This document shows positions 1 to 64,000 of a stretch of DNA of 64,000 bases, in pieces. The stretch is from NCBI RefSeq assembly GCF_000513895.2, contig NZ_CP165782.1:3377501-3441500 (forward strand), given 5' to 3'. Each line of letters starts with the position of its first letter. Position 1 is the first letter of the stretch. The translations under genes and the position numbers were made by a program. This DNA comes from Ensifer sp. WSM1721. GTDB lineage: Bacteria > Pseudomonadota > Alphaproteobacteria > Rhizobiales > Rhizobiaceae. Below the pieces are notes generated by a model, which saw only the letters and a list, made by a program, of their open reading frames with translations, did not search any database and had not been told where the DNA came from.

Positions 1-1299
<1,299 letters not shown>

Positions 1300-1520
1300 C
1301 CCATTGCTCATGCTCATCAAACGAAAGTTCGATGATGCTATCTTCTGTCCTGACGCGCGAAAGCGCTGCGGACGGCGCCCCGGACAACCGGCGGCTCGGC
1401 TCTGCCGGCTGCTGCAAATATCCGGATAAGTCGCAAGACGTGTTCAAAAAAACGAAGCAATCGCTTCACCAGCTTCTCGAAATCAGTTTGCGCCTCCGGG
1501 CGCAAATCTTGCGCTTTGCC
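1300..1520 (+). other. 23S-5S internal transcribed spacer
   Basis: About 220 bases between the 23S 3' end and the 5S 5' end. No tRNA or gene was recognised. It is presumably transcribed and removed during rRNA processing. Confidence 0.6.
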
Positions 1521-1638
1521 GACCTGGTGGTTCTGGCGGGGTGGCTGCACCCGTTCCCATTCCGAACACGGCCGTGAAACGCCCCAGCGCCGATGGTACT
1601 TCGTCTCAAGACGCGGGAGAGTAGGTCGCTGCCAGGTC
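1521..1638 (+). rRNA. rrf: 5S ribosomal RNA
   Basis: A 118-base 5S rRNA, from GACCTGGTGG to GCCAGGTC. The two ends are complementary and form helix I (GACCTGG with CCAGGTC). The loop-B region CCCGTTCCCATTCCGAACAC is typical of bacterial 5S. It follows 23S rRNA in the usual operon order. Confidence 0.97.
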
Positions 1639-1696
1639 TGCTAAACGCAAGATAAACACAAACATCTTCTCTCACAAACTCGGCCCAGCCGAAACA

Positions 1697-1719
1697 AAGG
1701 GCCGCAACAAGCGGCCCTT
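1697..1719 (+). terminator. Hairpin between 5S rRNA and tRNA-fMet
   Basis: A perfect 9-bp stem (AAGGGCCGC / GCGGCCCTT) with a 5-base loop AACAA lies downstream of 5S. There is no T-run after it, so it may be a processing or pausing hairpin rather than a full terminator. The tRNA 16 bases further on is probably in the same transcript. Confidence 0.5.
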
Positions 1720-1735
1720 ATGCTTAAAACCATAA

Positions 1736-1812
<77 letters not shown>

Positions 1813-1819
1813 AACACGC

Positions 1820-1844
1820 AAGGCCCGCATTCGCGGGCCTTTTT
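1820..1844 (+). terminator. Rho-independent terminator of the rRNA operon
   Basis: An 8-bp perfect stem AGGCCCGC / GCGGGCCT with loop ATTC is followed by TTTTT. It starts 8 bases after the tRNA CCA and is well placed to end the rrn transcript. It also insulates the minus-strand SIR2 gene. Confidence 0.9.
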
Positions 1845-1906
1845 GCGTTCAGCGCACCCTGATCGCCCGATCGATACCGTCCGCGCCCCGACGGCGTCGC
1901 ACAGCC

Positions 1907-2731
1907 TCAAATGCTGCAACCGGCCTCGGCGCAAAGATCGCCAACGAAGGCGAGAAGCGCTTCTTGCGGGTCGGCTCCTTCGCCGCCAAGCACGGTTACG
2001 CCCCAATTGCTGAGAACCGTCTCCTGGACGGGATTGGGCCGATACATGAAGACATAGGAGGGCGGCCGCTCGCGTTCGTTCCCGGACCGCTTCCAGGTGC
2101 TCCAGATCCGGTGCAGAAGCAAACGGATATTGAGGTCCGACATGCTGTAGCCGATGAACAGCACCGTTGCGCCGAGAGCGTCGCTTCGAAAGCGAACATC
2201 CAGCGGCGAGTCGAAGGATAGCCGGTTGAAGTAGTCGGTTTCGGTCAGCACGAGCGTGTCGTCATCGTCGAAGTCTCCGTGGTATTTGATGATTTGCGTG
2301 ACCCCCGCCGGCGCGGAGGCGATGTCGCTTGCATGGCTGATCTTCGCATAAGGCTTGCCGTAGACGTCGTAGGCGATTTCCAGATTGCTGTCGTAGTTGG
2401 TGGTGTAGATCACCGGGAAGTCGAGTGTGACGAGCCGCTTGTGGAGGTCGGATTTCTCGATGCGGTCCCGCGAAACGCGCCAGTTCTGCCGCATCCAATC
2501 ACATAGCGCGCCGATGTCTCCATGCTCCAGGCGATAGCATTCGGCGATCGTCTGATAGGTCACGTCGGGATCCTTCATGACGGAACCGTCGAGATGCAGG
2601 TCGCTCACCATATGGTCGATCAGTGTCTTCCATGAAGGTAGGCCGACACTCATCGAAACGCCCGCCCCGACGAACAGCACTGCGTGCCGGCGTCTTAACG
2701 CCGAAACGATCTCCTCTATATGCTTCTTCAT
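1907..2731 (-). CDS. SIR2-like domain protein (putative NADase, possible defence gene)
   Basis: A 274-residue protein with the hallmarks of the SIR2_2 group. The Rossmann motif FVGAGVS is at residues 20-26, the NAD-site motif TTNYD at 110-114, and a likely catalytic histidine at 151 in KYHGDF. In this family the domain binds and often hydrolyses NAD; many bacterial members act in anti-phage systems, others are uncharacterised. The start is supported by GAGGAGC 7 bases upstream. No signal peptide or membrane segment was seen. It stands alone, convergent with the rRNA operon, with no TIR, helicase or Argonaute partner alongside. The domain is clear; a defence role is inference. Confidence 0.8.
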   Translation of the reverse strand: MKKHIEEIVSALRRRHAVLFVGAGVSMSVGLPSWKTLIDHMVSDLHLDGSVMKDPDVTYQTIAECYRLEHGDIGALCDWMRQNWRVSRDRIEKSDLHKRLVTLDFPVIYTTNYDSNLEIAYDVYGKPYAKISHASDIASAPAGVTQIIKYHGDFDDDDTLVLTETDYFNRLSFDSPLDVRFRSDALGATVLFIGYSMSDLNIRLLLHRIWSTWKRSGNERERPPSYVFMYRPNPVQETVLSNWGVTVLGGEGADPQEALLAFVGDLCAEAGCSI

Positions 2732-2866
2732 GTTCGCTCCTCAGGAGCGCTCAACACGCGGGCGTGGGAAGATGTTCCATTAGCCGGATCAATCGCCATT
2801 CGAACCCGCTTGCACGACCAGCACTCCTTCATTCGCCTGGTCCGCAGCACGGGGGAGCAACCGCTC

Positions 2867-2897
2867 TTGACAGACGGACGCGCTCCTGAAATAAACT
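2867..2897 (+). promoter_or_regulatory. Predicted sigma-70 promoter of the ArsR operon
   Basis: TTGACA at 2867-2872 matches the -35 consensus. A -10 candidate TAAACT lies at 2892-2897 (19-base spacing), with AATAAA at 2890-2895 as a 17-base alternative. It sits directly upstream of a palindrome and the ArsR start codon. Confidence 0.5.
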
Positions 2898-2902
2898 AAA
2901 AG

Positions 2903-2912
2903 GTTAATTAAC
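2903..2912 (+). promoter_or_regulatory. Palindrome before arsR-type gene, candidate autoregulatory operator
   Basis: A perfect 10-base palindrome, GTTAATTAAC, lies between the predicted -10 and the first ATG (2915). A repressor bound here would block initiation, which is how many ArsR-type regulators control their own operon. No protein-DNA evidence is available from sequence. Confidence 0.4.
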
Positions 2913-2914
2913 TG

Positions 2915-3271
2915 ATGAGTAAAGTGCTAGTGAGCATGGATCAGCTAAGCACCACCCTTTCGGCCCTGGCCGACCCGACCCGTCGCGCGATCATCGCGCG
3001 TCTTGCGGCCGGGGAGGCGACGGTAAACGAATTGGCGGCCCCCTTTGACATGAGCCTGCCTGCCGTCTCCAAGCATCTGAAAGTGCTGGAGCGTGCGGGC
3101 CTCATATCGCGTGGTCGCAACGCCCAATGGCGGCCCTGTCGGCTGGAGGCGCGACCGATGAAGGAAATTGCCGACTGGATCGAGCCCTATCGCCGGTTCT
3201 GGGACGCCAGCTTCGACCGGCTCGAAAGCTATCTCCAGGACATCCAGGGCAAGGAGTCCGATCAGGGCTGA
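2915..3271 (+). CDS. ArsR-family winged-helix regulator
   Basis: A 118-residue regulator with an ArsR winged helix. The start of the domain reads LSALADPTRRAIIARL and the recognition helix region reads MSLPAVSKHLKVLERAGLI. The paired cysteines of metal-sensing ArsR proteins (ELCVCDL) are absent, so a metal sensor is unlikely. This subtype commonly precedes an AHSA1/SRPBCC gene, as here. The start is uncertain: ATG 2915 follows AAAAGG by 12 bases, and an in-frame ATG at 2936 would remove seven residues. It is the first gene of a three-gene operon; its stop overlaps an ATG in the next frame (TGATG at 3269-3273). Confidence 0.88.
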   Translation: MSKVLVSMDQLSTTLSALADPTRRAIIARLAAGEATVNELAAPFDMSLPAVSKHLKVLERAGLISRGRNAQWRPCRLEARPMKEIADWIEPYRRFWDASFDRLESYLQDIQGKESDQG

Positions 3272-3303
3272 TGCTGCGATTATCCAACCACGAGGATGAG
3301 ACG

Positions 3304-3768
3304 ATGAACGCCCAAATGCTCAAGCAGGAGATCGCCCTCACCATCACGCGCGTCTTCGATGCGCCGCGCAGCCTCGTTTTCGAAGTCTGGACGACGCCCG
3401 AACACCTCGTCCGCTGGTGGGGACCGAAGGACTTCACCGTGCCGGCCATCACGGCGGATTTCAGGGAAGGCGGCGCCTGGCGCACCTGCATCCGTTCGCC
3501 GGAAGGACAGGACTACTGGGCGCACGGCATCTATCGCGAGATCGTGCCGCCGAGCCGAATCGTCCTGACTTTCACATGGGAAGAGGAGAATGCGATGGAC
3601 ACGCTGATCACCGTTACCTTCGAGGAGGTGGTGGGCGGCACGCGGCTGACCTTCCACCAGGCGCCATTCCCGACGGTCGAGAGCCGCGACAGTCACGCGG
3701 AGGGCTGGGGCGAATGCATGGACAGGCTTGCCGTCTATGTCGCCGGGCAAAAGGAGGCTGTGGAATGA
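3304..3768 (+). CDS. SRPBCC / AHSA1-domain protein
   Basis: A 154-residue START-like domain protein of the Aha1-C (AHSA1) group. Family signatures are the N-terminal ITRVFDAPRSLVFEVWT, the WWGPK motif, and YREIVPPSRIVLTFTWEE. These proteins form a hydrophobic cavity; their bacterial ligands are mostly unknown. ATG 3304 is chosen because GAGGA lies 7 bases upstream. An in-frame ATG at 3271 overlaps the arsR stop and would add 11 residues. The 3' end overlaps the next gene as ATGA, indicating translational coupling. Confidence 0.85.
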   Translation: MNAQMLKQEIALTITRVFDAPRSLVFEVWTTPEHLVRWWGPKDFTVPAITADFREGGAWRTCIRSPEGQDYWAHGIYREIVPPSRIVLTFTWEEENAMDTLITVTFEEVVGGTRLTFHQAPFPTVESRDSHAEGWGECMDRLAVYVAGQKEAVE

Positions 3769-4214
3769 GAAAGAGCTATCACGGAAGCTGCCAGTGCGGC
3801 GCGGTGCACTTTTCCGCAAATTGCGACCTTGCGCCGGAGGGCGAACGGTCGCCGCCGGCGCGGCCGGGCACTTGGTGGGCCTCCACCTTCCGCTGCAACT
3901 GCTCCTTCTGCCTGAAGATGCGGTTCTGGAAGGTCTTCGTCACGCCGGAGGATTTCTCAGTGCTTTCCGGAGAGGAGGCCCTGGCCGAATACCGCTTCGG
4001 CGAGCGCTCGATCCGCCACGTCTTCTGCAGGCATTGCGGCGTGCATCCCTTCGCCAGTGCCGATTACGAAATCATGGGCGGGCCGTTTTACGCGGTCAAT
4101 ATCGCCTGTCTCGACGACGCGACCGACGAAGAGCTGGCGAATGCGCCGGTCATCTACGAGGACGGCCGCCATGATGCCTGGGACAGGGCGCCGGCGGTGA
4201 CAGACTATTTGTGA
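3765..4214 (+). CDS. GFA-fold zinc protein (glutathione-dependent formaldehyde-activating enzyme/CENP-V-like)
   Basis: A 149-residue protein with the GFA-family cysteine pattern: CQCG near residue 9-12, CNCSFC near 44-49 and CRHCG near 88-92. These cysteines bind zinc in characterised members. The family name comes from Gfa, proposed to assist condensation of formaldehyde with glutathione; most homologues are uncharacterised, so substrate is not assigned. The start overlaps the SRPBCC stop (ATGA) and is preceded by AAGGAGG, a strong ribosome site. It ends 18 bases from the convergent phosphoketolase gene. Confidence 0.82.
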   Translation: MRKSYHGSCQCGAVHFSANCDLAPEGERSPPARPGTWWASTFRCNCSFCLKMRFWKVFVTPEDFSVLSGEEALAEYRFGERSIRHVFCRHCGVHPFASADYEIMGGPFYAVNIACLDDATDEELANAPVIYEDGRHDAWDRAPAVTDYL

Positions 4215-4232
4215 GAAGCTGGGTGACGCGTC

Positions 4233-6689
4233 TCAGACATTGTCCGCTTCGGTCGAGCTTCCCTGCGGCTCGGACGCTGCGCCCTTGCCGCCCCATTGCC
4301 AGGTTCTGATCGACGGCATGTCGTCGCCGTATTCTTCGATATATTGCCGATGTTCGATCAACTTCTCGCGCATCGCCTGTTTGAAATAGGCGGCACGGGC
4401 GCCCAATTGCGGCAGCCGGTCGATCACGGCCTCGACCAGATGGAAGCGGTCCAGTTCGTTAAGGACCGCCATGTCGAAGGGCGTCGTGGTCGTCCCTTCC
4501 TCCTTGTAGCCGCGAACGTGCAGGTTGGCATGATTGGTGCGGCGGTAGGTGAGCCGGTGGATCAGCCATGGATAGCCGTGGAAGGCGAAGATGATCGGCT
4601 TGTCCTTCGTGAACAAGGCATCGAAATCGCGGTCGGCGAGGCCGTGCGGATGCACGCTCGATGGCTGTAGTTTCATCAGGTTCACCACATTAATCACGCG
4701 CACCTTCAGATCAGGCAGGTGCTCGCGGAGCAAGCGCACGGCGGCGAGCGTTTCGAGCGTCGGAACGTCGCCGCAGCATGCCATCACCACGTCAGGGTCG
4801 ACGCCCTTGTCATTGCTCGCCCACTCCCAGATGCCGAGACCCTCGCTGCAGTGCTTGATCGCCTGGTCCATCGTCAGCCATTGCGGTGCGGGCTGCTTGC
4901 CGGCAACGACGACGTTGACGTAGTTGCGGCTCCTCAGACAATGATCCGTCACCGACAGGAGCGTATTGGCGTCCGGCGGCAGGTAGACGCGGATAACGTC
5001 CGCCTTCTTGTTGACGACGTGGTCGATGAATCCCGGGTCCTGGTGGCTGAAGCCGTTGTGGTCCTGGCGCCAGACGTGGGAACTCAGGAAGTAGTTGAGC
5101 GAGGCGATCGGGCGCCGCCACGGGATCTCGTTGCAGACCTTCAGCCATTTGGCATGCTGATTGAACATGGAATCGACGATGTGGATGAAGGCTTCATAGC
5201 AGGAGAGGAAGCCGTGCCGTCCGGTCAAGAGATAGCCCTCGAGCCATCCCTGGCATTGATGCTCGCTCAACACCTCCATGACCCGCCCGTCCGGCGACAG
5301 GTGATCGTCCTCCGGATAGATCTCCGCCATGAAGCAGCGATCGGTGGCCTCCAGCACATCCTGCCAGCGGTTCGAGTTGTTCTCGTCCGGGCTGAACAGG
5401 CGGAAATTCCGGGCCTTGAGGTTGAGCTTCATGACGTCGCGCAGATAGGTGCCCATCACCCGCGCCGATTCGGCCGTGGCTTCACCCGGGCTCGGAACGG
5501 CAACCGCGTAGTCGCGGAAATCGGGCATCTTCAACGCGCGCAGTAAGAGGCCGCCATTGGCGTGCGGGTTGTCGCTCATGCGCCGGCGTCCGGTTGGCGC
5601 AAGTGCGGCCAGTTCCGGCTTCAGCCGGCCTTTGCCATCGAACAGCTCCTCAGGCCGGTAGCTTTTCATCCAGCCCTCCAGGACGCGAATGTGCTCGGGT
5701 TTGTCCATTTCGCCCATGGGCACCTGATGCGACCGCCAGTAATCCTCGCATTTCTTGCCGTCGATTTCCGCCGGGCAGGTCCAGCCCTTGGGCGTCCGGA
5801 AGACGATCATCGGCCAGATGGGACGTTTGAGATTGCCGTTCTCGCGTGCATAGGCCGAGATACGGCGAATGGCGGCGAGAGCGGTGTCGAGTGCACGCGC
5901 CAATTGCTGATGCACGTCCGCCGGATCATGCCCTTCGACGAAAAGCGGCGCGTAGCCCATGCCCTCGAAGAACTTCTGCAGTTCGCCCGTTGGAATGCGG
6001 GCAAGGAAAGAGGGATTGGCAATCTTGTAGCCGTTGAGATGCAGGATGGGCAGCACTGAGCCGTCGCGCGCCGGGTTCAGGAATTTGTTGCCATGCCAGC
6101 CCGTCGCGAGCGGGCCAGTCTCGGCTTCTCCGTCGCCGATGATGCAGGCGACGATCAGATCCGGGTTGTCGAAGGCAGCCCCATAGGCATGGCTCAGCGC
6201 ATAGCCGAGCTCGCCCCCCTCGTGAATGCTGCCCGGCGTCTCCGGCGCGACGTGGCTTGGGATGCCGCCGGGGAAGCTAAACTGCTTGAACAGCCTCTTC
6301 ATGCCCTGAGCATCCTGGCTGATGTCCGGATAGACCTCGCTATAGGTCCCTTCCAGATAGGCGTGGGCCACCAGCGACGGTCCGCCGTGACCAGGGCCGA
6401 TAATGTAGATCATGTTGAGATCGTCGCGCCTGATCACCCGATTGAGATGCACATAGAGCATGTTCAAGCCTGGCGAGGTGCCCCAATGGCCGAGAAGTCG
6501 CGGCTTCACATGCTCGCGCTTCAACGGCTCCTTCAATAAAGGATTGTCGAGGAGATAGATCTGGCCGACCGACAGATAGTTCGATGCCCGCCAATAGGCG
6601 TCCATCCGCCGCAGTTCGTCCGGTGACAAGGGGCCGCTCGCCGCCGCATTGTTGCTGGACTCGTCTCTTGCCGTCTTGGGGGAAACCAT
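4233..6689 (-). CDS. xfp: Xylulose-5-phosphate/fructose-6-phosphate phosphoketolase
   Basis: An 818-residue thiamine-diphosphate enzyme of full family length. It splits xylulose 5-phosphate (and in many members fructose 6-phosphate) with phosphate to acetyl phosphate plus glyceraldehyde 3-phosphate or erythrose 4-phosphate. Family signatures are [10 protein letters not shown] near 68-77, [17 protein letters not shown] near 98-114, [21 protein letters not shown], and the ThDP/Mg motif GDGEAETGP near 186. AGGAGG 5 bases before the ATG fixes the start. No acetate kinase or phosphotransacetylase gene lies adjacent, so acetyl phosphate must be handled elsewhere. It would drain pentose or hexose phosphates made by nearby sugar catabolism. 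Confidence 0.95.
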
Positions 6690-6836
6690 GATGTCCTCCT
6701 GCGGTGGGTGACGACCTTCGGGTCATCGAAGCCGCCACGGCAGGATGCATTGCAGGTCGCCGCCAGAACAAGCCTGAAGTCAGGGGATACGCCTTCTGGC
6801 TGTTGCGGTTATGTGCCTCCAGCAAGACCTGTCGCG

Positions 6837-8561
6837 TCAATGAATTTCCGGCTCAGGGAGCTTATGGGGCGACTGAAGGAAGGTTAAATCGCAGCCTTCC
6901 GGCGCCTGCTGGATGTGCTCGGCATATATCTTCAGATAGCCTCTCGAATAATCGCGTTCCGGCGGGCGCCACTCGGCGAGCCGGCGTTCGATCTCCCGCG
7001 CATCGACCTCCAGGGTGAGGCTGCGATTGGCGACGTCGAGCGAGATAAGGTCGCCGTTCTTCACCGCGGCCAAGGGGCCGCCGATGTAAGCTTCCGGTGC
7101 CACGTGCAGGACGCAGGCGCCGTAGCTGGTGCCGCTCATGCGGGCGTCGGAAATCCTCACCATGTCGCGCACGCCGTGTTTCAGGAGCTTCTTCGGGATC
7201 GGCAGCATGCCCCATTCCGGCATGCCCGGGCCGCCGACCGGGCCGGCATTGCGCAGGATGAGCACCGTATCGGCGGTGACGTCGAGTTCCTCGTCGTTCA
7301 CCGCCCTCATCATCGCGTCGTAGTCGTCGAAGACGAGGGCGGGGCCGCGGTGCTTGAGGAGCGCCGGGTCTGCAGCCGCCGGTTTCATCACGCATCCGTC
7401 AGGCGCGAGATTCCCTTTAAGGATCGCCGTGCCCCCGCGTGCGGCGACCGGATTGCCGAGCGGACGGATCACGTTGGGCTGGTGAACCTCGGCAAGCTGG
7501 AGCGCCCCGCCGATCGTGCCGATGACGTTTCGTTCCTCCTTGTGAAGCAGCGACGCCAACTGTTTCCAAAGCGCGACCAGCCCGCCGGCGTAATAGAAAT
7601 CCTCCATCAGGAATTCACCGGTCGGACGGATGTTGCAGAGAACCGGAACCTTCTCCGACACGCGGTCGAAGTCGTCGAGCGTCAGTCTCACGCCGCATCG
7701 CCGCGCCATCGCAATCAGATGGATCATCGCATTGGTCGAGCCGGCCATGGCCATATGCACCGTGAGCGCGTTTTCGAAGGCATTCGCCGTCAAGAGGTCG
7801 GAGGGTTTCAGGTCCTCGAACACCATCTCGACGATGCGCGCGCCCGATAGCGCGGCCATGCGCGAGTGGCCGGCATCCGCTGCGGGGATCGCCGAAGCGC
7901 CCGGCAGACAGAGCCCCAGCGTATCGGCCAGCGCCGTCATCGTCGAGGCGGTGCCCATGGTCATGCAGGTGCCGAAGGAGCGGGCGATGCCGCGCTCCAT
8001 CTCGTTCCATTCGAGTTCGGTGATCTGCCCCGCTTCCTTCTCCGCCCAATATTTCCAGACGTCGGAGCCCGAGCCGAGCATCTGGCCGCGATAGTTGCCG
8101 CGCAGCATCGGTCCTGCCGGCACGAAGATCGTCGGCAGATCGACCTGGATCGCCCCCATGATCGTTGCCGGCGTGGTCTTGTCGCAGCCGGCGAGCAGCA
8201 CGACCCCGTCGATCGGATGCGAGCGGATGAGTTCCTCCACTTCCATGGCCAGGAAGTTGCGATAAAGCATCGTCGTCGGCTTCACATAGGTTTCGGCGAG
8301 CGACATGGCCGGCAGTTCCACCGGAAAGCCGCCGGCCTGCCACACGCCGCGCTTGACCTCGTCCGCGCGGGCGCGCAGATGCGCGTGGCAGGGATTGATG
8401 TCGCTCCAGGTGTTGATAATCGCGATGACAGGCTTGGCCGCGATCTCCTGCTGATCGTAGCCCATCTGATAGAGGCGGGAGCGATGACCGAAGGAGCGCA
8501 GGTCCTTGGCGCCGAACCAGCGAAAGCTTCTAAGATCTTCTGGACTCTTGCGTTTGGCCAC
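6837..8561 (-). CDS. IlvD/Edd-family sugar-acid dehydratase (L-arabinonate dehydratase-like)
   Basis: A 574-residue Fe-S dehydratase. Cluster cysteines are visible in INPCHAHLR, LLAGCDKTTPA and SFGTCMTMGTAST; the C-terminal half carries the family motif SDARMSGTSYGACVLH. Its similarity is to the pentonate/hexonate branch (arabinonate, xylonate, gluconate dehydratases), which makes 2-keto-3-deoxy acids, rather than to dihydroxyacid dehydratase of branched-chain synthesis. The start is taken as GTG 8561: AAAGGAGG lies 6 bases upstream. An ATG at 8579 would place that site inside the gene. It is divergent from a FadR-type regulator and lies beside lactonase and DapA-family genes. The exact substrate is unknown. 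Confidence 0.88.
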   Translation of the reverse strand: MAKRKSPEDLRSFRWFGAKDLRSFGHRSRLYQMGYDQQEIAAKPVIAIINTWSDINPCHAHLRARADEVKRGVWQAGGFPVELPAMSLAETYVKPTTMLYRNFLAMEVEELIRSHPIDGVVLLAGCDKTTPATIMGAIQVDLPTIFVPAGPMLRGNYRGQMLGSGSDVWKYWAEKEAGQITELEWNEMERGIARSFGTCMTMGTASTMTALADTLGLCLPGASAIPAADAGHSRMAALSGARIVEMVFEDLKPSDLLTANAFENALTVHMAMAGSTNAMIHLIAMARRCGVRLTLDDFDRVSEKVPVLCNIRPTGEFLMEDFYYAGGLVALWKQLASLLHKEERNVIGTIGGALQLAEVHQPNVIRPLGNPVAARGGTAILKGNLAPDGCVMKPAAADPALLKHRGPALVFDDYDAMMRAVNDEELDVTADTVLILRNAGPVGGPGMPEWGMLPIPKKLLKHGVRDMVRISDARMSGTSYGACVLHVAPEAYIGGPLAAVKNGDLISLDVANRSLTLEVDAREIERRLAEWRPPERDYSRGYLKIYAEHIQQAPEGCDLTFLQSPHKLPEPEIH

Positions 8562-8567
8562 CAGCGG

Positions 8568-8575
8568 CCTCCTTT
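8568..8575 (-). promoter_or_regulatory. Ribosome binding site that decides the dehydratase start
   Basis: AAAGGAGG on the minus strand lies 6 bases before GTG 8561. It falls just inside a reading frame that would start at ATG 8579, so the GTG is the better start. Confidence 0.7.
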
Positions 8576-8604
8576 GCATTCCCGCTCCGCTCGGCTAAGT
8601 TAAA

Positions 8605-8625
8605 CCTGTCCAGAAAAATGACAGG
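8605..8625 (+). promoter_or_regulatory. Inverted repeat CCTGTC-N9-GACAGG, candidate FadR-type operator
   Basis: Perfect 6-base arms at 8605-8610 and 8620-8625 sit between the divergent dehydratase and regulator genes and overlap the regulator's first ATG (8618). The position suits control of both genes by the adjacent regulator. The overlap also suggests that translation may start further in. Confidence 0.5.
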
Positions 8626-9361
8626 CGAGACCAAGCTATTGAACGACGTGATGTTGAAGCTCAAACCGGCACGGCGCGAACGCCTTGCCGATGTTCTCTA
8701 CGGCCAAATCCTCGAGCAGATAACCAGCGGACAGCTCGTCGAAGGCGCGAAATTGCCGTCCGAGGCCCATATCTGCCGCGATTTTCAGGTCTCCCGGCCG
8801 GTCGTGCGCGAAGCCTTGATGCGGCTGCAGGCGGATGGGCTCGTAGTCTCGCGCCAGGGGATCGGCACATTCGTCAAATCGCGTCCGTCCGACAAGCTCA
8901 CCAGTTTCGCCGCCTCGGCGGAAATCGCGAGCTATCTCAGGGCCTTCGAACCGCGGCTTGCCCTTGAAACCGAATGCGCCGGGCTCGCGGCGATGCGCCG
9001 TACCAGGGCGCAGCTCAACCAGATCGGCGAGGCGCTTGCAGCACTGGAGGGCGCCTTCCAGCGTGGCGAAACCGGATGGGAGGAGGACTTCGCCTTCCAC
9101 CTTGCCGTGGCCGGGGCCGCGGGAAACGAGCTGTTCCCGCGCCTCCTGCAGGACCTGCGCGACATAATGCGTGGTTCGATGCGCATGGCGCTGAGCCTCA
9201 CTCAGCGTGGTTCGGAGGACAGGCGCCGCCGCGTCCTCGAGGAGCATCGCAAGATCTTCACGGCAATCTCCAGCCAGGACCCAGACCTCGCACGCCTCTA
9301 CATGCGCTTCCATCTGTCGGAATCCCGCGCCCGCATCACTGGATCCCACGGCGATCGCTAG
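8618..9361 (+). CDS. FadR/GntR-family transcriptional regulator
   Basis: A 247-residue regulator. The N-terminal GntR winged helix spans about 15-85 and includes LPSEAHICRDFQVSRPVVREALMRLQADGLV and the wing RQGIGTFV. The C-terminal all-helical FCD domain (about 105-235) has the conserved pattern ending in EEHRKIFTAI and a final helix with HLSESR. FCD domains bind small organic acids, often through a metal. It is divergent from the sugar-acid dehydratase and probably controls it. The start is unsure: ATG 8618 lacks a Shine-Dalgarno match and lies within an inverted repeat. In-frame TTG 8639 and ATG 8651 are alternatives. Confidence 0.9.
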   Translation: MTGETKLLNDVMLKLKPARRERLADVLYGQILEQITSGQLVEGAKLPSEAHICRDFQVSRPVVREALMRLQADGLVVSRQGIGTFVKSRPSDKLTSFAASAEIASYLRAFEPRLALETECAGLAAMRRTRAQLNQIGEALAALEGAFQRGETGWEEDFAFHLAVAGAAGNELFPRLLQDLRDIMRGSMRMALSLTQRGSEDRRRRVLEEHRKIFTAISSQDPDLARLYMRFHLSESRARITGSHGDR

Positions 9362-9384
9362 GGCGATACCCGATCCGCCCTGGG

Positions 9385-9545
9385 AGGCACCCCCAAGGGG
9401 GGAGATCGAGGAGGCACCGCCGTGCACCACAGCCACGTCCCGTGACGAGGCTGGCATTGTCGAGGTGAGTAAACGGGGAGCCCGCAGCTTGCCGATCTCC
9501 CCCTTTGTGGGGGAGATGCCCGGCAGGGCAGAGGGGGGTGTCGGC
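9385..9545 (+). repeat. Rhizobial GC-rich intergenic repeat
   Basis: Contains the phrase 'gatctcccc...gggggagat', a perfect 9-base inverted repeat at 9495-9517, then 'gcccggcagggcagagggggg'. A second related copy, 'caaggggggagatcgagga', lies at about 9394-9412. The same wording is familiar from many rhizobial intergenic regions (memory, not searched). No gene is supported between 9362 and 9602. Confidence 0.55.
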
Positions 9546-9602
9546 ACCCGCTTTCCTGATTTTCGCAAAGTGCGGCTTGTCCGCGCCATCTCCGATACCA
9601 TG

Positions 9603-10556
9603 TCAGGCACTCGCGGCCGGCCGCCTGTCCACGGCCGACGCTTCGGCTCTGGCCTTCAGCTCGCGCGCGGCGCGGGCGATGGCCTCGAGCCGCTCGGCGC
9701 CGTCGAGATTGGAGAGGAACTCGCCGATCGGCCCGGTGTCGCAGATTCCGGCGAGCCTCACCGCCTCATGCAGGACACGGATCGGCGAATGGGCGTCGCG
9801 CAGATCCTCGAGCGGCAGAAAGCTCTCGCGGATCGCCCGGGCCTCGGCGATCCGGCCGCCCTGGCAGGCTTTGAGGATCGCCATCGACAGGTGCGGCGCG
9901 ATGCACACCGAACCGGAGGTGAAGGCGCAGAGGCCCATTTCGAGATGGTCGATCGCCGGGCGCTCGCCGATGCCGCTGACGATGCGCTCGCCCGAACCGA
10001 CCGCATCGAGGATTGCGGCAAGATAGGCATCGTTCTTCGGCTCCGGGCGCACGACCGCATATTTCACGGCCGAGATCGCGCCGTCGCGGAAAAGCCGCGC
10101 GACGTCCCCGGCGTCCAGGAAGCCGTCGTTCTTGATATAGGCGATCAGCGGTCTGCCGGCTGCATCCGCCAGCTTGCCGAAGCCGGAGGCGAGGCCCGCC
10201 GGCGTTGCCGGGAAGCCGAGCGGCAGCACTATGGCGGTCGGAAAGGCGCGCGCGCGGAGGATAGCAGCTTGGTCCATTGCCTTGCCGAAGTCCGCTCCGA
10301 TCGAGGGAATCATCCAGCCATCGTTGGGGGCGATCTCTTCTAGGAGGTCGAGAAGCCCCGAGAATTCCGCGACGCCGAAATTATAGAGATTGGCATTGCC
10401 GCCATAGAGATAGGTGGTCACTCCGCCGGAGCGCAGCCAGTCGACCATCCTGCGGTTTTCCGTGTTGCTCGGCTTGCTATTCGCCGCGCGTGCCAATGGC
10501 GGGACGGAAAGGACGGAGGAGGCGAGGTCGGCCGCGTCTACGGGAGTCGTCTTCAT
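9603..10556 (-). CDS. DapA-family (dihydrodipicolinate synthase-like) lyase
   Basis: A 317-residue (beta/alpha)8-barrel of the N-acetylneuraminate lyase/DHDPS superfamily. The likely Schiff-base lysine lies in AVKYAV and the partner tyrosine in LIAYIKND. Other signatures are GGVTTYLYGGNANLYNF and IPSIGAD. This family includes 2-keto-3-deoxy-sugar-acid aldolases and dehydratases. Beside an IlvD/Edd dehydratase and a lactonase, a role in cleaving or dehydrating a 2-keto-3-deoxy acid is more plausible than lysine synthesis. AAGGAG 6 bases upstream supports the ATG. It is divergent from the lactonase with a shared operator-like dyad between them. The substrate is not assignable. Confidence 0.85.
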   Translation of the reverse strand: MKTTPVDAADLASSVLSVPPLARAANSKPSNTENRRMVDWLRSGGVTTYLYGGNANLYNFGVAEFSGLLDLLEEIAPNDGWMIPSIGADFGKAMDQAAILRARAFPTAIVLPLGFPATPAGLASGFGKLADAAGRPLIAYIKNDGFLDAGDVARLFRDGAISAVKYAVVRPEPKNDAYLAAILDAVGSGERIVSGIGERPAIDHLEMGLCAFTSGSVCIAPHLSMAILKACQGGRIAEARAIRESFLPLEDLRDAHSPIRVLHEAVRLAGICDTGPIGEFLSNLDGAERLEAIARAARELKARAEASAVDRRPAASA

Positions 10557-10577
10557 GGAAAGCTCCTTATCAAGTTT

Positions 10578-10598
10578 CTTGTATTTTTAATTTACAAG
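10578..10598 (+). promoter_or_regulatory. Dyad CTTGTA-N9-TACAAG between DapA-family and SMP-30 genes
   Basis: Perfect 6-base arms separated by nine bases. The same architecture (TGTA-N9-TACA) recurs at 18593-18611 and 24126-24148, always upstream of carbohydrate genes. It is therefore a candidate operator for a shared regulator. Confidence 0.55.
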
Positions 10599-10719
10599 TT
10601 GAGCAAGGGCAATAGCAATGTTAGAGAAAAAAGGCAGCGGTAAGCGCTTCAAAATAGTGGCTCGACCGGGAGGTTTTGCCGCATCTCCAGAGGGCTTCTA
10701 TCAGATCAGGGTGCAAGAC

Positions 10720-11607
10720 ATGTCTTTCGAGTTAACATTTGAGTGCGCGCTCGACCTGCGCTGCGCTGTCGCCGAGAGCCCCGTCTACGACGAGCGCCGC
10801 AATTGCCTCTTCTTCGTCGATATTGGCCGCGGCGCGGTTCATCGTGCCGATCTGTCCGGCATGGGCCATATCGAATGGACCTTCGACCATGGCGCCTGCA
10901 GCATCGGCCTTGCCCGGTCCGGGCGCCTGGTGCTGGCGCAGCGCGACCGCGTCGTTCTGTTCAATCCCGACAACGGCGCGATCACCGTTGAGATCGCCAC
11001 GATCGAGACGGAAAGGCGCGATACGCGCCTCAACGACGGCAAGGTCGGGCCGGACGGCGCGTTCTGGGTCGGCACCATGCATGATGTCACCGCCGATCGC
11101 CGGCCGGTTGCGGCCCTCTATCGCGTTTCGCCGACCGGCGAGGTGGAGCGCAGGATCGACGATATCATCTGCTCCAACGGTCTCGCCTGGAGCGGCGACG
11201 GTACGCTTCTCTTTCACTCCGATTCGCGCGGCCCCTGGATCGACCGTTGGCGCTTCGATCCCGCGACGGGCACGCTCTCCGAGCGCCTGCGTCTCGCCAT
11301 GCTCGACGAAGCGAGCGGCCGCCCGGACGGAGGGGCCGCGGATGTGGAGGGCAATTATTGGAGCGCCGGCGTCTCTGCCGGCATCCTCAATCGCTTTTCG
11401 CCCGAGGGCCGGCTGATAGAGGCGCATCCCTTCCCGGTGCCAGCGCCGACCATGCCCTGTTTTGCGGGGTCGGACTTGAAGACGCTCGTCGTCACCTCTT
11501 TGCGTCCGGTGGGGGTCGGAGAGGAAAGCCGATCCGGCGGAATTTTTGCCACCCGAAGTCCCGTGGCCGGCGTCGCCGTCCATCGCTTCGACGACCGCGG
11601 GCTCTAA
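10720..11607 (+). CDS. SMP-30/gluconolactonase/LRE-family lactonase
   Basis: A 295-residue six-bladed beta-propeller of the SMP-30/gluconolaconase family, usual length about 290-300. Metal-site motifs visible are AVAESPVYDE (glutamate ligand), RLNDGKVGPDGAFWVGTM (Asn/Asp) and CSNGLAWSGDG (Asn). The family opens sugar lactones to aldonic acids. ATG 10720 is chosen because homologous sequence begins there; upstream in-frame codons back to 10618 give an unrelated tail. It is divergent from a DapA-family lyase. Together with the dehydratase it would form lactone to aldonate to 2-keto-3-deoxyaldonate to cleavage. The sugar is unknown. Confidence 0.88.
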   Translation: MSFELTFECALDLRCAVAESPVYDERRNCLFFVDIGRGAVHRADLSGMGHIEWTFDHGACSIGLARSGRLVLAQRDRVVLFNPDNGAITVEIATIETERRDTRLNDGKVGPDGAFWVGTMHDVTADRRPVAALYRVSPTGEVERRIDDIICSNGLAWSGDGTLLFHSDSRGPWIDRWRFDPATGTLSERLRLAMLDEASGRPDGGAADVEGNYWSAGVSAGILNRFSPEGRLIEAHPFPVPAPTMPCFAGSDLKTLVVTSLRPVGVGEESRSGGIFATRSPVAGVAVHRFDDRGL

Positions 11608-11689
11608 GTTGCGGACGCGAGTTTGGAGGGCGGGCAGGCATAGCCCAAGCCCGGAACAGTTCATCAGCGGCGCCGGCTGCCATAGCCGG

Positions 11690-12016
11690 TCAGCGTTCGG
11701 CGGCCAACTTGTCGCGAATCTGTTCCGCTCCACCGGTCAGCCGCCGGGCGAACGGCCGATCGGGATCGACAACGCGCCAATAGGGAGCGCTGCCGTCTTG
11801 ACTGATGCGCACCAGGTGTCGCCGCATCGTCACCGGGCAGCAGATATCCGTCCCATGTTTTGCGGCAAGCATACGTCTGATCTCCGCGAGATCCGACAAG
11901 TGGCCGGGCGGTGCAGCCCGGAGCGCATCGGCAACCATCTGCTCGCTGGGAATTAGTACGCTCTGCGTAAGGTTTTTGCCTTTGCGTCGTGTTTTGATGA
12001 TCGGTAATTCGTCCAT
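11690..12016 (-). CDS. Conserved hypothetical protein, possibly distantly related to alkyltransferase-like (MGMT-fold) proteins
   Basis: A 108-residue basic protein with no signal peptide or membrane segment. The ATG is supported by GGAGGTG 6 bases upstream. The C-terminal stretch APYWRVVDPDRPFARRL...GGAEQIRDKLAAE resembles the tail of alkylguanine transferase/ATL proteins (WRV then QR..L..E). The active-site PCHR motif is absent: the two cysteines sit in TDICCPVTMRRH. This resemblance is weak and was made by eye. A frame overlapping it (11664-12023) has arginine-rich composition and was discarded. Confidence 0.6.
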   Translation of the reverse strand: MDELPIIKTRRKGKNLTQSVLIPSEQMVADALRAAPPGHLSDLAEIRRMLAAKHGTDICCPVTMRRHLVRISQDGSAPYWRVVDPDRPFARRLTGGAEQIRDKLAAER

Positions 12017-12101
12017 GATCCACCTCCAGAAGTGAGCCCTACGGAGGACGAACAGAAGAATAGCAATCCGACAGCCGCTGATGAGATTGCGGGATGAGCG
12101 C

Positions 12102-13181
12102 TTACATCGCCCTGCCGTCGGGGCCGAAGACGTGGCAGCGCGCAGGATCGAAGTGGACGGCGAGATTGGTGCCGCGCTCGACCTTCTGCTGACCTTCCAG
12201 CGCGACGGTCAGTTGCTGCCGATCCGGCGTGATGCCGTAAAGCATGGTTTCGCCGCCGAGATTCTCTACGATCTCGACATTGATCGGCGCGAGCGTGATG
12301 CCGTCCTCGCGGGCGGAAAGGTGCTCCGGCCGAATGCCGAAGGTGACGTCCTCGCCGCGCGTTGCGGCAGCGAGACGCCGAGGCAAGCGGATGGTTCCGC
12401 CGCAGACTTCGATCGTGGTCTCGTTTTCCGTCACGCCCGCGATGCGCGCCTTTAGGAAATTCATCTTGGGGCTGCCGATGAAGCCGGCGACGAAGCGGTT
12501 GACGGGATTGTTGTAGAGATCGAGCGGCGCGCCCACCTGCTCGACCCGGCCCGAATTCAAGACGACGATCTTGTCGGCCATGGTCATGGCTTCGACCTGG
12601 TCATGGGTGACGTAGATCATCGTATTGCCGAGGTCGCGGTGGAGTCTCGAAATCTCGACGCGCATCTGCACCCGGAGCTCGGCGTCGAGGTTGGAAAGCG
12701 GCTCGTCGAAGAGGAAGATGCGCGGCTCGCGCACGATCGCCCGGCCGATCGCCACGCGCTGGCGCTGGCCGCCCGAAAGCGCCTTGGGTTTGCGGTCCAA
12801 GAGCTTCTCGATCTGCAGGATCTCCGCGGCGCGGCGCACTTTCGGTTCGATCTCCGCCCTCCTGTAGCCCGCCGTTTCGAGGCCGAAGGCGAGATTCTTG
12901 TAGACCGACATATGCGGATAGAGCGCATAGGACTGGAACACCATGGCGATGCCGCGCTTGGCCGGCGCCACCTCGTTCATCCGGTCGTTGTCGAGCATCA
13001 GCGTGCCGCCGGAAATTTCTTCGAGCCCGGCGATCATGCGCAGCAAGGTTGACTTGCCGCAGCCGGACGGACCGACGAAGACGGCGAATTCGCCGGGATC
13101 GATGGTGAGGTCGATGCCGTGGATCACATCGAGCGCGCCATAGCGTTTCTCGACCTTCTGAAGAACGACGCTGGTTGCCAT
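12102..13181 (-). CDS. ABC transporter ATP-binding protein (UgpC/MalK-type, carbohydrate importer)
   Basis: A 359-residue ATPase that powers sugar import with the permeases encoded upstream. Walker A GPSGCGKST is near residues 37-45, the signature [14 protein letters not shown] near 134, Walker B FLFDEPLSNLD near 155, and the H-loop YVTHDQ near 190. The C-terminal third is the MalK-type TOBE regulatory domain (GIRPEHL). It is the last gene of a minus-strand operon that begins at 18446. The 26-base gap from the upstream oxidoreductase gene fits co-transcription. Confidence 0.93.
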   Translation of the reverse strand: MATSVVLQKVEKRYGALDVIHGIDLTIDPGEFAVFVGPSGCGKSTLLRMIAGLEEISGGTLMLDNDRMNEVAPAKRGIAMVFQSYALYPHMSVYKNLAFGLETAGYRRAEIEPKVRRAAEILQIEKLLDRKPKALSGGQRQRVAIGRAIVREPRIFLFDEPLSNLDAELRVQMRVEISRLHRDLGNTMIYVTHDQVEAMTMADKIVVLNSGRVEQVGAPLDLYNNPVNRFVAGFIGSPKMNFLKARIAGVTENETTIEVCGGTIRLPRRLAAATRGEDVTFGIRPEHLSAREDGITLAPINVEIVENLGGETMLYGITPDRQQLTVALEGQQKVERGTNLAVHFDPARCHVFGPDGRAM

Positions 13182-13207
13182 TGCAATTCCTCCCTACGGC
13201 TTTCGCC

Positions 13208-14281
13208 CTATCTCGTATTCGCGCGCCAATTAGCGTATTTCGGGCTCTCCGGCCCGATCGGCAGCGATATTTCCTGCCCCGTATCGGCGGACTGGTAGAT
13301 CGCGGTGACGAGTTCCAGCGCCTGGCGCGCGTCCTTCGTCGTAACGGGGAGCGGTCCCCTGCCGCTGAGAAACGCGTGGAAATGCGCCATCTGGGTGGTG
13401 AAGCGTGGCGCGACCGGCTGCCAGTCGCCGATCACCTCGTCGATCCGCGCCTGCACCGCCGCGTTGGCGGCGATGATCTTCCAGGGATCCTTGCCCGGTG
13501 CATAGGGCTCGTGGCTGCTTTCGAAGGTGACGTTCTCGAAATGCAGGCGCAGGCGGCTGATCTGCTCCTGCGAGCCGAGCGTGCAGGAAAGCGACACGAA
13601 GGCGCCGTTTTGCATGAGCAGGCTCGCCGAGGCGCAATCCTCCACCTCGATGTCGTTGACCCGCGTCGCCACCCGCCCGAACACTTTCGAAACGGGGCCG
13701 AGGAGATGCAGCATCATGTCATGCAGGTGCAGCGCGTGAGTGACGAGCACGCCGCCGAGTTCCGTCTCCCACTTGCCGCGCCAGGGGACGGCGTAATATT
13801 CCGGGGTGCGCAGCCAGAAAGTCTCGACCGACCCGACATAGGGCTTGCCGGCGATGCCGGCCTCGATGATCCGCTTCGCCTTCTCGATGCCGTCGCCGTA
13901 GCGATACTGAAAGATCGGCATCAACACGCCTTTCACGTGTTTCTCCGCCTCTATGATCCGGTCGACGCCCTTGAGCGAGCCGGTGAGCGGCTTTTCGCAG
14001 ATCACGTGCTTGCCGGAAGCAAGAGCATCCAGCACCTGCTCCAGATGGATGCCGGGCGGCGTGCAGATATCGATAATCTCGATCGTCTCGTCGGCAATGA
14101 GTTCCTTGAACGAGGTCGTCCGCTTCTCGATGCCGAATTCGTCGCCGACCTCGTTCAGCCGCTCCTCGTTCAAATCGCAGAGGGCTTCGACGCGGAACTT
14201 GTCCGGATGCGGCAGATAGCCCTCGACGATGTGCGACCGGCCGATGCCGCAGCCGATGACGGCGACTGTCTTTACACTCAT
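13208..14281 (-). CDS. Gfo/Idh/MocA-family oxidoreductase (first of pair)
   Basis: A 357-residue NAD(P)-dependent dehydrogenase. The N-terminal Rossmann motif is VIGCGIGRSH; the family lysine motif is CEKPLTG (EKP) near residue 97. The C-terminal alpha/beta domain holds the substrate-site histidine region GGVLVTHALHLHDMML. Members oxidise or reduce sugars, inositols and keto-sugars. ATG 14281 overlaps the stop of the upstream oxidoreductase by 4 bases (ATGA), so the two are coupled and may act on one substrate or as successive steps. A longer open frame running on to 16075 is the frame extending past this start and is not coding. Confidence 0.9.
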   Translation of the reverse strand: MSVKTVAVIGCGIGRSHIVEGYLPHPDKFRVEALCDLNEERLNEVGDEFGIEKRTTSFKELIADETIEIIDICTPPGIHLEQVLDALASGKHVICEKPLTGSLKGVDRIIEAEKHVKGVLMPIFQYRYGDGIEKAKRIIEAGIAGKPYVGSVETFWLRTPEYYAVPWRGKWETELGGVLVTHALHLHDMMLHLLGPVSKVFGRVATRVNDIEVEDCASASLLMQNGAFVSLSCTLGSQEQISRLRLHFENVTFESSHEPYAPGKDPWKIIAANAAVQARIDEVIGDWQPVAPRFTTQMAHFHAFLSGRGPLPVTTKDARQALELVTAIYQSADTGQEISLPIGPESPKYANWRANTR

Positions 14282-15297
14282 GTCAGATCTTCCCGGTTCT
14301 GTTCGGCGAGCGCCTGGGCGGAAAGGGCAAGCTCCATCGCCTTGAAGCAGCGTTCCTGCGGCATGGCCGTTTCGGTCCTGTCGCGGATGTCGGCGAGGAG
14401 CTGGCGACCGAAAGGCAGCTCGACGGCGGAGCAGTCGATATGTTGGACGCCGTTTCGGTCGGCGAGGAACAGATGATTGCCGCCCTCGCGCCCCGCGAGA
14501 TCGACGGTCTTGCGCACCTCGATCGTGCCGGTCGTGCCGACGATGAAGAGCCGACCGTCGCCCCAGGTCGGCATGCCGTCCGGGGTGAGCCAGTTCACGT
14601 GGATCATGCCGGTGGCCCGGCCCGTCGACAGATGGATGTTGCCGGTATCCTGCAGCTCCGGCCTGTCGGGCACGCTGAGGTTGTCGACATTTGCCGAAAG
14701 AATGGTCGCGTCGCTGGCGCCGGTGAAGAACAGGAACTGCTCGCATTGGTGCGAGGCGATGTCGGTCAAGATGCCGCCATAGTCGGCGCGGCGGAAAAAC
14801 CAGTCGGGCCGCGTCTCGCGGCGGAGCCGGTGCGGACCGAGGCCGACGAGATGCACGACCTCGCCGATCGCGCCGGCGGCGACGAGCTCGCCGGCCTTGA
14901 CCGTCGCAGGGCTCTCGAAATGTTCTGAATAGAGGATCGAGAAGATGCGTCCCGTCTCGGCCTGGACGCGGCGCACCTTGGCGAGCTGGTCGAGGCTCGT
15001 CATGCCCGGCTTGTCGACGAGCACGTCCTTGCCGTGCTGCATGGCACGGATCGCCAGTTCCGCCCGCTCGGCTGAAACGGCGGCCGAGACGACGAGGCCG
15101 ATGCTCTTGTCCTCGAGGATTTCCTCGAGTGTCGTAATACGCGGCGCATCCTTGTAGACGCCCGTGAATTCCGCGGCCAGCGCATCGTCCTTCTCGTGGA
15201 AGCCTACGAGGCGGGCGCCGGCCCTCAGCAGGCAGTTGACCTGGCCGTAGATGTGGTTGTGGTTGAGCCCGACGGCGGCGAAGCGCAATTCGTCCAT
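14278..15297 (-). CDS. Gfo/Idh/MocA-family oxidoreductase (second of pair)
   Basis: A 339-residue relative of the adjacent oxidoreductase but clearly divergent. The N-terminal Rossmann region reads FAAVGLNHNHIYGQ, without the classic GxGxxG. The EKP position reads VDKPGM near 99. The C-terminal domain contains YGGILTDIASHQCEQFLFFTG with the usual D-x-x-x-H pattern. ATG 15297 is preferred; an in-frame TTG at 15309 has its GGAG too close. It lies 21 bases after the permease stop and overlaps the next gene by ATGA. The modified nucleotide motif makes cofactor use less certain. Confidence 0.85.
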   Translation of the reverse strand: MDELRFAAVGLNHNHIYGQVNCLLRAGARLVGFHEKDDALAAEFTGVYKDAPRITTLEEILEDKSIGLVVSAAVSAERAELAIRAMQHGKDVLVDKPGMTSLDQLAKVRRVQAETGRIFSILYSEHFESPATVKAGELVAAGAIGEVVHLVGLGPHRLRRETRPDWFFRRADYGGILTDIASHQCEQFLFFTGASDATILSANVDNLSVPDRPELQDTGNIHLSTGRATGMIHVNWLTPDGMPTWGDGRLFIVGTTGTIEVRKTVDLAGREGGNHLFLADRNGVQHIDCSAVELPFGRQLLADIRDRTETAMPQERCFKAMELALSAQALAEQNREDLT

Positions 15298-15318
15298 GGG
15301 TAATCTCAAGCTCCGTGG

Positions 15319-16206
15319 TCAGCGTTTCATGCCGGTGGTGGCGATGCCTTCGATCAGAAGGCGCTGGAAGAACAGGAAGAAGAAGAACACGGGGACGAGC
15401 GACAGCGTCGACATGGCGAAGAGGCCGCCCCAGTCGGAGGTGCTGCTCGAGTCGACGAAGGTCCTGAGGCCAAGCTGGATCGTGTAGGTGTTCATGTCGT
15501 TCAGGTAGATGAGCGGCCCGAAGAAATCGTCCCAGGTCCAGATGAAGGAGAAGATCGCCGCCGTCGCCAGAACGGGAAGCGAGAGCGGCAGCATGATCTT
15601 CCAATAGATGCGCCACGGACCGCAGCCGTCCATCATCGCCGCCTCGTCGAGCTCGCGCGGAATGCCGCGGAAGAACTGCACCATCAGGAAGATGAAGAAG
15701 GCGTCGCTCGCGAGGAACTTCGGCACGACCAGCGGCAGGAAGGTGTTCACCCAGCCGAGATTGAGGAAGAGCACATATTGCGGAATGAGCGTCACGTGAT
15801 AGGGGATCATCATCGTCCCCAGCATGATCGCGAACCAGAAATTGCGGCCTGCAAAACGCAGGCGAGCGAAGGCGTAGGCCGCAAGCGAGCAGGCGACCAC
15901 ATTGCCTATGACCGTCAGCACGGAGACGACGAGCGAGTTCCAGGTGAAGCGCCCGAAGCTCACGTCGAGCCCGAACCAGCCGCGCACATAAGAGGCGAAA
16001 TCGACCGACGAAGGCCAGAGCGAGGTCGAGGCGAAGATCTCGTCCTCCGGCCTGACGGAAGCGGAGATCATCCACAAGAGCGGATAGACCATGGCGATCG
16101 ACGCAGCGATCAGGCCGGCGTGGATGAGGACCGATCCGACGGGGCTACGACGGCCGGGCGGTGCAGATGGTGGGGCGGTTACCGAGCTCATGGTCGCATC
16201 AGTCAT
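15319..16206 (-). CDS. Carbohydrate ABC transporter permease (MalG/UgpE type)
   Basis: A 295-residue inner-membrane permease with six predicted helices: the first near 27-45, then a cluster of five from about 90 to 285. The cytoplasmic EAA loop that docks on the ATPase reads ELDEAAMMDGCGPWRIYWKIMLPLSLP. It overlaps the upstream permease gene by 8 bases. With that permease it forms the channel of a CUT1-family sugar importer. Confidence 0.92.
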   Translation of the reverse strand: MTDATMSSVTAPPSAPPGRRSPVGSVLIHAGLIAASIAMVYPLLWMISASVRPEDEIFASTSLWPSSVDFASYVRGWFGLDVSFGRFTWNSLVVSVLTVIGNVVACSLAAYAFARLRFAGRNFWFAIMLGTMMIPYHVTLIPQYVLFLNLGWVNTFLPLVVPKFLASDAFFIFLMVQFFRGIPRELDEAAMMDGCGPWRIYWKIMLPLSLPVLATAAIFSFIWTWDDFFGPLIYLNDMNTYTIQLGLRTFVDSSSTSDWGGLFAMSTLSLVPVFFFFLFFQRLLIEGIATTGMKR

Positions 16207-17155
16207 CGTAGTGCACCCAGTAACGAGAGGTCAGGAACGAAAAGGCCGTGAACAGGCCGATGATCAGCACGAGGATCCAGGCGAGCGCCGAGGCGTAGCC
16301 CATGCGGAAGTTCCCGAAAGCCTCCTGATAGAGATAGAGCGTGTAGAACAGCGTCGAATTGATCGGCCCGCCGGTGCCGCCGGAGATGATGAAAGCGGGG
16401 GTGAAGGCCTTGAAGGCGTCGATCGTCTGCACCACCGCATTGAAGAAGATGACCGGCGTCAAGAGCGGCAGCGTGATCTTGTAGAACTGCCGGAATTTGG
16501 ACGCTCCGTCGAGGCTTGCCGCCTCGTACATGTCGGTCGGGATTTGCCTGAGGCCGGCGAGGAAGATGATCATCGGCGAGCCGAATTGCCAGACGCTTAG
16601 GACCACCAGCGTCCAGATCGAATAGTTCGGATGCGAGATCCAGCTCGGGCCTTCGATGCCGAACTGGGCGAGCAGGCTGTTGATCAGGCCGTCGCCGGCA
16701 AAGAGCTGCCGCCAGAGCACGGCGATCGCGACGCTGCCGCCGAGCAGCGACGGCAGGTAGAAGAGCGCGCGGTAGAAGGTGAGACCTTTCACGCCGCGGT
16801 CGAGAAGAAGGGCGACGAGCAGCGCGAAGGTGAGCTTGAACGGCACCGACAGCACGACATAGAGAAAAGTCACCTGCATCGCGGCGGCGAATTTCGGGTC
16901 GGCCGTCGCGATGCGGACGTAGTTGGCGGTTCCGACCCATTCCGGCGTGCGGATCAGGTCGAAGCTCGTGAAAGAGAGATAGAGAGAGGCGATGGCAGGC
17001 CCGAGCGTCAGGCCGAAGAAGCCGATGAGCCACGGCAACAGGAACATGTAGCCGGCGCCGTGCTTCGTCCAGAGGCTGGCCCAGCGGCCCTGTGCGGCGG
17101 GGCGCGCCTGGGCGCCCCCACCGATCGCGACAGCGGAATCCTGCACAGCCGCCAT
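16199..17155 (-). CDS. Carbohydrate ABC transporter permease (MalF/UgpA type)
   Basis: A 318-residue permease with about six membrane segments, the first near 36-58 (YMFLLPWLIGFFGLTLGPAI). The EAA loop reads DMYEAASLDGASKFRQFYKITLPLLTP. The short N-terminal extension before the first helix, rich in Ala/Gly/Gln, is common in this subfamily. Its start lies 4 bases after the binding-protein stop and its end overlaps the second permease, so the three are one transcript. Confidence 0.92.
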   Translation of the reverse strand: MAAVQDSAVAIGGGAQARPAAQGRWASLWTKHGAGYMFLLPWLIGFFGLTLGPAIASLYLSFTSFDLIRTPEWVGTANYVRIATADPKFAAAMQVTFLYVVLSVPFKLTFALLVALLLDRGVKGLTFYRALFYLPSLLGGSVAIAVLWRQLFAGDGLINSLLAQFGIEGPSWISHPNYSIWTLVVLSVWQFGSPMIIFLAGLRQIPTDMYEAASLDGASKFRQFYKITLPLLTPVIFFNAVVQTIDAFKAFTPAFIISGGTGGPINSTLFYTLYLYQEAFGNFRMGYASALAWILVLIIGLFTAFSFLTSRYWVHYDD

Positions 17156-17159
17156 CTCC

Positions 17160-18446
17160 TTAGCCTCGCGACAGGATTTGTGTGACCTCGTTCACCAGCG
17201 TCTCGCCGCCCTGCTTCGCGTCGAGCTGACCGAAGGCCACCTGCTCGGCGACACTACGCAGAGCCAACTCCGCCTCGCCGGCGCCCGACGGAGGCGGCGG
17301 CGGCAGGTCGCCGACGAGCGATCCGAGTCCGGAGACATAGTCGAGCGCAGCCCGCCCGAGTTCATCGAGCGACGGCGCGAGCGCCTCGCGCACGGAGGCC
17401 GATTCCGGCACGCCGCGTTCGACTCCGAGGATCTTGGCCGCTTCCGGATCCTTGACGAAGAAGTTGACATATTTGGCGCCGAGTTCCGGGTCGCTGCTCT
17501 TGGCCGATACCGAGAAGAACATCGATGGCTTGCGGTAGTGGCCGCCCTTGGCATCCTTGTTGATCAGCGCATGGCTTTTGAGCACGATCTTGTCTTTGTT
17601 GATCGCCTGATAGCCGACGAGCTGGTTGGAATGGGCGTAGGACGTCGCCGCCTTTCCGAGCGACAAGGGACTCGTCTCGATATTGAACTGGTCGAGCGCC
17701 TGTATATCCGCCGGCACGCAGGCCTTGTCCTCGCGCATCTTCTGCCACATGGCGAACCATTCGGCGCCGTCGTTCGCGTCATAGGCGATCTTGCCGTCCG
17801 CGGTGAAGAGCGCCTTGCCGCGCTGGCGAAGCCAGTTTTCGAGGAGCGGTTCGACACCGCTGCCGTCCGAGAGGCCGAAATAGCCCTTGCGCTTTCCGGC
17901 CTTGGTGATCTCGACACCCATGCGGGCGAGTTCTTCCCAGGTGGTCGACGGCGTCGGCAGGTCGACGCCGGCTTCCTCGAAGGCGACCGTATTGACCATC
18001 ATCGCCGTCGAATTGGCGCCGAGGCTGATGCCGTAGAGCTTCCCGTCGACGCTGCCGCCCTTGATCTGCACGTCGTCGAAATCCTCGACTTTCAGCACCG
18101 AGCCGAGATAGCTGTCGAGCGGTGCGAGCGCACCGCGCCGGGCGTATTCGACGATATAGCGGTAGTCCATTTGGATGACATCGGGCGCATTGCCACCGGC
18201 AACCTGGGTTGCCAAGCGCGGCCAGTAGTCGCTCCAGCCCAGAAATTCACCGTTGATGTCAACGCCGGGATTCGCCTTCTTGAAAAGCTCGCTCACCTTA
18301 TTGGTGCGGTCGGCGCGGGTCTGCGATCCCCACCAGAGCAGGCGTAGCCGCGCCTCCTGCGAAAACGCGCGCGGCGCGAACGCCGCGTAGGAAAGAAGTG
18401 CCGCTCCTCCTGCGAGCACCGTACGTCTGCTGATGCGATGCGTCAT
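17160..18446 (-). CDS. Carbohydrate ABC transporter substrate-binding protein, Tat signal
   Basis: A 428-residue periplasmic binding protein of the extracellular solute-binding family 1. The N-terminus MTHRISRRTVLAGGAALL carries a twin-arginine motif (SRRTVL), suggesting Tat export. The mature chain begins after about AFS-QEA. Typical features are LRLLWWGSQTR, VIQMDYRYIVEYARRGALAPLD and TWEELA. ATG 18446 is chosen: AGGAGGAAC lies just upstream and the signal peptide begins there. It is the first gene of the operon, and a TetR-type operator lies about 75-90 bases upstream. Ligand unknown. Confidence 0.93.
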   Translation of the reverse strand: MTHRISRRTVLAGGAALLSYAAFAPRAFSQEARLRLLWWGSQTRADRTNKVSELFKKANPGVDINGEFLGWSDYWPRLATQVAGGNAPDVIQMDYRYIVEYARRGALAPLDSYLGSVLKVEDFDDVQIKGGSVDGKLYGISLGANSTAMMVNTVAFEEAGVDLPTPSTTWEELARMGVEITKAGKRKGYFGLSDGSGVEPLLENWLRQRGKALFTADGKIAYDANDGAEWFAMWQKMREDKACVPADIQALDQFNIETSPLSLGKAATSYAHSNQLVGYQAINKDKIVLKSHALINKDAKGGHYRKPSMFFSVSAKSSDPELGAKYVNFFVKDPEAAKILGVERGVPESASVREALAPSLDELGRAALDYVSGLGSLVGDLPPPPPSGAGEAELALRSVAEQVAFGQLDAKQGGETLVNEVTQILSRG

Positions 18447-18518
18447 TTGTTCCTCCTCCCTCGGGAGCGCCTCCACAACGCTCCGTGTCATCGTCGTCTT
18501 GTTGAGTCCTCTTGCATT

Positions 18519-18537
18519 AAATAACTAATTGGTTACA
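18519..18537 (-). promoter_or_regulatory. TetR-type operator upstream of the ABC transporter operon
   Basis: Read on the minus strand this is GTAACCAATTAGTTATT, nearly identical to the palindrome at 19385-19402 (GTAACCGTTTAGTTACT). The two copies flank the TetR gene and face the two operons on either side, the expected layout for a local repressor. Confidence 0.7.
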
Positions 18538-18592
18538 AATTATGGGCAAGCAATGATCGTGTCAAGCACTTGTGTGAAATGCTGTCATTATC

Positions 18593-18611
18593 TTGTAATG
18601 TATCTTTACAA
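18593..18611 (+). promoter_or_regulatory. Dyad TTGTA-N9-TACAA upstream of the TetR gene
   Basis: Five-base perfect arms (TTGTA 18593-18597, TACAA 18607-18611) with a nine-base spacer. This matches the dyads at 10578-10598 and 24126-24148. It lies between the divergent binding-protein and TetR genes. Confidence 0.5.
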
Positions 18612-18659
18612 AGCCGCATCGAGTGCCGCCAAAGGCAAGATGTGCCGGAGGTGCTGTGA

Positions 18660-19331
18660 ATGGACAAGATGCAAGAGGACGTCAGGCGCAGGGCGGGCGG
18701 TCGTGCCGAGCGGCCCACGCAGCGCGATCCCGAGCGCACGCGCGCCTCGATCCTCGCCGCCGCCACGAAGGAGTTTGCGGAGAACGGGATCGGCGGGGCG
18801 CGGGTCGACGCGATCGCCGAGCGCGCGGGCACCAACAAGCGCATGCTCTATCATTATTTCGGCGACAAGGAGCAGCTTTACCTCGCCGTTCTGGAAGAGG
18901 CCTATGTCGGCATCAGAACGGCGGAAAAATCGGTCAATCTCAGTGACTTGGAGCCGGAGCAAGGCATAGCGGAACTCGCCATGTTCACCTGGAGGTATTT
19001 CCTGGAGCACCCGGAATTCCTGAGCCTGCTCGGCACCGAGAACCTGCATCGCGCCCGTTGGCTGCGCCAGTCGACGCGGCTCAAGGAACTGCATTCGCAC
19101 TTCATCGGCAAACTGTCCGACTTGCTCGACCGCGGCAAGGCGAAGGGTCTCTTCCGGGCGGACATCGACCCGCTGAACGTCTATCTGACCATCGCGGCGC
19201 TCGGTTATTTCTACGTCTCGAACCAGTACACGCTCTCGACCATCTTCGGCCGCGACCTCATGGACGAGGCCAATATCGAGGCCTGGGAGCGTCACATCGT
19301 CCACGTGACCCTGGCATCCATCAGGCGCTGA
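18660..19331 (+). CDS. TetR/AcrR-family transcriptional regulator
   Basis: A 223-residue regulator. The N-terminal HTH spans about 25-70 (RASILAAATKEFAENGIGGARVDAIAERAGTNKRMLYHYFGDKEQLY); the C-terminal ligand domain resembles the TetR C-33 type. GGAGGTG 6 bases before ATG 18660 supports the start. It is divergent from the ABC transporter operon and followed in the same direction by the plus-arm catabolic genes. Near-identical palindromes lie in both flanking promoter regions, so it is the best candidate regulator of the locus. The inducer is presumably the imported sugar or a product. Confidence 0.92.
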   Translation: MDKMQEDVRRRAGGRAERPTQRDPERTRASILAAATKEFAENGIGGARVDAIAERAGTNKRMLYHYFGDKEQLYLAVLEEAYVGIRTAEKSVNLSDLEPEQGIAELAMFTWRYFLEHPEFLSLLGTENLHRARWLRQSTRLKELHSHFIGKLSDLLDRGKAKGLFRADIDPLNVYLTIAALGYFYVSNQYTLSTIFGRDLMDEANIEAWERHIVHVTLASIRR

Positions 19332-19355
19332 ATCGATCCGATGTCGTTTTTTCTG

Positions 19356-19402
19356 TTGACAAGTGTGTTTTTCGTCTGTCACAAAGTAACCGTTTAGTTA
19401 CT
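19356..19402 (+). promoter_or_regulatory. Promoter and TetR-type operator of the plus-arm catabolic operon
   Basis: TTGACA at 19356-19361 is a consensus -35; the -10 is weak (around 19379-19384). The palindrome AGTAAC-N6-GTTACT at 19385-19402 overlaps the expected transcription start. A near copy lies at 18519-18537 before the transporter operon. Confidence 0.7.
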
Positions 19403-19454
19403 GGCTTGGGAGGGCTGGTCCGCTCCCTTGGAAAGCCTGGCAGGAGGAGACCGC

Positions 19455-20603
19455 ATGCCGCGTTTGGGGATCATATTGCACGGCGTCACCGGCCGGATGG
19501 GATATAACCAGCATCTGGTGCGCTCTATTCTGGCCATCCGCGATCAGGGCGGGCTAACGCTCAAATCCGGTGAGCGGCTGGAGATCGATCCGATCATTGT
19601 CGGGCGTAACCGCGACAAGATCGAGCAATTGGCCAAGCGTCATAACATCGCTCGCTGGTCGACCGACCTCGACGCCGCACTCGCCGATGCAAACGATCAG
19701 ATATTCTTCGATGCCGGCACGACGCTGATGCGTGCCGAGCTGATCGGCAGGGCGCTCGACGCCGGCAAGCACGTCTATTGCGAGAAGCCGATTTCGGATG
19801 ATCTGAGGACCGCGGTGAAGCTCGCCAGAAAGGCGCGGAGCTCAGGCCTCAAGCACGGCGTGGTGCAGGACAAACTGTTCCTGCCCGGCCTGCGCAAGCT
19901 CGCGCTCCTCCGGGACTCCGGCTTCTTCGGAAAGATTCTCTCGGTGCGCGGCGAATTCGGCTACTGGGTCTTCGAGGGTGACTGGGGCGTTCCGGCGCAG
20001 CGGCCCTCGTGGAACTATCGCAAGCAGGACGGCGGCGGCATCATCCTCGATATGCTCTGCCACTGGCGCTATGTGCTCGACAATCTCTTCGGAGAGGTTA
20101 AGGCCGTCTCTTGCCTCGGTGCAACGCATATCCCGAGCCGCATCGACGAGCAGGGCCGCGCCTATGACTGCGACACCGACGATGCGGCTTACGCCACCTT
20201 CGAGCTCGAAGGTGGCGTGGTCGCCCAGATCAATTCCTCCTGGGTGGTCAGAGTGCGTCGCGACGATCTCGTCACCTTCCAGGTCGACGGAACGCACGGC
20301 TCGGCCGTCGCCGGCCTCACGAAGTGCTGGACCCAGCACCGCGTCAACACGCCGAAACCGGTGTGGAACCCGGATCAGCCGCAGACGATCGATTTCTATA
20401 AGACCTGGGACGAGGTGCCGGACACTCAGATCTTCGACAACGGTTTCAAGGCACAGTGGGAGATGTTCCTGCGCCATGTCGCCGAGGACGCTCCCTGGCC
20501 CTACGGCCTCGAGGCCGGCGCAAAGGGTGTCCAGCTTGCCGAACTAGGCCTCAAATCCTGGGCCGAGCGCCGCTGGCTCGACGTTCCGGCGCTGGAGTTC
20601 TGA
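19455..20603 (+). CDS. Gfo/Idh/MocA-family oxidoreductase
   Basis: A 382-residue protein with a Rossmann start LGIILHGVTGRMGYNQHLVRSIL, an EKP motif CEKPISD near residue 109, and a C-terminal domain with DGGGIILDMLCHWRYVLDNLFG. The long N-terminal loop GVTGRMGYNQH is unlike the usual GxGxxG spacing and may mark a distinct subfamily. ATG 19455 is supported by AGGAGGAG; an in-frame TTG at 19428 lacks one. It is the first gene of a five-gene plus-strand set and sits behind the TetR operator. It may introduce or remove a keto group on the sugar. Confidence 0.88.
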   Translation: MPRLGIILHGVTGRMGYNQHLVRSILAIRDQGGLTLKSGERLEIDPIIVGRNRDKIEQLAKRHNIARWSTDLDAALADANDQIFFDAGTTLMRAELIGRALDAGKHVYCEKPISDDLRTAVKLARKARSSGLKHGVVQDKLFLPGLRKLALLRDSGFFGKILSVRGEFGYWVFEGDWGVPAQRPSWNYRKQDGGGIILDMLCHWRYVLDNLFGEVKAVSCLGATHIPSRIDEQGRAYDCDTDDAAYATFELEGGVVAQINSSWVVRVRRDDLVTFQVDGTHGSAVAGLTKCWTQHRVNTPKPVWNPDQPQTIDFYKTWDEVPDTQIFDNGFKAQWEMFLRHVAEDAPWPYGLEAGAKGVQLAELGLKSWAERRWLDVPALEF

Positions 20604-20606
20604 GCC

Positions 20607-21770
20607 ATGGTCAGCGTCTCTCTTCCCCTCGACGGCAGGCTCGTTCGCTACGAACTCAAGGGCCGGCCGGTTCCGCTCAAGCAACGTGATTCGGCGGCAT
20701 TTCCGCGGGTCGCCTTCGCGGCGGCCCACGTCGTCGCCGATCCGCTGGCAGATAACGATCCGTGGCTGACGCCGGCGATCGATTGGGAGCGCACGCTTGC
20801 CTTCCGCCATCGCCTCTGGGATCTCGGGCTTGGCGTCGCCGAATCGATGGATACGGCGCAGCGCGGCATGGGGCTCGGCTGGCTCGAGGCGCGTGAGCTG
20901 ATCCGCCGCTCGCTTGCCGAAGCGCGCGGCCGATCGGGGGCGCTGATCGCCTGCGGCGCCGGCACCGATCATCTGGCGCCCGGGCCGGACGTGTCGATCG
21001 ACGATATCCTCAAGGCCTATGAGAGCCAGATGGAGGCGATCGAAGCCGAAGGAGGCCGCATCATTCTGATGGCGAGCCGGGCGCTCGCCGCCGCGGCAAG
21101 GGGGCCCGAGGATTATATCCGCGTCTACGACCGCGTTCTCTCGCAGGTGAAAGAGCCGGTGATCATCCACTGGCTCGGCGAGATGTTCGATCCGGCGCTC
21201 GAAGGCTATTGGGGCAATGCCGACCACATGGAGGCGATGAAGACCTGCCTTTCGGTGATCGAGGCGCATGCCGAGAAGGTCGACGGCATCAAGATCTCGC
21301 TCCTTTCCAAGGAGAAGGAGATCCTGATGCGGCGGCAATTGCCGAAAGGCGTGCGCATGTTTACGGGCGACGACTTCAACTACGCCGAGCTCATTGCCGG
21401 TGATGCCGAAGGATATTCGGACGCGCTGCTCGGCATTTTCGATGCGATTGCGCCGGTCGCCTCTGCGGCGCTCGAGGCGCTCGGCGAGGGGCGGAACGGC
21501 GAATTCTTCGAGCTGCTCGAACCGACGGTGCCCTTGTCGCGCCATATCTTCAAGGCGCCGACGCGTTTCTATAAGACCGGCGTCGTCTTCCTCGCTTATC
21601 TGAACGGCCTACAGGATCATTTCATCATGATCGGCGGCCAGCAGAGCGCCCGCTCGCTCGTCCATCTCGCCGAGCTCTTCCGTCTGGCGGACAAAGCCGG
21701 CGCTCTCGCCGATCCGGATCTCGCGGTTGCGCGGATGCAGCGCGTACTCGCCGTGCACGGTGTTGCGTGA
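20607..21770 (+). CDS. DUF993-family TIM-barrel protein (DapA-like)
   Basis: A 387-residue protein that reads like the DUF993 family, distant relatives of dihydrodipicolinate synthases. Recognisable segments are ESMDTAQRGMGLGW, IACGAGTDHL, EPVIIHWLGEMFDPALEGYWG and VDGIKISLLSKEKE, with a barrel lysine in GIKIS. The family has no well-established reaction; an aldolase or retro-aldol role is inferred from fold and neighbours. It begins 4 bases after the oxidoreductase stop, and its TGA overlaps a GTG of the next gene's frame. Confidence 0.8.
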   Translation: MVSVSLPLDGRLVRYELKGRPVPLKQRDSAAFPRVAFAAAHVVADPLADNDPWLTPAIDWERTLAFRHRLWDLGLGVAESMDTAQRGMGLGWLEARELIRRSLAEARGRSGALIACGAGTDHLAPGPDVSIDDILKAYESQMEAIEAEGGRIILMASRALAAAARGPEDYIRVYDRVLSQVKEPVIIHWLGEMFDPALEGYWGNADHMEAMKTCLSVIEAHAEKVDGIKISLLSKEKEILMRRQLPKGVRMFTGDDFNYAELIAGDAEGYSDALLGIFDAIAPVASAALEALGEGRNGEFFELLEPTVPLSRHIFKAPTRFYKTGVVFLAYLNGLQDHFIMIGGQQSARSLVHLAELFRLADKAGALADPDLAVARMQRVLAVHGVA

Positions 21771-21778
21771 GGCGCGGC

Positions 21779-23197
21779 ATGAGCGAAGCGCCGCGTGTCA
21801 GGCTCATCGAAGCGGAGATATTTGAGCGTCCGGTCGATTTCCGCTTCCCCTTCCGTTTCGGGGCGGCGCGTGTCGAGCGCGCTCCACAGGCCTTCGTTCG
21901 GGTTCGGATTGTCGACCAGTCCGGGCGCTCTGCCGCCGGCTGGGCGGCCGAGATGATGATGCCGAAATGGTTCGACAAGAGCCCGACGCTTTCGCCGGAC
22001 GACAATGTCGGGCAGCTTCTCACGTCGCTGCGTCTGGCGATCGAAGGGCTCAAATCCCAGTCCGCGAATACCGCCTTCGGCCTTCACGCCGCCGCCGAGG
22101 CCGATCATCACCGGATGGCGGCGAACGTAGGCCTTCCTGCGCTGGTCGCATCCTATGGCCTGGCGCTCGTCGACCGCGCCATCATCGACGCGCTGTGCAG
22201 GCTCGAGGCAACGAGTGCTGCCGCGGCCGTCAAGCACAATCTCCTCGGCATCACCGACGCAACCGCGCCCGATCTGGCGGGCTTCGATCTGCCGGGTTTT
22301 CTCTCGCGGATGGAGCCTTCGCCGCGCCTTGCGGTACGGCATACGATCGGTCTCGCCGACGCGCTTTCGGCAGCCGATATCGAGCCGGCGCAGCGACTGG
22401 ACGACGGCCTGCCGCAGACGTTGGAAGAGGTGATCGCCGCCTATGGTCACCGCTATTTCAAGATCAAGGTGTCCGGCCGTCCCGAACAGGATGTGGAACG
22501 TTTGCTCGCCATCACGGCGGTACTCGACCGTGCCGTCGGCGACTACCGGACGACGCTCGACGGCAACGAGCAGTTCGAAAGTGCCGACGCCGCGGTTGAG
22601 CTCCTCGAACGTGTGCAGAGAGAGCCGCGTCTCGCAAGGCTCCGCCACTCGCTTCTCTTCTTCGAACAGCCGATAGCGCGGGCCGAGGCGCTGTCGCGAT
22701 CGGTCGCCGCCGTAAGCGAACGAATACCGTTGGAGATAGACGAGTCCGACGGCGATGTCGGAGCGTTCCTGCGCGCCCGGGAGCTCGGCTATGCGGGCAT
22801 TTCGTCGAAGTCCTGTAAGGGCTTCTATCGGTCGCTGCTCAATCGCGCCCGGGTCGAGAAGTGGAATAGCGCGATCGGCTCTTCCCGCCATTTCATCTCG
22901 GCCGAGGACCTGACGACCCAGGGCGGCATCGGCCTGCAGCAAGACCTTGTCCTTGCCGCCCTCGTCGGCGCCGGGCACATCGAGCGCAACGGCCATCACT
23001 ATGTCGACGGCATGGCCGGCGCTCCGGCGAGCGAACAGGCCGCCTATCTCGCCGCCCATGGCGATCTTTACGAGAGCGGGAATGGCCGCGTGCGACTCGC
23101 GATCAAAAAGGGCGAGATCAGCTTTGCGTCCGTGTTGAAGGCGGTCGGTCTCGGCTCCGCGGTCGAGCCGGACTGGGCGGCTGTGTTGCGCTCATGA
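21779..23197 (+). CDS. Enolase-superfamily protein (mandelate racemase/muconate lactonizing-like)
   Basis: A 472-residue protein with the catalytic landmarks of the enolase superfamily in order: KIK in YFKIKVSG (about 229), metal ligands in TLDGNEQF (about 263), FFEQPI (about 297) and EIDESDG (about 323), and a second lysine in SSKSCKG (about 346). These fit alpha-proton abstraction, as in sugar-acid dehydratases and epimerases. The N-terminal capping domain is longer than usual for the family (typically 360-400 residues in all). ATG 21779 follows GAGG; GTG 21767 is an alternative. It overlaps the next gene's alternative start. Possibly a sugar-acid dehydratase in the local pathway. Confidence 0.78.
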   Translation: MSEAPRVRLIEAEIFERPVDFRFPFRFGAARVERAPQAFVRVRIVDQSGRSAAGWAAEMMMPKWFDKSPTLSPDDNVGQLLTSLRLAIEGLKSQSANTAFGLHAAAEADHHRMAANVGLPALVASYGLALVDRAIIDALCRLEATSAAAAVKHNLLGITDATAPDLAGFDLPGFLSRMEPSPRLAVRHTIGLADALSAADIEPAQRLDDGLPQTLEEVIAAYGHRYFKIKVSGRPEQDVERLLAITAVLDRAVGDYRTTLDGNEQFESADAAVELLERVQREPRLARLRHSLLFFEQPIARAEALSRSVAAVSERIPLEIDESDGDVGAFLRARELGYAGISSKSCKGFYRSLLNRARVEKWNSAIGSSRHFISAEDLTTQGGIGLQQDLVLAALVGAGHIERNGHHYVDGMAGAPASEQAAYLAAHGDLYESGNGRVRLAIKKGEISFASVLKAVGLGSAVEPDWAAVLRS

Positions 23198-23217
23198 GAA
23201 ATGGGGGAGGGAATCCA

Positions 23218-24042
23218 ATGCAGGTCGAGGGCCTTTCGATCAATCTTGCGACGATCCGCGAGCAGTGCGGCTTCGTCGAGGCCGTGGATATCTGCCTCAA
23301 GCACGGGATCACGGCGATCGCTCCCTGGCGCGACCAGGTGGCCGCGATCGGCCTCGAGGAGGCGGCCCGCATCGTCAAGGCCAACGGGCTCAAGCTCACC
23401 GGGCTTTGCCGCGGCGGCTTCTTTCCGGCCGGCGACGCGGCCGGGCGGGAAAAGACCCTTGACGACAACAGACGCGCCATCGACGAGGCGGCGGAGCTCG
23501 GTGCGGATTGTCTCGTGCTCGTCGTCGGCGGCTTGCCCGGTGGGTCGAAGAATATCGATGCGGCCCGGCGCATGGTCGAGGAGGGCATTGCCGCGGTCCT
23601 GCCGCATGCCCGCGCGGCGCAAGTGCCGCTCGCGATCGAGCCGCTGCACCCGATGTACGCCGCGGATCGTGCCTGCGTGAACACGCTCGGCCAGGCGCTT
23701 GACATCTGCGAAATGCTCGGCCGAGGCGTCGGTGTCGCGATCGACGTCTATCATGTCTGGTGGGATCCGGACCTCGCCAATCAGATCGCGCGCGCAGGCA
23801 GAATGGAGGCGATCCTTGCCCACCACATCTGCGATTGGCTGGTCCCGACCAGGGATATGCTCACGGACCGCGGCATGATGGGCGACGGCGTCATCGACCT
23901 CAAAGGCATCCGGCGCCGGATCGAAGCGGCCGGTTTCCATGGACCGCAGGAGGTGGAGATCTTTTCGGCCGAGAACTGGTGGAAGCGTCCGGCCGAAGAG
24001 GTGATCGCCACCTGTGTAGAGCGTTATCGAAGCTGCTGTTGA
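23218..24042 (+). CDS. Sugar phosphate isomerase/epimerase-like TIM-barrel protein (AP endonuclease family 2)
   Basis: A 274-residue xylose-isomerase-like barrel. Metal-binding segments are AIEPLHPMY (Glu), AIDVYHVWWDPDL (Asp/His), AHHICDW and EVEIFS (C-terminal Glu). Relatives include sugar epimerases, hydroxypyruvate isomerase, inosose dehydratase and keto-sugar lyases. ATG 23218 is chosen for GGGAGGG 6-8 bases upstream; ATG 23194 overlaps the previous stop (ATGA) and is in frame. Together with Gfo/Idh enzymes this fold often acts on keto-sugars, a plausible role here. Confidence 0.85.
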   Translation: MQVEGLSINLATIREQCGFVEAVDICLKHGITAIAPWRDQVAAIGLEEAARIVKANGLKLTGLCRGGFFPAGDAAGREKTLDDNRRAIDEAAELGADCLVLVVGGLPGGSKNIDAARRMVEEGIAAVLPHARAAQVPLAIEPLHPMYAADRACVNTLGQALDICEMLGRGVGVAIDVYHVWWDPDLANQIARAGRMEAILAHHICDWLVPTRDMLTDRGMMGDGVIDLKGIRRRIEAAGFHGPQEVEIFSAENWWKRPAEEVIATCVERYRSCC

Positions 24043-24125
24043 GAAGGGTGCTCGGCTATGTTCCTTACAAGTCGGTTCGCCAGATTGCCGACGGTCGCCT
24101 TGACTTTGGTGAAATCTGATCGGTA

Positions 24126-24148
24126 ACATGTATTATAAATTTACATGT
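24126..24148 (+). promoter_or_regulatory. Dyad ACATGTA-N9-TACATGT upstream of Gfo/Idh gene
   Basis: Perfect 7-base arms with a nine-base spacer, 59 bases before the ATG at 24207. The core TGTATT.T.AATTTACA also matches the dyad at 10578-10598, and the layout matches 18593-18611. It implies that the downstream gene has its own promoter within the same regulon. Confidence 0.6.
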
Positions 24149-24206
24149 CAGTATCGTTACCGCCGGTCGCGCGGCTTCACCCCAGACAGGATTGCGTGAG
24201 GAAATC

Positions 24207-25508
24207 ATGGACAACAAGCGTCGCTTTGCGCTGGTCGGCATCGGCAATCGCGGAACCACCATGTGGGGCAAGGACCTTCTCGCCGGCTGGCGCGGCCATG
24301 TCGATCTCGTCGCCATTGCCGATACGAATTCGCTGAGGGCCGAGCGGGCCCGCACGATGATCGCCACCAATGCGCCGATCTACGGCAATGTCGACACGAT
24401 GCTTGCCGAGGCGCGCCCGGATCTCGTCATCGTCTGCACCCCGGACGACACGCATGACGACATTGTCGTCAAGGCGCTCGAATCCGGCGCCGATGTCATC
24501 ACCGAAAAGCCGATGTCGACGACCGTCGAGAAGATCCGCCGCATCCTTGATGCCGAGAAGCGGACGGGCCGCCGGGTGGACGTCTCCTTCAATTACCGCT
24601 TCGCGCCAACGGCGGCGCGCATCAAGGAACTGCTCGCCGCCGGCGAGATCGGCCGCGTCACCTCGGTCGACTTCCATTGGTATCTCGATACAAGGCATGG
24701 AGCCGACTATTTCCGCCGCTGGCACGCCTATACGGAGCGCTCGGGCAGCCTCTTCGTCCACAAGGCGACGCACCATTTCGATCTCCTGAACTGGTATCTC
24801 GACAGCGATCCGGACGCGGTCACCGCCTTTGCCGACCTGCAGATGTACGGCCGCAAGGGCCCGTTCCGTGGGCCCCGCTGCAAGCTCTGTCGCCACAAGG
24901 GCGAGTGCGACTTCTATCTCGACCTCGAAGCCGATCCGTTCCTCGACGCGCTTTACGAGGAACCCTCCGAAATCGACGGCTATTTCCGCGACGGCTGCGT
25001 CTTCCGCGAGGACATCGATATCCCCGACACGATGGTCGCGAATATCCGCTACCGCAACGACGTTCACGTCTCTTACTCGCTCAACACCTTCCAGCCGATC
25101 GAGGGCCACCACATCGCCTTCAACGGCACGAAGGGCCGGATCGAGCTGCGCCAGTACGAGGACCAGCCGTGGGAGACGCCGCCGGAGGATGTTATCCTGC
25201 TCGTCCGCAATTTCCCCGCGGGCACGCCGGCGATGGAGCGCATCACGGTGCCGCATTTCCCGGGCGGGCACTATGGCGGCGACGATAGGTTGCGGAACAT
25301 GCTCTTTAAACCCGGCGCAAGCGACCCGCTCGGACAGCGGGCGGGCGCCCGCGCCGGCGCCATGTCCGTCCTCTGTGGCATCGCGGCACTTGAAAGTTCG
25401 CGCACGGGCAGGCTCGTGCGCCTCGCCGACCTGATGCCCGAATTGTTCGAGGATGAAGCGCAGCCGGTTCGTGAGGTTGCCGTACAATCGGCCGCCGCGC
25501 GTCGCTGA
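24207..25508 (+). CDS. Gfo/Idh/MocA-family oxidoreductase (long form)
   Basis: A 433-residue dehydrogenase. The Rossmann motif is LVGIGNRGTTMWG and the EKP motif is TEKPMST near residue 98; the C-terminal domain has GSLFVHKATHHFDLLNWYL. A cysteine-rich insert, CKLCRHKGECDF (about 229-240), is unusual and might bind metal or stabilise the fold. GAGGAAATC precedes ATG 24207, which is preferred over TTG 24192. It lies 164 bases after the previous gene behind its own operator-like dyad. It is the fourth Gfo/Idh enzyme of the locus. Confidence 0.87.
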   Translation: MDNKRRFALVGIGNRGTTMWGKDLLAGWRGHVDLVAIADTNSLRAERARTMIATNAPIYGNVDTMLAEARPDLVIVCTPDDTHDDIVVKALESGADVITEKPMSTTVEKIRRILDAEKRTGRRVDVSFNYRFAPTAARIKELLAAGEIGRVTSVDFHWYLDTRHGADYFRRWHAYTERSGSLFVHKATHHFDLLNWYLDSDPDAVTAFADLQMYGRKGPFRGPRCKLCRHKGECDFYLDLEADPFLDALYEEPSEIDGYFRDGCVFREDIDIPDTMVANIRYRNDVHVSYSLNTFQPIEGHHIAFNGTKGRIELRQYEDQPWETPPEDVILLVRNFPAGTPAMERITVPHFPGGHYGGDDRLRNMLFKPGASDPLGQRAGARAGAMSVLCGIAALESSRTGRLVRLADLMPELFEDEAQPVREVAVQSAAARR

Positions 25509-25602
25509 CGGTGGAGCGCACATCTGGCCTCCGGCAAGCTTCACCGGGGCGAGAGCGCTCGATCTTGCAGGCAAGCTATACGACTGGGATCATGCGCAGT
25601 GC

Positions 25603-25904
25603 TTAGAGGCTCGTGCGGGTGCGAATGGCGTCTGCGACACAGCCGACGATGAGCCCGAGCGTGCCGGCGAGCAGCACGAATTTTCCTACATTAACCACCC
25701 CATCCCAATAGCGCACCGGGATTTCCGCGTAAAATGGACTTAGCAAGGCGGCGGGCCTAGGACGAGCAACGATATAACTGTGGTCCAGTAGGGGGAGAAA
25801 CGCCGTGTGACTGCTTTCCAAATCGCGAGCAGCAACGCGGCCAGAAACAACGCATAGATAGAAATGATGAAGGCGTATTCGCTCCAAGTATCGACGTGTT
25901 CCAT
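25603..25904 (-). pseudogene. Small membrane protein gene with probable frameshift
   Basis: Two overlapping minus-strand frames look like halves of one protein of about 100 residues. The first begins MEHVDTWSEYAFIISIYALF (ATG 25904), has one or two hydrophobic segments, and ends at a TAA at 25740. The second continues with LLSPFYAEIPVRYWDGVVNV and a further segment, ending at 25603. One base change in the GCCCGCCGCC run near 25752-25761 would join them as ...LVLGPPPALLSPFYAEIP.... The organism may carry a broken gene, or the run may be a sequencing error. No family was recognised. The remaining bases of 25509-26099 hold no other gene that can be supported. Confidence 0.45.
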
Positions 25905-26042
25905 GTTCTTATTCCATGAACTGCAACTTGCGACAGCATACTGTGCAACAGTCGCAATGAATAGTAGCAGCGAACGCGGATCAGGAAAACGATGTGAGGT
26001 GTGCCGCCCACAACGCATGATCCAAAGCGCGCATTTTTGACC

Positions 26043-26073
26043 TTGAACCTCTAGTCGCTAGAGGACGTAGCCT
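26043..26073 (+). promoter_or_regulatory. MerR-type promoter of the metal ATPase
   Basis: TTGAAC (-35, 26043-26048) and TAGCCT (-10, 26068-26073) are separated by 19 bases, longer than the usual 17. Inside lies the palindrome CCTCTAG-TCG-CTAGAGG (26048-26064). This elongated spacer with a CTAGAGG-type dyad is the hallmark of CueR/ZntR/PbrR-class activation. No MerR-family gene lies in the window, so the regulator must be encoded elsewhere. Confidence 0.85.
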
Positions 26074-26099
26074 GCTCCCGAAGTCTGAAGGAGCAAGGC

Positions 26100-28373
<2,274 letters not shown>

Positions 28374-28471
28374 ACGGCCGATGGATGCCGGCAGGAAGGC
28401 CGAGAAACGCGAGCGCAACTCCATTCCCCGTGCTCCTTCACGCACAATCTCCCTGTGTATATTCGCGCTGG

Positions 28472-28497
28472 ACTCTCACCAGTGATGCGGTGAGAGT
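28472..28497 (+). other. Inverted repeat in the zntA-nucleoside transporter gap
   Basis: A perfect 9-bp stem ACTCTCACC / GGTGAGAGT with an 8-base loop. No T-run follows, so it is not a classical terminator. It could be a regulatory site or a relic of an intergenic repeat. Confidence 0.35.
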
Positions 28498-28550
28498 ATA
28501 AGGAGATCGCGATTGAGGGCTTTCGTGCCCAAAAATCGATGATAAACTTA

Positions 28551-28562
28551 TACCAAATGGTA
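28551..28562 (+). promoter_or_regulatory. Palindrome TACCAAATGGTA, candidate operator of the nucleoside operon
   Basis: TACCA-AA-TGGTA is a perfect dyad overlapping a TATACC sequence that could be a -10. It ends 4 bases before ATG 28567, so it favours the later start codon 28624. Confidence 0.4.
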
Positions 28563-28623
28563 AAAAATGCCGGCACGGTTTGGGAAGGGGCCGAAGCGGG
28601 CGGCAAGGGGATCGCAAGCCAAT

Positions 28624-30159
28624 ATGGACGATATTGCCATCGAATTGCGTGGAATCGACAAGAGCTTCGGCCTAGTCCACGCCAATAAGAACATCAATCT
28701 GAAGGTTCGCAAGGGCACGATCCACGGCATCATCGGCGAAAACGGCGCGGGCAAGTCGACGCTGATGTCGATCCTCTACGGCTTCTATCAGGCCGATAGC
28801 GGCGAGATCCTGGTCGACGGCAAGCCGGTTGCCATTCGCGATCCGAATACGGCGATCTCCGTCGGCATCGGCATGGTGCATCAGCACTTCATGCTCGTGG
28901 AAAATTTCACCGTGCTCGAAAACGTCATGCTCGGCGCCGAGGACAGCCAGGTCCTCAACAAGGGCATCGCCAAGGCTCGGACGGAACTGAAGCGGCTCGA
29001 GAAGGAATATGCGCTGGAAGTCAATCCCGACGCCCTGATAGAGGAACTGCCGGTCGGTCTCCAGCAGCGCGTGGAGATCTTGAAAGCGCTTTATCGCAAG
29101 GCCGATATCCTGATCCTCGACGAGCCGACAGGCGTACTGACGCCGGCCGAGGCGGACCACCTCTTCCGCATTCTCGGCCAGCTCAAGGCGCAGGGTAAGA
29201 CGATCATTTTCATCACCCACAAGCTGCGGGAGATCATGGCGATCACCGACGAAGTTTCGGTGATGCGCCGCGGCGAGATGGTCGCCACGCGAAACACGCG
29301 TGAGACCTCGGTCGAAGAATTGGCCGAGCTCATGGTCGGCCGCCGCGTGCTGCTTCGCGTCGAGAAGGGCGAAGCGAGCCCTGGGGACCTAAAGCTCGCG
29401 GTCCAAGGCCTCACCGTCAAGGACAGCCGCGGCGTCACGATGGTCGACGACGTCTCCTTCGAGGTTCGCGCCGGCGAGATCGTCGGCATTGCCGGTGTCG
29501 CCGGCAACGGCCAGTCGGAACTGCTCGAGGCGATCGCCGGCATCCGCAAGGCAACCGCAGGAACGGTGTTTCTGAACGGCAAGTCCGTCGATGTGACGGG
29601 TCATAGGGATCCGGCCGAACTCAGGGCTCGCGGCCTGGCGCACGTACCGGAAGACCGGCATCATGTCGGCCTCGTCCTCAAATTCGAGGAAAGCGAGAAC
29701 GCCATTCTCGGCTACCACCATGATCCACGGTACCTCAACGGCGTCTTCCTGAACATCGATGCGATCCGCAAGGATGCCGAGGAAAAGATCGCCAAATACG
29801 ACATCCGCCCCCCGAATGCGCGGCTGAAAACCGCCAATTTCTCCGGCGGCAACCAGCAGAAGATCGTCCTTGCCCGCGAGATGGAGCGCGATCCGGACGT
29901 GCTGATCATTGGTCAGCCGACCCGTGGCGTCGACGTCGGCGCGATCGAATTCATCCACAAGCGGATTATCGAGATGCGCGACCAAGGCAAGGCCGTGCTG
30001 CTCGTCTCCGTCGAGCTCGACGAGATCCGCTCCCTTTCCGACCGCATCCTCGTGATGTTTGCGGGCCGCGTCGTCGGCGAGCGCAGTCCGGACGCGACGG
30101 AAGGTGAGCTCGGCCTCCTGATGGCCGGCGTCGAAGGCCGCAAGGAGGCCGCAGAATGA
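28624..30159 (+). CDS. Nucleoside ABC transporter, double ATP-binding protein (NupA/YufO-like)
   Basis: A 511-residue tandem ATPase like RbsA. The first domain has Walker [10 protein letters not shown] and Walker [11 protein letters not shown]. The second has a degenerate Walker A (GVAGNGQSE), the signature FSGGNQQK and Walker [12 protein letters not shown]. Its permeases follow in overlapping genes, then cytidine deaminase and two nucleoside phosphorylases, which points to nucleoside uptake. ATG 28624 matches the family N-terminus ([16 protein letters not shown]). An in-frame ATG at 28567 has no ribosome site and would abut a palindrome. No BmpA-type binding protein is encoded in the window. 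Confidence 0.9.
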
Positions 30160-31289
30160 GCACCCCTTATGCGAAACTCCCGGGATGGGTCGAATATGGC
30201 CTCATCCCGCTGATCAATCTCGCCGTTGCTTTCCTCGTCGCCGGTCTCGTCGTTCTGCTGGTCGGCGAAAATCCACTGGAGGCGGCCTATCACCTGATCA
30301 ATGGCGCCTTCGGCCGGGGCGAATATATCGGCTTCACGCTCTATTACGCCACGACCTTCATCTTCACCGGGCTCGCCGTGGCGGTCGCCTTCCACGCCGG
30401 GCTCTTCAATATCGGCGGTGAAGGACAGGCCTATGTCGGCGGCATCGGCGTGGCGCTTGCCTGTCTGTGGCTCGATCAGACGATGCCTTGGTATGTGGTC
30501 TTCCCGCTCGCCATCCTCGGCTCGGTGTTCTTCGGCGCGCTCTGGGCATTCCTGCCCGGCTGGCTGCAGGCCAAGCGCGGCAGCCACATCGTCATCACCA
30601 CCATCATGTTCAACTTCATCGCGTCGAGCCTGATGGTCTATCTCTTGACGCGCGTCCTGAAGCCGCTCGGGTCGATGGCGCCGCAGACGCGGACCTTCGC
30701 CGAAGGCGGGCAATTGCCGAAGCTCGACTGGCTGCTCTCGGCTTTCGGCCTCGATGTCGGAACGGCACCCTTCAACATCTCCTTCTTGCTGGCGCTGGCG
30801 GCGGCCTTCGGCGTCTGGGTGTTGATCTGGCGCACCAGGCTCGGCTACGAGATGCGCACCATGGGGCACAGCCCCTCGGCCGCACGCTACGCCGGCATTC
30901 GCGAAAGCCGCATCACCGTCATTACCATGATGATCTCCGGCGGCCTTGCCGGCATGATGGCCTTGAATCCGATCATGGGCGAGCAGTTCCGCATGCAGCT
31001 CGATTTCGTCCAGGGCGCCGGCTTCGTCGGCATTGCGGTGGCGCTGATGGGCCGCTCGCATCCGGGCGGCATCATCCCGGCCGCCATCCTCTTCGGAGTG
31101 CTCTATCAGGGTGGCGCGGAAATCGCCTTCGAGATGCCGTCGATCTCGCGCGACATGATCGTCATCATTCAGGGTCTCGTCATCCTCTTTGCCGGTGCGC
31201 TCGAGAACATGTTCCGCCCCGCCATCACGCGCGCCTTTGCAATGCGCGGCCAGCGCGCGGCCGCCGTCGTGCAGACCAAGGGAGCCTGA
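30156..31289 (+). CDS. Nucleoside ABC transporter permease 1
   Basis: A 377-residue BPD_transp_2-family permease with about nine or ten hydrophobic segments. Family motifs are [13 protein letters not shown] and [15 protein letters not shown]. It overlaps the ATPase gene by 4 bases (ATGA) after AAGGAGG, so the genes are translationally coupled. It forms the channel together with the next gene's product. Confidence 0.92.
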
Positions 31290-31292
31290 GCC

Positions 31293-32264
31293 ATGGATTT
31301 CTTCCACGTTCTCGTCGTGCTCCTGGAATCGACGATCCGCGTCTCGGTGCCGCTCGTCTTCGCGGCGCTCGCCGGCCTCTTCACCGAGCGCGCCGGCGTC
31401 TTCGACATCGGCCTCGAGGGCAAGATGCTCGGTGCGGCCTTTGCGGCCGGTGCCGCGGCCGCCGTCACCCAGTCGGTCTGGGTCGGCCTGCTCGCAGCGG
31501 TGTTGATATCCGTGCTCCTGTCGCTGGTCCACGGCTATGCCTCGATCACCCAGCGCGGCAACCAGATCGTCTCGGGTGTCGCGATCAACTTCATCGTCGC
31601 CGGCTCCACCGTGATCCTCGGCGAGGCCTGGTTCCGCCAGGGCGGACGCACACCGGCGCTCGCCGAAGGCGCCAGGTTCCAGACGATCAACTTCCCGGAT
31701 GCGGATATGATCAGGGAGGTGCCGCTGCTCGGTCCGATCTATGCGGACCTCCTGTCCGGGCATTTTCTGCTTACCTATCTGGCCTTCGCGATGGTGCCGA
31801 TCAGTTGGTGGATTCTTTATCGCACCCGCTTCGGGCTCCGGCTCAGGGCCGTCGGCGAGAACCCGGGTGCCGTTGACACCGCCGGCATCTCGGTGATCTG
31901 GCTGCGCTACCGTGCGGTCATCTGCTGCGGCATTCTCTGCGGTTTTGCCGGTGCCTACTTGTCGCTGGCGATGACGGCCGGCTTCGTCAAGGGCATGACC
32001 GCCGGCAAGGGCTATATCGCGCTCGCGGCCTTGATCTTCGCCAAGTGGCGGCCGGCCAACGTCATGTTCGCCTGCCTGCTCTTCGGCTTCCTCGATGCGC
32101 TGTCGATCCGCCTGCAGGGCACGCCGCTGCCGGTCGTCGGCCAGGTCCCGGTGCAATTGATGCAGGCGCTGCCCTACATCCTCACGGTGATCCTGCTTGC
32201 CGGCTTCATCGGCAAGGCCATACCGCCCAAGGCGGGCGGCGTACCTTATGTGAAGGAGCGCTAG
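31293..32264 (+). CDS. Nucleoside ABC transporter permease 2
   Basis: A 323-residue BPD_transp_2-family permease with about eight membrane segments. It carries the family motif [15 protein letters not shown] near the N-terminus and [23 protein letters not shown] further on, parallel to motifs in permease 1. It lies 3 bases after permease 1 and 3 bases before cdd. The tight spacing indicates one operon for uptake and salvage. Confidence 0.92.
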
Positions 32265-32267
32265 ACA

Positions 32268-32663
32268 ATGTCCAAGGACGAGCTCTTCGTCGCGGCGCGT
32301 GAAGCCATGGCAAAGGCGCATGCGCCCTATTCCAAGTTTCCGGTGGGTGCCGCCATCCGTGCCGAAGACGGCAAGGTCTATACGGGCGCCAACATCGAGA
32401 ACCTGTCCTTTCCCGAAGGCTGGTGCGCCGAAACGACGGCGATCAGCCACATGGTGATGGCCGGTCAGCGCAAGATCATGGAAGTGGCCGTCGTCGCCGA
32501 GAAGCTCGCGCTCTGCCCGCCCTGCGGTGGCTGCCGTCAGCGCTTGGCGGAATTTTCCGGCGCGAGCACCCGCATCTATCTCTGCGACGAGACGGGGATC
32601 AAGAAGACGCTCGCGCTCTCCGACCTATTGCCGCACAGCTTCGAGACCGAGATCCTCGGATGA
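32268..32663 (+). CDS. cdd: Cytidine deaminase
   Basis: A 131-residue cytosolic zinc enzyme, cytidine/deoxycytidine to uridine/deoxyuridine plus ammonia. The catalytic motif is WCAETTA (zinc-binding Cys and proton-shuttle Glu, about 52-54); the other two zinc cysteines are in CPPCGGCRQ (about 84-90). The length fits the small homotetrameric class. AAGGAG lies upstream, within the end of the permease gene. Its stop overlaps the punA start (ATGA). Confidence 0.95.
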
Positions 32664-33457
32664 CGGCGGCGGCGGAATTCCTCAAAGGCAAACTCGGCGC
32701 GCTTTCGCCGCGCTACGGCATCGTGCTCGGCTCCGGGCTCGGCTCGCTCGTCGAGGCGGTGGCGGACCCGGTCCGCATTCCCTACGGGCAGATCCCCGGC
32801 TTTCCGGTGAGCAGCGTTTCCGGCCACGCCGGCGAACTCGTCGCGGGCAGGCTCGGCGATGTTCCCGTCGCCGTGCTCTCCGGCCGCGCCCATTTTTACG
32901 AGCGCGGCGATGCCAATGCGATGCGCGTGCCGATCGAGACGCTGAAGCGGATCGGCGTCGAAAACCTGATTCTCACCAATTCGGCCGGCTCGCTGCGCGA
33001 GGACATGCCGCCGGGCTCCGTGATGCGCATCGCCGATCACATCGCCTTTGCCAGTGCCAATCCGCTGATCGGCGTCGAAAGCGACGAGCGCTTCGTCGGC
33101 ATGACGAACGCCTATGATGCGGCGCTTTCCATAGGGATGGAGGAGGCCGCCGAGCGCCTCGGCATCCCGCTCGCGCGCGGCGTCTATATGTGGTTTTCCG
33201 GCCCGAGCTTCGAAACGCCGGCGGAAATCCGCATGGCGCGCATTCTCGGTGCCGATGCGGTCGGCATGTCGACGGTTCCCGAGGTGATCCTCGCAAGGTT
33301 CTTCGGGCTCAAGGTGGCGGCAGCCTCCGTCATCACCAATTTCGCCGCCGGCATGACCGGAGCGGAGCTCAGTCATGAGGAGACGAAGCAGATGGCGCCG
33401 CTCGGCGGTCAGCGCCTCGCAGCGATTCTGAAAGAGATGATCGCGAGCGGAGGCTGA
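32660..33457 (+). CDS. punA: Purine-nucleoside phosphorylase (PNP class II)
   Basis: A 265-residue PNP, splitting purine nucleosides with phosphate into base and (deoxy)ribose 1-phosphate. Signatures are IVLGSGLGSLV, SVSGHAGELVAG (phosphate-binding His), the MWFSGPSFETPAEIRM purine-site segment and VGMSTVPEV. The start overlaps the cdd stop by 4 bases. It belongs to the trimeric PNP/MTAP superfamily, not the hexameric DeoD type. deoA follows one base later. Confidence 0.93.
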   Translation: MTAAAEFLKGKLGALSPRYGIVLGSGLGSLVEAVADPVRIPYGQIPGFPVSSVSGHAGELVAGRLGDVPVAVLSGRAHFYERGDANAMRVPIETLKRIGVENLILTNSAGSLREDMPPGSVMRIADHIAFASANPLIGVESDERFVGMTNAYDAALSIGMEEAAERLGIPLARGVYMWFSGPSFETPAEIRMARILGADAVGMSTVPEVILARFFGLKVAAASVITNFAAGMTGAELSHEETKQMAPLGGQRLAAILKEMIASGG

Positions 33458-33458
33458 C

Positions 33459-34775
33459 ATGGCCATGCTTCCTCAGGAAGTGATCCGGAAGAAGAGGGAT
33501 GGCGGGGAGCTCGATCCGGCGCAAATCGTCGGCTTTATCGAGGGCGTGACCGACGGTTCGATCTCGGAAGGGCAGGCCGCCGCCTTCGCCATGGCGGTGT
33601 GGTTCTCCGGCATGAATCGCGACGAATGCGTGGCGCTGACGCTGGCGATGCGCGATTCCGGCGAGACGCTCGACTGGAGTGAGTTCGGGCGCCCGGTGGT
33701 CGACAAGCACTCGACGGGCGGCGTGGGCGACAATGTCTCGCTTATGCTCGCGCCGATCGTCGCCGCTTGCGGTGCCAATGTGCCGATGATCTCGGGCCGG
33801 GGGCTCGGCCATACCGGCGGCACGCTCGACAAGCTGGAATCGATCCCCGGCTACAATATCCAGCCATCGCCCGAGCTGTTTCGCAAGGTCGTCGACGAAG
33901 TCGGCTGCGCCATCATCGGCCAGACGGCCAATCTGGCTCCGGCCGACAAGCGCCTCTATGCGATCCGCGACGTGACGGCGACGGTCGATTCGGTGCCGTT
34001 GATCACTGCCTCGATCCTCTCTAAGAAGCTCGCCGCCGGTCTCCAGTCGCTGGTGCTCGACGTCAAGCTCGGCAACGGTTCCTTCGTGACGGATCCGGAC
34101 GAAGCCAAGATCCTGGCGCGCTCGCTCGTCGACGTCGCAAACGGTGCGGGCGTGAGTACGTCCGCATTGATCACCGAAATGAATGAACCGCTGGCGGACG
34201 CGGCCGGAAACGCGCTCGAAATCGAGAACTGCCTTGCTTATCTCCGCGGCGAGAAGGCGGGAACTCGCCTCGATCAGGTCGTCATGGCTTTCGCGGCGGA
34301 GATGCTCGTCGCAGCGGGCACTGCGGCACACAAGGTCGAGGCCGAAGCCTTGGCGCGCAACGTCTTGGACAGCGGCGCGGCGATGGAGCGTTTCGCCCTC
34401 ATGGTCCATCGGCTCGGTGGACCCGCCGATTTCGTCGATCGTTCCGAGGCATACCTCGAAAAGGCGCCGGCCGTCGTACCAGTGCCGGCCGCGCGGGAGG
34501 GCTACCTGACGGCGTGCGAGACGCGCGAGATCGGAATGGCGGTCATCGCACTTGGCGGCGGGCGCAGCCGTCCCGATGACCGGATCGACCACCGAGTCGG
34601 TCTCTCCCATTTGTTGCCGCTTGGAACGAAGGTGCAGAAAGGCGAGCCGATCGCCTTCGTGCATGCTGCCGATCGGAGCCAGGCGGAAGCGATGCGGGAG
34701 AGGATTGCGGGCCTCTACACGATCGGGGACGTTGCACCCGATCCGCGCCCCGTCGTCATATCCAGGATTACCTGA
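33459..34775 (+). CDS. deoA: Thymidine phosphorylase
   Basis: A 438-residue enzyme, thymidine/deoxyuridine plus phosphate to base plus deoxyribose 1-phosphate. Signatures are DKHSTGGVGDNVS (phosphate site) and SGRGLGHTGGTLDKLESIPG, the family pattern for thymidine/pyrimidine phosphorylases. GGAGG lies 5 bases upstream. It closes the plus-strand nucleoside operon and overlaps the convergent protease gene by 8 bases at the 3' end. Deoxyribose 1-phosphate would be handled by DeoB, encoded nearby on the other strand. Confidence 0.95.
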   Translation: MAMLPQEVIRKKRDGGELDPAQIVGFIEGVTDGSISEGQAAAFAMAVWFSGMNRDECVALTLAMRDSGETLDWSEFGRPVVDKHSTGGVGDNVSLMLAPIVAACGANVPMISGRGLGHTGGTLDKLESIPGYNIQPSPELFRKVVDEVGCAIIGQTANLAPADKRLYAIRDVTATVDSVPLITASILSKKLAAGLQSLVLDVKLGNGSFVTDPDEAKILARSLVDVANGAGVSTSALITEMNEPLADAAGNALEIENCLAYLRGEKAGTRLDQVVMAFAAEMLVAAGTAAHKVEAEALARNVLDSGAAMERFALMVHRLGGPADFVDRSEAYLEKAPAVVPVPAAREGYLTACETREIGMAVIALGGGRSRPDDRIDHRVGLSHLLPLGTKVQKGEPIAFVHAADRSQAEAMRERIAGLYTIGDVAPDPRPVVISRIT

Positions 34776-35295
34776 CGAGATGGAGCGCGTCGTCCTCGAC
34801 GCGATAGGACGATAGCCGGCTCAGGAAGGACATGCCGACGAGCATGCCCGAGAGCGCCTTGTCGGGCAGAACCATGGCATCGATGTTCTTGAGCGAGATG
34901 TTACCGATCTCTACGCGGTCCAGACTGACACGGGCAGCTTCGACGATGCCGTTGGCTGTCTGCACGCGTGCATTGAAGGCGAGGCTGCCGACGGCAATAC
35001 CGAAGCGCCGGGCCGCCGACGCGTTGATGGCGATCGTGCTCGCGCCGGTGTCGACGAGCCCCCGCTCCGATCGCCCATTGATCCGGAATGTGCCGAAGAA
35101 GTGGCCGGCGCGATCCCCTTCGAGCACCACACCTTTGCTGCCCGCGTAGCGTGCCGTCGCCGCCGGCTCCGCGGCGCCCGCCGAGCGCTCTGCTGCGTTT
35201 TCGCTCTGTCGAGCGAGATAGGTCGAGGCAAGCTCGGGGACAAAGAGTGCGAGAGCGGCAAGTCCAGCAGCGAAGGCGAGGAGGCGTGTGATCAT
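34768..35295 (-). CDS. Retropepsin-like aspartic protease (TIGR02281/clan AA type)
   Basis: A 175-residue protein with one N-terminal hydrophobic segment (RLLAFAAGLAALALFV, a signal anchor) and a single pepsin-like half-domain. The catalytic motif is LVDTGAS (about 98-104). The C-terminal GMLVGMSFLSRL is also typical of this family. As in retroviral proteases, activity would need a dimer. ATG 35295 is chosen because GGAG lies about 7 bases upstream; an earlier start adds 22 residues with no ribosome site. Its target and role are unknown. It is convergent with deoA and probably unrelated to nucleoside use. Confidence 0.85.
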   Translation of the reverse strand: MITRLLAFAAGLAALALFVPELASTYLARQSENAAERSAGAAEPAATARYAGSKGVVLEGDRAGHFFGTFRINGRSERGLVDTGASTIAINASAARRFGIAVGSLAFNARVQTANGIVEAARVSLDRVEIGNISLKNIDAMVLPDKALSGMLVGMSFLSRLSSYRVEDDALHLVR

Positions 35296-35361
35296 TCGGG
35301 GCTCCGGCGGGCAAGACGGAAACGAATCTAGTCTAAGCCGATCATCGCTAACGCCATGCAA

Positions 35362-35387
35362 AAAGCCGCCGGAAAACCGGCGGCTTT
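35362..35387 (-). terminator. Rho-independent terminator of upp
   Basis: An 11-bp perfect stem (AAAGCCGCCGG / CCGGCGGCTTT) with loop AAAA, followed on the minus strand by further Ts. It lies 36 bases after the upp stop. Confidence 0.9.
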
Positions 35388-35423
35388 GCCGCTGTTTGTC
35401 AGTCTGGTTAAGAAAGCGAAAAC

Positions 35424-36053
35424 TTACTTCGTACCATACATGCGGTCGCCCGCGTCGCCGAGGCCGGGCATGATATAGCCTTTCTCGTTCAAATGGCTAT
35501 CGATCGCGGCGGTGAAGATCGGCACGTCCGGATGTGCGTTCCTGAAATTGCGGATGCCTTCCGGGGCGGCGAGCAGGCAGAGGAAGCGGATGTTCTTCGC
35601 GCCGCGCTCCTTGAGCTTCTCGATCGCCGCGATCGAGGAATTGCCGGTCGCAAGCATCGGATCGACGACGATGACGAGCCGCTCGTTGAGGCTCTCCGGC
35701 GCCTTGAAATAATATTCGACCGGCTGCAGCGTCTCATGGTCGCGATAGACGCCGATATGCGAGACGCGCGCCGACGGAACGAGTTCGAGCATGCCTTCGA
35801 GCAGACCGTTGCCGGCGCGCAGAATCGAAGCGAAAACAAGCTTCTTGCCTTCGAGCACCGGCGCGTCCGTTTCCTGAAGAGGCGTCTCGATCCGCTCGGT
35901 CGTCAGTTCCAGATCGCGCGTCACCTCATAGCAAAGCAGTGTCGAGATTTCCTTCAGCAACCGGCGGAAGCCTGCGGTCGACGTCTCCTTCTTGCGCATG
36001 ATGGTCAGCTTGTGCTGCACCAGCGGATGATCGATCACTGTAACGCCGTCCAT
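35424..36053 (-). CDS. upp: Uracil phosphoribosyltransferase
   Basis: A 209-residue type I phosphoribosyltransferase, uracil plus PRPP to UMP. The PRPP-binding loop is [14 protein letters not shown] (about 127-140) and the uracil-site tail is [18 protein letters not shown], identical in pattern to the family C-terminus. The length equals the bacterial norm. It completes pyrimidine salvage after Cdd and DeoA. It is followed by a strong terminator; a 214-base repeat-filled gap separates it from add. Confidence 0.96.
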
Positions 36054-36059
36054 GGCTCA

Positions 36060-36260
36060 CCTTCCCCGCGAAATTGGCATATCCCCCCTCTTTTCCATGG
36101 AAAGAGGGGAGGCCGCAAGGGTGTTCGTCCACTTGGTTGCGGATTGCGCCTCTCATCCCGCAGCCGCGACCTTCTCCCCGTTTTGACGGGGAGAAGGGAC
36201 TCGAGGCACGCTCCCAAGTTCCCCCGCAGGCGGAGAGGACTAGGGTGAGGGGCAATCGCC
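36060..36260 (+). repeat. Composite GC-rich intergenic repeat between upp and add
   Basis: Contains two perfect hairpins: CCCCTCTTT / AAAGAGGGG at 36085-36109 and an 11-bp stem CCTTCTCCCCG / CGGGGAGAAGG at 36170-36197. It ends with 'agggtgagggg'. This wording is widespread between rhizobial genes (memory). No gene was found in the interval. Confidence 0.6.
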
Positions 36261-36267
36261 GTCCCGG

Positions 36268-37242
36268 CTAGACATGCAAGGCTGCCAGCAATCTCTCTCT
36301 CGTGGGCTCGTCCACAAAGGCGGCTTCGATCGCCGTTTTCGTCATCCGGTTGAGGTCGCCGTCCTCAAAGCCCATCACGTGGAAGGCGATTTCGTATTCC
36401 TGGGCGAGTGACGTGTGGAAGAAGGGCGGATCGTCGGAATTGAGCGTGACGCGCACGCCGGCCTCGTAGAGCGGCCGCAGCGGGTGCGAAGCGAAGTCGG
36501 GGAATACCGTGAGCGAAATGTTGGAGCCGGGGCAGACTTCGAGCACGATGCCCTCATCGGCAAGGCGCTTCACCAGATCCGCGTCTTCGATCGCCCTCAC
36601 ACCATGGCTGATGCGCCTCGGCCGGACGTGATCGAGCGCATCGCGCACGCTGAAGGCGCCGGAAAGCTCACCGGCGTGGATGGTCAAGCCCAGCCCGGCG
36701 TCGCGGACGATGTCGAAGGCGCGAGAAAATTCCGCGACGCTGTGCATGCGCTCCTCACCGGCGAGATTGAAGCCCGTCACGAGCGGGTGGCGGCGCATGG
36801 CGGCATATTGCGCGGTGCTGATCACCGATTCCGGTCCGAGATGGCGAATGCCGGTGATCAGCATGCGGGATTCGATCCCGGTCTTCGCTCTCGCCGCCTC
36901 CATGCCGGCGGCAAGGCCTTCGATATAGGCGTCGGCCCCGAGCCCGATCGTCTCGCCGTGATCGGGCGAGACGATGATCTCGCTATAGATCGTGCCCGCT
37001 TCCGCGAGCTCCGTCAGATAGGTCTCGGCGAGCAGCGCATAATCGCCCTCGGTGCGAAACAGCGAGGCGACGGCGTCGTAGCATCTGACGAAGCTGGTGA
37101 AATCCTCCCAGACATAGGTCATGTCGCGGATAATCGAGCTGGTGTCGATGCCGTATTTCCGCGCCTGCCTGAGCGCCAGTTCCGGCGGCGTGGCGCCTTC
37201 GATGTGGCAATGCAGTTCGGCTTTCTTCAGATGTGCGGTCAA
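36268..37242 (-). CDS. add: Adenosine deaminase
   Basis: A 324-residue zinc hydrolase, adenosine to inosine plus ammonia. Metal and catalytic motifs are ELHCHIEGA (HxH, about 8-16), TIHAGE (His/Glu), RISHGVRA (His) and LNSDDPPFF (Asp). The protein begins [13 protein letters not shown] from a TTG at 37242 that overlaps the deoB stop (TTGA), implying translational coupling. No in-frame ATG lies nearby at the correct N-terminus. The resulting inosine would be split by PunA. Confidence 0.93.
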
Positions 37243-38459
37243 ATAAGGCTTCTCCCATGTGGGCCCGGCGCGATGCCGAGATGTCTGGCGACGGTCTCGC
37301 CGATATGCGCGAAGCTGTCGGCAATGCCGAAGGGGCGGCTCCTGAGCGTCGGGCCGAACATCAAGACCGGCACGCGCTCGCGGGTGTGGTCGGTGCCACG
37401 CCATGTCGGATCGCAGCCATGGTCGGCGGTGAGGATCACGATGTCGCCGGGCTTGAGCCGACGGTCGAGATCGGGCAGGCGGGCGTCGAAGGCTTCGAGC
37501 GCGGCGGCATAGCCGGGCACGTCGCGGCGATGACCGTAAAGCATGTCGAAATCGACGAAGTTGGTGAAGACGAGATCACCGTCCTCTGCTTCCTCGACCG
37601 CCGCAAGGCTCGCGTCGAAGAGCGCCATATTGCCGTTCGCCTTGGTGAATTTCGTCACGCCCTGATGGGCGAAAATGTCGCCGATCTTGCCGATCGCGTG
37701 GACCGTGCGGCCCGCTTCCTTCAATCGGTCGAGGATGGTCGGCTCCGGCGGCAGCACCGAATAATCGCGGCGATTGCCGGTGCGGACGAAATTGCCGGCA
37801 TTGTCGCCGATGAAGGGGCGGGCGATCACGCGACCGATATTGTAGTCGTCGACGAGCCGGCGAACGGTTTGACAGAGTTCGAGCAATCGTTCGAGGCCGA
37901 AGGTCTCTTCATGCGCGGCGATCTGGAAGACCGAGTCGGACGAGGTGTAGCAGATCGGCTTACCGCTCCGCATGTGCTCCTCGCCGTGGCGCGCGATGAT
38001 TTCCGTGCCGGACGCGTGGCAATTGCCGAGGATGCCGGGCACCTTGCCCTCACGGCAGATCGCCTCGACGAGCTCCGGAGGAAAGGCATCGCCCTCCGGA
38101 GGAAAGTAACCCCAGTCGAACATGACCGGCGTGCCGGCGATCTCCCAATGGCCGGACGGCGTGTCCTTGCCGCGGGAGACTTCGCTCGCGGCGCCGTAGA
38201 TGCCGTAGACGCGCTCCGGCAGTACCATGCCCGCGGGCGCCCGGCCCGTTGCGAGCTTCGCCGCATGCACGAGACCGAGCGCGGACATGTTGGGGAGATG
38301 GAGCGGCCCTTCGCGCAGTCCGGCGCGATCGGCGGCCCCCGCCGCGCAGAACTCTGCAATGTGGCCGAGGGTGTCGGCGCCGAGATCGCCAAAGGCTTCC
38401 GCATCGGGTGCGTTGCCGATGCCGAAGGAATCGAGGACGAAGAGAAAAGCACGCGCCAT
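37239..38459 (-). CDS. deoB: Phosphopentomutase
   Basis: A 406-residue enzyme of the alkaline phosphatase superfamily converting (deoxy)ribose 1-phosphate to the 5-phosphate. Metal sites are [14 protein letters not shown] at the N-terminus, [11 protein letters not shown] in the middle and TADHGCDPT near the C-terminus. The ATG at 38459 gives the standard N-terminus [11 protein letters not shown]; the open frame extends further upstream without sense. It connects the phosphorylases PunA and DeoA with central metabolism. It is coupled to add by the TTGA overlap. Confidence 0.95.
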
Positions 38460-38756
38460 GAAACACCTGGAAAGAACCGGAGCGCGAACTGCAGAAGCGG
38501 CGAGCCGGTGCCGTTGAGCTTGCGCGGAGGATGGTCGCGCAATCCGGCAGAAATACCGCGCCGCCTCGTCCATTGCAATTAATGCATGTCGAAGTCTCCG
38601 GCGCTCTACAGGAAACGATTTTGAATGTCGCGCATCTTTAGAACCGCTGCAGCGGCGCGAAAATTGGAGAGCGGGTGTCGTACCCCCTCTGCCCTCCTCG
38701 ATGATGCTGGCCCGCGCGATGCGCAGTGGTCCAATCGGATCGGATTCCCTTCGACC

Positions 38757-39341
38757 TCAGCAGTCGGTGCACTCGATCGTCGTGCCGAAGCGCTGTCGAT
38801 AGTAAGAGGTCTTGGAAAGCGGAATCGTCGTGGCGTCGGACCCGAAAAGCGTAAGCTGGTGATTGACGGTGAGTTCGGTGCGCACCACGAATGCATTCAA
38901 GGCATCGAGCTCCGACGGCACGTTCGTGACCGAATTGAAGGCATAGGGCACCGTCGCGCCCTCGTTCCCGTCCGACCAGCCGCGGGACCAGACGACCTTG
39001 CCTTCCGTCGTGCCGGTTACCTGGATGCCGGTGATTTTCAAATCGTAGTCCGAGCCGTCATAAGGCACGAGCATGTTCTTCGTGACGTTCAGCATGTCGT
39101 CCAGAAAGGCCTTGTCCACGCCCTGCTGCTGCGTGACGATATCGCTAACGGCGCTCGATGCGCGTGCGACCTTGCGCGCGACGGTGAAGCCGAGCGAAAG
39201 CTCGAAAGCGCCGATATAGGCGCCGATCAGCAGTGGCGCGACGATCGCGAATTCCACGGCGCCGACGCCGCGCCGGTCCCTGAGCAGGCGGCGAAGCGGG
39301 CGGAGAGTGCGCCGGACGAGGGATGCGTGCATGCGTCTCAT
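38757..39341 (-). CDS. TadE-like minor pseudopilin (second)
   Basis: A 194-residue protein with a short basic N-terminus and one hydrophobic segment, the TadE-type signature GVGAVEFAIVAPLLIGAYIGAFEL (about 25-48). A Glu at the +5-like position is in VEFAIVAP. The periplasmic remainder ends in CTDC, possibly disulfide-bonded. GAGGA lies just before ATG 39341. It follows the other TadE-like gene by 7 bases and probably forms a two-gene operon with it. In Tad systems such proteins are processed minor pilins that assist assembly. Confidence 0.82.
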   Translation of the reverse strand: MRRMHASLVRRTLRPLRRLLRDRRGVGAVEFAIVAPLLIGAYIGAFELSLGFTVARKVARASSAVSDIVTQQQGVDKAFLDDMLNVTKNMLVPYDGSDYDLKITGIQVTGTTEGKVVWSRGWSDGNEGATVPYAFNSVTNVPSELDALNAFVVRTELTVNHQLTLFGSDATTIPLSKTSYYRQRFGTTIECTDC

Positions 39342-39348
39342 GGCGTCC

Positions 39349-39960
39349 TCAATAGTCTTCGTTGCGGAAGGTGGCCGTCGCGACCATCAGGTAGTCGCGC
39401 GGCATGCTGTCGCCGGCGGACCTGAGTTTGGTGACATAGGGCCGAACGAGATCGGTGATCACCTCCCAGCGGTAGTAAGCGCGCACCATGGTGAAATCTC
39501 GGGGACCGCCGGGAGCGAATTGGAAGCCGCTGGTGTCGAGATCGGAGCCCAGGCGCGGGACGGCGTCCGGAAAATCGCCGAGATCGGCGATCTTGCGGAC
39601 ATCGAGATAAAGCTTGGTGGGCTCGGTCGCTTCGCTCGCCGAGCATGTCATCATGATGGCGATCTCGTCGCAGAAAGCCTGGCGGAACTCGGCCTCGGTC
39701 ACATCCGTCGGCTTGCCCTGATTGAAGGTGAGCTCGCCGGTGCGGATCTTGCGAGCCAGCGTGTCAGTCGCGTTCGCGAGCAGTTGCTCGCCGGCAAAGG
39801 CGACAAATGTCTCGATCGATGCGAAGACGACGATGAAGAAGGGCAGGGCGAGGATCGCGAATTCGATCGCGGTCGCGCCCTTCCGATCACCGATGAGACG
39901 CCGAAACGGGCCGCGGAATGAGCGCGCCCGAGAGGTGCATGCTTTCTCTTCGATCGACAT
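39349..39960 (-). CDS. TadE-like minor pseudopilin (first)
   Basis: A 203-residue protein with the TadE pattern RKGATAIEFAILALPFFIVVFASIETF (about 26-52), including the conserved Glu in AIEFAI. The rest is periplasmic with two cysteines (FCDEIAIMMTCSA). It is a likely substrate of the prepilin peptidase CpaA encoded nearby. It lies on the opposite strand from pilA-cpa but within the same locus. Confidence 0.83.
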   Translation of the reverse strand: MSIEEKACTSRARSFRGPFRRLIGDRKGATAIEFAILALPFFIVVFASIETFVAFAGEQLLANATDTLARKIRTGELTFNQGKPTDVTEAEFRQAFCDEIAIMMTCSASEATEPTKLYLDVRKIADLGDFPDAVPRLGSDLDTSGFQFAPGGPRDFTMVRAYYRWEVITDLVRPYVTKLRSAGDSMPRDYLMVATATFRNEDY

Positions 39961-40067
39961 TGCGCCGTTCCGTCATGTCAACTGGATCGGTGCAAAATAC
40001 GCGACGACTGTTGAAAAATCGTTTTCAACAACCCGAAGAATTTTAGTGGTTTGGATTTCGTGATTGG

Positions 40068-40487
40068 TTAGTTGCTGCTGTTCGAGGTGGATGCCTGCCG
40101 CTCGGCGCGCTCGCAATTGGGCGTGCAGGAGAGAACCGTGCGTGCCGTCTGCTTGTAGACGCGCAGCGTATTGCCCTCGTCGATCGATACCAGGATGCGC
40201 TCGTCGACGATGGCGTTTCCGTCCTGGTCGAGGATGACGAGATTGGTCGTTCCGAAATTGCGTCCGGTGAGCACGATCGTCTTCGCATCCGCGACCGTCG
40301 CATCCGCCACGTCGGAATTGCCGATGATCACCTTGCTGACCGGCCGGTCGAGTTTCAGCACGCGCGCGTGATCCATATAGACGCGCATCATTTCCTCAGC
40401 CGCCTCCGCGATCGCCGGCGCGAAAAGCCCGAAAAAGGCAGCGACTGTAAGCGTGGCGACCCGTTTGGTCGCGTTGGGCGTGTTCAT
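40068..40487 (-). CDS. Orphan pilus-secretin N-terminal-domain protein (CpaC N-domain-like)
   Basis: A 139-residue secreted protein with a signal peptide (VATLTVAAFFGLFAPAIAEAA) and a single domain like the N-terminal region of CpaC/RcpA secretins (pilus formation protein N-terminal region). It reads VLKLDRPVSKVIIGNSDVADATVADAKTIVLTGRNFGTTNLVILD. CpaC's own N-domain shows the same pattern (VVDLPTDAHDILVADPSMADAVTRTSRRIYLFGKSVGQTN). The secretin channel domain is missing. AGGA lies 6 bases before ATG 40487. It may be an accessory of the outer-membrane channel. The C-terminus ends in a Ser/Asn-rich tail. Confidence 0.78.
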   Translation of the reverse strand: MNTPNATKRVATLTVAAFFGLFAPAIAEAAEEMMRVYMDHARVLKLDRPVSKVIIGNSDVADATVADAKTIVLTGRNFGTTNLVILDQDGNAIVDERILVSIDEGNTLRVYKQTARTVLSCTPNCERAERQASTSNSSN

Positions 40488-40612
40488 GGCGCGTCCTGAT
40501 GGCGAATATGGCCGCATATTGGCGGCTTTTGGTGAATGAAAGGTTACGACGAAGCGCTGCAATTTAACCCGTCCTTTTTCCTCACATTTACCCAAGAAAG
40601 AGCGGTGCGGCT

Positions 40613-40628
40613 TTAACTTCACGGTAAC
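40613..40628 (+). promoter_or_regulatory. CtrA-like site upstream of pilA
   Basis: TTAA-N7-GTAAC differs by one base from the CtrA consensus TTAA-N7-TTAAC. CtrA control of the pilin gene is known in Caulobacter and reported for rhizobia; for this site it is inference. Confidence 0.35.
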
Positions 40629-40647
40629 CGGTTTCCTTAAGCGGAAA

Positions 40648-40669
40648 GAAATTAGGCCCCGCTAATTTC
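40648..40669 (+). other. Perfect inverted repeat in the pilA leader
   Basis: GAAATTAG-N6-CTAATTTC has 8-base perfect arms and a GCCCCG loop, about 70 bases before the pilA ATG. It could be a protein-binding dyad or a stabilising 5' hairpin of pilA mRNA. Confidence 0.45.
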
Positions 40670-40739
40670 AGGGTATCCGATCAACGGCAACAGTTGGCGG
40701 AAGTGCTGAACAACAATCACGTGAAGTAGGAGAATCGCC

Positions 40740-40922
40740 ATGAAGACCATTTTCGCCCGTCTGATGAAGGACGAATCCGGTGCAACCGCAATCGAATACG
40801 GCCTGATCGCTGCCCTGATCTCTGTAGCGCTGATCGGCGGCGCAACGACCCTCGGCGGACAGCTCGACGAACTGTTCACCGAACTCGGAAATGAAATGAC
40901 CACTGCTCAAGACAACATGTAA
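40740..40922 (+). CDS. pilA: Flp/Fap-type major pilin
   Basis: A 60-residue type IVb pilin precursor. The prepilin leader MKTIFARLMKDESG is cleaved before ATAIEYGLIAALISVALIGG, the Flp motif with the conserved Glu-Tyr pair. The mature chain is about 46 residues. AGGAGA lies 5 bases upstream. It is followed directly by a strong intrinsic terminator, so it can be expressed above the assembly genes downstream. Confidence 0.95.
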   Translation: MKTIFARLMKDESGATAIEYGLIAALISVALIGGATTLGGQLDELFTELGNEMTTAQDNM

Positions 40923-40951
40923 GTGGCGGAATTTCTTTCGCTTTAAGAAGG

Positions 40952-40983
40952 GGGTCGTTTCAGTGCCTGAAGCGGCCCTTTTT
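40952..40983 (+). terminator. Strong rho-independent terminator after pilA
   Basis: A 12-bp stem GGGTCGTTTCAG / CTGAAGCGGCCC (two G-T pairs) with loop TGC, followed by TTTTT. It starts 29 bases after the pilA stop and precedes cpaA, which explains how pilin can be made in excess of the machinery. Confidence 0.92.
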
Positions 40984-41052
40984 CATATAGAGTTCGTGCG
41001 ATCGTCGCATGCCCTTGATCATTGTTTCTTTCGAGCGCCCCCGGAGAGTTAG

Positions 41053-41565
41053 TTGACCATAGCTGCCGCCTTTGTCGTCTTTCCATTTTGCCTCGCCTTT
41101 GCGGCCACTTCGGATCTGCTGACGATGACGATCCCCAACCGGGTGTCGGCGATCCTGCTTGGCGCGTTTTTCCTGACGGCATTCTTCATTGGCCTCGGTT
41201 TCGGACAGATCGCGCTCCACCTCGCGGCGGCCTTCATGGTGTTTGCAGTTTGTTTCTGTCTGTTCGCCGCCAACATCATGGGCGGCGGCGACGCCAAGCT
41301 CCTGACCGCCTGCGCCATCTGGTTCGGCCTCGATGCCTCGCTCGTCGCCTTTCTGGTGTATGTCTCCATCTCCGGTGGCCTTCTAACCCTTGCGGTTCTG
41401 CTTCTCCGCTCTAATGAGAATGCGATCCTTGCCGCCCGCATTCCGGCGCCGCGCCTTTTGCTGACCTCGCAGAAGATTCCGTACGGCGTCGCGATCGCCC
41501 TCGGCGGCTTCGCCGCGTATCCCTCATCGCCGCTGATGCAGGCCGCTTTCGCGCAACTCTCCTAG
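41053..41565 (+). CDS. cpaA: Prepilin peptidase CpaA/TadV
   Basis: A 170-residue integral membrane aspartyl protease (A24A) with about five membrane segments. The active-site aspartates are in AATSDLLTMTIPNR near residue 21 and the GxGD-like MGGGDAKLL near 79. It removes the leader from PilA and TadE-type proteins at the inner membrane. The start is TTG 41053 with GGAGAG 6 bases upstream; no suitable ATG is nearby. Confidence 0.93.
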   Translation: MTIAAAFVVFPFCLAFAATSDLLTMTIPNRVSAILLGAFFLTAFFIGLGFGQIALHLAAAFMVFAVCFCLFAANIMGGGDAKLLTACAIWFGLDASLVAFLVYVSISGGLLTLAVLLLRSNENAILAARIPAPRLLLTSQKIPYGVAIALGGFAAYPSSPLMQAAFAQLS

Positions 41566-41693
41566 CCGAGGTTCTATTGCCGAGGGGGCACGTAGCGTTT
41601 CATTAACCATTCATATAAGCGATCCGTTAACCATAATTACACCAATTCCTGATCAATCTGACCCAGGGCAATTCCTGGGGCTTTGAGACGATC

Positions 41694-42503
41694 ATGAAAC
41701 CGGTGCGCATCATCATTCTGGCGGTGGCCGTCGGCTCGGCCGCCTTGGCTGGGCTTTTGGCGATGAAACTCACCCGCGCTCCCGCCCCGCATATGGCAGA
41801 ACCCGTCATGGAGCAGGCCCCAGCCATTAACGTCCTTGTCGCCAGCAAGAGCCTGCCCGTGGGCTCCCGTCTCGGCGCTGATTCTATCCGCTGGATGGCT
41901 TGGCCGAAGGACGGCGTGGCCGAGGGCATGATCACCGAGGAAAATCGTCCGAGTGCCGTTGACGATCTTTCTGGCGCGGTCGTGCGTCTGCCGCTCTTCA
42001 CCGGAGAGCCGGTCCGCCAGGAAAAGATCGCCGACGCCTCGAATCGCATCATGTCGTCGCTGCTCCCGGCCGGAAAGCGCGCCGTCGCAACGGAAATCAC
42101 GGTCGCGACCGGCGCCGGCGGCTTCATCCTGCCGAACGACCGTGTCGACGTGATCATGGTGCGCAAGTCCGACGGCGACCTCTACCTGACCGAAACGGTG
42201 CTGAGCAATGTCCGTGTGCTCGCGATCGATCAGCAGGTGGAGGAGAAGGAGGACGGGTCCAAGGCCGTCGTCGGTACCACCGCGACCCTCGAGCTGACGC
42301 CGGATCAATCGAAAGTCATGACGGTGGCGCAGCAGATGGCCGAACGCATCTCGCTGGCGCTCCGCAGCGTCGCCGACGCGCAGGAGCCCGATACCAACGC
42401 TGCCGACCACCTCTTGAGCGGCGACGGCGGGCCGAGCATCCAGCTCATCAAATCGGGCTCAATCGTCAAAAGCGACGGCGCCGCTGTCCAGAACCAGCAA
42501 TAA
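41694..42503 (+). CDS. cpaB: Flp pilus assembly protein CpaB/RcpC
   Basis: A 269-residue protein with one N-terminal membrane segment (RIIILAVAVGSAALAGLLA) and an SAF domain (about 46-105) including VLVASKSLPVGSRL. The C-terminal RcpC-like region (about 120-210) contains AVATEITVATGAGGFILPNDRVDV, the family hallmark. It acts in the periplasm between the inner-membrane machine and the secretin. The gap from cpaA is 128 bases and AT-rich with TTAACC repeats, so it may have its own promoter. Confidence 0.92.
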   Translation: MKPVRIIILAVAVGSAALAGLLAMKLTRAPAPHMAEPVMEQAPAINVLVASKSLPVGSRLGADSIRWMAWPKDGVAEGMITEENRPSAVDDLSGAVVRLPLFTGEPVRQEKIADASNRIMSSLLPAGKRAVATEITVATGAGGFILPNDRVDVIMVRKSDGDLYLTETVLSNVRVLAIDQQVEEKEDGSKAVVGTTATLELTPDQSKVMTVAQQMAERISLALRSVADAQEPDTNAADHLLSGDGGPSIQLIKSGSIVKSDGAAVQNQQ

Positions 42504-42521
42504 GAATAGACGGGGCGCAAG

Positions 42522-44048
42522 GTGAAGCGAAACGGACACAAATTTCGGGCCACATTCGCAGCCGGCCTCTCCTTCTGCCTGACATTCTCGGGCATGACGG
42601 TGCCTGCGGCCGAGGCCGCCGCCTCGTCTGTTGTCAGGATCGCCGAAAGCGGTCCGGGCGTGCGCAAGATCATCAATCTCGGCCTCAACAAGGCGGTTGT
42701 CGTCGACCTGCCGACCGACGCCCATGATATCCTCGTTGCCGACCCGTCGATGGCCGACGCGGTCACGCGCACCTCCCGGCGCATCTACCTTTTCGGCAAG
42801 TCGGTCGGCCAGACGAACATCTTCGTCTTCGGCCGGAACGGAGAGGAGATCGTCAGCCTCGAGGTTTCCGTCGAGCGCGACGTCGCCGGTCTCGAGGCGA
42901 ACCTGCGCCGCTTCATTCCGGATGCCGACATCAACGTCGAGATCATATCGGACAACGTCGTCCTGACAGGCACGGTGCGCACGCCGCTCGACTCCACCAA
43001 GGCCGTCGATCTCGCCCGCGCCTTCCTGAAAGGCGGCGAGGCGACGACCCGCAACATCACTGCGCAGGGCAACAACGGCGACGCCGATATCTTCGCCGAA
43101 GATCGCCAGACCTCGCAGATCGTCAACCTGCTGACGATCGAGGGCGACGACCAGGTCACGCTGAAGGTGACCGTTGCCGAGGTCAGCCGGCAGGTGCTGA
43201 AGCAGCTCGGCTTCAACGGACGCGTATCCGATGGCGAAAGCGGCATCAGCTTCCGCAACCCGGCCAATCTCGGCGACGCGATCGGCGTTGGCACGAACGC
43301 AATTATCAGGGGCTCGATCGGCCCCACCACCATTGCTAGCTACATTAATGCGATGGAGCAGGCCGGCGTCATGCGCACGCTTGCCGAGCCGAGTCTTACC
43401 GCGATCTCCGGTCAGGAGGCGAAGTTCTACGTCGGCGGCGAGTTCCGGCTCGCCGGCGTCCAGGAAGTGAAGCGTGACGAGGAAACCGGCGAAACCACGG
43501 TCGAGCGTGAGGTCAACGATGTCGAATACGGTATCAGACTGAACTTCAAGCCGGTCGTTCTCGGCCCGGGCCGCATCAGCCTGCAGATCCAGACGGATGT
43601 CTCCGAGCCCACCTACGAAGGCTCAGTGGTCACGGGCAATAGCATGACTACTATTCCCGGCAACACCTTCCTCGGCATCCGCCGGCGCGAGGCCTCGACG
43701 AGCGTCGAACTGCCGTCCGGCGGCTCGATCGTCATCGCCGGTCTGGTCCAGGACAACATCCGCCAGGCGATGTCGGGTCTGCCTGCCGCTTCGAAGATCC
43801 CGATCCTCGGCACGCTCTTCCGCAGCAAGGACTTCCAGCGCAACGAGACGGAGCTCGTCATCATCGCCACACCCTATCTCGTGCGCCCGGTCGCCCGCAG
43901 CGCGATTTCTCGTCCAGACGACAATTTCAATCCGGCCAATGATCTCGAGAGCTTCTTCCTCGGCCGCGTCAACCGGATCTATGGCCGGCCGGAGGCACAG
44001 CCGCCCGTGGGCCGCTATCACGGTAACGTCGGCTTCATCTACAAATAG
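42522..44048 (+). CDS. cpaC: Outer-membrane secretin CpaC/RcpA
   Basis: A 508-residue secretin that forms the outer-membrane gate for the pilus. It has a signal peptide (AGLSFCLTFSGMTVPAAEA), a pilus-formation N-terminal domain (about 45-115), a BON-like/N1 portion (about 120-190), and the secretin core (about 250-465) with VMRTLAEPSLTAISGQEAKFYVGGE and IVIAGLVQDNIRQ. The start codon is GTG 42522, 18 bases after cpaB. A separate N-domain-only paralogue is encoded at 40068-40487. Confidence 0.95.
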   Translation: MKRNGHKFRATFAAGLSFCLTFSGMTVPAAEAAASSVVRIAESGPGVRKIINLGLNKAVVVDLPTDAHDILVADPSMADAVTRTSRRIYLFGKSVGQTNIFVFGRNGEEIVSLEVSVERDVAGLEANLRRFIPDADINVEIISDNVVLTGTVRTPLDSTKAVDLARAFLKGGEATTRNITAQGNNGDADIFAEDRQTSQIVNLLTIEGDDQVTLKVTVAEVSRQVLKQLGFNGRVSDGESGISFRNPANLGDAIGVGTNAIIRGSIGPTTIASYINAMEQAGVMRTLAEPSLTAISGQEAKFYVGGEFRLAGVQEVKRDEETGETTVEREVNDVEYGIRLNFKPVVLGPGRISLQIQTDVSEPTYEGSVVTGNSMTTIPGNTFLGIRRREASTSVELPSGGSIVIAGLVQDNIRQAMSGLPAASKIPILGTLFRSKDFQRNETELVIIATPYLVRPVARSAISRPDDNFNPANDLESFFLGRVNRIYGRPEAQPPVGRYHGNVGFIYK

Positions 44049-44104
44049 GTCGGGTCCATGAAAAAGCGCAACGCAGCCCGAACAGACTCGAAAGGCAGCC
44101 TTCC

Positions 44105-44785
44105 ATGGCCCTGACCTGCTTTCCACTCCGTGCGGCCGCAGTCGCCCTTGTCGCCGGCCTGCTTGCGGGCTGCGCCAACAAGGACAAGCTCGCGACCGGC
44201 TCGATCCCCGACGATTACCGCACGCGCCACCCGATCGTCATTGCCGAAGGGGAGCGGACGATCGACATACCCGTCGCCTCGGGCGATACGCGGCTCACCC
44301 AGGGGACGCGCGACGTCATCCGCGGCTTTGCCGCCGAATACCGAAACGCGTCGAGCGGCGTGATCCAGATCATGCTGCCGCGCGGATCGGTGAACAGCCA
44401 TGCTGCGCAGATCGCCCGTAAGGAAATCCGTCGTCTGCTCGCGGCAACGGGCGTGTCGCCGAAGAAGATCCTCGAAACCAGCTACGAGGCCGGCGCCACG
44501 GGTGACGCTGCGCCCATTCGCCTGAGCTATGTCGCGATCACCGCGCAGACGGCGCCCTGCGGCGAATGGCCCGAGGATGTCACGCTGAATACGCTGGAGA
44601 ACCGCAACTACTATAATTTCGGCTGCGCCTCACAGTCCAATCTCGCAGCCCAGATCGCCAATCCGACGGACCTCATCGGTCCGCGCCAGATGTCGCCGAT
44701 CGACGCGGAACAGCGTGGCGAAGTGATCAAGACCTGGCGCGGCACCGATACGGGCGACGGCGGAACGACGATCGTCTTCAACTGA
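44105..44785 (+). CDS. cpaD: Pilus assembly lipoprotein CpaD
   Basis: A 226-residue outer-membrane lipoprotein. The lipobox is LLAGC (Cys at about 23). CpaD-family features are YRTRHPIVIAEGERTIDIPV and the segment CGEWPEDVTLNTLENRNYYNFGCASQSNLAAQIANPTDLIGPR near the C-terminus. In Caulobacter-type systems it helps the secretin CpaC assemble. It lies between cpaC and cpaE, as in other tad loci. Confidence 0.94.
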   Translation: MALTCFPLRAAAVALVAGLLAGCANKDKLATGSIPDDYRTRHPIVIAEGERTIDIPVASGDTRLTQGTRDVIRGFAAEYRNASSGVIQIMLPRGSVNSHAAQIARKEIRRLLAATGVSPKKILETSYEAGATGDAAPIRLSYVAITAQTAPCGEWPEDVTLNTLENRNYYNFGCASQSNLAAQIANPTDLIGPRQMSPIDAEQRGEVIKTWRGTDTGDGGTTIVFN

Positions 44786-44810
44786 TGCGGAGCTTCTTCA
44801 AGGAAAAGCG

Positions 44811-46097
44811 ATGAGCGCTATCGAATACACGATCGACAATGGCGGAGCGGCCGACTTTTCCGCGGACGCGACGCGTCCGGGCGATCTCGATCAGCTCCGG
44901 CCGTTGCCGCGCATTTCAATTCATGCCTTCTGCGAAAGCGAGGCGGTACAGCGGTTGATGGAGCGCTGTGGCCAGGATCGTCGCATGGCGAAGGTGAGCC
45001 TGCGCATCACCGGGGGCAGCATCGCCGCAGCGGCGAACATGTTCGCGAGCGTCTCGACGCCCAACCTGATCATCCTCGAAACCGCGACCGAGCCCAAATC
45101 GCTGCTTTCCGAACTCGCGCCGCTTGCCCAAGTCTGCGACCCGAGCACGAAGGTCGTCATTATCGGCCGTCACAACGATATCGCGCTCTATCGCGAGCTG
45201 ATCCGCAACGGCATTTCCGAATATATGGTCGCGCCGGTCGGAATGGCCGATATCCTGACGGCGGTCTCGGCGATCTTCGTCGATCCGGAGGCCGAGCCGC
45301 TTGGGAGAAGCCTCGCCTTTATCGGTGCGAAGGGCGGCTGCGGCTCATCGGTCATCGCGCATAATTGCGCCTGGGGCATCTCCAACCTGTTTTCGACCGA
45401 GACGATCCTCGCTGATCTCGACCTGCCCTATGGCACTGCGAACATCGACTTCGACCAGGACCCGCCGCAGGGGATCGCCGAGGCCGTTTTCGCGCCGGAG
45501 CGGTTGGACGAGGTCTTCCTCGACCGGCTCCTCACCAAGTGCTCCGAGCATCTCTCGCTGCTCGCCGCACCCTCGATGCTCGACCGCGCCTATGATTTCG
45601 AGGCCGGCGCCTTTCATCCGATTCTCGAAGTCCTCCAGCGCAGCGCCCCGGTTTCGGTGCTCGATGTTCCGCATGCCTGGTCGGACTGGACCCGGACAGT
45701 TCTCGGCGAAGCCGACGAAGTGGTGATCACCGCCGTTCCCGACCTTGCGAGCCTCCGGAACACGAAGAACCTGCTCGACGCTCTCAAAAAGCTCCGGCCG
45801 AACGACCGGGTTCCGCATCTCGTCTTGAACCAGGTGGGCATGCCCAAGCGGCCGGAGATCGCTCCCAATGAGTTCTGCGAGTCGCTGGAGGTGGAGGCAG
45901 CGGCGATCATCCCCTTCGACGCGGTGCTCTTCGGCAATGCCTCGAACAGCGGCCGCATGATCGCGGAAATCGATAGAAAATCGCCGGCGGCAGAAACCTT
46001 CTCGCAACTCGCCCATCTCCTCACCGGGCGTACTGCAATCAAGAAGGCGCGCCGCGGCGGCCTTGGCAAGGTTTTGGCAAAGCTCGGCAGGCGGTAG
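44811..46097 (+). CDS. cpaE: Pilus assembly ATPase-like protein CpaE (MinD/ParA family)
   Basis: A 428-residue cytoplasmic protein. An N-terminal receiver-like domain (about 40-155) lacks clear phosphoacceptor geometry; it is followed by a MinD/ParA-type domain with a deviant Walker A in FIGAKGGCGSSVIAHN (about 170) and ADLDLPYGTANIDFDQDP. In related systems it localises the pilus machine to the pole. AAGGAAAAGCG supports ATG 44811. It precedes cpaF by 47 bases. Confidence 0.94.
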   Translation: MSAIEYTIDNGGAADFSADATRPGDLDQLRPLPRISIHAFCESEAVQRLMERCGQDRRMAKVSLRITGGSIAAAANMFASVSTPNLIILETATEPKSLLSELAPLAQVCDPSTKVVIIGRHNDIALYRELIRNGISEYMVAPVGMADILTAVSAIFVDPEAEPLGRSLAFIGAKGGCGSSVIAHNCAWGISNLFSTETILADLDLPYGTANIDFDQDPPQGIAEAVFAPERLDEVFLDRLLTKCSEHLSLLAAPSMLDRAYDFEAGAFHPILEVLQRSAPVSVLDVPHAWSDWTRTVLGEADEVVITAVPDLASLRNTKNLLDALKKLRPNDRVPHLVLNQVGMPKRPEIAPNEFCESLEVEAAAIIPFDAVLFGNASNSGRMIAEIDRKSPAAETFSQLAHLLTGRTAIKKARRGGLGKVLAKLGRR

Positions 46098-46144
46098 GCG
46101 CCCGCATCTGCTCGAACTCCATCTGAAGCAAGCGGAATGAAGTG

Positions 46145-47605
46145 ATGTTTGGCAAACGCGGAAACGAGGGTTTTGGCAAGGGCGGCGCGAAAGCTCCCGT
46201 GGCTGCGCCGCCGGCCGCACCGACGGCGATCATGGAGCGTTCCGCCGCGCCGGTTCTGAGCGAGCCGGCTGCTCAACCGCCGCGCCCGCAACCGGCCGCG
46301 CAGCCAGCGCGCCGGCGCGCACCGCGGGCGGAGGACTATTACGATACCAAGTCGCAGGTCTTTTCCGCGCTGATCGATACGATCGACCTCTCGCAGCTCT
46401 CGAAGCTCGACACCGAGAGCGCCCGCGAAGAAATCAGGGACATCGTCAACGACATCATCACCATCAAGAATTTCGCGATGTCGATCGCCGAGCAGGAGGA
46501 GCTGCTCGACGACATCTGCAACGACGTGCTCGGCTACGGACCGCTCGAACCGCTCTTGGCGCGCGACGACATCGCCGACATCATGGTCAACGGCGCCGGC
46601 CAGACCTTCATCGAAGTCGGCGGTAAGGTCGAGGAATCGGAGGTCCGCTTCCGCGACAACGCGCAGCTTCTGTCGATCTGCCAGCGCATCGTCAGCCAGG
46701 TCGGCCGACGCGTCGACGAATCGAGCCCGATCTGCGACGCGCGGCTGCCGGACGGATCGCGCGTCAACGTCATCGCTCCGCCGCTCGCGATCGACGGCGC
46801 GGCGCTCACCATCCGTAAGTTCAAGAAGGACAAGCTGACGCTGGAGCAATTGGTGCGCTTCGGCTCGATCACGCCCGAAGGCGCCGTCCTCTTGCAGATC
46901 ATCGGCCGCGTCCGCTGCAACATCGTCATCTCCGGCGGCACCGGCTCCGGCAAAACGACGCTCTTGAACTGCCTGACACGCTACATCGACAGCACCGAAC
47001 GGATCATCACCTGCGAGGACTCGGCCGAACTGCAGCTGCAGCAGCCGCATGTGGTACGCCTCGAAACGCGTCCGCCAAACATCGAGGGCGAGGGCGAGAT
47101 CACCATGCGCGACCTCGTGAAAAACTGCCTGCGCATGCGTCCGGAACGCATCATCGTCGGCGAAGTGCGCGGCCCGGAGGTCTTCGACCTGCTCCAGGCG
47201 ATGAACACCGGCCATGACGGCTCCATGGGAACGATCCACGCCAATACGCCGCGCGAATGCCTGAGCCGCATGGAATCGATGATCGCCATGGGCGGCTACA
47301 CGCTGCCGGCCAAGACCGTTCGCGAGATCATTTCCGGCTCGGTCGACGTCATCATCCAGGCTTCGCGCCTGCGCGACGGCTCGCGCCGCATCACCCACGT
47401 CACAGAGGTGGTCGGCATGGAAGGCGACGTCATCATCACCCAGGACCTGATGCGCTACGAAATCGACGGCGAGGACGCCAACGGCCGGATCATCGGTCGC
47501 CACGTCTCGACCGGCATCGGCCGGCCGCATTTCTGGGACCGCGCCCGCTATTTCAACGAGGACAAGCGGCTCGCCGCGACTCTCGATGCGATGGAAAAGC
47601 AATAG
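46145..47605 (+). CDS. cpaF: Pilus assembly/retraction ATPase CpaF/TadA
   Basis: A 486-residue hexameric secretion ATPase that powers pilus extension and, in Tad systems, retraction. Walker A is [14 protein letters not shown], the Asp box [13 protein letters not shown], Walker [15 protein letters not shown], and the His box [11 protein letters not shown]. An N-terminal Ala/Pro-rich linker (about 8-60) precedes the conserved domains. ATG 46145 is preferred over the adjacent GTG 46142. It is followed by the TadB/TadC membrane platform genes. Confidence 0.96.
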
Positions 47606-47671
47606 AACAGGCTTGAGCCTCCGCGGCTTTCCGTCCGCGCCGGCCAATGGACCGAAGGGACAGACCGAGCG

Positions 47672-48682
47672 ATGTTCGGCATAGACATCACCGTCCTGGC
47701 ACTGGCTGGCCTCGTCGCACTGGCGGCGGCGGCGCTCGCCTATGGTCTGCTCTATTCACGCATCGAGAACGAGAAGAAGGCCGAAGGCCGGCTGCGCCGT
47801 GTCGGCGCCGCGGAAACGGACCGGACCAAGATCAAAGCGGCGCGCGACCGAGTCAACGAGATGTCGAAGCGGCGGAAATCCGTTCAGGATTCGCTGAAGG
47901 AACTCGAAAAGAAGCAGCAGGAAAAATCCGCCAATACGGCGACGTCGATGAAAAAGCGGTTGGCCCAGGCCAACCTCTCGATGTCGCTCACGCAGTTCTA
48001 TGTCGTGAGCGCGCTTTTCGGCCTCTTCGCCTTCGTCGTGGTCCTTTTGACGGGCGCCGGGCCGCTGATCGCCGCGGGCGTCGCCCTCGTCGGTGCCGCC
48101 GGCCTGCCGCGCTGGGTCGTCGGCTCGATGATCAAGCGTCGCTGCAAGAAGTTCCTGGAGGAATTTCCAAACGCGCTCGACGTTATGGTCCGCTCGATCA
48201 AGTCCGGCTTGCCGCTGAACGACGCGCTGCGGCTGATCGCCAGCGACGGGCAGGAGCCGGTAAGGACGGAATTCCGCCGCGTCGTCGAGTCCCAGCAGGT
48301 GGGCCTCAACGTTCCCGAAGCCTGCGCCCGCATGATCCATAGTGTCCCGCTGCCGGAGGTGAATTTCTTCGCGATCGTCATCGCGATCCAGGCGCAGGCG
48401 GGCGGCAATCTCTCCGAGGCGCTCGGCAATCTCTCCAAGGTGCTGCGGGAACGCAAGAAGATGAAGGCCAAGGTCAATGCGCTTTCCATGGAGGCCAAGG
48501 CGTCCGCCTGCATCATCGGTGCGCTCCCCTTCATCGTCGCGACGCTCGTCTACCTGACCTCGCCCGATTACATGATGATTCTCTTCACCGACCCGCGCGG
48601 CCACATCATCATGGGCGCCTCCGCCGTCTGGATGAGCATCGGCATCTGGATGATGCGCAACATGATCAACTTCGATATTTGA
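47672..48682 (+). CDS. tadB: Pilus inner-membrane platform protein TadB
   Basis: A 336-residue T2SSF-domain protein. It has one N-terminal helix, a charged coiled-coil-like stretch (about 30-95, KKKQQEKS-type), two helices near 105-150, the cytoplasmic T2SSF domain (about 165-290, FPNALDVMVRSIKSGLPLNDAL) and two C-terminal helices. It works with TadC as the platform for CpaF. Its stop overlaps the frame start of tadC. Confidence 0.93.
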   Translation: MFGIDITVLALAGLVALAAAALAYGLLYSRIENEKKAEGRLRRVGAAETDRTKIKAARDRVNEMSKRRKSVQDSLKELEKKQQEKSANTATSMKKRLAQANLSMSLTQFYVVSALFGLFAFVVVLLTGAGPLIAAGVALVGAAGLPRWVVGSMIKRRCKKFLEEFPNALDVMVRSIKSGLPLNDALRLIASDGQEPVRTEFRRVVESQQVGLNVPEACARMIHSVPLPEVNFFAIVIAIQAQAGGNLSEALGNLSKVLRERKKMKAKVNALSMEAKASACIIGALPFIVATLVYLTSPDYMMILFTDPRGHIIMGASAVWMSIGIWMMRNMINFDI

Positions 48683-48696
48683 AGGGCAAGCTACTG

Positions 48697-49680
48697 GTGG
48701 ACGGCTGGATAGAGACACTCACCGATCCGAACGTCATCATGGCCGCGCTTGTATCGCTGGCCGTGCTGGCGACGTTTTATTCGCTCGTCACTCCGTTCTT
48801 CGAGCGCGGCGACCTTGCGAAGCGGATGAAATCGGTCGCGACCGAACGCGAACAGATCCGCGCCCGCGAACGCGCGCGCCTGAATGCCGAGATCACGAAT
48901 GGCCGGGCGAGCCTCAGGACGCAACACAATACCTCGGTCAGGGAGATCGTCGACCGGCTGAACCTGAAAAAGGCGCTTGTCGACGACAATACCGTCAACC
49001 GCCTGAAGACGGCCGGCTACCGCTCGCAGAATGCGCTCAATACCTTCCTCTTCGCTCGCTTCTGCCTGCCGTTCCTGTTTCTGATCGTCGCGGTCCTTTA
49101 TATTTTCGTCCTCGGGACCTTTGCAGAGAAACCGTTCATGCTGAGACTGTGCGTCGCCATCGGCTTCGCCTATGTCGGCTTCTACGCCCCGAATATCTTC
49201 ATCGCCAACGCCACTTCCAAGCGCCAGCATTCCATCCGCCGCGCCTGGCCGGACGCGCTCGATCTCCTACTGATCTGCGTCGAATCGGGCGTCTCGATGG
49301 AGGTCGCCATGCGCCGCGTCGCCGATGAGATCGCCGCGCAATCGCCGCCGCTCGCCGAGGAGCTGGTGCTGACGACGGCCGAGCTCTCCTTCCTGCCCGA
49401 CCGGCGCGTCGCCCTCGAGAATCTCGGCCTGCGCACGGGCCTCGAAGAGGTGAAATCGGTGACGCAAGCCTTGATCCAGGCGGATCGCTACGGCACACCG
49501 GTTGCCCAGGCACTGCGCGTGCTGGCGCAGGAAAGCCGCGACCAGCGGATGACCGCGGCGGAGAAAAAAGCCGCCGCGTTGCCGCCGAAACTGACAGTGC
49601 CGATGATCCTGTTTTTCCTGCCGGTGCTCGTCGCCGTCATCCTCGGGCCAGCGGGGATACAGGTGGCGGACAAGTTTTAG
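48697..49680 (+). CDS. tadC: Pilus inner-membrane platform protein TadC
   Basis: A 327-residue T2SSF-domain protein paralogous to TadB. The cytoplasmic T2SSF domain (about 175-300) includes RRAWPDALDLLLICVESGVSMEVAMRRVADEI, with helices near 15-35, 115-160 and the C-terminus. GTG 48697 (AAGGG about 11 bases upstream) is preferred. A TTG at 48679 overlapping the tadB stop is in frame and would add six residues. It is the last plus-strand gene of the cpa/tad operon; tadD follows on the other strand. Confidence 0.9.
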   Translation: MDGWIETLTDPNVIMAALVSLAVLATFYSLVTPFFERGDLAKRMKSVATEREQIRARERARLNAEITNGRASLRTQHNTSVREIVDRLNLKKALVDDNTVNRLKTAGYRSQNALNTFLFARFCLPFLFLIVAVLYIFVLGTFAEKPFMLRLCVAIGFAYVGFYAPNIFIANATSKRQHSIRRAWPDALDLLLICVESGVSMEVAMRRVADEIAAQSPPLAEELVLTTAELSFLPDRRVALENLGLRTGLEEVKSVTQALIQADRYGTPVAQALRVLAQESRDQRMTAAEKKAAALPPKLTVPMILFFLPVLVAVILGPAGIQVADKF

Positions 49681-49712
49681 AGTATCTGCCGTTTCAATGC
49701 TTGTGCGTGGAG

Positions 49713-49956
49713 CCTCGGGTCAAGCCCGAGGATGACGAATGCAGAGGAAGCCAATCCACGCAAGGGCCTTCGAGAGGAAACGACATATTCCGGCGCGAGA
49801 GGTGTGTTGGAGCGTCCCTCCCGCGCTGTCATCCTCGGGCTTGACCCGAGGATCCACGTACAGCCCCTGCAAGGGCTCGAAATGCCGTTTGCGCCATATC
49901 CGATACGCCATGTAGGGGCTTGTAATTGAAGCCTCGGGCCGAGTCCGACGATGACG
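49713..49956 (+). repeat. Three copies of a short palindromic intergenic repeat
   Basis: The 19-base core CCTCGGGTCAAGCCCGAGG lies at 49713-49731; its exact reverse complement is at 49833-49851. A degenerate third copy lies at 49932-49956. Each is followed by 'atgacg' or 'atcc'. The core can fold on itself (CTCGGG / CCCGAG). The 321-base gap 49681-50001 holds these copies and no gene that can be supported. Confidence 0.8.
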
Positions 49957-50001
49957 GTGGAATTCCTGCCAATGGCAATGGGGCGGAAGAACTAAACCGA
50001 C

Positions 50002-50820
50002 CTAATTCGTATTCCCCTCGTCCGCTTTTGCGAGCTGCTTCCAAGCGCCCTGCTGCGACAGCATCGAACGCAGATAGGCGACATTCGCTTCCGCCTGCTC
50101 GGGCGTCAGTTCCTGGCGCGCGATCGTCTCGGCCTCCTGGAAGCGCCCCTGCAGGCCGACGGCGAGCGCGAGGTTCTGCCGGACGCTGCTGTCGGCGCCC
50201 GGCTGGCTTGCCGCCGATTTGAGATAGGTTTCGGCCGTCCGCAAGTCCTTCGTCAGGAGATAGGACATGCCGAGATTAGAAAGCACCGAAGGCTCGTTCG
50301 GTCGGAGGTCCAAGGCCTCGCGATAGCGCAGCCGCGCTTCGCCGGAGCGGCCGAGCTGATCGAGAATGGCGCCTTCCGCCGATTTCAGCTTCCAGTCGGG
50401 CCGATCGGGCGTTTGCGCCCGGTTGATGGTCGCAAGCGCCTGCTCCAGTTGCCCCGCGGCGGCCTGCGCCTTGCCATAGGCGCCGAGCACTTCGCGATCC
50501 GTCGGATGGTTGATCGCCACCTGCTGCATAACCGCAAGTGCCTGCTCGTTGCGCCCGGTCATGCGCAGAAGGTTGGCGTAGTTGAGACCCGCGTCGCGGT
50601 CCTTAGGATTGCGCTCATAGGCCTGGCCGATGCTTTCGGCCGCGGCGGCAAGCTCGGTCGCGTTCATCGACTGCACGGGCCTCGATAGCTTCGGGATTGA
50701 GCCGGTCGTCAGTTCCTTCTTGCCCTGCTGACCGGCGCAGCCGCCAAGCGTCAGCGCCAACAGCGCGACAGCGGTGCCCCGTGCGAGGCGAAGCAGGTGG
50801 GAGGAGGGAGTGTGTTGCAT
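50002..50820 (-). CDS. tadD: TPR lipoprotein, TadD-like
   Basis: A 272-residue lipoprotein with signal peptide and lipobox (LALTLGGC, Cys about 28). Several tetratricopeptide repeats span about 60-240, such as NPKDRDAGLNYANLLRMTGRNEQALAVMQ and RPNEPSVLSNLGMSYLLTKDLRTAETYLKS. TadD-type TPR lipoproteins belong to Tad systems and help the outer-membrane secretin. It is encoded on the opposite strand to the other tad genes and converges with them across a repeat-filled gap. Confidence 0.85.
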   Translation of the reverse strand: MQHTPSSHLLRLARGTAVALLALTLGGCAGQQGKKELTTGSIPKLSRPVQSMNATELAAAAESIGQAYERNPKDRDAGLNYANLLRMTGRNEQALAVMQQVAINHPTDREVLGAYGKAQAAAGQLEQALATINRAQTPDRPDWKLKSAEGAILDQLGRSGEARLRYREALDLRPNEPSVLSNLGMSYLLTKDLRTAETYLKSAASQPGADSSVRQNLALAVGLQGRFQEAETIARQELTPEQAEANVAYLRSMLSQQGAWKQLAKADEGNTN

Positions 50821-50863
50821 AATAATCGAGCCCCAGCATGCATTCGCGCCGGAACTCCGAACA

Positions 50864-50965
50864 CTACAGCGCCGCGTGCCTTATCAGGCGCACAAAGGTC
50901 GCTGTAGCGCTTTGAATTGCTGCATGTCTTTGTCCTTAAACCAAGCCGATTTAATGAGACATGCA
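50864..50965 (+). repeat. Rhizobial intergenic mosaic element, copy A
   Basis: Two stem-loops joined by 'gctttgaattgc': CTACAGC (50864-50870) with GCTGTAG (50901-50907), then TGCATGTC (50931-50938) with GACATGCA (50958-50965). The wording resembles the RIME-type elements of Sinorhizobium (assignment from memory). Further copies lie at 51024-51123 and 53847-53949. Confidence 0.8.
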
Positions 50966-51023
50966 GGCGCGGCGCAACTTTCACTCCAGCAATAATCTGT
51001 TAACCCTAACGGAGCGTTAATAC

Positions 51024-51123
51024 CTATAGCGCCACGCGTCTGATCGGACGCGCAAAGATCGCTGTAGCACTTTGAATCGCTGCATGGATTGCCTCGATCG
51101 AGTCCGGTCGAGGCAATCCATGC
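51024..51123 (+). repeat. Rhizobial intergenic mosaic element, copy B, with perfect 16-bp inverted repeat
   Basis: Left arm CTATAGC...GCTGTAG (51024-51067). The right half is altered to a perfect 16-base inverted repeat, GCATGGATTGCCTCGA at 51082-51097 with its complement at 51108-51123, and a 10-base loop. It ends 31 bases before the aminopeptidase ATG and may influence its mRNA. Confidence 0.8.
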
Positions 51124-51154
51124 GGTAATCCGTATCCGTCAGTCGAGGACTCCC

Positions 51155-52546
51155 ATGGCTCCCTTTCAGTTCATCGAACGGCCGTCGCCGTTCAACACTA
51201 GCAACGGCAAGACGCTGCCGATCTTCGCGGTCACGCCGGCGCATATCGAAACGGGGAGCATCGATCCGATCGCGCTCGATTGGGCGAAGAAGGCGGGCTT
51301 CAAGGCGGAATCCGGCGCCGTCCTGCTCATCCCGTCGGCCGACGGCCATCTCGGCGGCGCCCTGTTCGGGCTTGGCGCCAATCCTTCCGAAGCGCCCTTC
51401 CTCACCGGCAAGCTCGCCCGGGCGCTGCCGGCCGGTAAATGGCATATCGAAACGGCGCCGCTTACGGCCAACCGCCTGGCGCTCGGCTATGGTCTCGGCT
51501 CCTACCGGTTCGAGCGCTACAAGGCGGCGAAGGCGGAGGCGCCGACGCTGCTTATCCCGGCGGACGCCGACGCGACCGACATCAAACGGCAGCTTGCCGG
51601 CGTGTTCCTCGCGCGCGACCTGATCAACACGCCGACCAACGACATGGGTCCGGAAGCACTGGAGGCCGCCTTCCGGGCACTTGCCAGCCATTACAAGGCG
51701 GATGTTTCGGTGATCTCCGGCGAGGCTTTGCTCGCGCAGAATTTCCCGCTGGTGCACACGGTAGGCCGCGCCAGCGCCGAGGCGCCCCGGCTCCTCGAAA
51801 TGCGCTGGGGCAAGAAAGGGCACAGGAAAGTGACGCTTGTCGGCAAAGGCGTCTGCTTCGACACCGGCGGCCTCGATATCAAACCGGCAGCCTCGATGCT
51901 CTTGATGAAGAAGGACATGGGCGGTGCGGCCAATGTGATGGGTCTCGCGTTGATGATCATGGACGCGAAGCTCAAGGTCGATCTACGTGTCATCGTTCCG
52001 GTCGTCGAGAACTCGATCTCGGGGAATGCCTTCCGGCCGGGCGACATCTACCGGAGCCGCAAGGGTCTGACGGTGCAGATCGACAACACCGATGCCGAAG
52101 GCCGCCTAATCCTTGCCGACGCGCTTGCCTATGCCGACGAGGAGAAGACCGATCTCATCATCGACATGGCGACGCTGACGGGTGCTGCCCGCGTTGCTCT
52201 CGGCCCCGATCTGCCGCCCTTCTTCACAGACGACGAGGAACTGGCCCACGATCTTGCCGAGGCGAGCCTTAGCGTCGACGACCCGATCTGGCGAATGCCG
52301 CTCTACCTGGGTTACGACAAGGATATATCCGCGCGCATTGCGGACCTCACCAATGCGCCTTCCGGCGGCATGGCGGGCTCGATCACGGCCGCGCTCTTCC
52401 TCAAGCGCTTCGTCACGAATGCAAAGAGCTGGGTTCATCTCGACATTTTCGGCTGGGCACAGTCGGAGCGCCCGCATTCCCCGGTTGGTGGCGAAGCGCA
52501 GGCGATCCGGGCGCTCTATCATCATGTTGGGCGGATCGCGGGGTAA
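51155..52546 (+). CDS. Leucyl aminopeptidase family (M17) protease
   Basis: A 463-residue cytosolic metallo-aminopeptidase removing N-terminal residues from peptides. Di-metal and catalytic motifs are LVGKGVCFDTGGLDIKP, MKKDMGGAA (metal ligand and Lys) and NTDAEGRLILADAL, the M17 signature. The N-terminal domain (about 1-150) is divergent, as usual. GAGGA 6 bases upstream supports ATG 51155. It may recycle peptides, including those brought in by the Yej importer encoded nearby. It is followed by a MarR-type gene. Confidence 0.93.
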   Translation: MAPFQFIERPSPFNTSNGKTLPIFAVTPAHIETGSIDPIALDWAKKAGFKAESGAVLLIPSADGHLGGALFGLGANPSEAPFLTGKLARALPAGKWHIETAPLTANRLALGYGLGSYRFERYKAAKAEAPTLLIPADADATDIKRQLAGVFLARDLINTPTNDMGPEALEAAFRALASHYKADVSVISGEALLAQNFPLVHTVGRASAEAPRLLEMRWGKKGHRKVTLVGKGVCFDTGGLDIKPAASMLLMKKDMGGAANVMGLALMIMDAKLKVDLRVIVPVVENSISGNAFRPGDIYRSRKGLTVQIDNTDAEGRLILADALAYADEEKTDLIIDMATLTGAARVALGPDLPPFFTDDEELAHDLAEASLSVDDPIWRMPLYLGYDKDISARIADLTNAPSGGMAGSITAALFLKRFVTNAKSWVHLDIFGWAQSERPHSPVGGEAQAIRALYHHVGRIAG

Positions 52547-52638
52547 GCTTCTCCGCCGCAAATCGACTCGCAAAAGAAACGCTTGCGTAACGATCGTCTC
52601 GCTATGGTGCGGCGACGTGGTTTACGCAGGAGTTTCCC

Positions 52639-52983
52639 TTGCCGGTCGAACTGACGCCCTCCCAGGCGCTGAGGCTCTGGCACGCCGTCTCGCTCGAGCA
52701 GGTGCGCGTCGACAGCCGCGATTTGACCTTGCGGCAGATGGCGATTCTCCTGCAGATCTATCTCGTGCCGCCTCCGCATACGGTGCGCGGTCTCGCCGCA
52801 ACACTCGGGGTGACGAAGCCGGTAATCACACGCGCGCTCGATACGATGGGCGCGCTCGGGCTCGTCGACCGGGTGCGCGACGAGCGCGACCGGCGCAACG
52901 TCATCATCAAACGTACGGTCGACGGCGCGCTTTATCTTGAAAAACTCGGCGATCTGATCATCAATCAGGGCCGGAAACTGTGA
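52639..52983 (+). CDS. Small MarR-like winged-helix regulator
   Basis: A 114-residue winged-helix protein. The DNA-binding part is about 35-100: LRQMAILLQIYLVPPPHTVRGLAATLGVTKPVITRALDTMGALGLVDRVRDERDRRNVIIKRT, a MarR-type recognition helix and wing with the DxRDRR pattern. The dimerisation helices are short. The start is TTG 52639 with AGGAG 6 bases upstream. Its stop region overlaps the next gene's frame, suggesting co-transcription with the NlpC/P60 gene. Confidence 0.82.
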   Translation: MPVELTPSQALRLWHAVSLEQVRVDSRDLTLRQMAILLQIYLVPPPHTVRGLAATLGVTKPVITRALDTMGALGLVDRVRDERDRRNVIIKRTVDGALYLEKLGDLIINQGRKL

Positions 52984-52991
52984 GACCTGCC

Positions 52992-53861
52992 ATGCCCGAA
53001 ACGCTCGATCGTCGTCTCAATGCCTATCGCGAAGACCTCGCGGAGGAGCGTCTGCGCGGCCTGGTAGAGGCAAAGCGCTTTGTCGAAGGCACGCCGGCGC
53101 AGATGGCGGCGCCGGTGACGCCGCTCAGGGCCAGACCCGAGCCTGCCTGCGGCACGGACACGGAATTGCTCTATGGCGAAACCGTTCGCGTGCTCGATGT
53201 CGCCGACGGATGGGCGTGGGTCAAATCCGATCTCGACGGCTATGTCGGCTACGTGCCTGAGGATTCGGTGAAGCCGCCGCAAGCTCCGGCGACCCATATC
53301 GTCGCGGTGCCGCGCACCTTCGTCTATCGCGGTGCCGATTTGCGCTTTCCTCAGGCCTTCGCGCTCTCGATGGGAAGCCGGCTCAGCGTTGCCGGGGAAG
53401 CGGAGACGCGCGGCACACGCTATCTTCTGCTGGACGGTGGTTTGGCGATCGTCGCCAACCATTGCGCGCCCATAGGAAGCCCGCTCGGCGACGATTACGT
53501 CTCGGTCGCGGCCCGGTTTCTCGAAACCCCGTATCTTTGGGGCGGCCGCTCCGGCTTCGGCATCGATTGCTCGGGTCTCGTGCAGCTCGCCATGCAGATG
53601 ACGGGGGGAAACGCGCCGCGCGATTCCGATATGCAGGCAAGCGGCCTCGGCCGATCGATCGGCCGCGACGAGCTCAGGCGCGGCGATCTCGTCTTCTGGA
53701 AGGGGCACGTCGCCATCATGGAGGACGAGAAGACGCTGGTGCATGCCAACGGCCACACGATGACGGTTGCGCGCGAAGGGCTGGAGGACGCCATCCGCCG
53801 CATCGGCTGGCTTTATGATCAGCCGACGGGGTATCGCCGCCCTTACTGCATGTTTCCTTAA
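52992..53861 (+). CDS. NlpC/P60-family peptidoglycan hydrolase with SH3-like domains
   Basis: A 289-residue cell-wall hydrolase. Two bacterial SH3-like segments (about 45-155; GETVRVLDVADGWAWVKSDLDGYVGYVPEDSV) precede the NlpC/P60 domain. The catalytic Cys is in GIDCSGLVQLAMQ (about 196) and the His in WKGHVAIM. The family cleaves gamma-D-Glu-meso-Dap bonds. No signal peptide is visible, so export or a cytosolic recycling role is open. ATG 52992 is preferred; a GTG at 52980 overlaps the MarR stop. The last codons, PYCMFP and stop, lie inside an intergenic repeat (53847-53949). Confidence 0.85.
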   Translation: MPETLDRRLNAYREDLAEERLRGLVEAKRFVEGTPAQMAAPVTPLRARPEPACGTDTELLYGETVRVLDVADGWAWVKSDLDGYVGYVPEDSVKPPQAPATHIVAVPRTFVYRGADLRFPQAFALSMGSRLSVAGEAETRGTRYLLLDGGLAIVANHCAPIGSPLGDDYVSVAARFLETPYLWGGRSGFGIDCSGLVQLAMQMTGGNAPRDSDMQASGLGRSIGRDELRRGDLVFWKGHVAIMEDEKTLVHANGHTMTVAREGLEDAIRRIGWLYDQPTGYRRPYCMFP

Positions 53862-53949
53862 ATCGTACCCGATTTAAGGACAAAAACATGCAGCAATTCA
53901 AAGTGCTACAGCGTCCTTTGTGCGTCTGAAAAGACGCACGGCGCTGTAG
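53847..53949 (-). repeat. Rhizobial intergenic mosaic element, copy C, overlapping a CDS end
   Basis: Inverted relative to copies A and B. TGCATGTTT (53847-53855) pairs broadly with AACATGCA (53885-53892), enclosing CCTTAAATCG / CGATTTAAGG at 53856-53865 and 53870-53879. CTACAGC (53906-53912) pairs with GCTGTAG (53943-53949). It supplies the stop codon and final residues of the NlpC/P60 gene. Confidence 0.82.
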
Positions 53950-54030
53950 GGACCTGGGGCAAGCCTTCGCCAGTCATGGGAGGGACGCCGCGCTCACGAC
54001 TGCCTTCGTAGTGATCTCGGCGGAGGCAGG

Positions 54031-54990
54031 TCAGTAGCCGGCTACCTTGTCCACCACATGCTCCAGCGGCAGGCCGCTTTCGAAACGCGCGATCTGATGC
54101 TCGACATGCGCAAAGAGGGCCCTGACGTCGGACGAAGCAGCGACGTGCGGTGTCACGTAGACATTCGGCATGTCCCAGAAGCGGCTTTCCGGCGAAAGCG
54201 GCTCCCTTTCGAAGACATCGAGTGAGGCGCCTCCAAGAACGCCCGAATCGAGGCACTCGAGGATGTCGGCCTCTACCTGGCTGCCGCCTCGGCCGGCATT
54301 GATGAAGACGGGAGCGCCGAACGGCCCGTTGCGGCTGAGCTTCTTGAAGAGGCCGGCGTTGAAGATGCCTCTGGTGTCAGGCGTCAGCGGCAGGAGGCCC
54401 ACGAGGAAGTCCGTCCTCCCTAGAAAGGCGTTCAATCCGGCAGCGTCATAGGTCTCGATTCCCTCGACGGCGCGCTTCGTGCGCGACCAGCCGATCACCT
54501 TGAAGCCCATCATTGCGAGCTTGCGCGCGGCATCCTGGCCGAGCACGCCCATGCCCATGATGCCGATGGTCACATCGGCGGCCTCCGGCTGGATGAGGTC
54601 GCGCCATTCGTGCTTCCTCGCCAGCGCCTCATAGGCGCGATGCTGACGAAGATGCAGGAGGCACTGCATCACGATCCATTCGCTCATGCGCGTCGTCAGC
54701 GTCCGGTCGACGAAGCGAACGAGCGGCACGTCGGGAAGGCCCGGCAGCGTCAGCACGTGGTCTACGCCGGCACCGCCGGAAAAGACGACTTTGAGGTCCG
54801 GTGCACGGGAGAAGAGGTCGGGCGCAGATTTCCACACGACTGCGTAGTTGATGCCCAAAAGATCGCGCCCTTCATGGGCGGAATCGGCAAGATTGATCAC
54901 CTCGCGATCGGGAAAGGCGCCGAGGAGCGCCGCTTCGACCTCCTCCGGGATGAATTTCAGGTCGACGATCACGGGGCTCTTTACGGGCAT
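54031..54990 (-). CDS. D-2-hydroxyacid dehydrogenase (GhrA-like glyoxylate/hydroxypyruvate reductase)
   Basis: A 319-residue NAD(P)H-dependent reductase. The cofactor motif is GIMGMGVLGQDAARKL (about 141-156). The catalytic triad is visible as Arg in INAGRGG, Glu in DVFEREPL and His in TPHVAASS. The pattern GGAGVDHV and absence of an ACT domain favour the GhrA-type group. It probably reduces glyoxylate or hydroxypyruvate; substrate preference cannot be read from sequence. The gene ends 9 bases upstream of the ABC ATPase gene's 3' end in the same direction. Confidence 0.88.
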   Translation of the reverse strand: MPVKSPVIVDLKFIPEEVEAALLGAFPDREVINLADSAHEGRDLLGINYAVVWKSAPDLFSRAPDLKVVFSGGAGVDHVLTLPGLPDVPLVRFVDRTLTTRMSEWIVMQCLLHLRQHRAYEALARKHEWRDLIQPEAADVTIGIMGMGVLGQDAARKLAMMGFKVIGWSRTKRAVEGIETYDAAGLNAFLGRTDFLVGLLPLTPDTRGIFNAGLFKKLSRNGPFGAPVFINAGRGGSQVEADILECLDSGVLGGASLDVFEREPLSPESRFWDMPNVYVTPHVAASSDVRALFAHVEHQIARFESGLPLEHVVDKVAGY

Positions 54991-54999
54991 TGGGATACT

Positions 55000-56628
55000 C
55001 TACTGACGAACGGCGGCGAGGTTGACGGCTTCGAGGTTGAAGGCGGCGGCCATCAGCGCTTTGGTATAATCTTCGCTAGGCGCGGTAAAGATACGCTCGG
55101 CCGGACCCTGCTCGACCACTTTCCCCGTCCGCATGACGATCACCTCGTTGGCGAGCGCCCGCACGACCTTCAAGTCGTGGCTGATGAAGAGATAAGCGAG
55201 ATTGTGCTTGCGCTGCAGGTCACGCAGAAGGTCGACCACCTGCGCCTGCACGCTCATGTCGAGCGCCGAGGTCGGCTCGTCCAGCATGACGAATTGCGGC
55301 TTCAACACCATCGCCCGGGCGATCGCGATGCGCTGGCGCTGACCGCCGGAGAATTCGTGCGGGTAGCGCCAGCGGGTGGCGGGATCGAGCCCGACCTCTT
55401 GAAGAGCTGCGGCGACACGGGCGTCGCGCTCTTCATCCGAGAGCGCCTTTTCGTGAATCTTCAGCCCCTCGCCGACGATATCGGCGACGGACATGCGCGG
55501 ACTGAGCGACCCGTAAGGATCCTGGAAGACGATCTGCATCCGGTTTCGGAGCGGCCGCATCTCGCGGAAGCTGTAGGCGTCGATATCCTTGCCGACGAAA
55601 GCGATTCGGCCCTGCGATGAGATGAGCCGCGTCAACGCGAGACCAAGCGTCGTCTTGCCGGAGCCCGATTCGCCGACGACGCCGAGGGTCTGGCCGGCGC
55701 GAAGCGTCAGATCGACGCCATCGACTGCCTTCACATGGTCGACGACGCGGCGCAGGAGGCCGGCTTTGATCGGGAACCAGACCTTCATCTCCTTCGCTTC
55801 GATGACGATCGGTTTCGAGGCGTCGGAAGCCGGCGGTTCGCCCTTGGGTTCAGCGGCGAGCAGATGGCGGGTATAGGCGTGCTGTGGATTGGCGAAGATC
55901 TCGGCGGTCGGGCCGGCCTCGACGATCTTGCCCTTGGTCATGACGCAGACGCGGTCGGCAATCTTGCGGACGATGCCGAGGTCATGAGTGATGAACAGCA
56001 TGGACATGCCGTGCTGATCCTTGAGCGATTTCAGGAGCTCGAGAATCTGCGCCTGAACGGTCACATCGAGCGCGGTCGTCGGCTCGTCGGCGATCAAGAG
56101 CTCCGGCCGATTGGCGAGCGCCATGGCGATCATCACGCGCTGGCGCTGGCCGCCGGAAAGCTGGTGCGGATAGGCGCCTAGACGTTTTTCCGCTTCGCGG
56201 ATGCCGACCTGGTTGAGCAGTTCCAACGTTTTCGCGCGGGTGGCGGGACCCTTCACGTCCTGATGAAGTTCGAGGATCTCACCAATCTGCTGCTCGATCG
56301 TGTGCAGCGGATTGAGAGATGTCATTGGCTCCTGGAAGATCATCGTGATGTCGTTGCCGCGCGCGTGCCTGAGCTCCGCATCGCTCGCCTTCAGCAGGTC
56401 CTTGCCGTTGAAGACGATTTCCCCGCTCGGGTGGCTCGCCGAGGGATAGGGCAAGAGCTTCAGGATCGAGTTCGCCGAGACCGATTTGCCGGAGCCGGAC
56501 TCGCCTACGAGCGCGACGGTCTCACCGCGCTTGATGTCGAAGGAAATGCGGTCGACGGCCATCGACGTTTCGCCGCCCTGGTGAAAGGCGACGGAGAGAT
56601 CGCGCACGGAGAGGAGGGTGTCTGTCAT
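55000..56628 (-). CDS. yejF: Peptide ABC transporter, double ATP-binding protein (YejF)
   Basis: A 542-residue tandem ABC ATPase, the fused equivalent of DppD/DppF. Domain 1 has Walker A GESGSGKS and signature [16 protein letters not shown]; domain 2 has Walker [10 protein letters not shown] and signature [15 protein letters not shown], each with its Walker B ([16 protein letters not shown]). ATG 56628 starts [16 protein letters not shown]; the frame further upstream is a shadow of yejE. It lies 8 bases after yejE. Confidence 0.93.
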
Positions 56629-56636
56629 CGTCGCGC

Positions 56637-57770
56637 TCACCGGAACGTCTTTCTCGGGTCGAAGGCATCGCGCGTCGCCTCGCCGACGAAGATCAGCAGC
56701 GAAAGCATGATGGACATGGCGAAGAAGGCCGTCAGCCCCAGCCATGGCGCCTGCAGGTTCGATTTGCCCTGGGCGATCATCTCGCCGAGCGAGGGCGAGC
56801 CGGGCGGCATGCCGAAGCCCAAAAAGTCGAGCGAGGTGAGCGTGGTGATCGAGCCCGAAAGGATAAAGGGCAGGAAGGTGAGTGTGGCGACCATCGCATT
56901 CGGCAGCAGGTGGCGGTACATGATCGTACCGTTGCCGACGCCGAGCGCGCGCGCCGCGTTCACATACTCGAAATTGCGAGCGCGCAGGAATTCGGCACGG
57001 ACCACGCCGACGAAACCGACCCAGGAGAAGAGCAGCATGATGCCGAGCAGGATGAAGAAGCCGGGCGGCAGGATGGCGGCGATGATGAGCAGGATGTAGA
57101 GCACCGGCATCGACGACCAGATCTCGATGAAGCGCTGGAGGAGGAGGTCGGTCCAGCCGCCGAAATAGCCCTGCACGGCGCCCGCCGAAACCCCGATCAC
57201 GGCGGAGGCGATCGTCAGAGCGAGGCCGAAGAGGACTGAGATGCGGAAGCCATAGATCATCCGCGCCATAACGTCGCGCGCCTGGTCGTCGGTGCCGAGC
57301 CAGTTGAGATTGCCGACTATGCATCCCGGGTCGGCAGCGCCTTGCGGGTAGGCGGAGCAGCGTTCTTCCTCGCTCATCAGCCAGAAGGGCGGCGTCGGCG
57401 CCGAATGCGGGATGTTGGAATTGACCGTCTGATAGGAATAGCGGATCGGCGGCCAGATCGCCCAGCCGTTCGCCTCGATCTCGTCGCGGATGAAGTCGGA
57501 GCGGTAGTCGGTTTCGGCGAGAAACCCGCCGAACTTCTCTTCCGGATAGTCGATCAGCACGGGAAACAGGATCTCGCCTTTGTAGGAGGCGAGGATCGGC
57601 TTGTCGTTGGCGATGAATTCCGCAAACAGGCTGAGGCCGAAGAGCAGGAGGAAGATCCAGAGCGACCAGTAGCCGCGGCGGTTCGCCTTGAAATTCTGCC
57701 AGCGGCGCCGCCCGATCGGCGTCAACCAGCCTTTTTCCGGTGTCTTGGCGTAGGTCGCGACGGTACTCAT
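56637..57770 (-). CDS. yejE: Peptide ABC transporter permease (YejE)
   Basis: A 377-residue permease of the OppC/DppC type with the long N-terminal periplasmic loop typical of YejE (about 60-160, with PPIRYSYQTVNSNIPHSAPTPPFWL). The inner-membrane segments follow, and the EAA loop reads EYVNAARALGVGNGTIMYRHLLPNA. Its start codon overlaps the yejB stop by one base (TGATG). Confidence 0.94.
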   Translation of the reverse strand: MSTVATYAKTPEKGWLTPIGRRRWQNFKANRRGYWSLWIFLLLFGLSLFAEFIANDKPILASYKGEILFPVLIDYPEEKFGGFLAETDYRSDFIRDEIEANGWAIWPPIRYSYQTVNSNIPHSAPTPPFWLMSEEERCSAYPQGAADPGCIVGNLNWLGTDDQARDVMARMIYGFRISVLFGLALTIASAVIGVSAGAVQGYFGGWTDLLLQRFIEIWSSMPVLYILLIIAAILPPGFFILLGIMLLFSWVGFVGVVRAEFLRARNFEYVNAARALGVGNGTIMYRHLLPNAMVATLTFLPFILSGSITTLTSLDFLGFGMPPGSPSLGEMIAQGKSNLQAPWLGLTAFFAMSIMLSLLIFVGEATRDAFDPRKTFR

Positions 57771-58849
57771 CAGACGTCCCTCCGCTCGAAATCGATGCGG
57801 GGATCGACCCAGGTGTAGATGAGGTCCGACATGAGGCTGACGACGAGGCCCATCAGCGAGTAGATGTAGAGCGTCGCGAAGACGATCGGATAGTCGCGCT
57901 TGACGACCGCGTCATAGCCGAGGCGGCCCAGCCCATCGAGGGAGAAGATATATTCGATGAGCAGCGAGCCGGTGAAAAAGGCGGAGATGAAAGCACCCGG
58001 GAAGCCGGCGATGATGATCAACATGGCGTTGCGGAAGACGTGGCCGTAGAGCACCTGCCGCTCTCCAAGCCCCTTGGCCCGCGCCGTGGTGACATATTGC
58101 TTCTTGATCTCGTCGATGAAGGAGTTCTTGGTGAGCAGCGTCGTCGTCGCGAAGGCCGAGAGCAGGAGCGTGATCAGCGGCAGCGTCATGTGCCAGAAAT
58201 AGTCGAGAATCTTCTGGTACCAGGGAAGCTCGTGGAAATTATCGGAGACGAGGCCGCGCAAGGGGAACCAGTCGAAGAAGGACCCACCGGCAAAAAGCAC
58301 GATCAGGAGAATGCCGAAGAGGAAGCTCGGCACCGCGTAGCCGACGATGATGACGCCGGAGGTCCACACGTCGAAGGTCGAGCCATCCGACACCGCCTTC
58401 TTGATGCCGAGCGGGATTGAGATCGCGTAGGAAAAGATGAGAATCCAGATTCCGAGCGAGATCGACACCGGCATCTTCTCAATGATGAGGTCGATGACGG
58501 ACGTGTTGCGGAAGAAGCTCTCGCCGAAATCGAAGCGGGCATAGTTCCACATCATCGTGACGAAGCGCTCGAGCGGCGGCTTGTCGAAACCGAATTGCTT
58601 CTCGAGCTTGGCGATGAATTCCGGATCGAGGCCTTGCGCGCCGCGATACTGGCCGCCCTCGCCGCCCCCCTGCACGAGATCGCCACCAGTACCGGACAGC
58701 CTGTCGGACCCGGCGGCATTGGTGAGATCGGCGATCACCTGTTCGACCGGGCCGCCCGGCGCGAACTGCACGACGGCAAAGGAGATGGCCATGATCCCGA
58801 TGATCGTCGGGATCATTAGGAGCAGCCGGCGCAGGATATAGGCACCCAT
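57770..58849 (-). CDS. yejB: Peptide ABC transporter permease (YejB)
   Basis: A 359-residue permease of the OppB/DppB type with about six membrane segments. The N-terminal helix is [24 protein letters not shown] periplasmic loop of about 50-80 is glycine-rich ([20 protein letters not shown]). The EAA loop reads [29 protein letters not shown] lies about 8 bases upstream. It follows yejA by 178 bases, a longer gap than is usual in yej operons. Confidence 0.94.
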
Positions 58850-59027
58850 CAGGCGAACCTCTGGATCGACGTGTTGCCGGCGAACCGGACCCGCGAAGCG
58901 TCGGCATGCCCTCTATGATGTTTCAATCCCTGCATCTCCCGTCGGCTGCGGCCTCGGCGGAGCCTTTCCTGCTTCCTGATTCGTCTTCCCGCATTTGGAA
59001 TCGAGACGTCGCCTAAGCGCAAGGGCT

Positions 59028-60878
59028 TCATTTGCCCCCCGCCTTCGTCGACCACCATATCGTTGGAAATCCGGTGGAATACTGAGGCAATGTCTCTGGC
59101 CGGACGATGGTATTCCAATAGGCGAGGCGACCATATCGGGCAGTGTAACTCGGAACGACGAGCTGATAAGCAAGGAGCACGCGATCGAGAGCCTTCGTTG
59201 CGGCAACGAGGTCGTCGCGGTCCTTGGCGAAGATGACTTTGTCGATCAGGGCATCGATTCCCGGTTCACTGATACCTGAATAGTTCTGTGAGCCCTCGCG
59301 CTTCGCGGCCTCTGAACCCCAGTACTCGGCTTGCTCGTTGCCAGGGTGAATCGATTGTCCCCAGCCAAGATAGAGGACGTCGAAGTCGCGCGAGCGCCAG
59401 CGATTGGTGTATTGCGAAGAATCGGCCGTTCGCACGGTGGCGTTGATTCCAATCTTCTTCAGGTTCTGCGCGAAGGGCAACGCGACACGCTCGATCGTCG
59501 GTCCGTCAAGAAGTATTTCGAAATCAAACGGTTCGCCCGTCTTGACGTTGACCATTCGATTGTCGCGGAGTTCATAGCCGGCTTCCTTGAACAGGGCTAT
59601 CGCCTTGCGCAGATTGTCGCGCAGTTTCTGCGGATCGCCGCCGACGGGATTCTTGTATTCCGTGGTGAAAACCTCCGGCGGTATCAGGTCCTTCACTTCG
59701 TTCAGAATCTCGAGTTCGCGACCTTGCGGAAGGCCGCGCGAGGCAAGCTCGGAGCCATAGAAGAAGCTGTCTATCCGCGTATATTCGTTGAAGAAGATCG
59801 TGCGCCGCAGTTCCTCGAAATCGAAGGCGTAGTTGATTGCCCGGCGCACGCGGATGTCTTCGAATTTGGGCCGGCGCAGATTGAAGATGAAGCCCACGAG
59901 GACGCCGCTGTCGCGATAATCGTTCTCGAGTTTCTCGCGCTTAATGCGTCCGTCCTTGACGGCCGGGAAATCATAGGCGGTCGCCCAACGCCGTGCCGAG
60001 TTCTCCGACCAGTAATCGGCGTTTCCCGACCGAAACGCCTCGAAGGCGACGTCGAGATCGGCGTAGTAACTATAGGTGATCGCGCCGAAGTTATTGCTGC
60101 CGACATTCACGTTGAGGTCTTTGCCCCAATAGTCGTCCCGCAGCTCATAGCGCAGCGTCGAACCGGGCGAAACTCGCGTCAGCTTGTAAGGGCCGGACCC
60201 CATGGGGACTTCCAAGGTCGTCTTGCCGATATCGCGCTGCTGACCATTGGCCGTCTTGCCTTCCCACCAGTGCTTCGGCACCACCACAAGCTCGCCGACA
60301 ATCCGCGGCAGTTCACGGTTGTTCTTCTCGTCGAACGAGAAAGTGACCTCCCGGTCGCCCGTCTTTTCCGCCTTGACGACGTGTTGGTAATAGAATTGCC
60401 GCTGCGGGTCGAGTTCCTTTGCCTTGTCGAAACTGAAGACCACGTCTTCCGGCGTCACAGGCTTCCCGTCCGCCCATTTTGCCTCCGGGCGCAGCCGGAA
60501 CTTGGCGAAGGAGATGTCGGCGGGAAAGGCCACCGCCTCGGCCAAGAGCCCGTAATCCGTACCGGGCTCGTCGAATGCACGCGTGAGCAGCGTCTCGAAT
60601 ACGAGTGTAATGCCAGAGGCGGCCTCGCCTTTGGCCAGGAGGGGATTCAACGTGTCGAAGGTGCCCATTGCCGTGAGCCGAAGCTCTCCGCCCTTGGGTG
60701 CATCGCGATTGACGTAGTCGAAATGGGGGAAACCGTCGTCATATTTGGGCTCCCCGAACATCGAGACGCCACTGCGCCATTGCAAGTTCTGGCTTACAGC
60801 GAACGAGGGAAGGAAGAGGCTCAATGCCAGAAGCGCACACGCCAGTTTGCCCACTTTCCTTGCGCTATCATGCTGCAT
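59028..60878 (-). CDS. yejA: Peptide ABC transporter substrate-binding protein (YejA)
   Basis: A 616-residue periplasmic binding protein of solute-binding family 5 with an N-terminal signal peptide (KLACALLALSLFLPSFAVS). YejA-type features are FPHFDYVNRDAPKGGELRL, AEAVAFPADISFAKFRLRPEAKWADGKPVTPEDVVFSFD and PNYRDSG-like regions. In Sinorhizobium and Brucella, YejABEF imports peptides and is linked to tolerance of antimicrobial peptides; for S. meliloti a role against plant NCR peptides has been reported. It is the first gene of yejABEF. Confidence 0.93.
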   Translation of the reverse strand: MQHDSARKVGKLACALLALSLFLPSFAVSQNLQWRSGVSMFGEPKYDDGFPHFDYVNRDAPKGGELRLTAMGTFDTLNPLLAKGEAASGITLVFETLLTRAFDEPGTDYGLLAEAVAFPADISFAKFRLRPEAKWADGKPVTPEDVVFSFDKAKELDPQRQFYYQHVVKAEKTGDREVTFSFDEKNNRELPRIVGELVVVPKHWWEGKTANGQQRDIGKTTLEVPMGSGPYKLTRVSPGSTLRYELRDDYWGKDLNVNVGSNNFGAITYSYYADLDVAFEAFRSGNADYWSENSARRWATAYDFPAVKDGRIKREKLENDYRDSGVLVGFIFNLRRPKFEDIRVRRAINYAFDFEELRRTIFFNEYTRIDSFFYGSELASRGLPQGRELEILNEVKDLIPPEVFTTEYKNPVGGDPQKLRDNLRKAIALFKEAGYELRDNRMVNVKTGEPFDFEILLDGPTIERVALPFAQNLKKIGINATVRTADSSQYTNRWRSRDFDVLYLGWGQSIHPGNEQAEYWGSEAAKREGSQNYSGISEPGIDALIDKVIFAKDRDDLVAATKALDRVLLAYQLVVPSYTARYGRLAYWNTIVRPETLPQYSTGFPTIWWSTKAGGK

Positions 60879-61080
60879 TCCGGCCGCTTCTCCTTGTGTT
60901 TTCGATTATCCTTGAAAACCAGAATAGGCCAAATCAGGGCAATTGACAGGGCTTGCCCAAAATCAGGCGAAATTTTCGAGTCACATCCGGGTGAGTCGCA
61001 AGGCTGATGCAACTGCGGCGAATCAAGATAGGAGAGGTCGGCGGCTGTTTTGCCGCTCGTCACTGCTTGAGGGGAATGGA

Positions 61081-62142
61081 ATGAGATTTTTCGGGCGTGC
61101 TGCGCTTCGACGTTGCGGTTCGGCGCTCTTGGCGTTGGTCATGGGCGCGAGCCTCGTTTCAGCAAATGCGACAGCGGCAGACGGCACGCCGGCCAAGGAA
61201 CTCTTCGGCTCCATGGCCTTGCCGATGCAGGCCGCACCCGCCTCGTTCGGTTTCTATTCCAAGGGCTGCCTCGCCGGCGGTGTTGCCATCCCGACCGATG
61301 GTCCGACCTGGCAGGCGATGCGCCTGTCGCGCAATCGCCGCTGGGGGCACCCGGCGATGATCGCGCTGATCGAGCGCTTCTCCCATGACGCGGTGGAAAA
61401 GATCGGCTGGCCCGGGCTTCTGCTCGGCGACATCTCGCAGCCGCGCGGCGGTCCGATGCTCTCCGGCCATGCCTCGCACCAGATCGGCCTAGACGCCGAC
61501 ATCTGGCTGACGCCGATGCCGCAAAGGACGCTGAGCTACCAGGAGCGCGAAACGATTTCCGCCACGTCGATGTTGGACAAAAACAAGTTCCTGACGATCG
61601 ACCGTTCTGTCTGGACGCCGTCTCACGCCAGGCTGATCATGCTGGCGGCGAGCTACCCGGAAGTCGAGCGGGTCTTCGTCAATCCCGCCATCAAGAAGAA
61701 GCTCTGCGATACCTGGAAAGGCGATCGCGCGGCGCTCGGCAAGGTCCGGCCGATCTATGGCCACGACTACCACTTCCACATCCGCATCAAGTGCCCGCCG
61801 GGCTCCAAGGGCTGCAAGGACCAGGCTTCGGTCCCCACGGGCGACGGCTGCGACAAATCGCTTGCCTGGTGGTTCACGGACGAGCCCTGGGCAAAGCCGA
61901 AGAAGCCGCAAAAGCCGGTAAAGCCGAAATTCGCGAAGCTTGCCGATCTGCCGAAGGCCTGCGCCCTGGTGCTGAACGGTCCGGCACCGGCCACCGAACA
62001 AGAGGCGACCTTCGGCACCGCCTATCGAGCTCCTGCCGCGATCCCGGCAGCGGCGACCAGCATCGAGGCGGTGATCGGCGCGGCGGCGGACGCGCCACTT
62101 GCAGACGTTCCGATCCCGTCCCCCCGGCCGGGCCTGCAATAG
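61081..62142 (+). CDS. mepA: Penicillin-insensitive murein endopeptidase
   Basis: A 353-residue secreted zinc peptidase (M74) that cleaves D-Ala-meso-Dap crosslinks. It has a signal peptide (about 1-32) and zinc-site motifs SGHASHQIGLDADIW (about 130-142) and GHDYHFHIRIKCP (about 229-241). The C-terminal extension after about 275 is Lys/Pro- then Ala-rich (PKKPQKPVKPKF), absent from the E. coli protein. ATG 61081 has GAGGGG upstream. It is divergent from yejA. Confidence 0.92.
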   Translation: MRFFGRAALRRCGSALLALVMGASLVSANATAADGTPAKELFGSMALPMQAAPASFGFYSKGCLAGGVAIPTDGPTWQAMRLSRNRRWGHPAMIALIERFSHDAVEKIGWPGLLLGDISQPRGGPMLSGHASHQIGLDADIWLTPMPQRTLSYQERETISATSMLDKNKFLTIDRSVWTPSHARLIMLAASYPEVERVFVNPAIKKKLCDTWKGDRAALGKVRPIYGHDYHFHIRIKCPPGSKGCKDQASVPTGDGCDKSLAWWFTDEPWAKPKKPQKPVKPKFAKLADLPKACALVLNGPAPATEQEATFGTAYRAPAAIPAAATSIEAVIGAAADAPLADVPIPSPRPGLQ

Positions 62143-62270
62143 CGGCAGCTGAGCCGAGCCTTCCCAATCTCACGACGCTCATGTATAGGGCGATCAAATC
62201 GATTTAATGTTCCGGAACGGAGCGTCGCACAGCGCTCCGCGTGGACGTGATTCTTGCCGGGGGCCCGCGC

Positions 62271-62651
62271 ATGGCAGATCGGAAATGTCTCGCCCTGATC
62301 GCCCATGATCAGAAGAAGGATGACCTCGCCGCCTTCGCCAAGGCGAACGAGGCGGTCCTGTCCAAGTGGAAGATCGTCGCGACGGGAACGACCGGCGGCC
62401 GCGTCCTCGACGTCTGCCCCGGGCTCGACATCACGCGGCTGAAGAGCGGTCCGCTCGGCGGCGACCAGCAGATCGGCGCGCTGATCGCGACGGGCGACGT
62501 GGACTGCCTTATCTTCTTCGTCGATCCGCTGACGCCGATGCCGCACGATGTCGACGTCAAGGCGCTGATGCGGCTCGCGATCGTCTACGACATCCCCATG
62601 GCGCTCAATCGCGCGACCGCCGAAGAGTTGATCGCCTTCAGGCGCAACTGA
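62271..62651 (+). CDS. mgsA: Methylglyoxal synthase
   Basis: A 126-residue homohexameric enzyme turning dihydroxyacetone phosphate into methylglyoxal plus phosphate. Signatures are [10 protein letters not shown] (residues 9-18), [36 protein letters not shown] with the catalytic aspartate, and [11 protein letters not shown] 62271 is chosen; an in-frame GTG at 62241 would add ten residues. It lies 42 bases before glucokinase, placing an outlet for triose phosphate next to an entry step of glycolysis. Confidence 0.94.
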
Positions 62652-62693
62652 TACACATCCTGAATATTCCAAGGCGATCAGGACGGATTTGCC

Positions 62694-63713
62694 ATGCTCA
62701 ATGCGAGTGACCCCAGCTTTCCCTTTCCGATATTGATCGGCGATATCGGCGGCACGAATGCCCGCTTCGCGTTGCTTGTCGATGTTGATGCCTTGCCGCA
62801 GCAGCTTCCGCCGATCAAGACCGGGGATTTCGCGACCATCGAGGAAGCGATGCAGAAATGCATCCTCGACAAGACCCCGGTCAGGCCGCGCTCGGCGATC
62901 CTCGCGGTGGCCGGGCCGATCAAGAGCGACGAGATCCCGCTCACCAATGCAGGCTGGGTCATCCGGCCGAAGGACATGCTGGCGAGCCTCCGGCTCGAGG
63001 ACGTGCTGATCATCAATGACTTCGAGGCTCAGGCGCTCGCGATCGCCACGCCGGCCGAGGGGGACGTCGTGCAGATTGGCGGCGGCAGCGTCCGCGCGAT
63101 GAGTTCCCGCGTCGTCCTCGGCCCCGGGACCGGTCTCGGTGTCGCGGGGCTTGTCTTCGCGCAAAACACCTGGATTCCGGTGCCCGGCGAGGGCGGCCAT
63201 GTCGACATCGGACCGCGCACCGAACGCGATTTCCGCATATGGCCTTTCCTCGAGCCGATCGAGGGGCGCATGGCGGGCGAGCAGATCCTATGCGGCCGCG
63301 GCATCATGAATCTCTATCGCGCGGTCTGCGCCGCCAATGGCGAGGAGCCTGCTCTCGCGGATCAGGCCGAAGTGACGACGAGCGCGCTTACGGGCAGCGA
63401 TGCGGCGGCAGTCGAGACCGTGTCGCTCTTCTCGACCTATCTTGGGCGCGTTGCCGGCGATATGGCTTTGATCTTCATGGCGCGTGGTGGCGTGTTCCTC
63501 TCCGGCGGCATTTCTCAGAAGATCTTGCCGGCGCTGATGAAGCCCGAATTCCGTGTCGCCTTCGAGGACAAGGCGCCGCATTCGGCGCTGATGCGGACGA
63601 TTCCGAGCTTTGCCGTCATTCATCCGATGGCGGCGCTCTCCGGCCTTGCCGCCTTCGCACGTGCGCCGAGCGACTTCGGTGTTGCAATGGAGGGACGGCG
63701 CTGGAGAAGCTAA
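62694..63713 (+). CDS. glk: Glucokinase
   Basis: A 339-residue ATP-dependent hexokinase of the bacterial Glk family. Motifs are [12 protein letters not shown] (phosphate-binding, about 16-27), [11 protein letters not shown] (catalytic Asp), [12 protein letters not shown] and [11 protein letters not shown]. It phosphorylates glucose in the cytosol. It is probably co-transcribed with mgsA upstream. The next gene starts 104 bases later. Confidence 0.94.
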
Positions 63714-63816
63714 AGCGCCGCTCACCGCAAAGACTCGCCAAAGCGGCTTCAAACCACTATAGAGCCCGGCAGACGACGCCGGCATCCGGCACACGGGCTC
63801 AGGGAAGACGGGCTTA

Positions 63817-64000
63817 TTGAACGCCAAGGATAGAAACCAGCGCGCAGTCGATTCCGAAACAATCACCGGAATCCTGCGGCGCGTCATCGCCGAAAACGGC
63901 CGCGACCACATCCGGGGCTATGCCTTCGCCATCGCATGCCTTGTCGTGGTGGCGGCAACGACGGGCTTCACCGCCTGGATCATGGAAACGGTGATCAACG
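63817..64000 (+). CDS. Membrane protein, N-terminal fragment (probable ABC exporter, MsbA-like); cut by window end
   Basis: The open frame runs from TTG 63817 to the window edge without a stop: MNAKDRNQRAVDSETITGIL, then RRVIAENGRDHIRGYAFAI and a hydrophobic segment ACLVVVAATTGFTAWIMETVIN. An arginine-rich cytoplasmic start followed by a membrane helix is how ABC exporter (MsbA/lipid-type) permease domains begin; the ATPase half would lie outside. AGGGAAG lies upstream. The family call is tentative because only 61 residues are visible. Confidence 0.6.
   Translation, partial: MNAKDRNQRAVDSETITGILRRVIAENGRDHIRGYAFAIACLVVVAATTGFTAWIMETVIN

Follow-up and report, generated by a model that had tools for sequence, protein, structure and literature searches.

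A DUF993 locus of Ensifer sp. WSM1721 with a predicted role in phosphate-free oxidative catabolism of an acidic sugar

Gene content and organisation of the locus

The window, a stretch of 64,000 nucleotides from Ensifer sp. WSM1721, harbours at positions 12102-25508 twelve named genes, all with intact frames, organised in two arms (Table 1). Ten of the twelve genes matched the expected Pfam families; the two permeases lay outside the Pfam scan and were assigned by sequence and conserved synteny only. With frames, Pfam matches and synteny taken together, the inventory given by the sequence-only reading was confirmed: a CUT1 importer, four Gfo/Idh/MocA enzymes, DUF993, an enolase-superfamily protein and an AP-endonuclease-2 barrel, with one TetR gene. 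The Gfo1 frame is part of a longer mechanical ORF, and Gfo3 has a likely alternative ATG start at 19455, judged by eye.

Table 1. Genes and predicted operator sites of the locus (window positions)
Feature	Position	Strand	Basis and relatives
UgpC/MalK-type ABC ATPase, CUT1 importer	12102..13181	-	Pfam and NCBIfam; presumed SMc04140 counterpart by gene order
Gfo1, Gfo/Idh/MocA oxidoreductase	13208..14281	-	Pfam; nearest solved 3q2k, 3q2i
Gfo2, Gfo/Idh/MocA oxidoreductase	14278..15309	-	Pfam; nearest solved 3u3x (693 bits), 2p2s
CUT1 permease B	15319..16206	-	Sequence and synteny
CUT1 permease A	16199..17155	-	Sequence and synteny
CUT1 solute-binding protein (SBP)	17160..18491	-	Pfam SBP_bac_1; solved-structure relatives
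Predicted TetR operator TAACTAATTGGTTA	18522..18535		Inside divergent SBP/TetR promoter region
TetR regulator, TetR_C_29, RutR-like	18660..19331	+	Pfam; below RutR cut-off
Second, weaker operator-like palindrome GTAACCGTTTAGTTAC	19386..19401		Upstream of Gfo3; 3 mismatches to consensus
Gfo3, core Gfo/Idh/MocA oxidoreductase	19428..20603	+	Pfam; nearest solved 3oqb (611 bits)
DUF993 (PF06187), DHDPS-fold protein	20607..21770	+	Pfam; orthologue of SMc04132 (PDB 4dnh)
Enolase-superfamily protein, muconate-lactonizing-enzyme-like fold	21767..23197	+	Pfam MR_MLE_C, fold, residues
APe1, AP-endonuclease-2 TIM barrel	23194..24042	+	Pfam; orthologue of SMc04130 (PDB 3ju2, 3qc0)
Gfo4, Gfo/Idh/MocA oxidoreductase, Cys-rich insert	24192..25508	+	Pfam; travels with CUT1 arm

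Within the arms, genes are separated by 3 to 26 bases or overlap by 4 to 8, with the exception of the wider gaps between TetR and Gfo3 (96 bases) and ahead of Gfo4 (149 bases). The SBP and TetR genes are divergent and leave 168 bases between them. This arrangement is not due to chance, since it was found again in relatives. No sugar kinase was present among the ten Pfam-scanned genes. The earlier suggestion of a non-phosphorylated route is supported, and the route is probably oxidative. The tags SMc04129-04140 appeared in the literature searched only in a PhaR paper and a regulatory-network paper, and SMc04131 and SMc04137 were not found there; for none of the genes of the locus did we find a reported ligand, mutant or enzyme assay.

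Importer arm

The ATPase possesses ABC_tran, OB_MalK and TOBE_2 domains and scored 484 bits against the NCBIfam UgpC subfamily model (cut-off 432), which together with the SBP_bac_1 protein and two permeases gives the composition of a CUT1 ABC sugar importer. The solved structures nearest to the SBP are 4r6k and YesO 5z6b (210 bits), followed by 4ovj, 4ry1 and 2uvg. Importer-arm genes were also found without the DUF993 core, in loci L194, L195, L198, L202 and L205. Such relatives of the CUT1-Gfo arm (36 to 66% identity) carry GH88, and in one case GH28 too. L198, L202 and L205 are GH88-type import operons that also hold homologous Gfo genes, so the Gfo enzymes are no simple replacement of a hydrolase.

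Pectin-fragment import operons with GH88/GH105 and a YesO- or TogB-type SBP have SBP and permeases homologous to those described here, whereas the present genome possesses no GH88 and has its importer linked with the DUF993 core. Because GH28 and GH88 relatives were also absent from the core loci, except for one weak GH28 match in L101 (29%), the link to pectin is drawn from the importer-arm relatives. On the basis of their GH88 and GH28 genes and of the kinship with YesO, uronate-containing fragments of pectin type are the likely cargo.

DUF993, enolase-superfamily protein and APe1

The DUF993 protein matched PF06187 with 619 bits as its sole Pfam family; neither the DHDPS family model PF00701 nor any NCBIfam model was matched. 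Its placement in the DHDPS superfamily is based on the fold search, in which MosA of Sinorhizobium meliloti (2vc6) was among the matches. Compared with the DHDPS/N-acetylneuraminate lyase superfamily, DUF993 is longer (about 387 versus about 295 residues) and shares 13-17% identity. K229 is invariant in 33/33 and 39/39 sequences and lies within strand 225-231, the sixth barrel strand and thus the position of the Schiff-base lysine, as read from strand order with coordinates not superposed. H188 and D255-D256 are likewise invariant; the structure model is weak at 83-87. At the strand-five position, where DHDPS has Tyr, DUF993 has His, and the chemistry may therefore differ. Fold and K229 make it probable that DUF993 acts as an aldolase or lyase of class I. 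Another protein of the window (9603-10556), considered as a DHDPS relative, gave nothing in a profile comparison with DUF993 and no Pfam match at 1e-5.

A solved DUF993 structure, 4dnh, has been available since 2012. The search of the literature by family name and accessions returned neither the name nor an assigned reaction, so that the family still stands, as first noted, without an established one; PDB codes led to a single false match. DUF993 is common: 67 of the 199 genomes of the bacterial family carry it, as do 36 of 398 genomes sampled from the whole phylum. Other DUF993 clusters combine it with SDR, acyl-CoA-dehydrogenase-like and ETF proteins, or with Gfo5, LacI, GMC and glycerate kinase. 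Similar to the present locus, they place DUF993 beside dehydrogenases, in several cases with sugar importers; the oxidoreductases differ, however, the DUF993 proteins form separate clades, and the reactions are equally unassigned. SMc04259, considered as serving a second DUF993 locus, was ruled out, being a beta-diglucoside binder beside other genes.

The enolase-superfamily protein matched MR_MLE_C (40 bits, cut-off 29.4). K232, K234, D265, E300, D325, K348 and K351 are invariant in 28/28 sequences and, with strands assigned by eye, provide the KxK of strand two, the three metal ligands and the Lys of strand six of the muconate-lactonizing-enzyme subgroup. The nearest folds were muconate lactonizing enzymes tied with dipeptide or N-acyl amino acid epimerases, and no PDB sequence was matched at 0.01. 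Unlike that subgroup, the protein has 476 residues and extra conserved motifs. APe1 is predicted to be a metal-dependent isomerase, epimerase or eliminase; it scored 28 bits against the IolO 5-keto-L-gluconate epimerase model NF041099 (cut-off 300).

Gfo/Idh/MocA oxidoreductases

The four Gfo enzymes are not recent copies of one another, since the best pair shares 31.6% identity over 133 residues and one pair gave no BLAST match. Gfo1 is closest to 3q2k and 3q2i, which we take to be WlbA, a UDP-uronate 3-dehydrogenase. DgpA and a glucuronide-3-dehydrogenase are among the solved relatives of Gfo4, and DgpA also among those of Gfo1. The best Gfo scores against dehydrogenase models stayed below the cut-offs: 101.4 and 66.3 bits for inositol dehydrogenase (TIGR04380 and NF052679; cut-offs 355 and 540), 95.4 for levoglucosan dehydrogenase (NF052479; 650), and 32.8 and 39.4 for glycoside/disaccharide 3-dehydrogenases (NF058561 and NF058563; 750 and 650). 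On the evidence of these models, the locus does not encode an inositol dehydrogenase or a levoglucosan dehydrogenase.

AP-endonuclease barrels are present in pathways of the inositol and rhizopine type. An iol-like or moc-like (rhizopine) pathway for inositol, inosamine or another cyclitol would agree with this, with the MosA match of DUF993 and with inositol dehydrogenase models as top or near-top NCBIfam matches of the Gfo proteins. We consider it very unlikely, given the distance of those scores and that of IolO from their cut-offs, the ten scanned genes without a kinase or other ring-opening family, and the poor fit with GH88 and GH28 beside the importer of relatives.

Conserved core and exchanged transporters

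Gfo3 lies immediately upstream of DUF993 in all 84 loci having both genes. The neighbourhood comparison proposed earlier for DUF993 and Gfo/Idh thus revealed a fixed association, but only part of the locus belongs to the conserved core: Gfo3-DUF993-[enolase]-APe1, with the enolase gene optional (35/84 loci). In one genome that is 76% complete (G043), Gfo3 is followed by APe1 without DUF993. Presence was counted by tblastn with fixed identity limits, because automatic gene clustering had yielded shadow families on the antisense strand (F38 and F79 recognised directly; F49, F100, F124 and F146 judged by position). Loci shorter than 9 kb were left out, including L099, L129 and L142 of the 80-locus set and short loci from further sets. 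The 108 loci do not each represent a separate species; L033 and L034, for instance, belong to one genome.

The transporter of the core varies between CUT1, TctABC and NMT1-type systems, and 27/84 loci hold no CUT1 SBP, TctA or NMT1 SBP within the fetched stretch. Although TctABC and NMT1 importers also serve compounds other than sugar acids, the exchange suggests an acidic substrate. Glycerate kinase was found nearby in 3/84 loci of the core type. The acid might instead be a cyclic or aromatic-type organic acid, with the CUT1 version serving a glycoside of it. The TctABC and NMT1 exchanges, the muconate-lactonizing-type enolase fold and the RutR-like TetR would fit such a substrate, which is distinctly unlikely nevertheless, as the ten scanned genes included no recognisable ring oxygenase or CoA ligase, and the glycerate kinases and CUT1 or CUT2 importers of some relatives indicate sugars.

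An Agrobacterium tumefaciens operon with GlycDH, AtOGE, AtHYD and Gfo acts by oxidation and beta-elimination; besides GlycDH it encodes another oxidoreductase and two proteins of sugar-phosphate-isomerase type (PMC10628242). It shares with the present locus a Gfo-type oxidoreductase, a sugar-phosphate-isomerase-type TIM barrel and the lack of sugar phosphorylation; the present locus differs in having no flavin GlycDH and one barrel only, and adds DUF993, the enolase-superfamily protein and three additional Gfo enzymes. The full AtOGE-type set (glycoside C3 dehydrogenase, two isomerase-type barrels, Gfo reductase) was not found among the ten scanned genes.

Non-hydrolytic glycoside cleavage of this kind would have a Gfo oxidise C3, APe1 eliminate the aglycone, a further enzyme hydrate the 3-keto-glycal and a Gfo reduce it to the free sugar, with DUF993 and the enolase-superfamily protein processing the remainder. 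The pairing of Gfo/Idh with a metal barrel, a hallmark shared with the Agrobacterium operon, and the relatives of Gfo4 and Gfo1 named above speak for it. It appears unlikely, considering the single AP-endonuclease-type barrel and zero flavin dehydrogenases in the ten scanned genes, the 3-dehydrogenase and levoglucosan dehydrogenase scores far below cut-off, and the TctABC and NMT1 cores, which mostly lack Gfo1, Gfo2 and Gfo4. Of the 3-keto-glycoside route in the sequence-only reading, such chemistry is possible for these three enzymes, while parts of the known pathway are missing.

Regulation and unity of the two arms

The TetR protein contains TetR_N and TetR_C_29, and we infer that it binds the palindrome, which marks the promoters in the loci of relatives. 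With a consensus derived from CUT1 loci and 300-base intervals upstream of seven genes (69 loci), sites were counted in 24/24 CUT1-only and 3/3 CUT1+TctA loci, and in 0/2 CUT1+NMT1 loci because of the choice of interval, the sites of L124 and L125 lying directly behind TetR and outside it. The counted operator was missing in 25/69 loci, including 9/10 NMT1-only loci; a narrower first tally had placed sites within 350 bases of TetR in 36/69 loci. A genome-wide search gave no excess over the reversed control (1 versus 1 and 1).

All genomes with a close Gfo4 orthologue also carry Gfo3 (16/16, within the 21 of 199 family genomes that have Gfo3); more distant homologues (40-43%) were found without the core. 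The proteins of both arms change jointly in S. meliloti, and in L043 and L034 both arms are on one strand. Two independent neighbouring loci sharing a regulator region by accident would account for importer arms without core and cores with other transporters, and are hardly credible in view of the operator common to both arms, the Gfo4 co-occurrence, the joint change and the single-strand loci. The two arms are very probably one unit switched by one regulator, as had been proposed.

Proposed pathway

In our preferred reading, to which we assign a probability of roughly 45%, the locus serves the import and the oxidative, phosphate-free breakdown of an acidic sugar, most likely as a hexuronate-containing glycoside or disaccharide of pectin or glucuronide type. 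The CUT1 importer would take the conjugate into the cell, where Gfo1, Gfo2 and Gfo4 may carry out NAD-linked oxidation of the conjugate or its uronate unit, and possibly reduction back. Gfo3 would oxidise the released acid, which relatives probably import directly via TctABC or NMT1-type ABC transporters. APe1, as a metal-binding barrel, would perform an isomerisation, epimerisation or elimination, and DUF993 would cut the carbon chain via a Schiff base on K229, in class I aldolase fashion, into small fragments; in some relatives glycerate is their probable end point. The single TetR would govern both arms through the shared operator and sense an intermediate. The data show the gene content, the unity of the arms, the conserved operator-like palindrome, the exchange of transporters and the conservation of fold and residues; from these we infer the substrate class, all reactions and their order. 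For the glycoside or uncommon sugar postulated earlier, an acidic, uronate-type sugar or glycoside is likelier than a neutral one. Further candidate substrates considered were glucosylglycerate, sulfoquinovose, apiose, ascorbate and 4-O-methylglucuronate.

We also put forward, tentatively and at somewhat below even odds, that DUF993 is a new class I (Schiff-base) carbon-carbon lyase family on the DHDPS fold, with His188 replacing Tyr, whose substrate is an acid sugar in oxidised, unphosphorylated form. Together with Gfo3 and APe1, DUF993 would form a portable three-gene cassette in Proteobacteria and Actinobacteria fed by various transporters, and the separate clades with other oxidoreductases (acyl-CoA-dehydrogenase-like with ETF, or Gfo5 with GMC) would cleave other sugars likewise.

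The locus is best described as oxidative acid-sugar catabolism in an uncharacterised variant that works without phosphate. DUF993 is now tied to a fixed set of partners and a predicted regulator site, with few substrate classes left to consider, and its function is directly testable, since orthologues are present in S. meliloti 1021. If the proposal is true, soil and root bacteria would have an additional phosphate-free route to acidic plant sugars.

Locus organisation and counterpart in Sinorhizobium meliloti

The locus of Ensifer sp. WSM1721 encodes a CUT1-type sugar importer with its binding protein (SBP), four Gfo/Idh/MocA oxidoreductases (Gfo1 to Gfo4), a DUF993 protein (PF06187) and an AP-endonuclease-2 barrel (APe1). 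The genome totals 6.33 Mb on four contigs, and the window is located at 3.38-3.44 Mb on contig 1. The DUF993 protein shares 89% identity over 380 aligned residues with PDB 4dnh (SMc04132, S. meliloti 1021), and APe1 matches 3ju2 (SMc04130) with 576 bits. These two matches mark the genome as Sinorhizobium-like and equate the locus with SMc04129-SMc04140, SMc04132 and SMc04130 being anchored by the search tool and the remaining tags assigned by gene order. Gfo1 to Gfo4 all look catalytic, since each has an EKP or DKP triad followed downstream by a His motif. The closest pair among them is 31.6% identical over 133 residues.

In S. meliloti, SMc04132, SMc04133, SMc04135, SMc04138 and SMc04139, which by gene order derive from both arms, are part of a single proteome module that went undetected in low phosphate (PMC12542648). 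The same five proteins drop by log2 1.07-3.65 on TY in phbC phaR relative to phbC, and the table labels them in general terms only (PMC12542648).

Features of the locus and its neighbours (positions in the window)
Feature	Position	Strand	Remarks
Phosphoketolase	4233-6689	-	
IlvD/EDD dehydratase	6837-8579	-	
FCD/GntR regulator	8618-9361	+	
Protein without Pfam match at 1e-5	9603-10556	-	
SMP-30 lactonase	10618-11607	+	
Left arm		-	SBP, PermA, PermB, Gfo2, Gfo1, UgpC
Predicted operator TAACTAATTGGTTA	18522-18535		SBP/TetR intergenic region
Right arm		+	TetR, Gfo3, DUF993, enolase-like, APe1, 149-base gap, Gfo4
Second, weaker operator-like site GTAACCGTTTAGTTAC	19386-19401		3 mismatches to consensus
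Heavy-metal P-type ATPase, N-terminal HMA domain	26100-28373		directly downstream of locus

The sugar-acid type genes at 4233-11607 possibly form a separate aldonate locus. No link between the P-type ATPase and the locus was seen.

Conserved core and exchanged transporters

DUF993 is present in 67 of 199 genomes of the bacterial family. Gfo3 (E <= 1e-80) was found in 21 of the 199, as 22 copies, of which 21 lie within about 250 bases of DUF993; Gfo4 (E <= 1e-100) occurs in 16 genomes, all among these 21. The exceptional Gfo3 copy (G043:C409, 2757-4804) is directly followed by APe1 and has no DUF993 match on that stretch, which could reflect either natural loss or an assembly effect, the genome being 76% complete. 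The binding protein (E <= 1e-70, 26 genomes of 199) and the enolase (E <= 1e-50, 25 of 199) also occur outside core loci.

A sample of 108 DUF993 loci of at least 9 kb was compiled, consisting of the window, 77 of 80 named loci, 20 further stretches and 10 annotated plasmid regions. Gfo3 is present in 84 of them, and the comparison of DUF993 and Gfo/Idh neighbourhoods that the sequence-only reading had proposed placed it directly upstream of DUF993, on the same strand, in all 84. These 84 loci also harbour APe1 (80), TetR (70) and the enolase (35). Their transporters differ, including CUT1 SBP (30), TctA (20) and NMT1-type SBP (12), with none of the three in 27; CUT1 SBP stands together with TctA in L043, L102 and L105, and with NMT1 in L124 and L125. 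Gfo1, Gfo2 or Gfo4 were found in 28 of the 84 loci, every time with the CUT1 SBP. In the simplest reading, CUT1 and Gfo1, Gfo2 and Gfo4 would process a conjugate, and the TctABC or NMT1 systems would bring in the acid broken down by the core. Actinobacteria carry the core too, as Gfo3-DUF993-glycerate kinase in Arthrobacter (L085) and Gfo3-DUF993-APe1 in Nonomuraea (L169). In Streptomyces (L170), DUF993 alone matched among the proteins searched.

Other DUF993 loci and related clusters

Glycerate kinases of two Pfam families lie near DUF993 in 3 of the 84 Gfo3-type loci (L079, L085, L114) versus 7 of the 24 other loci. Strain WSM1721 possesses a second DUF993 copy, 60% identical to the first (G000:C1:3230084-3247713; L214, L032). 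This copy is divergent to the remaining genes, which encode, in order, GlyK, GMC, SDR, GMC-like, CUT1 proteins, ALDH, enoyl-CoA hydratase, CoA-transferase, Gfo5 and a LacI-type regulator. The glycerate kinases and the content of this second locus therefore suggest, but do not prove, that C3 units at the level of glycerate arise from DUF993 reactions; for the locus studied here, the case for such products is thin.

A third type of DUF993 cluster (L081-L084, L166-L168), located on plasmids of rhizobia, Paracoccus and, once, Roseateles, unusually combines sugar enzymes with acyl-CoA enzymes. It encodes an acyl-CoA-dehydrogenase-like protein, an SDR, ETF subunits and an AP-endonuclease-type barrel; most of these clusters add GMC, CoA-transferase, enoyl-CoA hydratase and glycerate kinase. 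Nine further clusters (L182, L183, L185-L188, L190, L191, L200), where no DUF993 gene was called, encode a long DHDPS-like protein (F24), NAD-epimerase-like and enolase-like proteins, and NMT1-type or TctABC transport, most with a further AP-endonuclease barrel. The enolase-like protein was matched by genome search in each of these genomes, though L186 and L187 lack it among their called genes. These clusters look like a sister pathway.

Relatives of the importer arm and substrate class

Outside core loci, binding-protein homologues occur in several gene settings. L198, L202 and L205 share the order GH88, SBP, PermA, PermB, UgpC, Gfo4-like (42-43% identity), Gfo2-like (47-50%) and Gfo1-like (41-44%), with GH28 additionally present in L198. 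L206 has GH88 and the importer, with no Gfo matches within the fetched stretch, and L194 and L195 have importer and Gfo genes with neither hydrolase. The Pfam assignments of GH88 and GH28 come from L198, and the other GH88 genes were called by 73-81% identity to the L198 GH88. The Pfam family GH88, which includes GH105, targets unsaturated uronyl residues; the substrates of GH28 are polygalacturonan or rhamnogalacturonan. YesO and, lower down, 2uvg (TogB), binding proteins of pectin-fragment importers, are among the nearest solved binding proteins to the SBP. Since these hydrolases accompany the importer relatives and these proteins are among the nearest solved, the evidence points to uronate-containing, pectin-type ligands. 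GH88 is absent from the whole genome of WSM1721. The substrate is probably an acidic sugar.

The sequence-only reading had correctly seen a carbohydrate locus without an assigned substrate. The literature searched, most subscription journals lying outside it, yielded no homologous locus to which a sugar has been assigned; an assignment may exist elsewhere.

Eight loci (L196, L197, L199, L203, L204, L207, L208, L209) pair a DUF2264 gene with an SBP homologue (35-42%), and five of them also carry a D-2-hydroxyacid dehydrogenase together with a further AP-endonuclease-type barrel. The same pair was noted in the G000:C2:589933 region (L196) and in L089-L091, L093, L095, L096, L101, L118, L192 and L199, several with a LacI regulator, D-2-hydroxyacid dehydrogenase and AP-endonuclease-type barrel. 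In the Rhizobium and Agrobacterium loci among those just named, DUF2264 lies near the DUF993 cluster.

Putative operator and regulon

The 18-base version of the operator is the sole match in the window at up to three mismatches (0.01 expected). The 14-base site is the sole match in the whole genome at up to one mismatch; since the reversed control equally gave 1 and 1, the argument lies in conservation of the palindrome and not in its genome-wide rarity. Across the 69 further loci that have both TetR and Gfo3, the count of sites at no more than two mismatches was 69 in 85,428 upstream bases (before TetR, Gfo3, SBP, TctC, enolase, NMT1 or APe1 genes) versus 9 in the other 1,322,849 bases. At least one such site was found in 44 of the 69 loci: CUT1-only 24/24, CUT1 with TctA 3/3, TctA-only 9/15, NMT1-only 1/10, CUT1 with NMT1 0/2, and none of these 7/15, a count tilted towards CUT1 loci because the consensus was derived from them. 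Where the counts are lower, the operator may have drifted. In several loci (L086, L087, L101), TetR is flanked by one site on each side. We infer that the palindrome is bound by TetR, and the two arms probably constitute a single regulon with a portable core.
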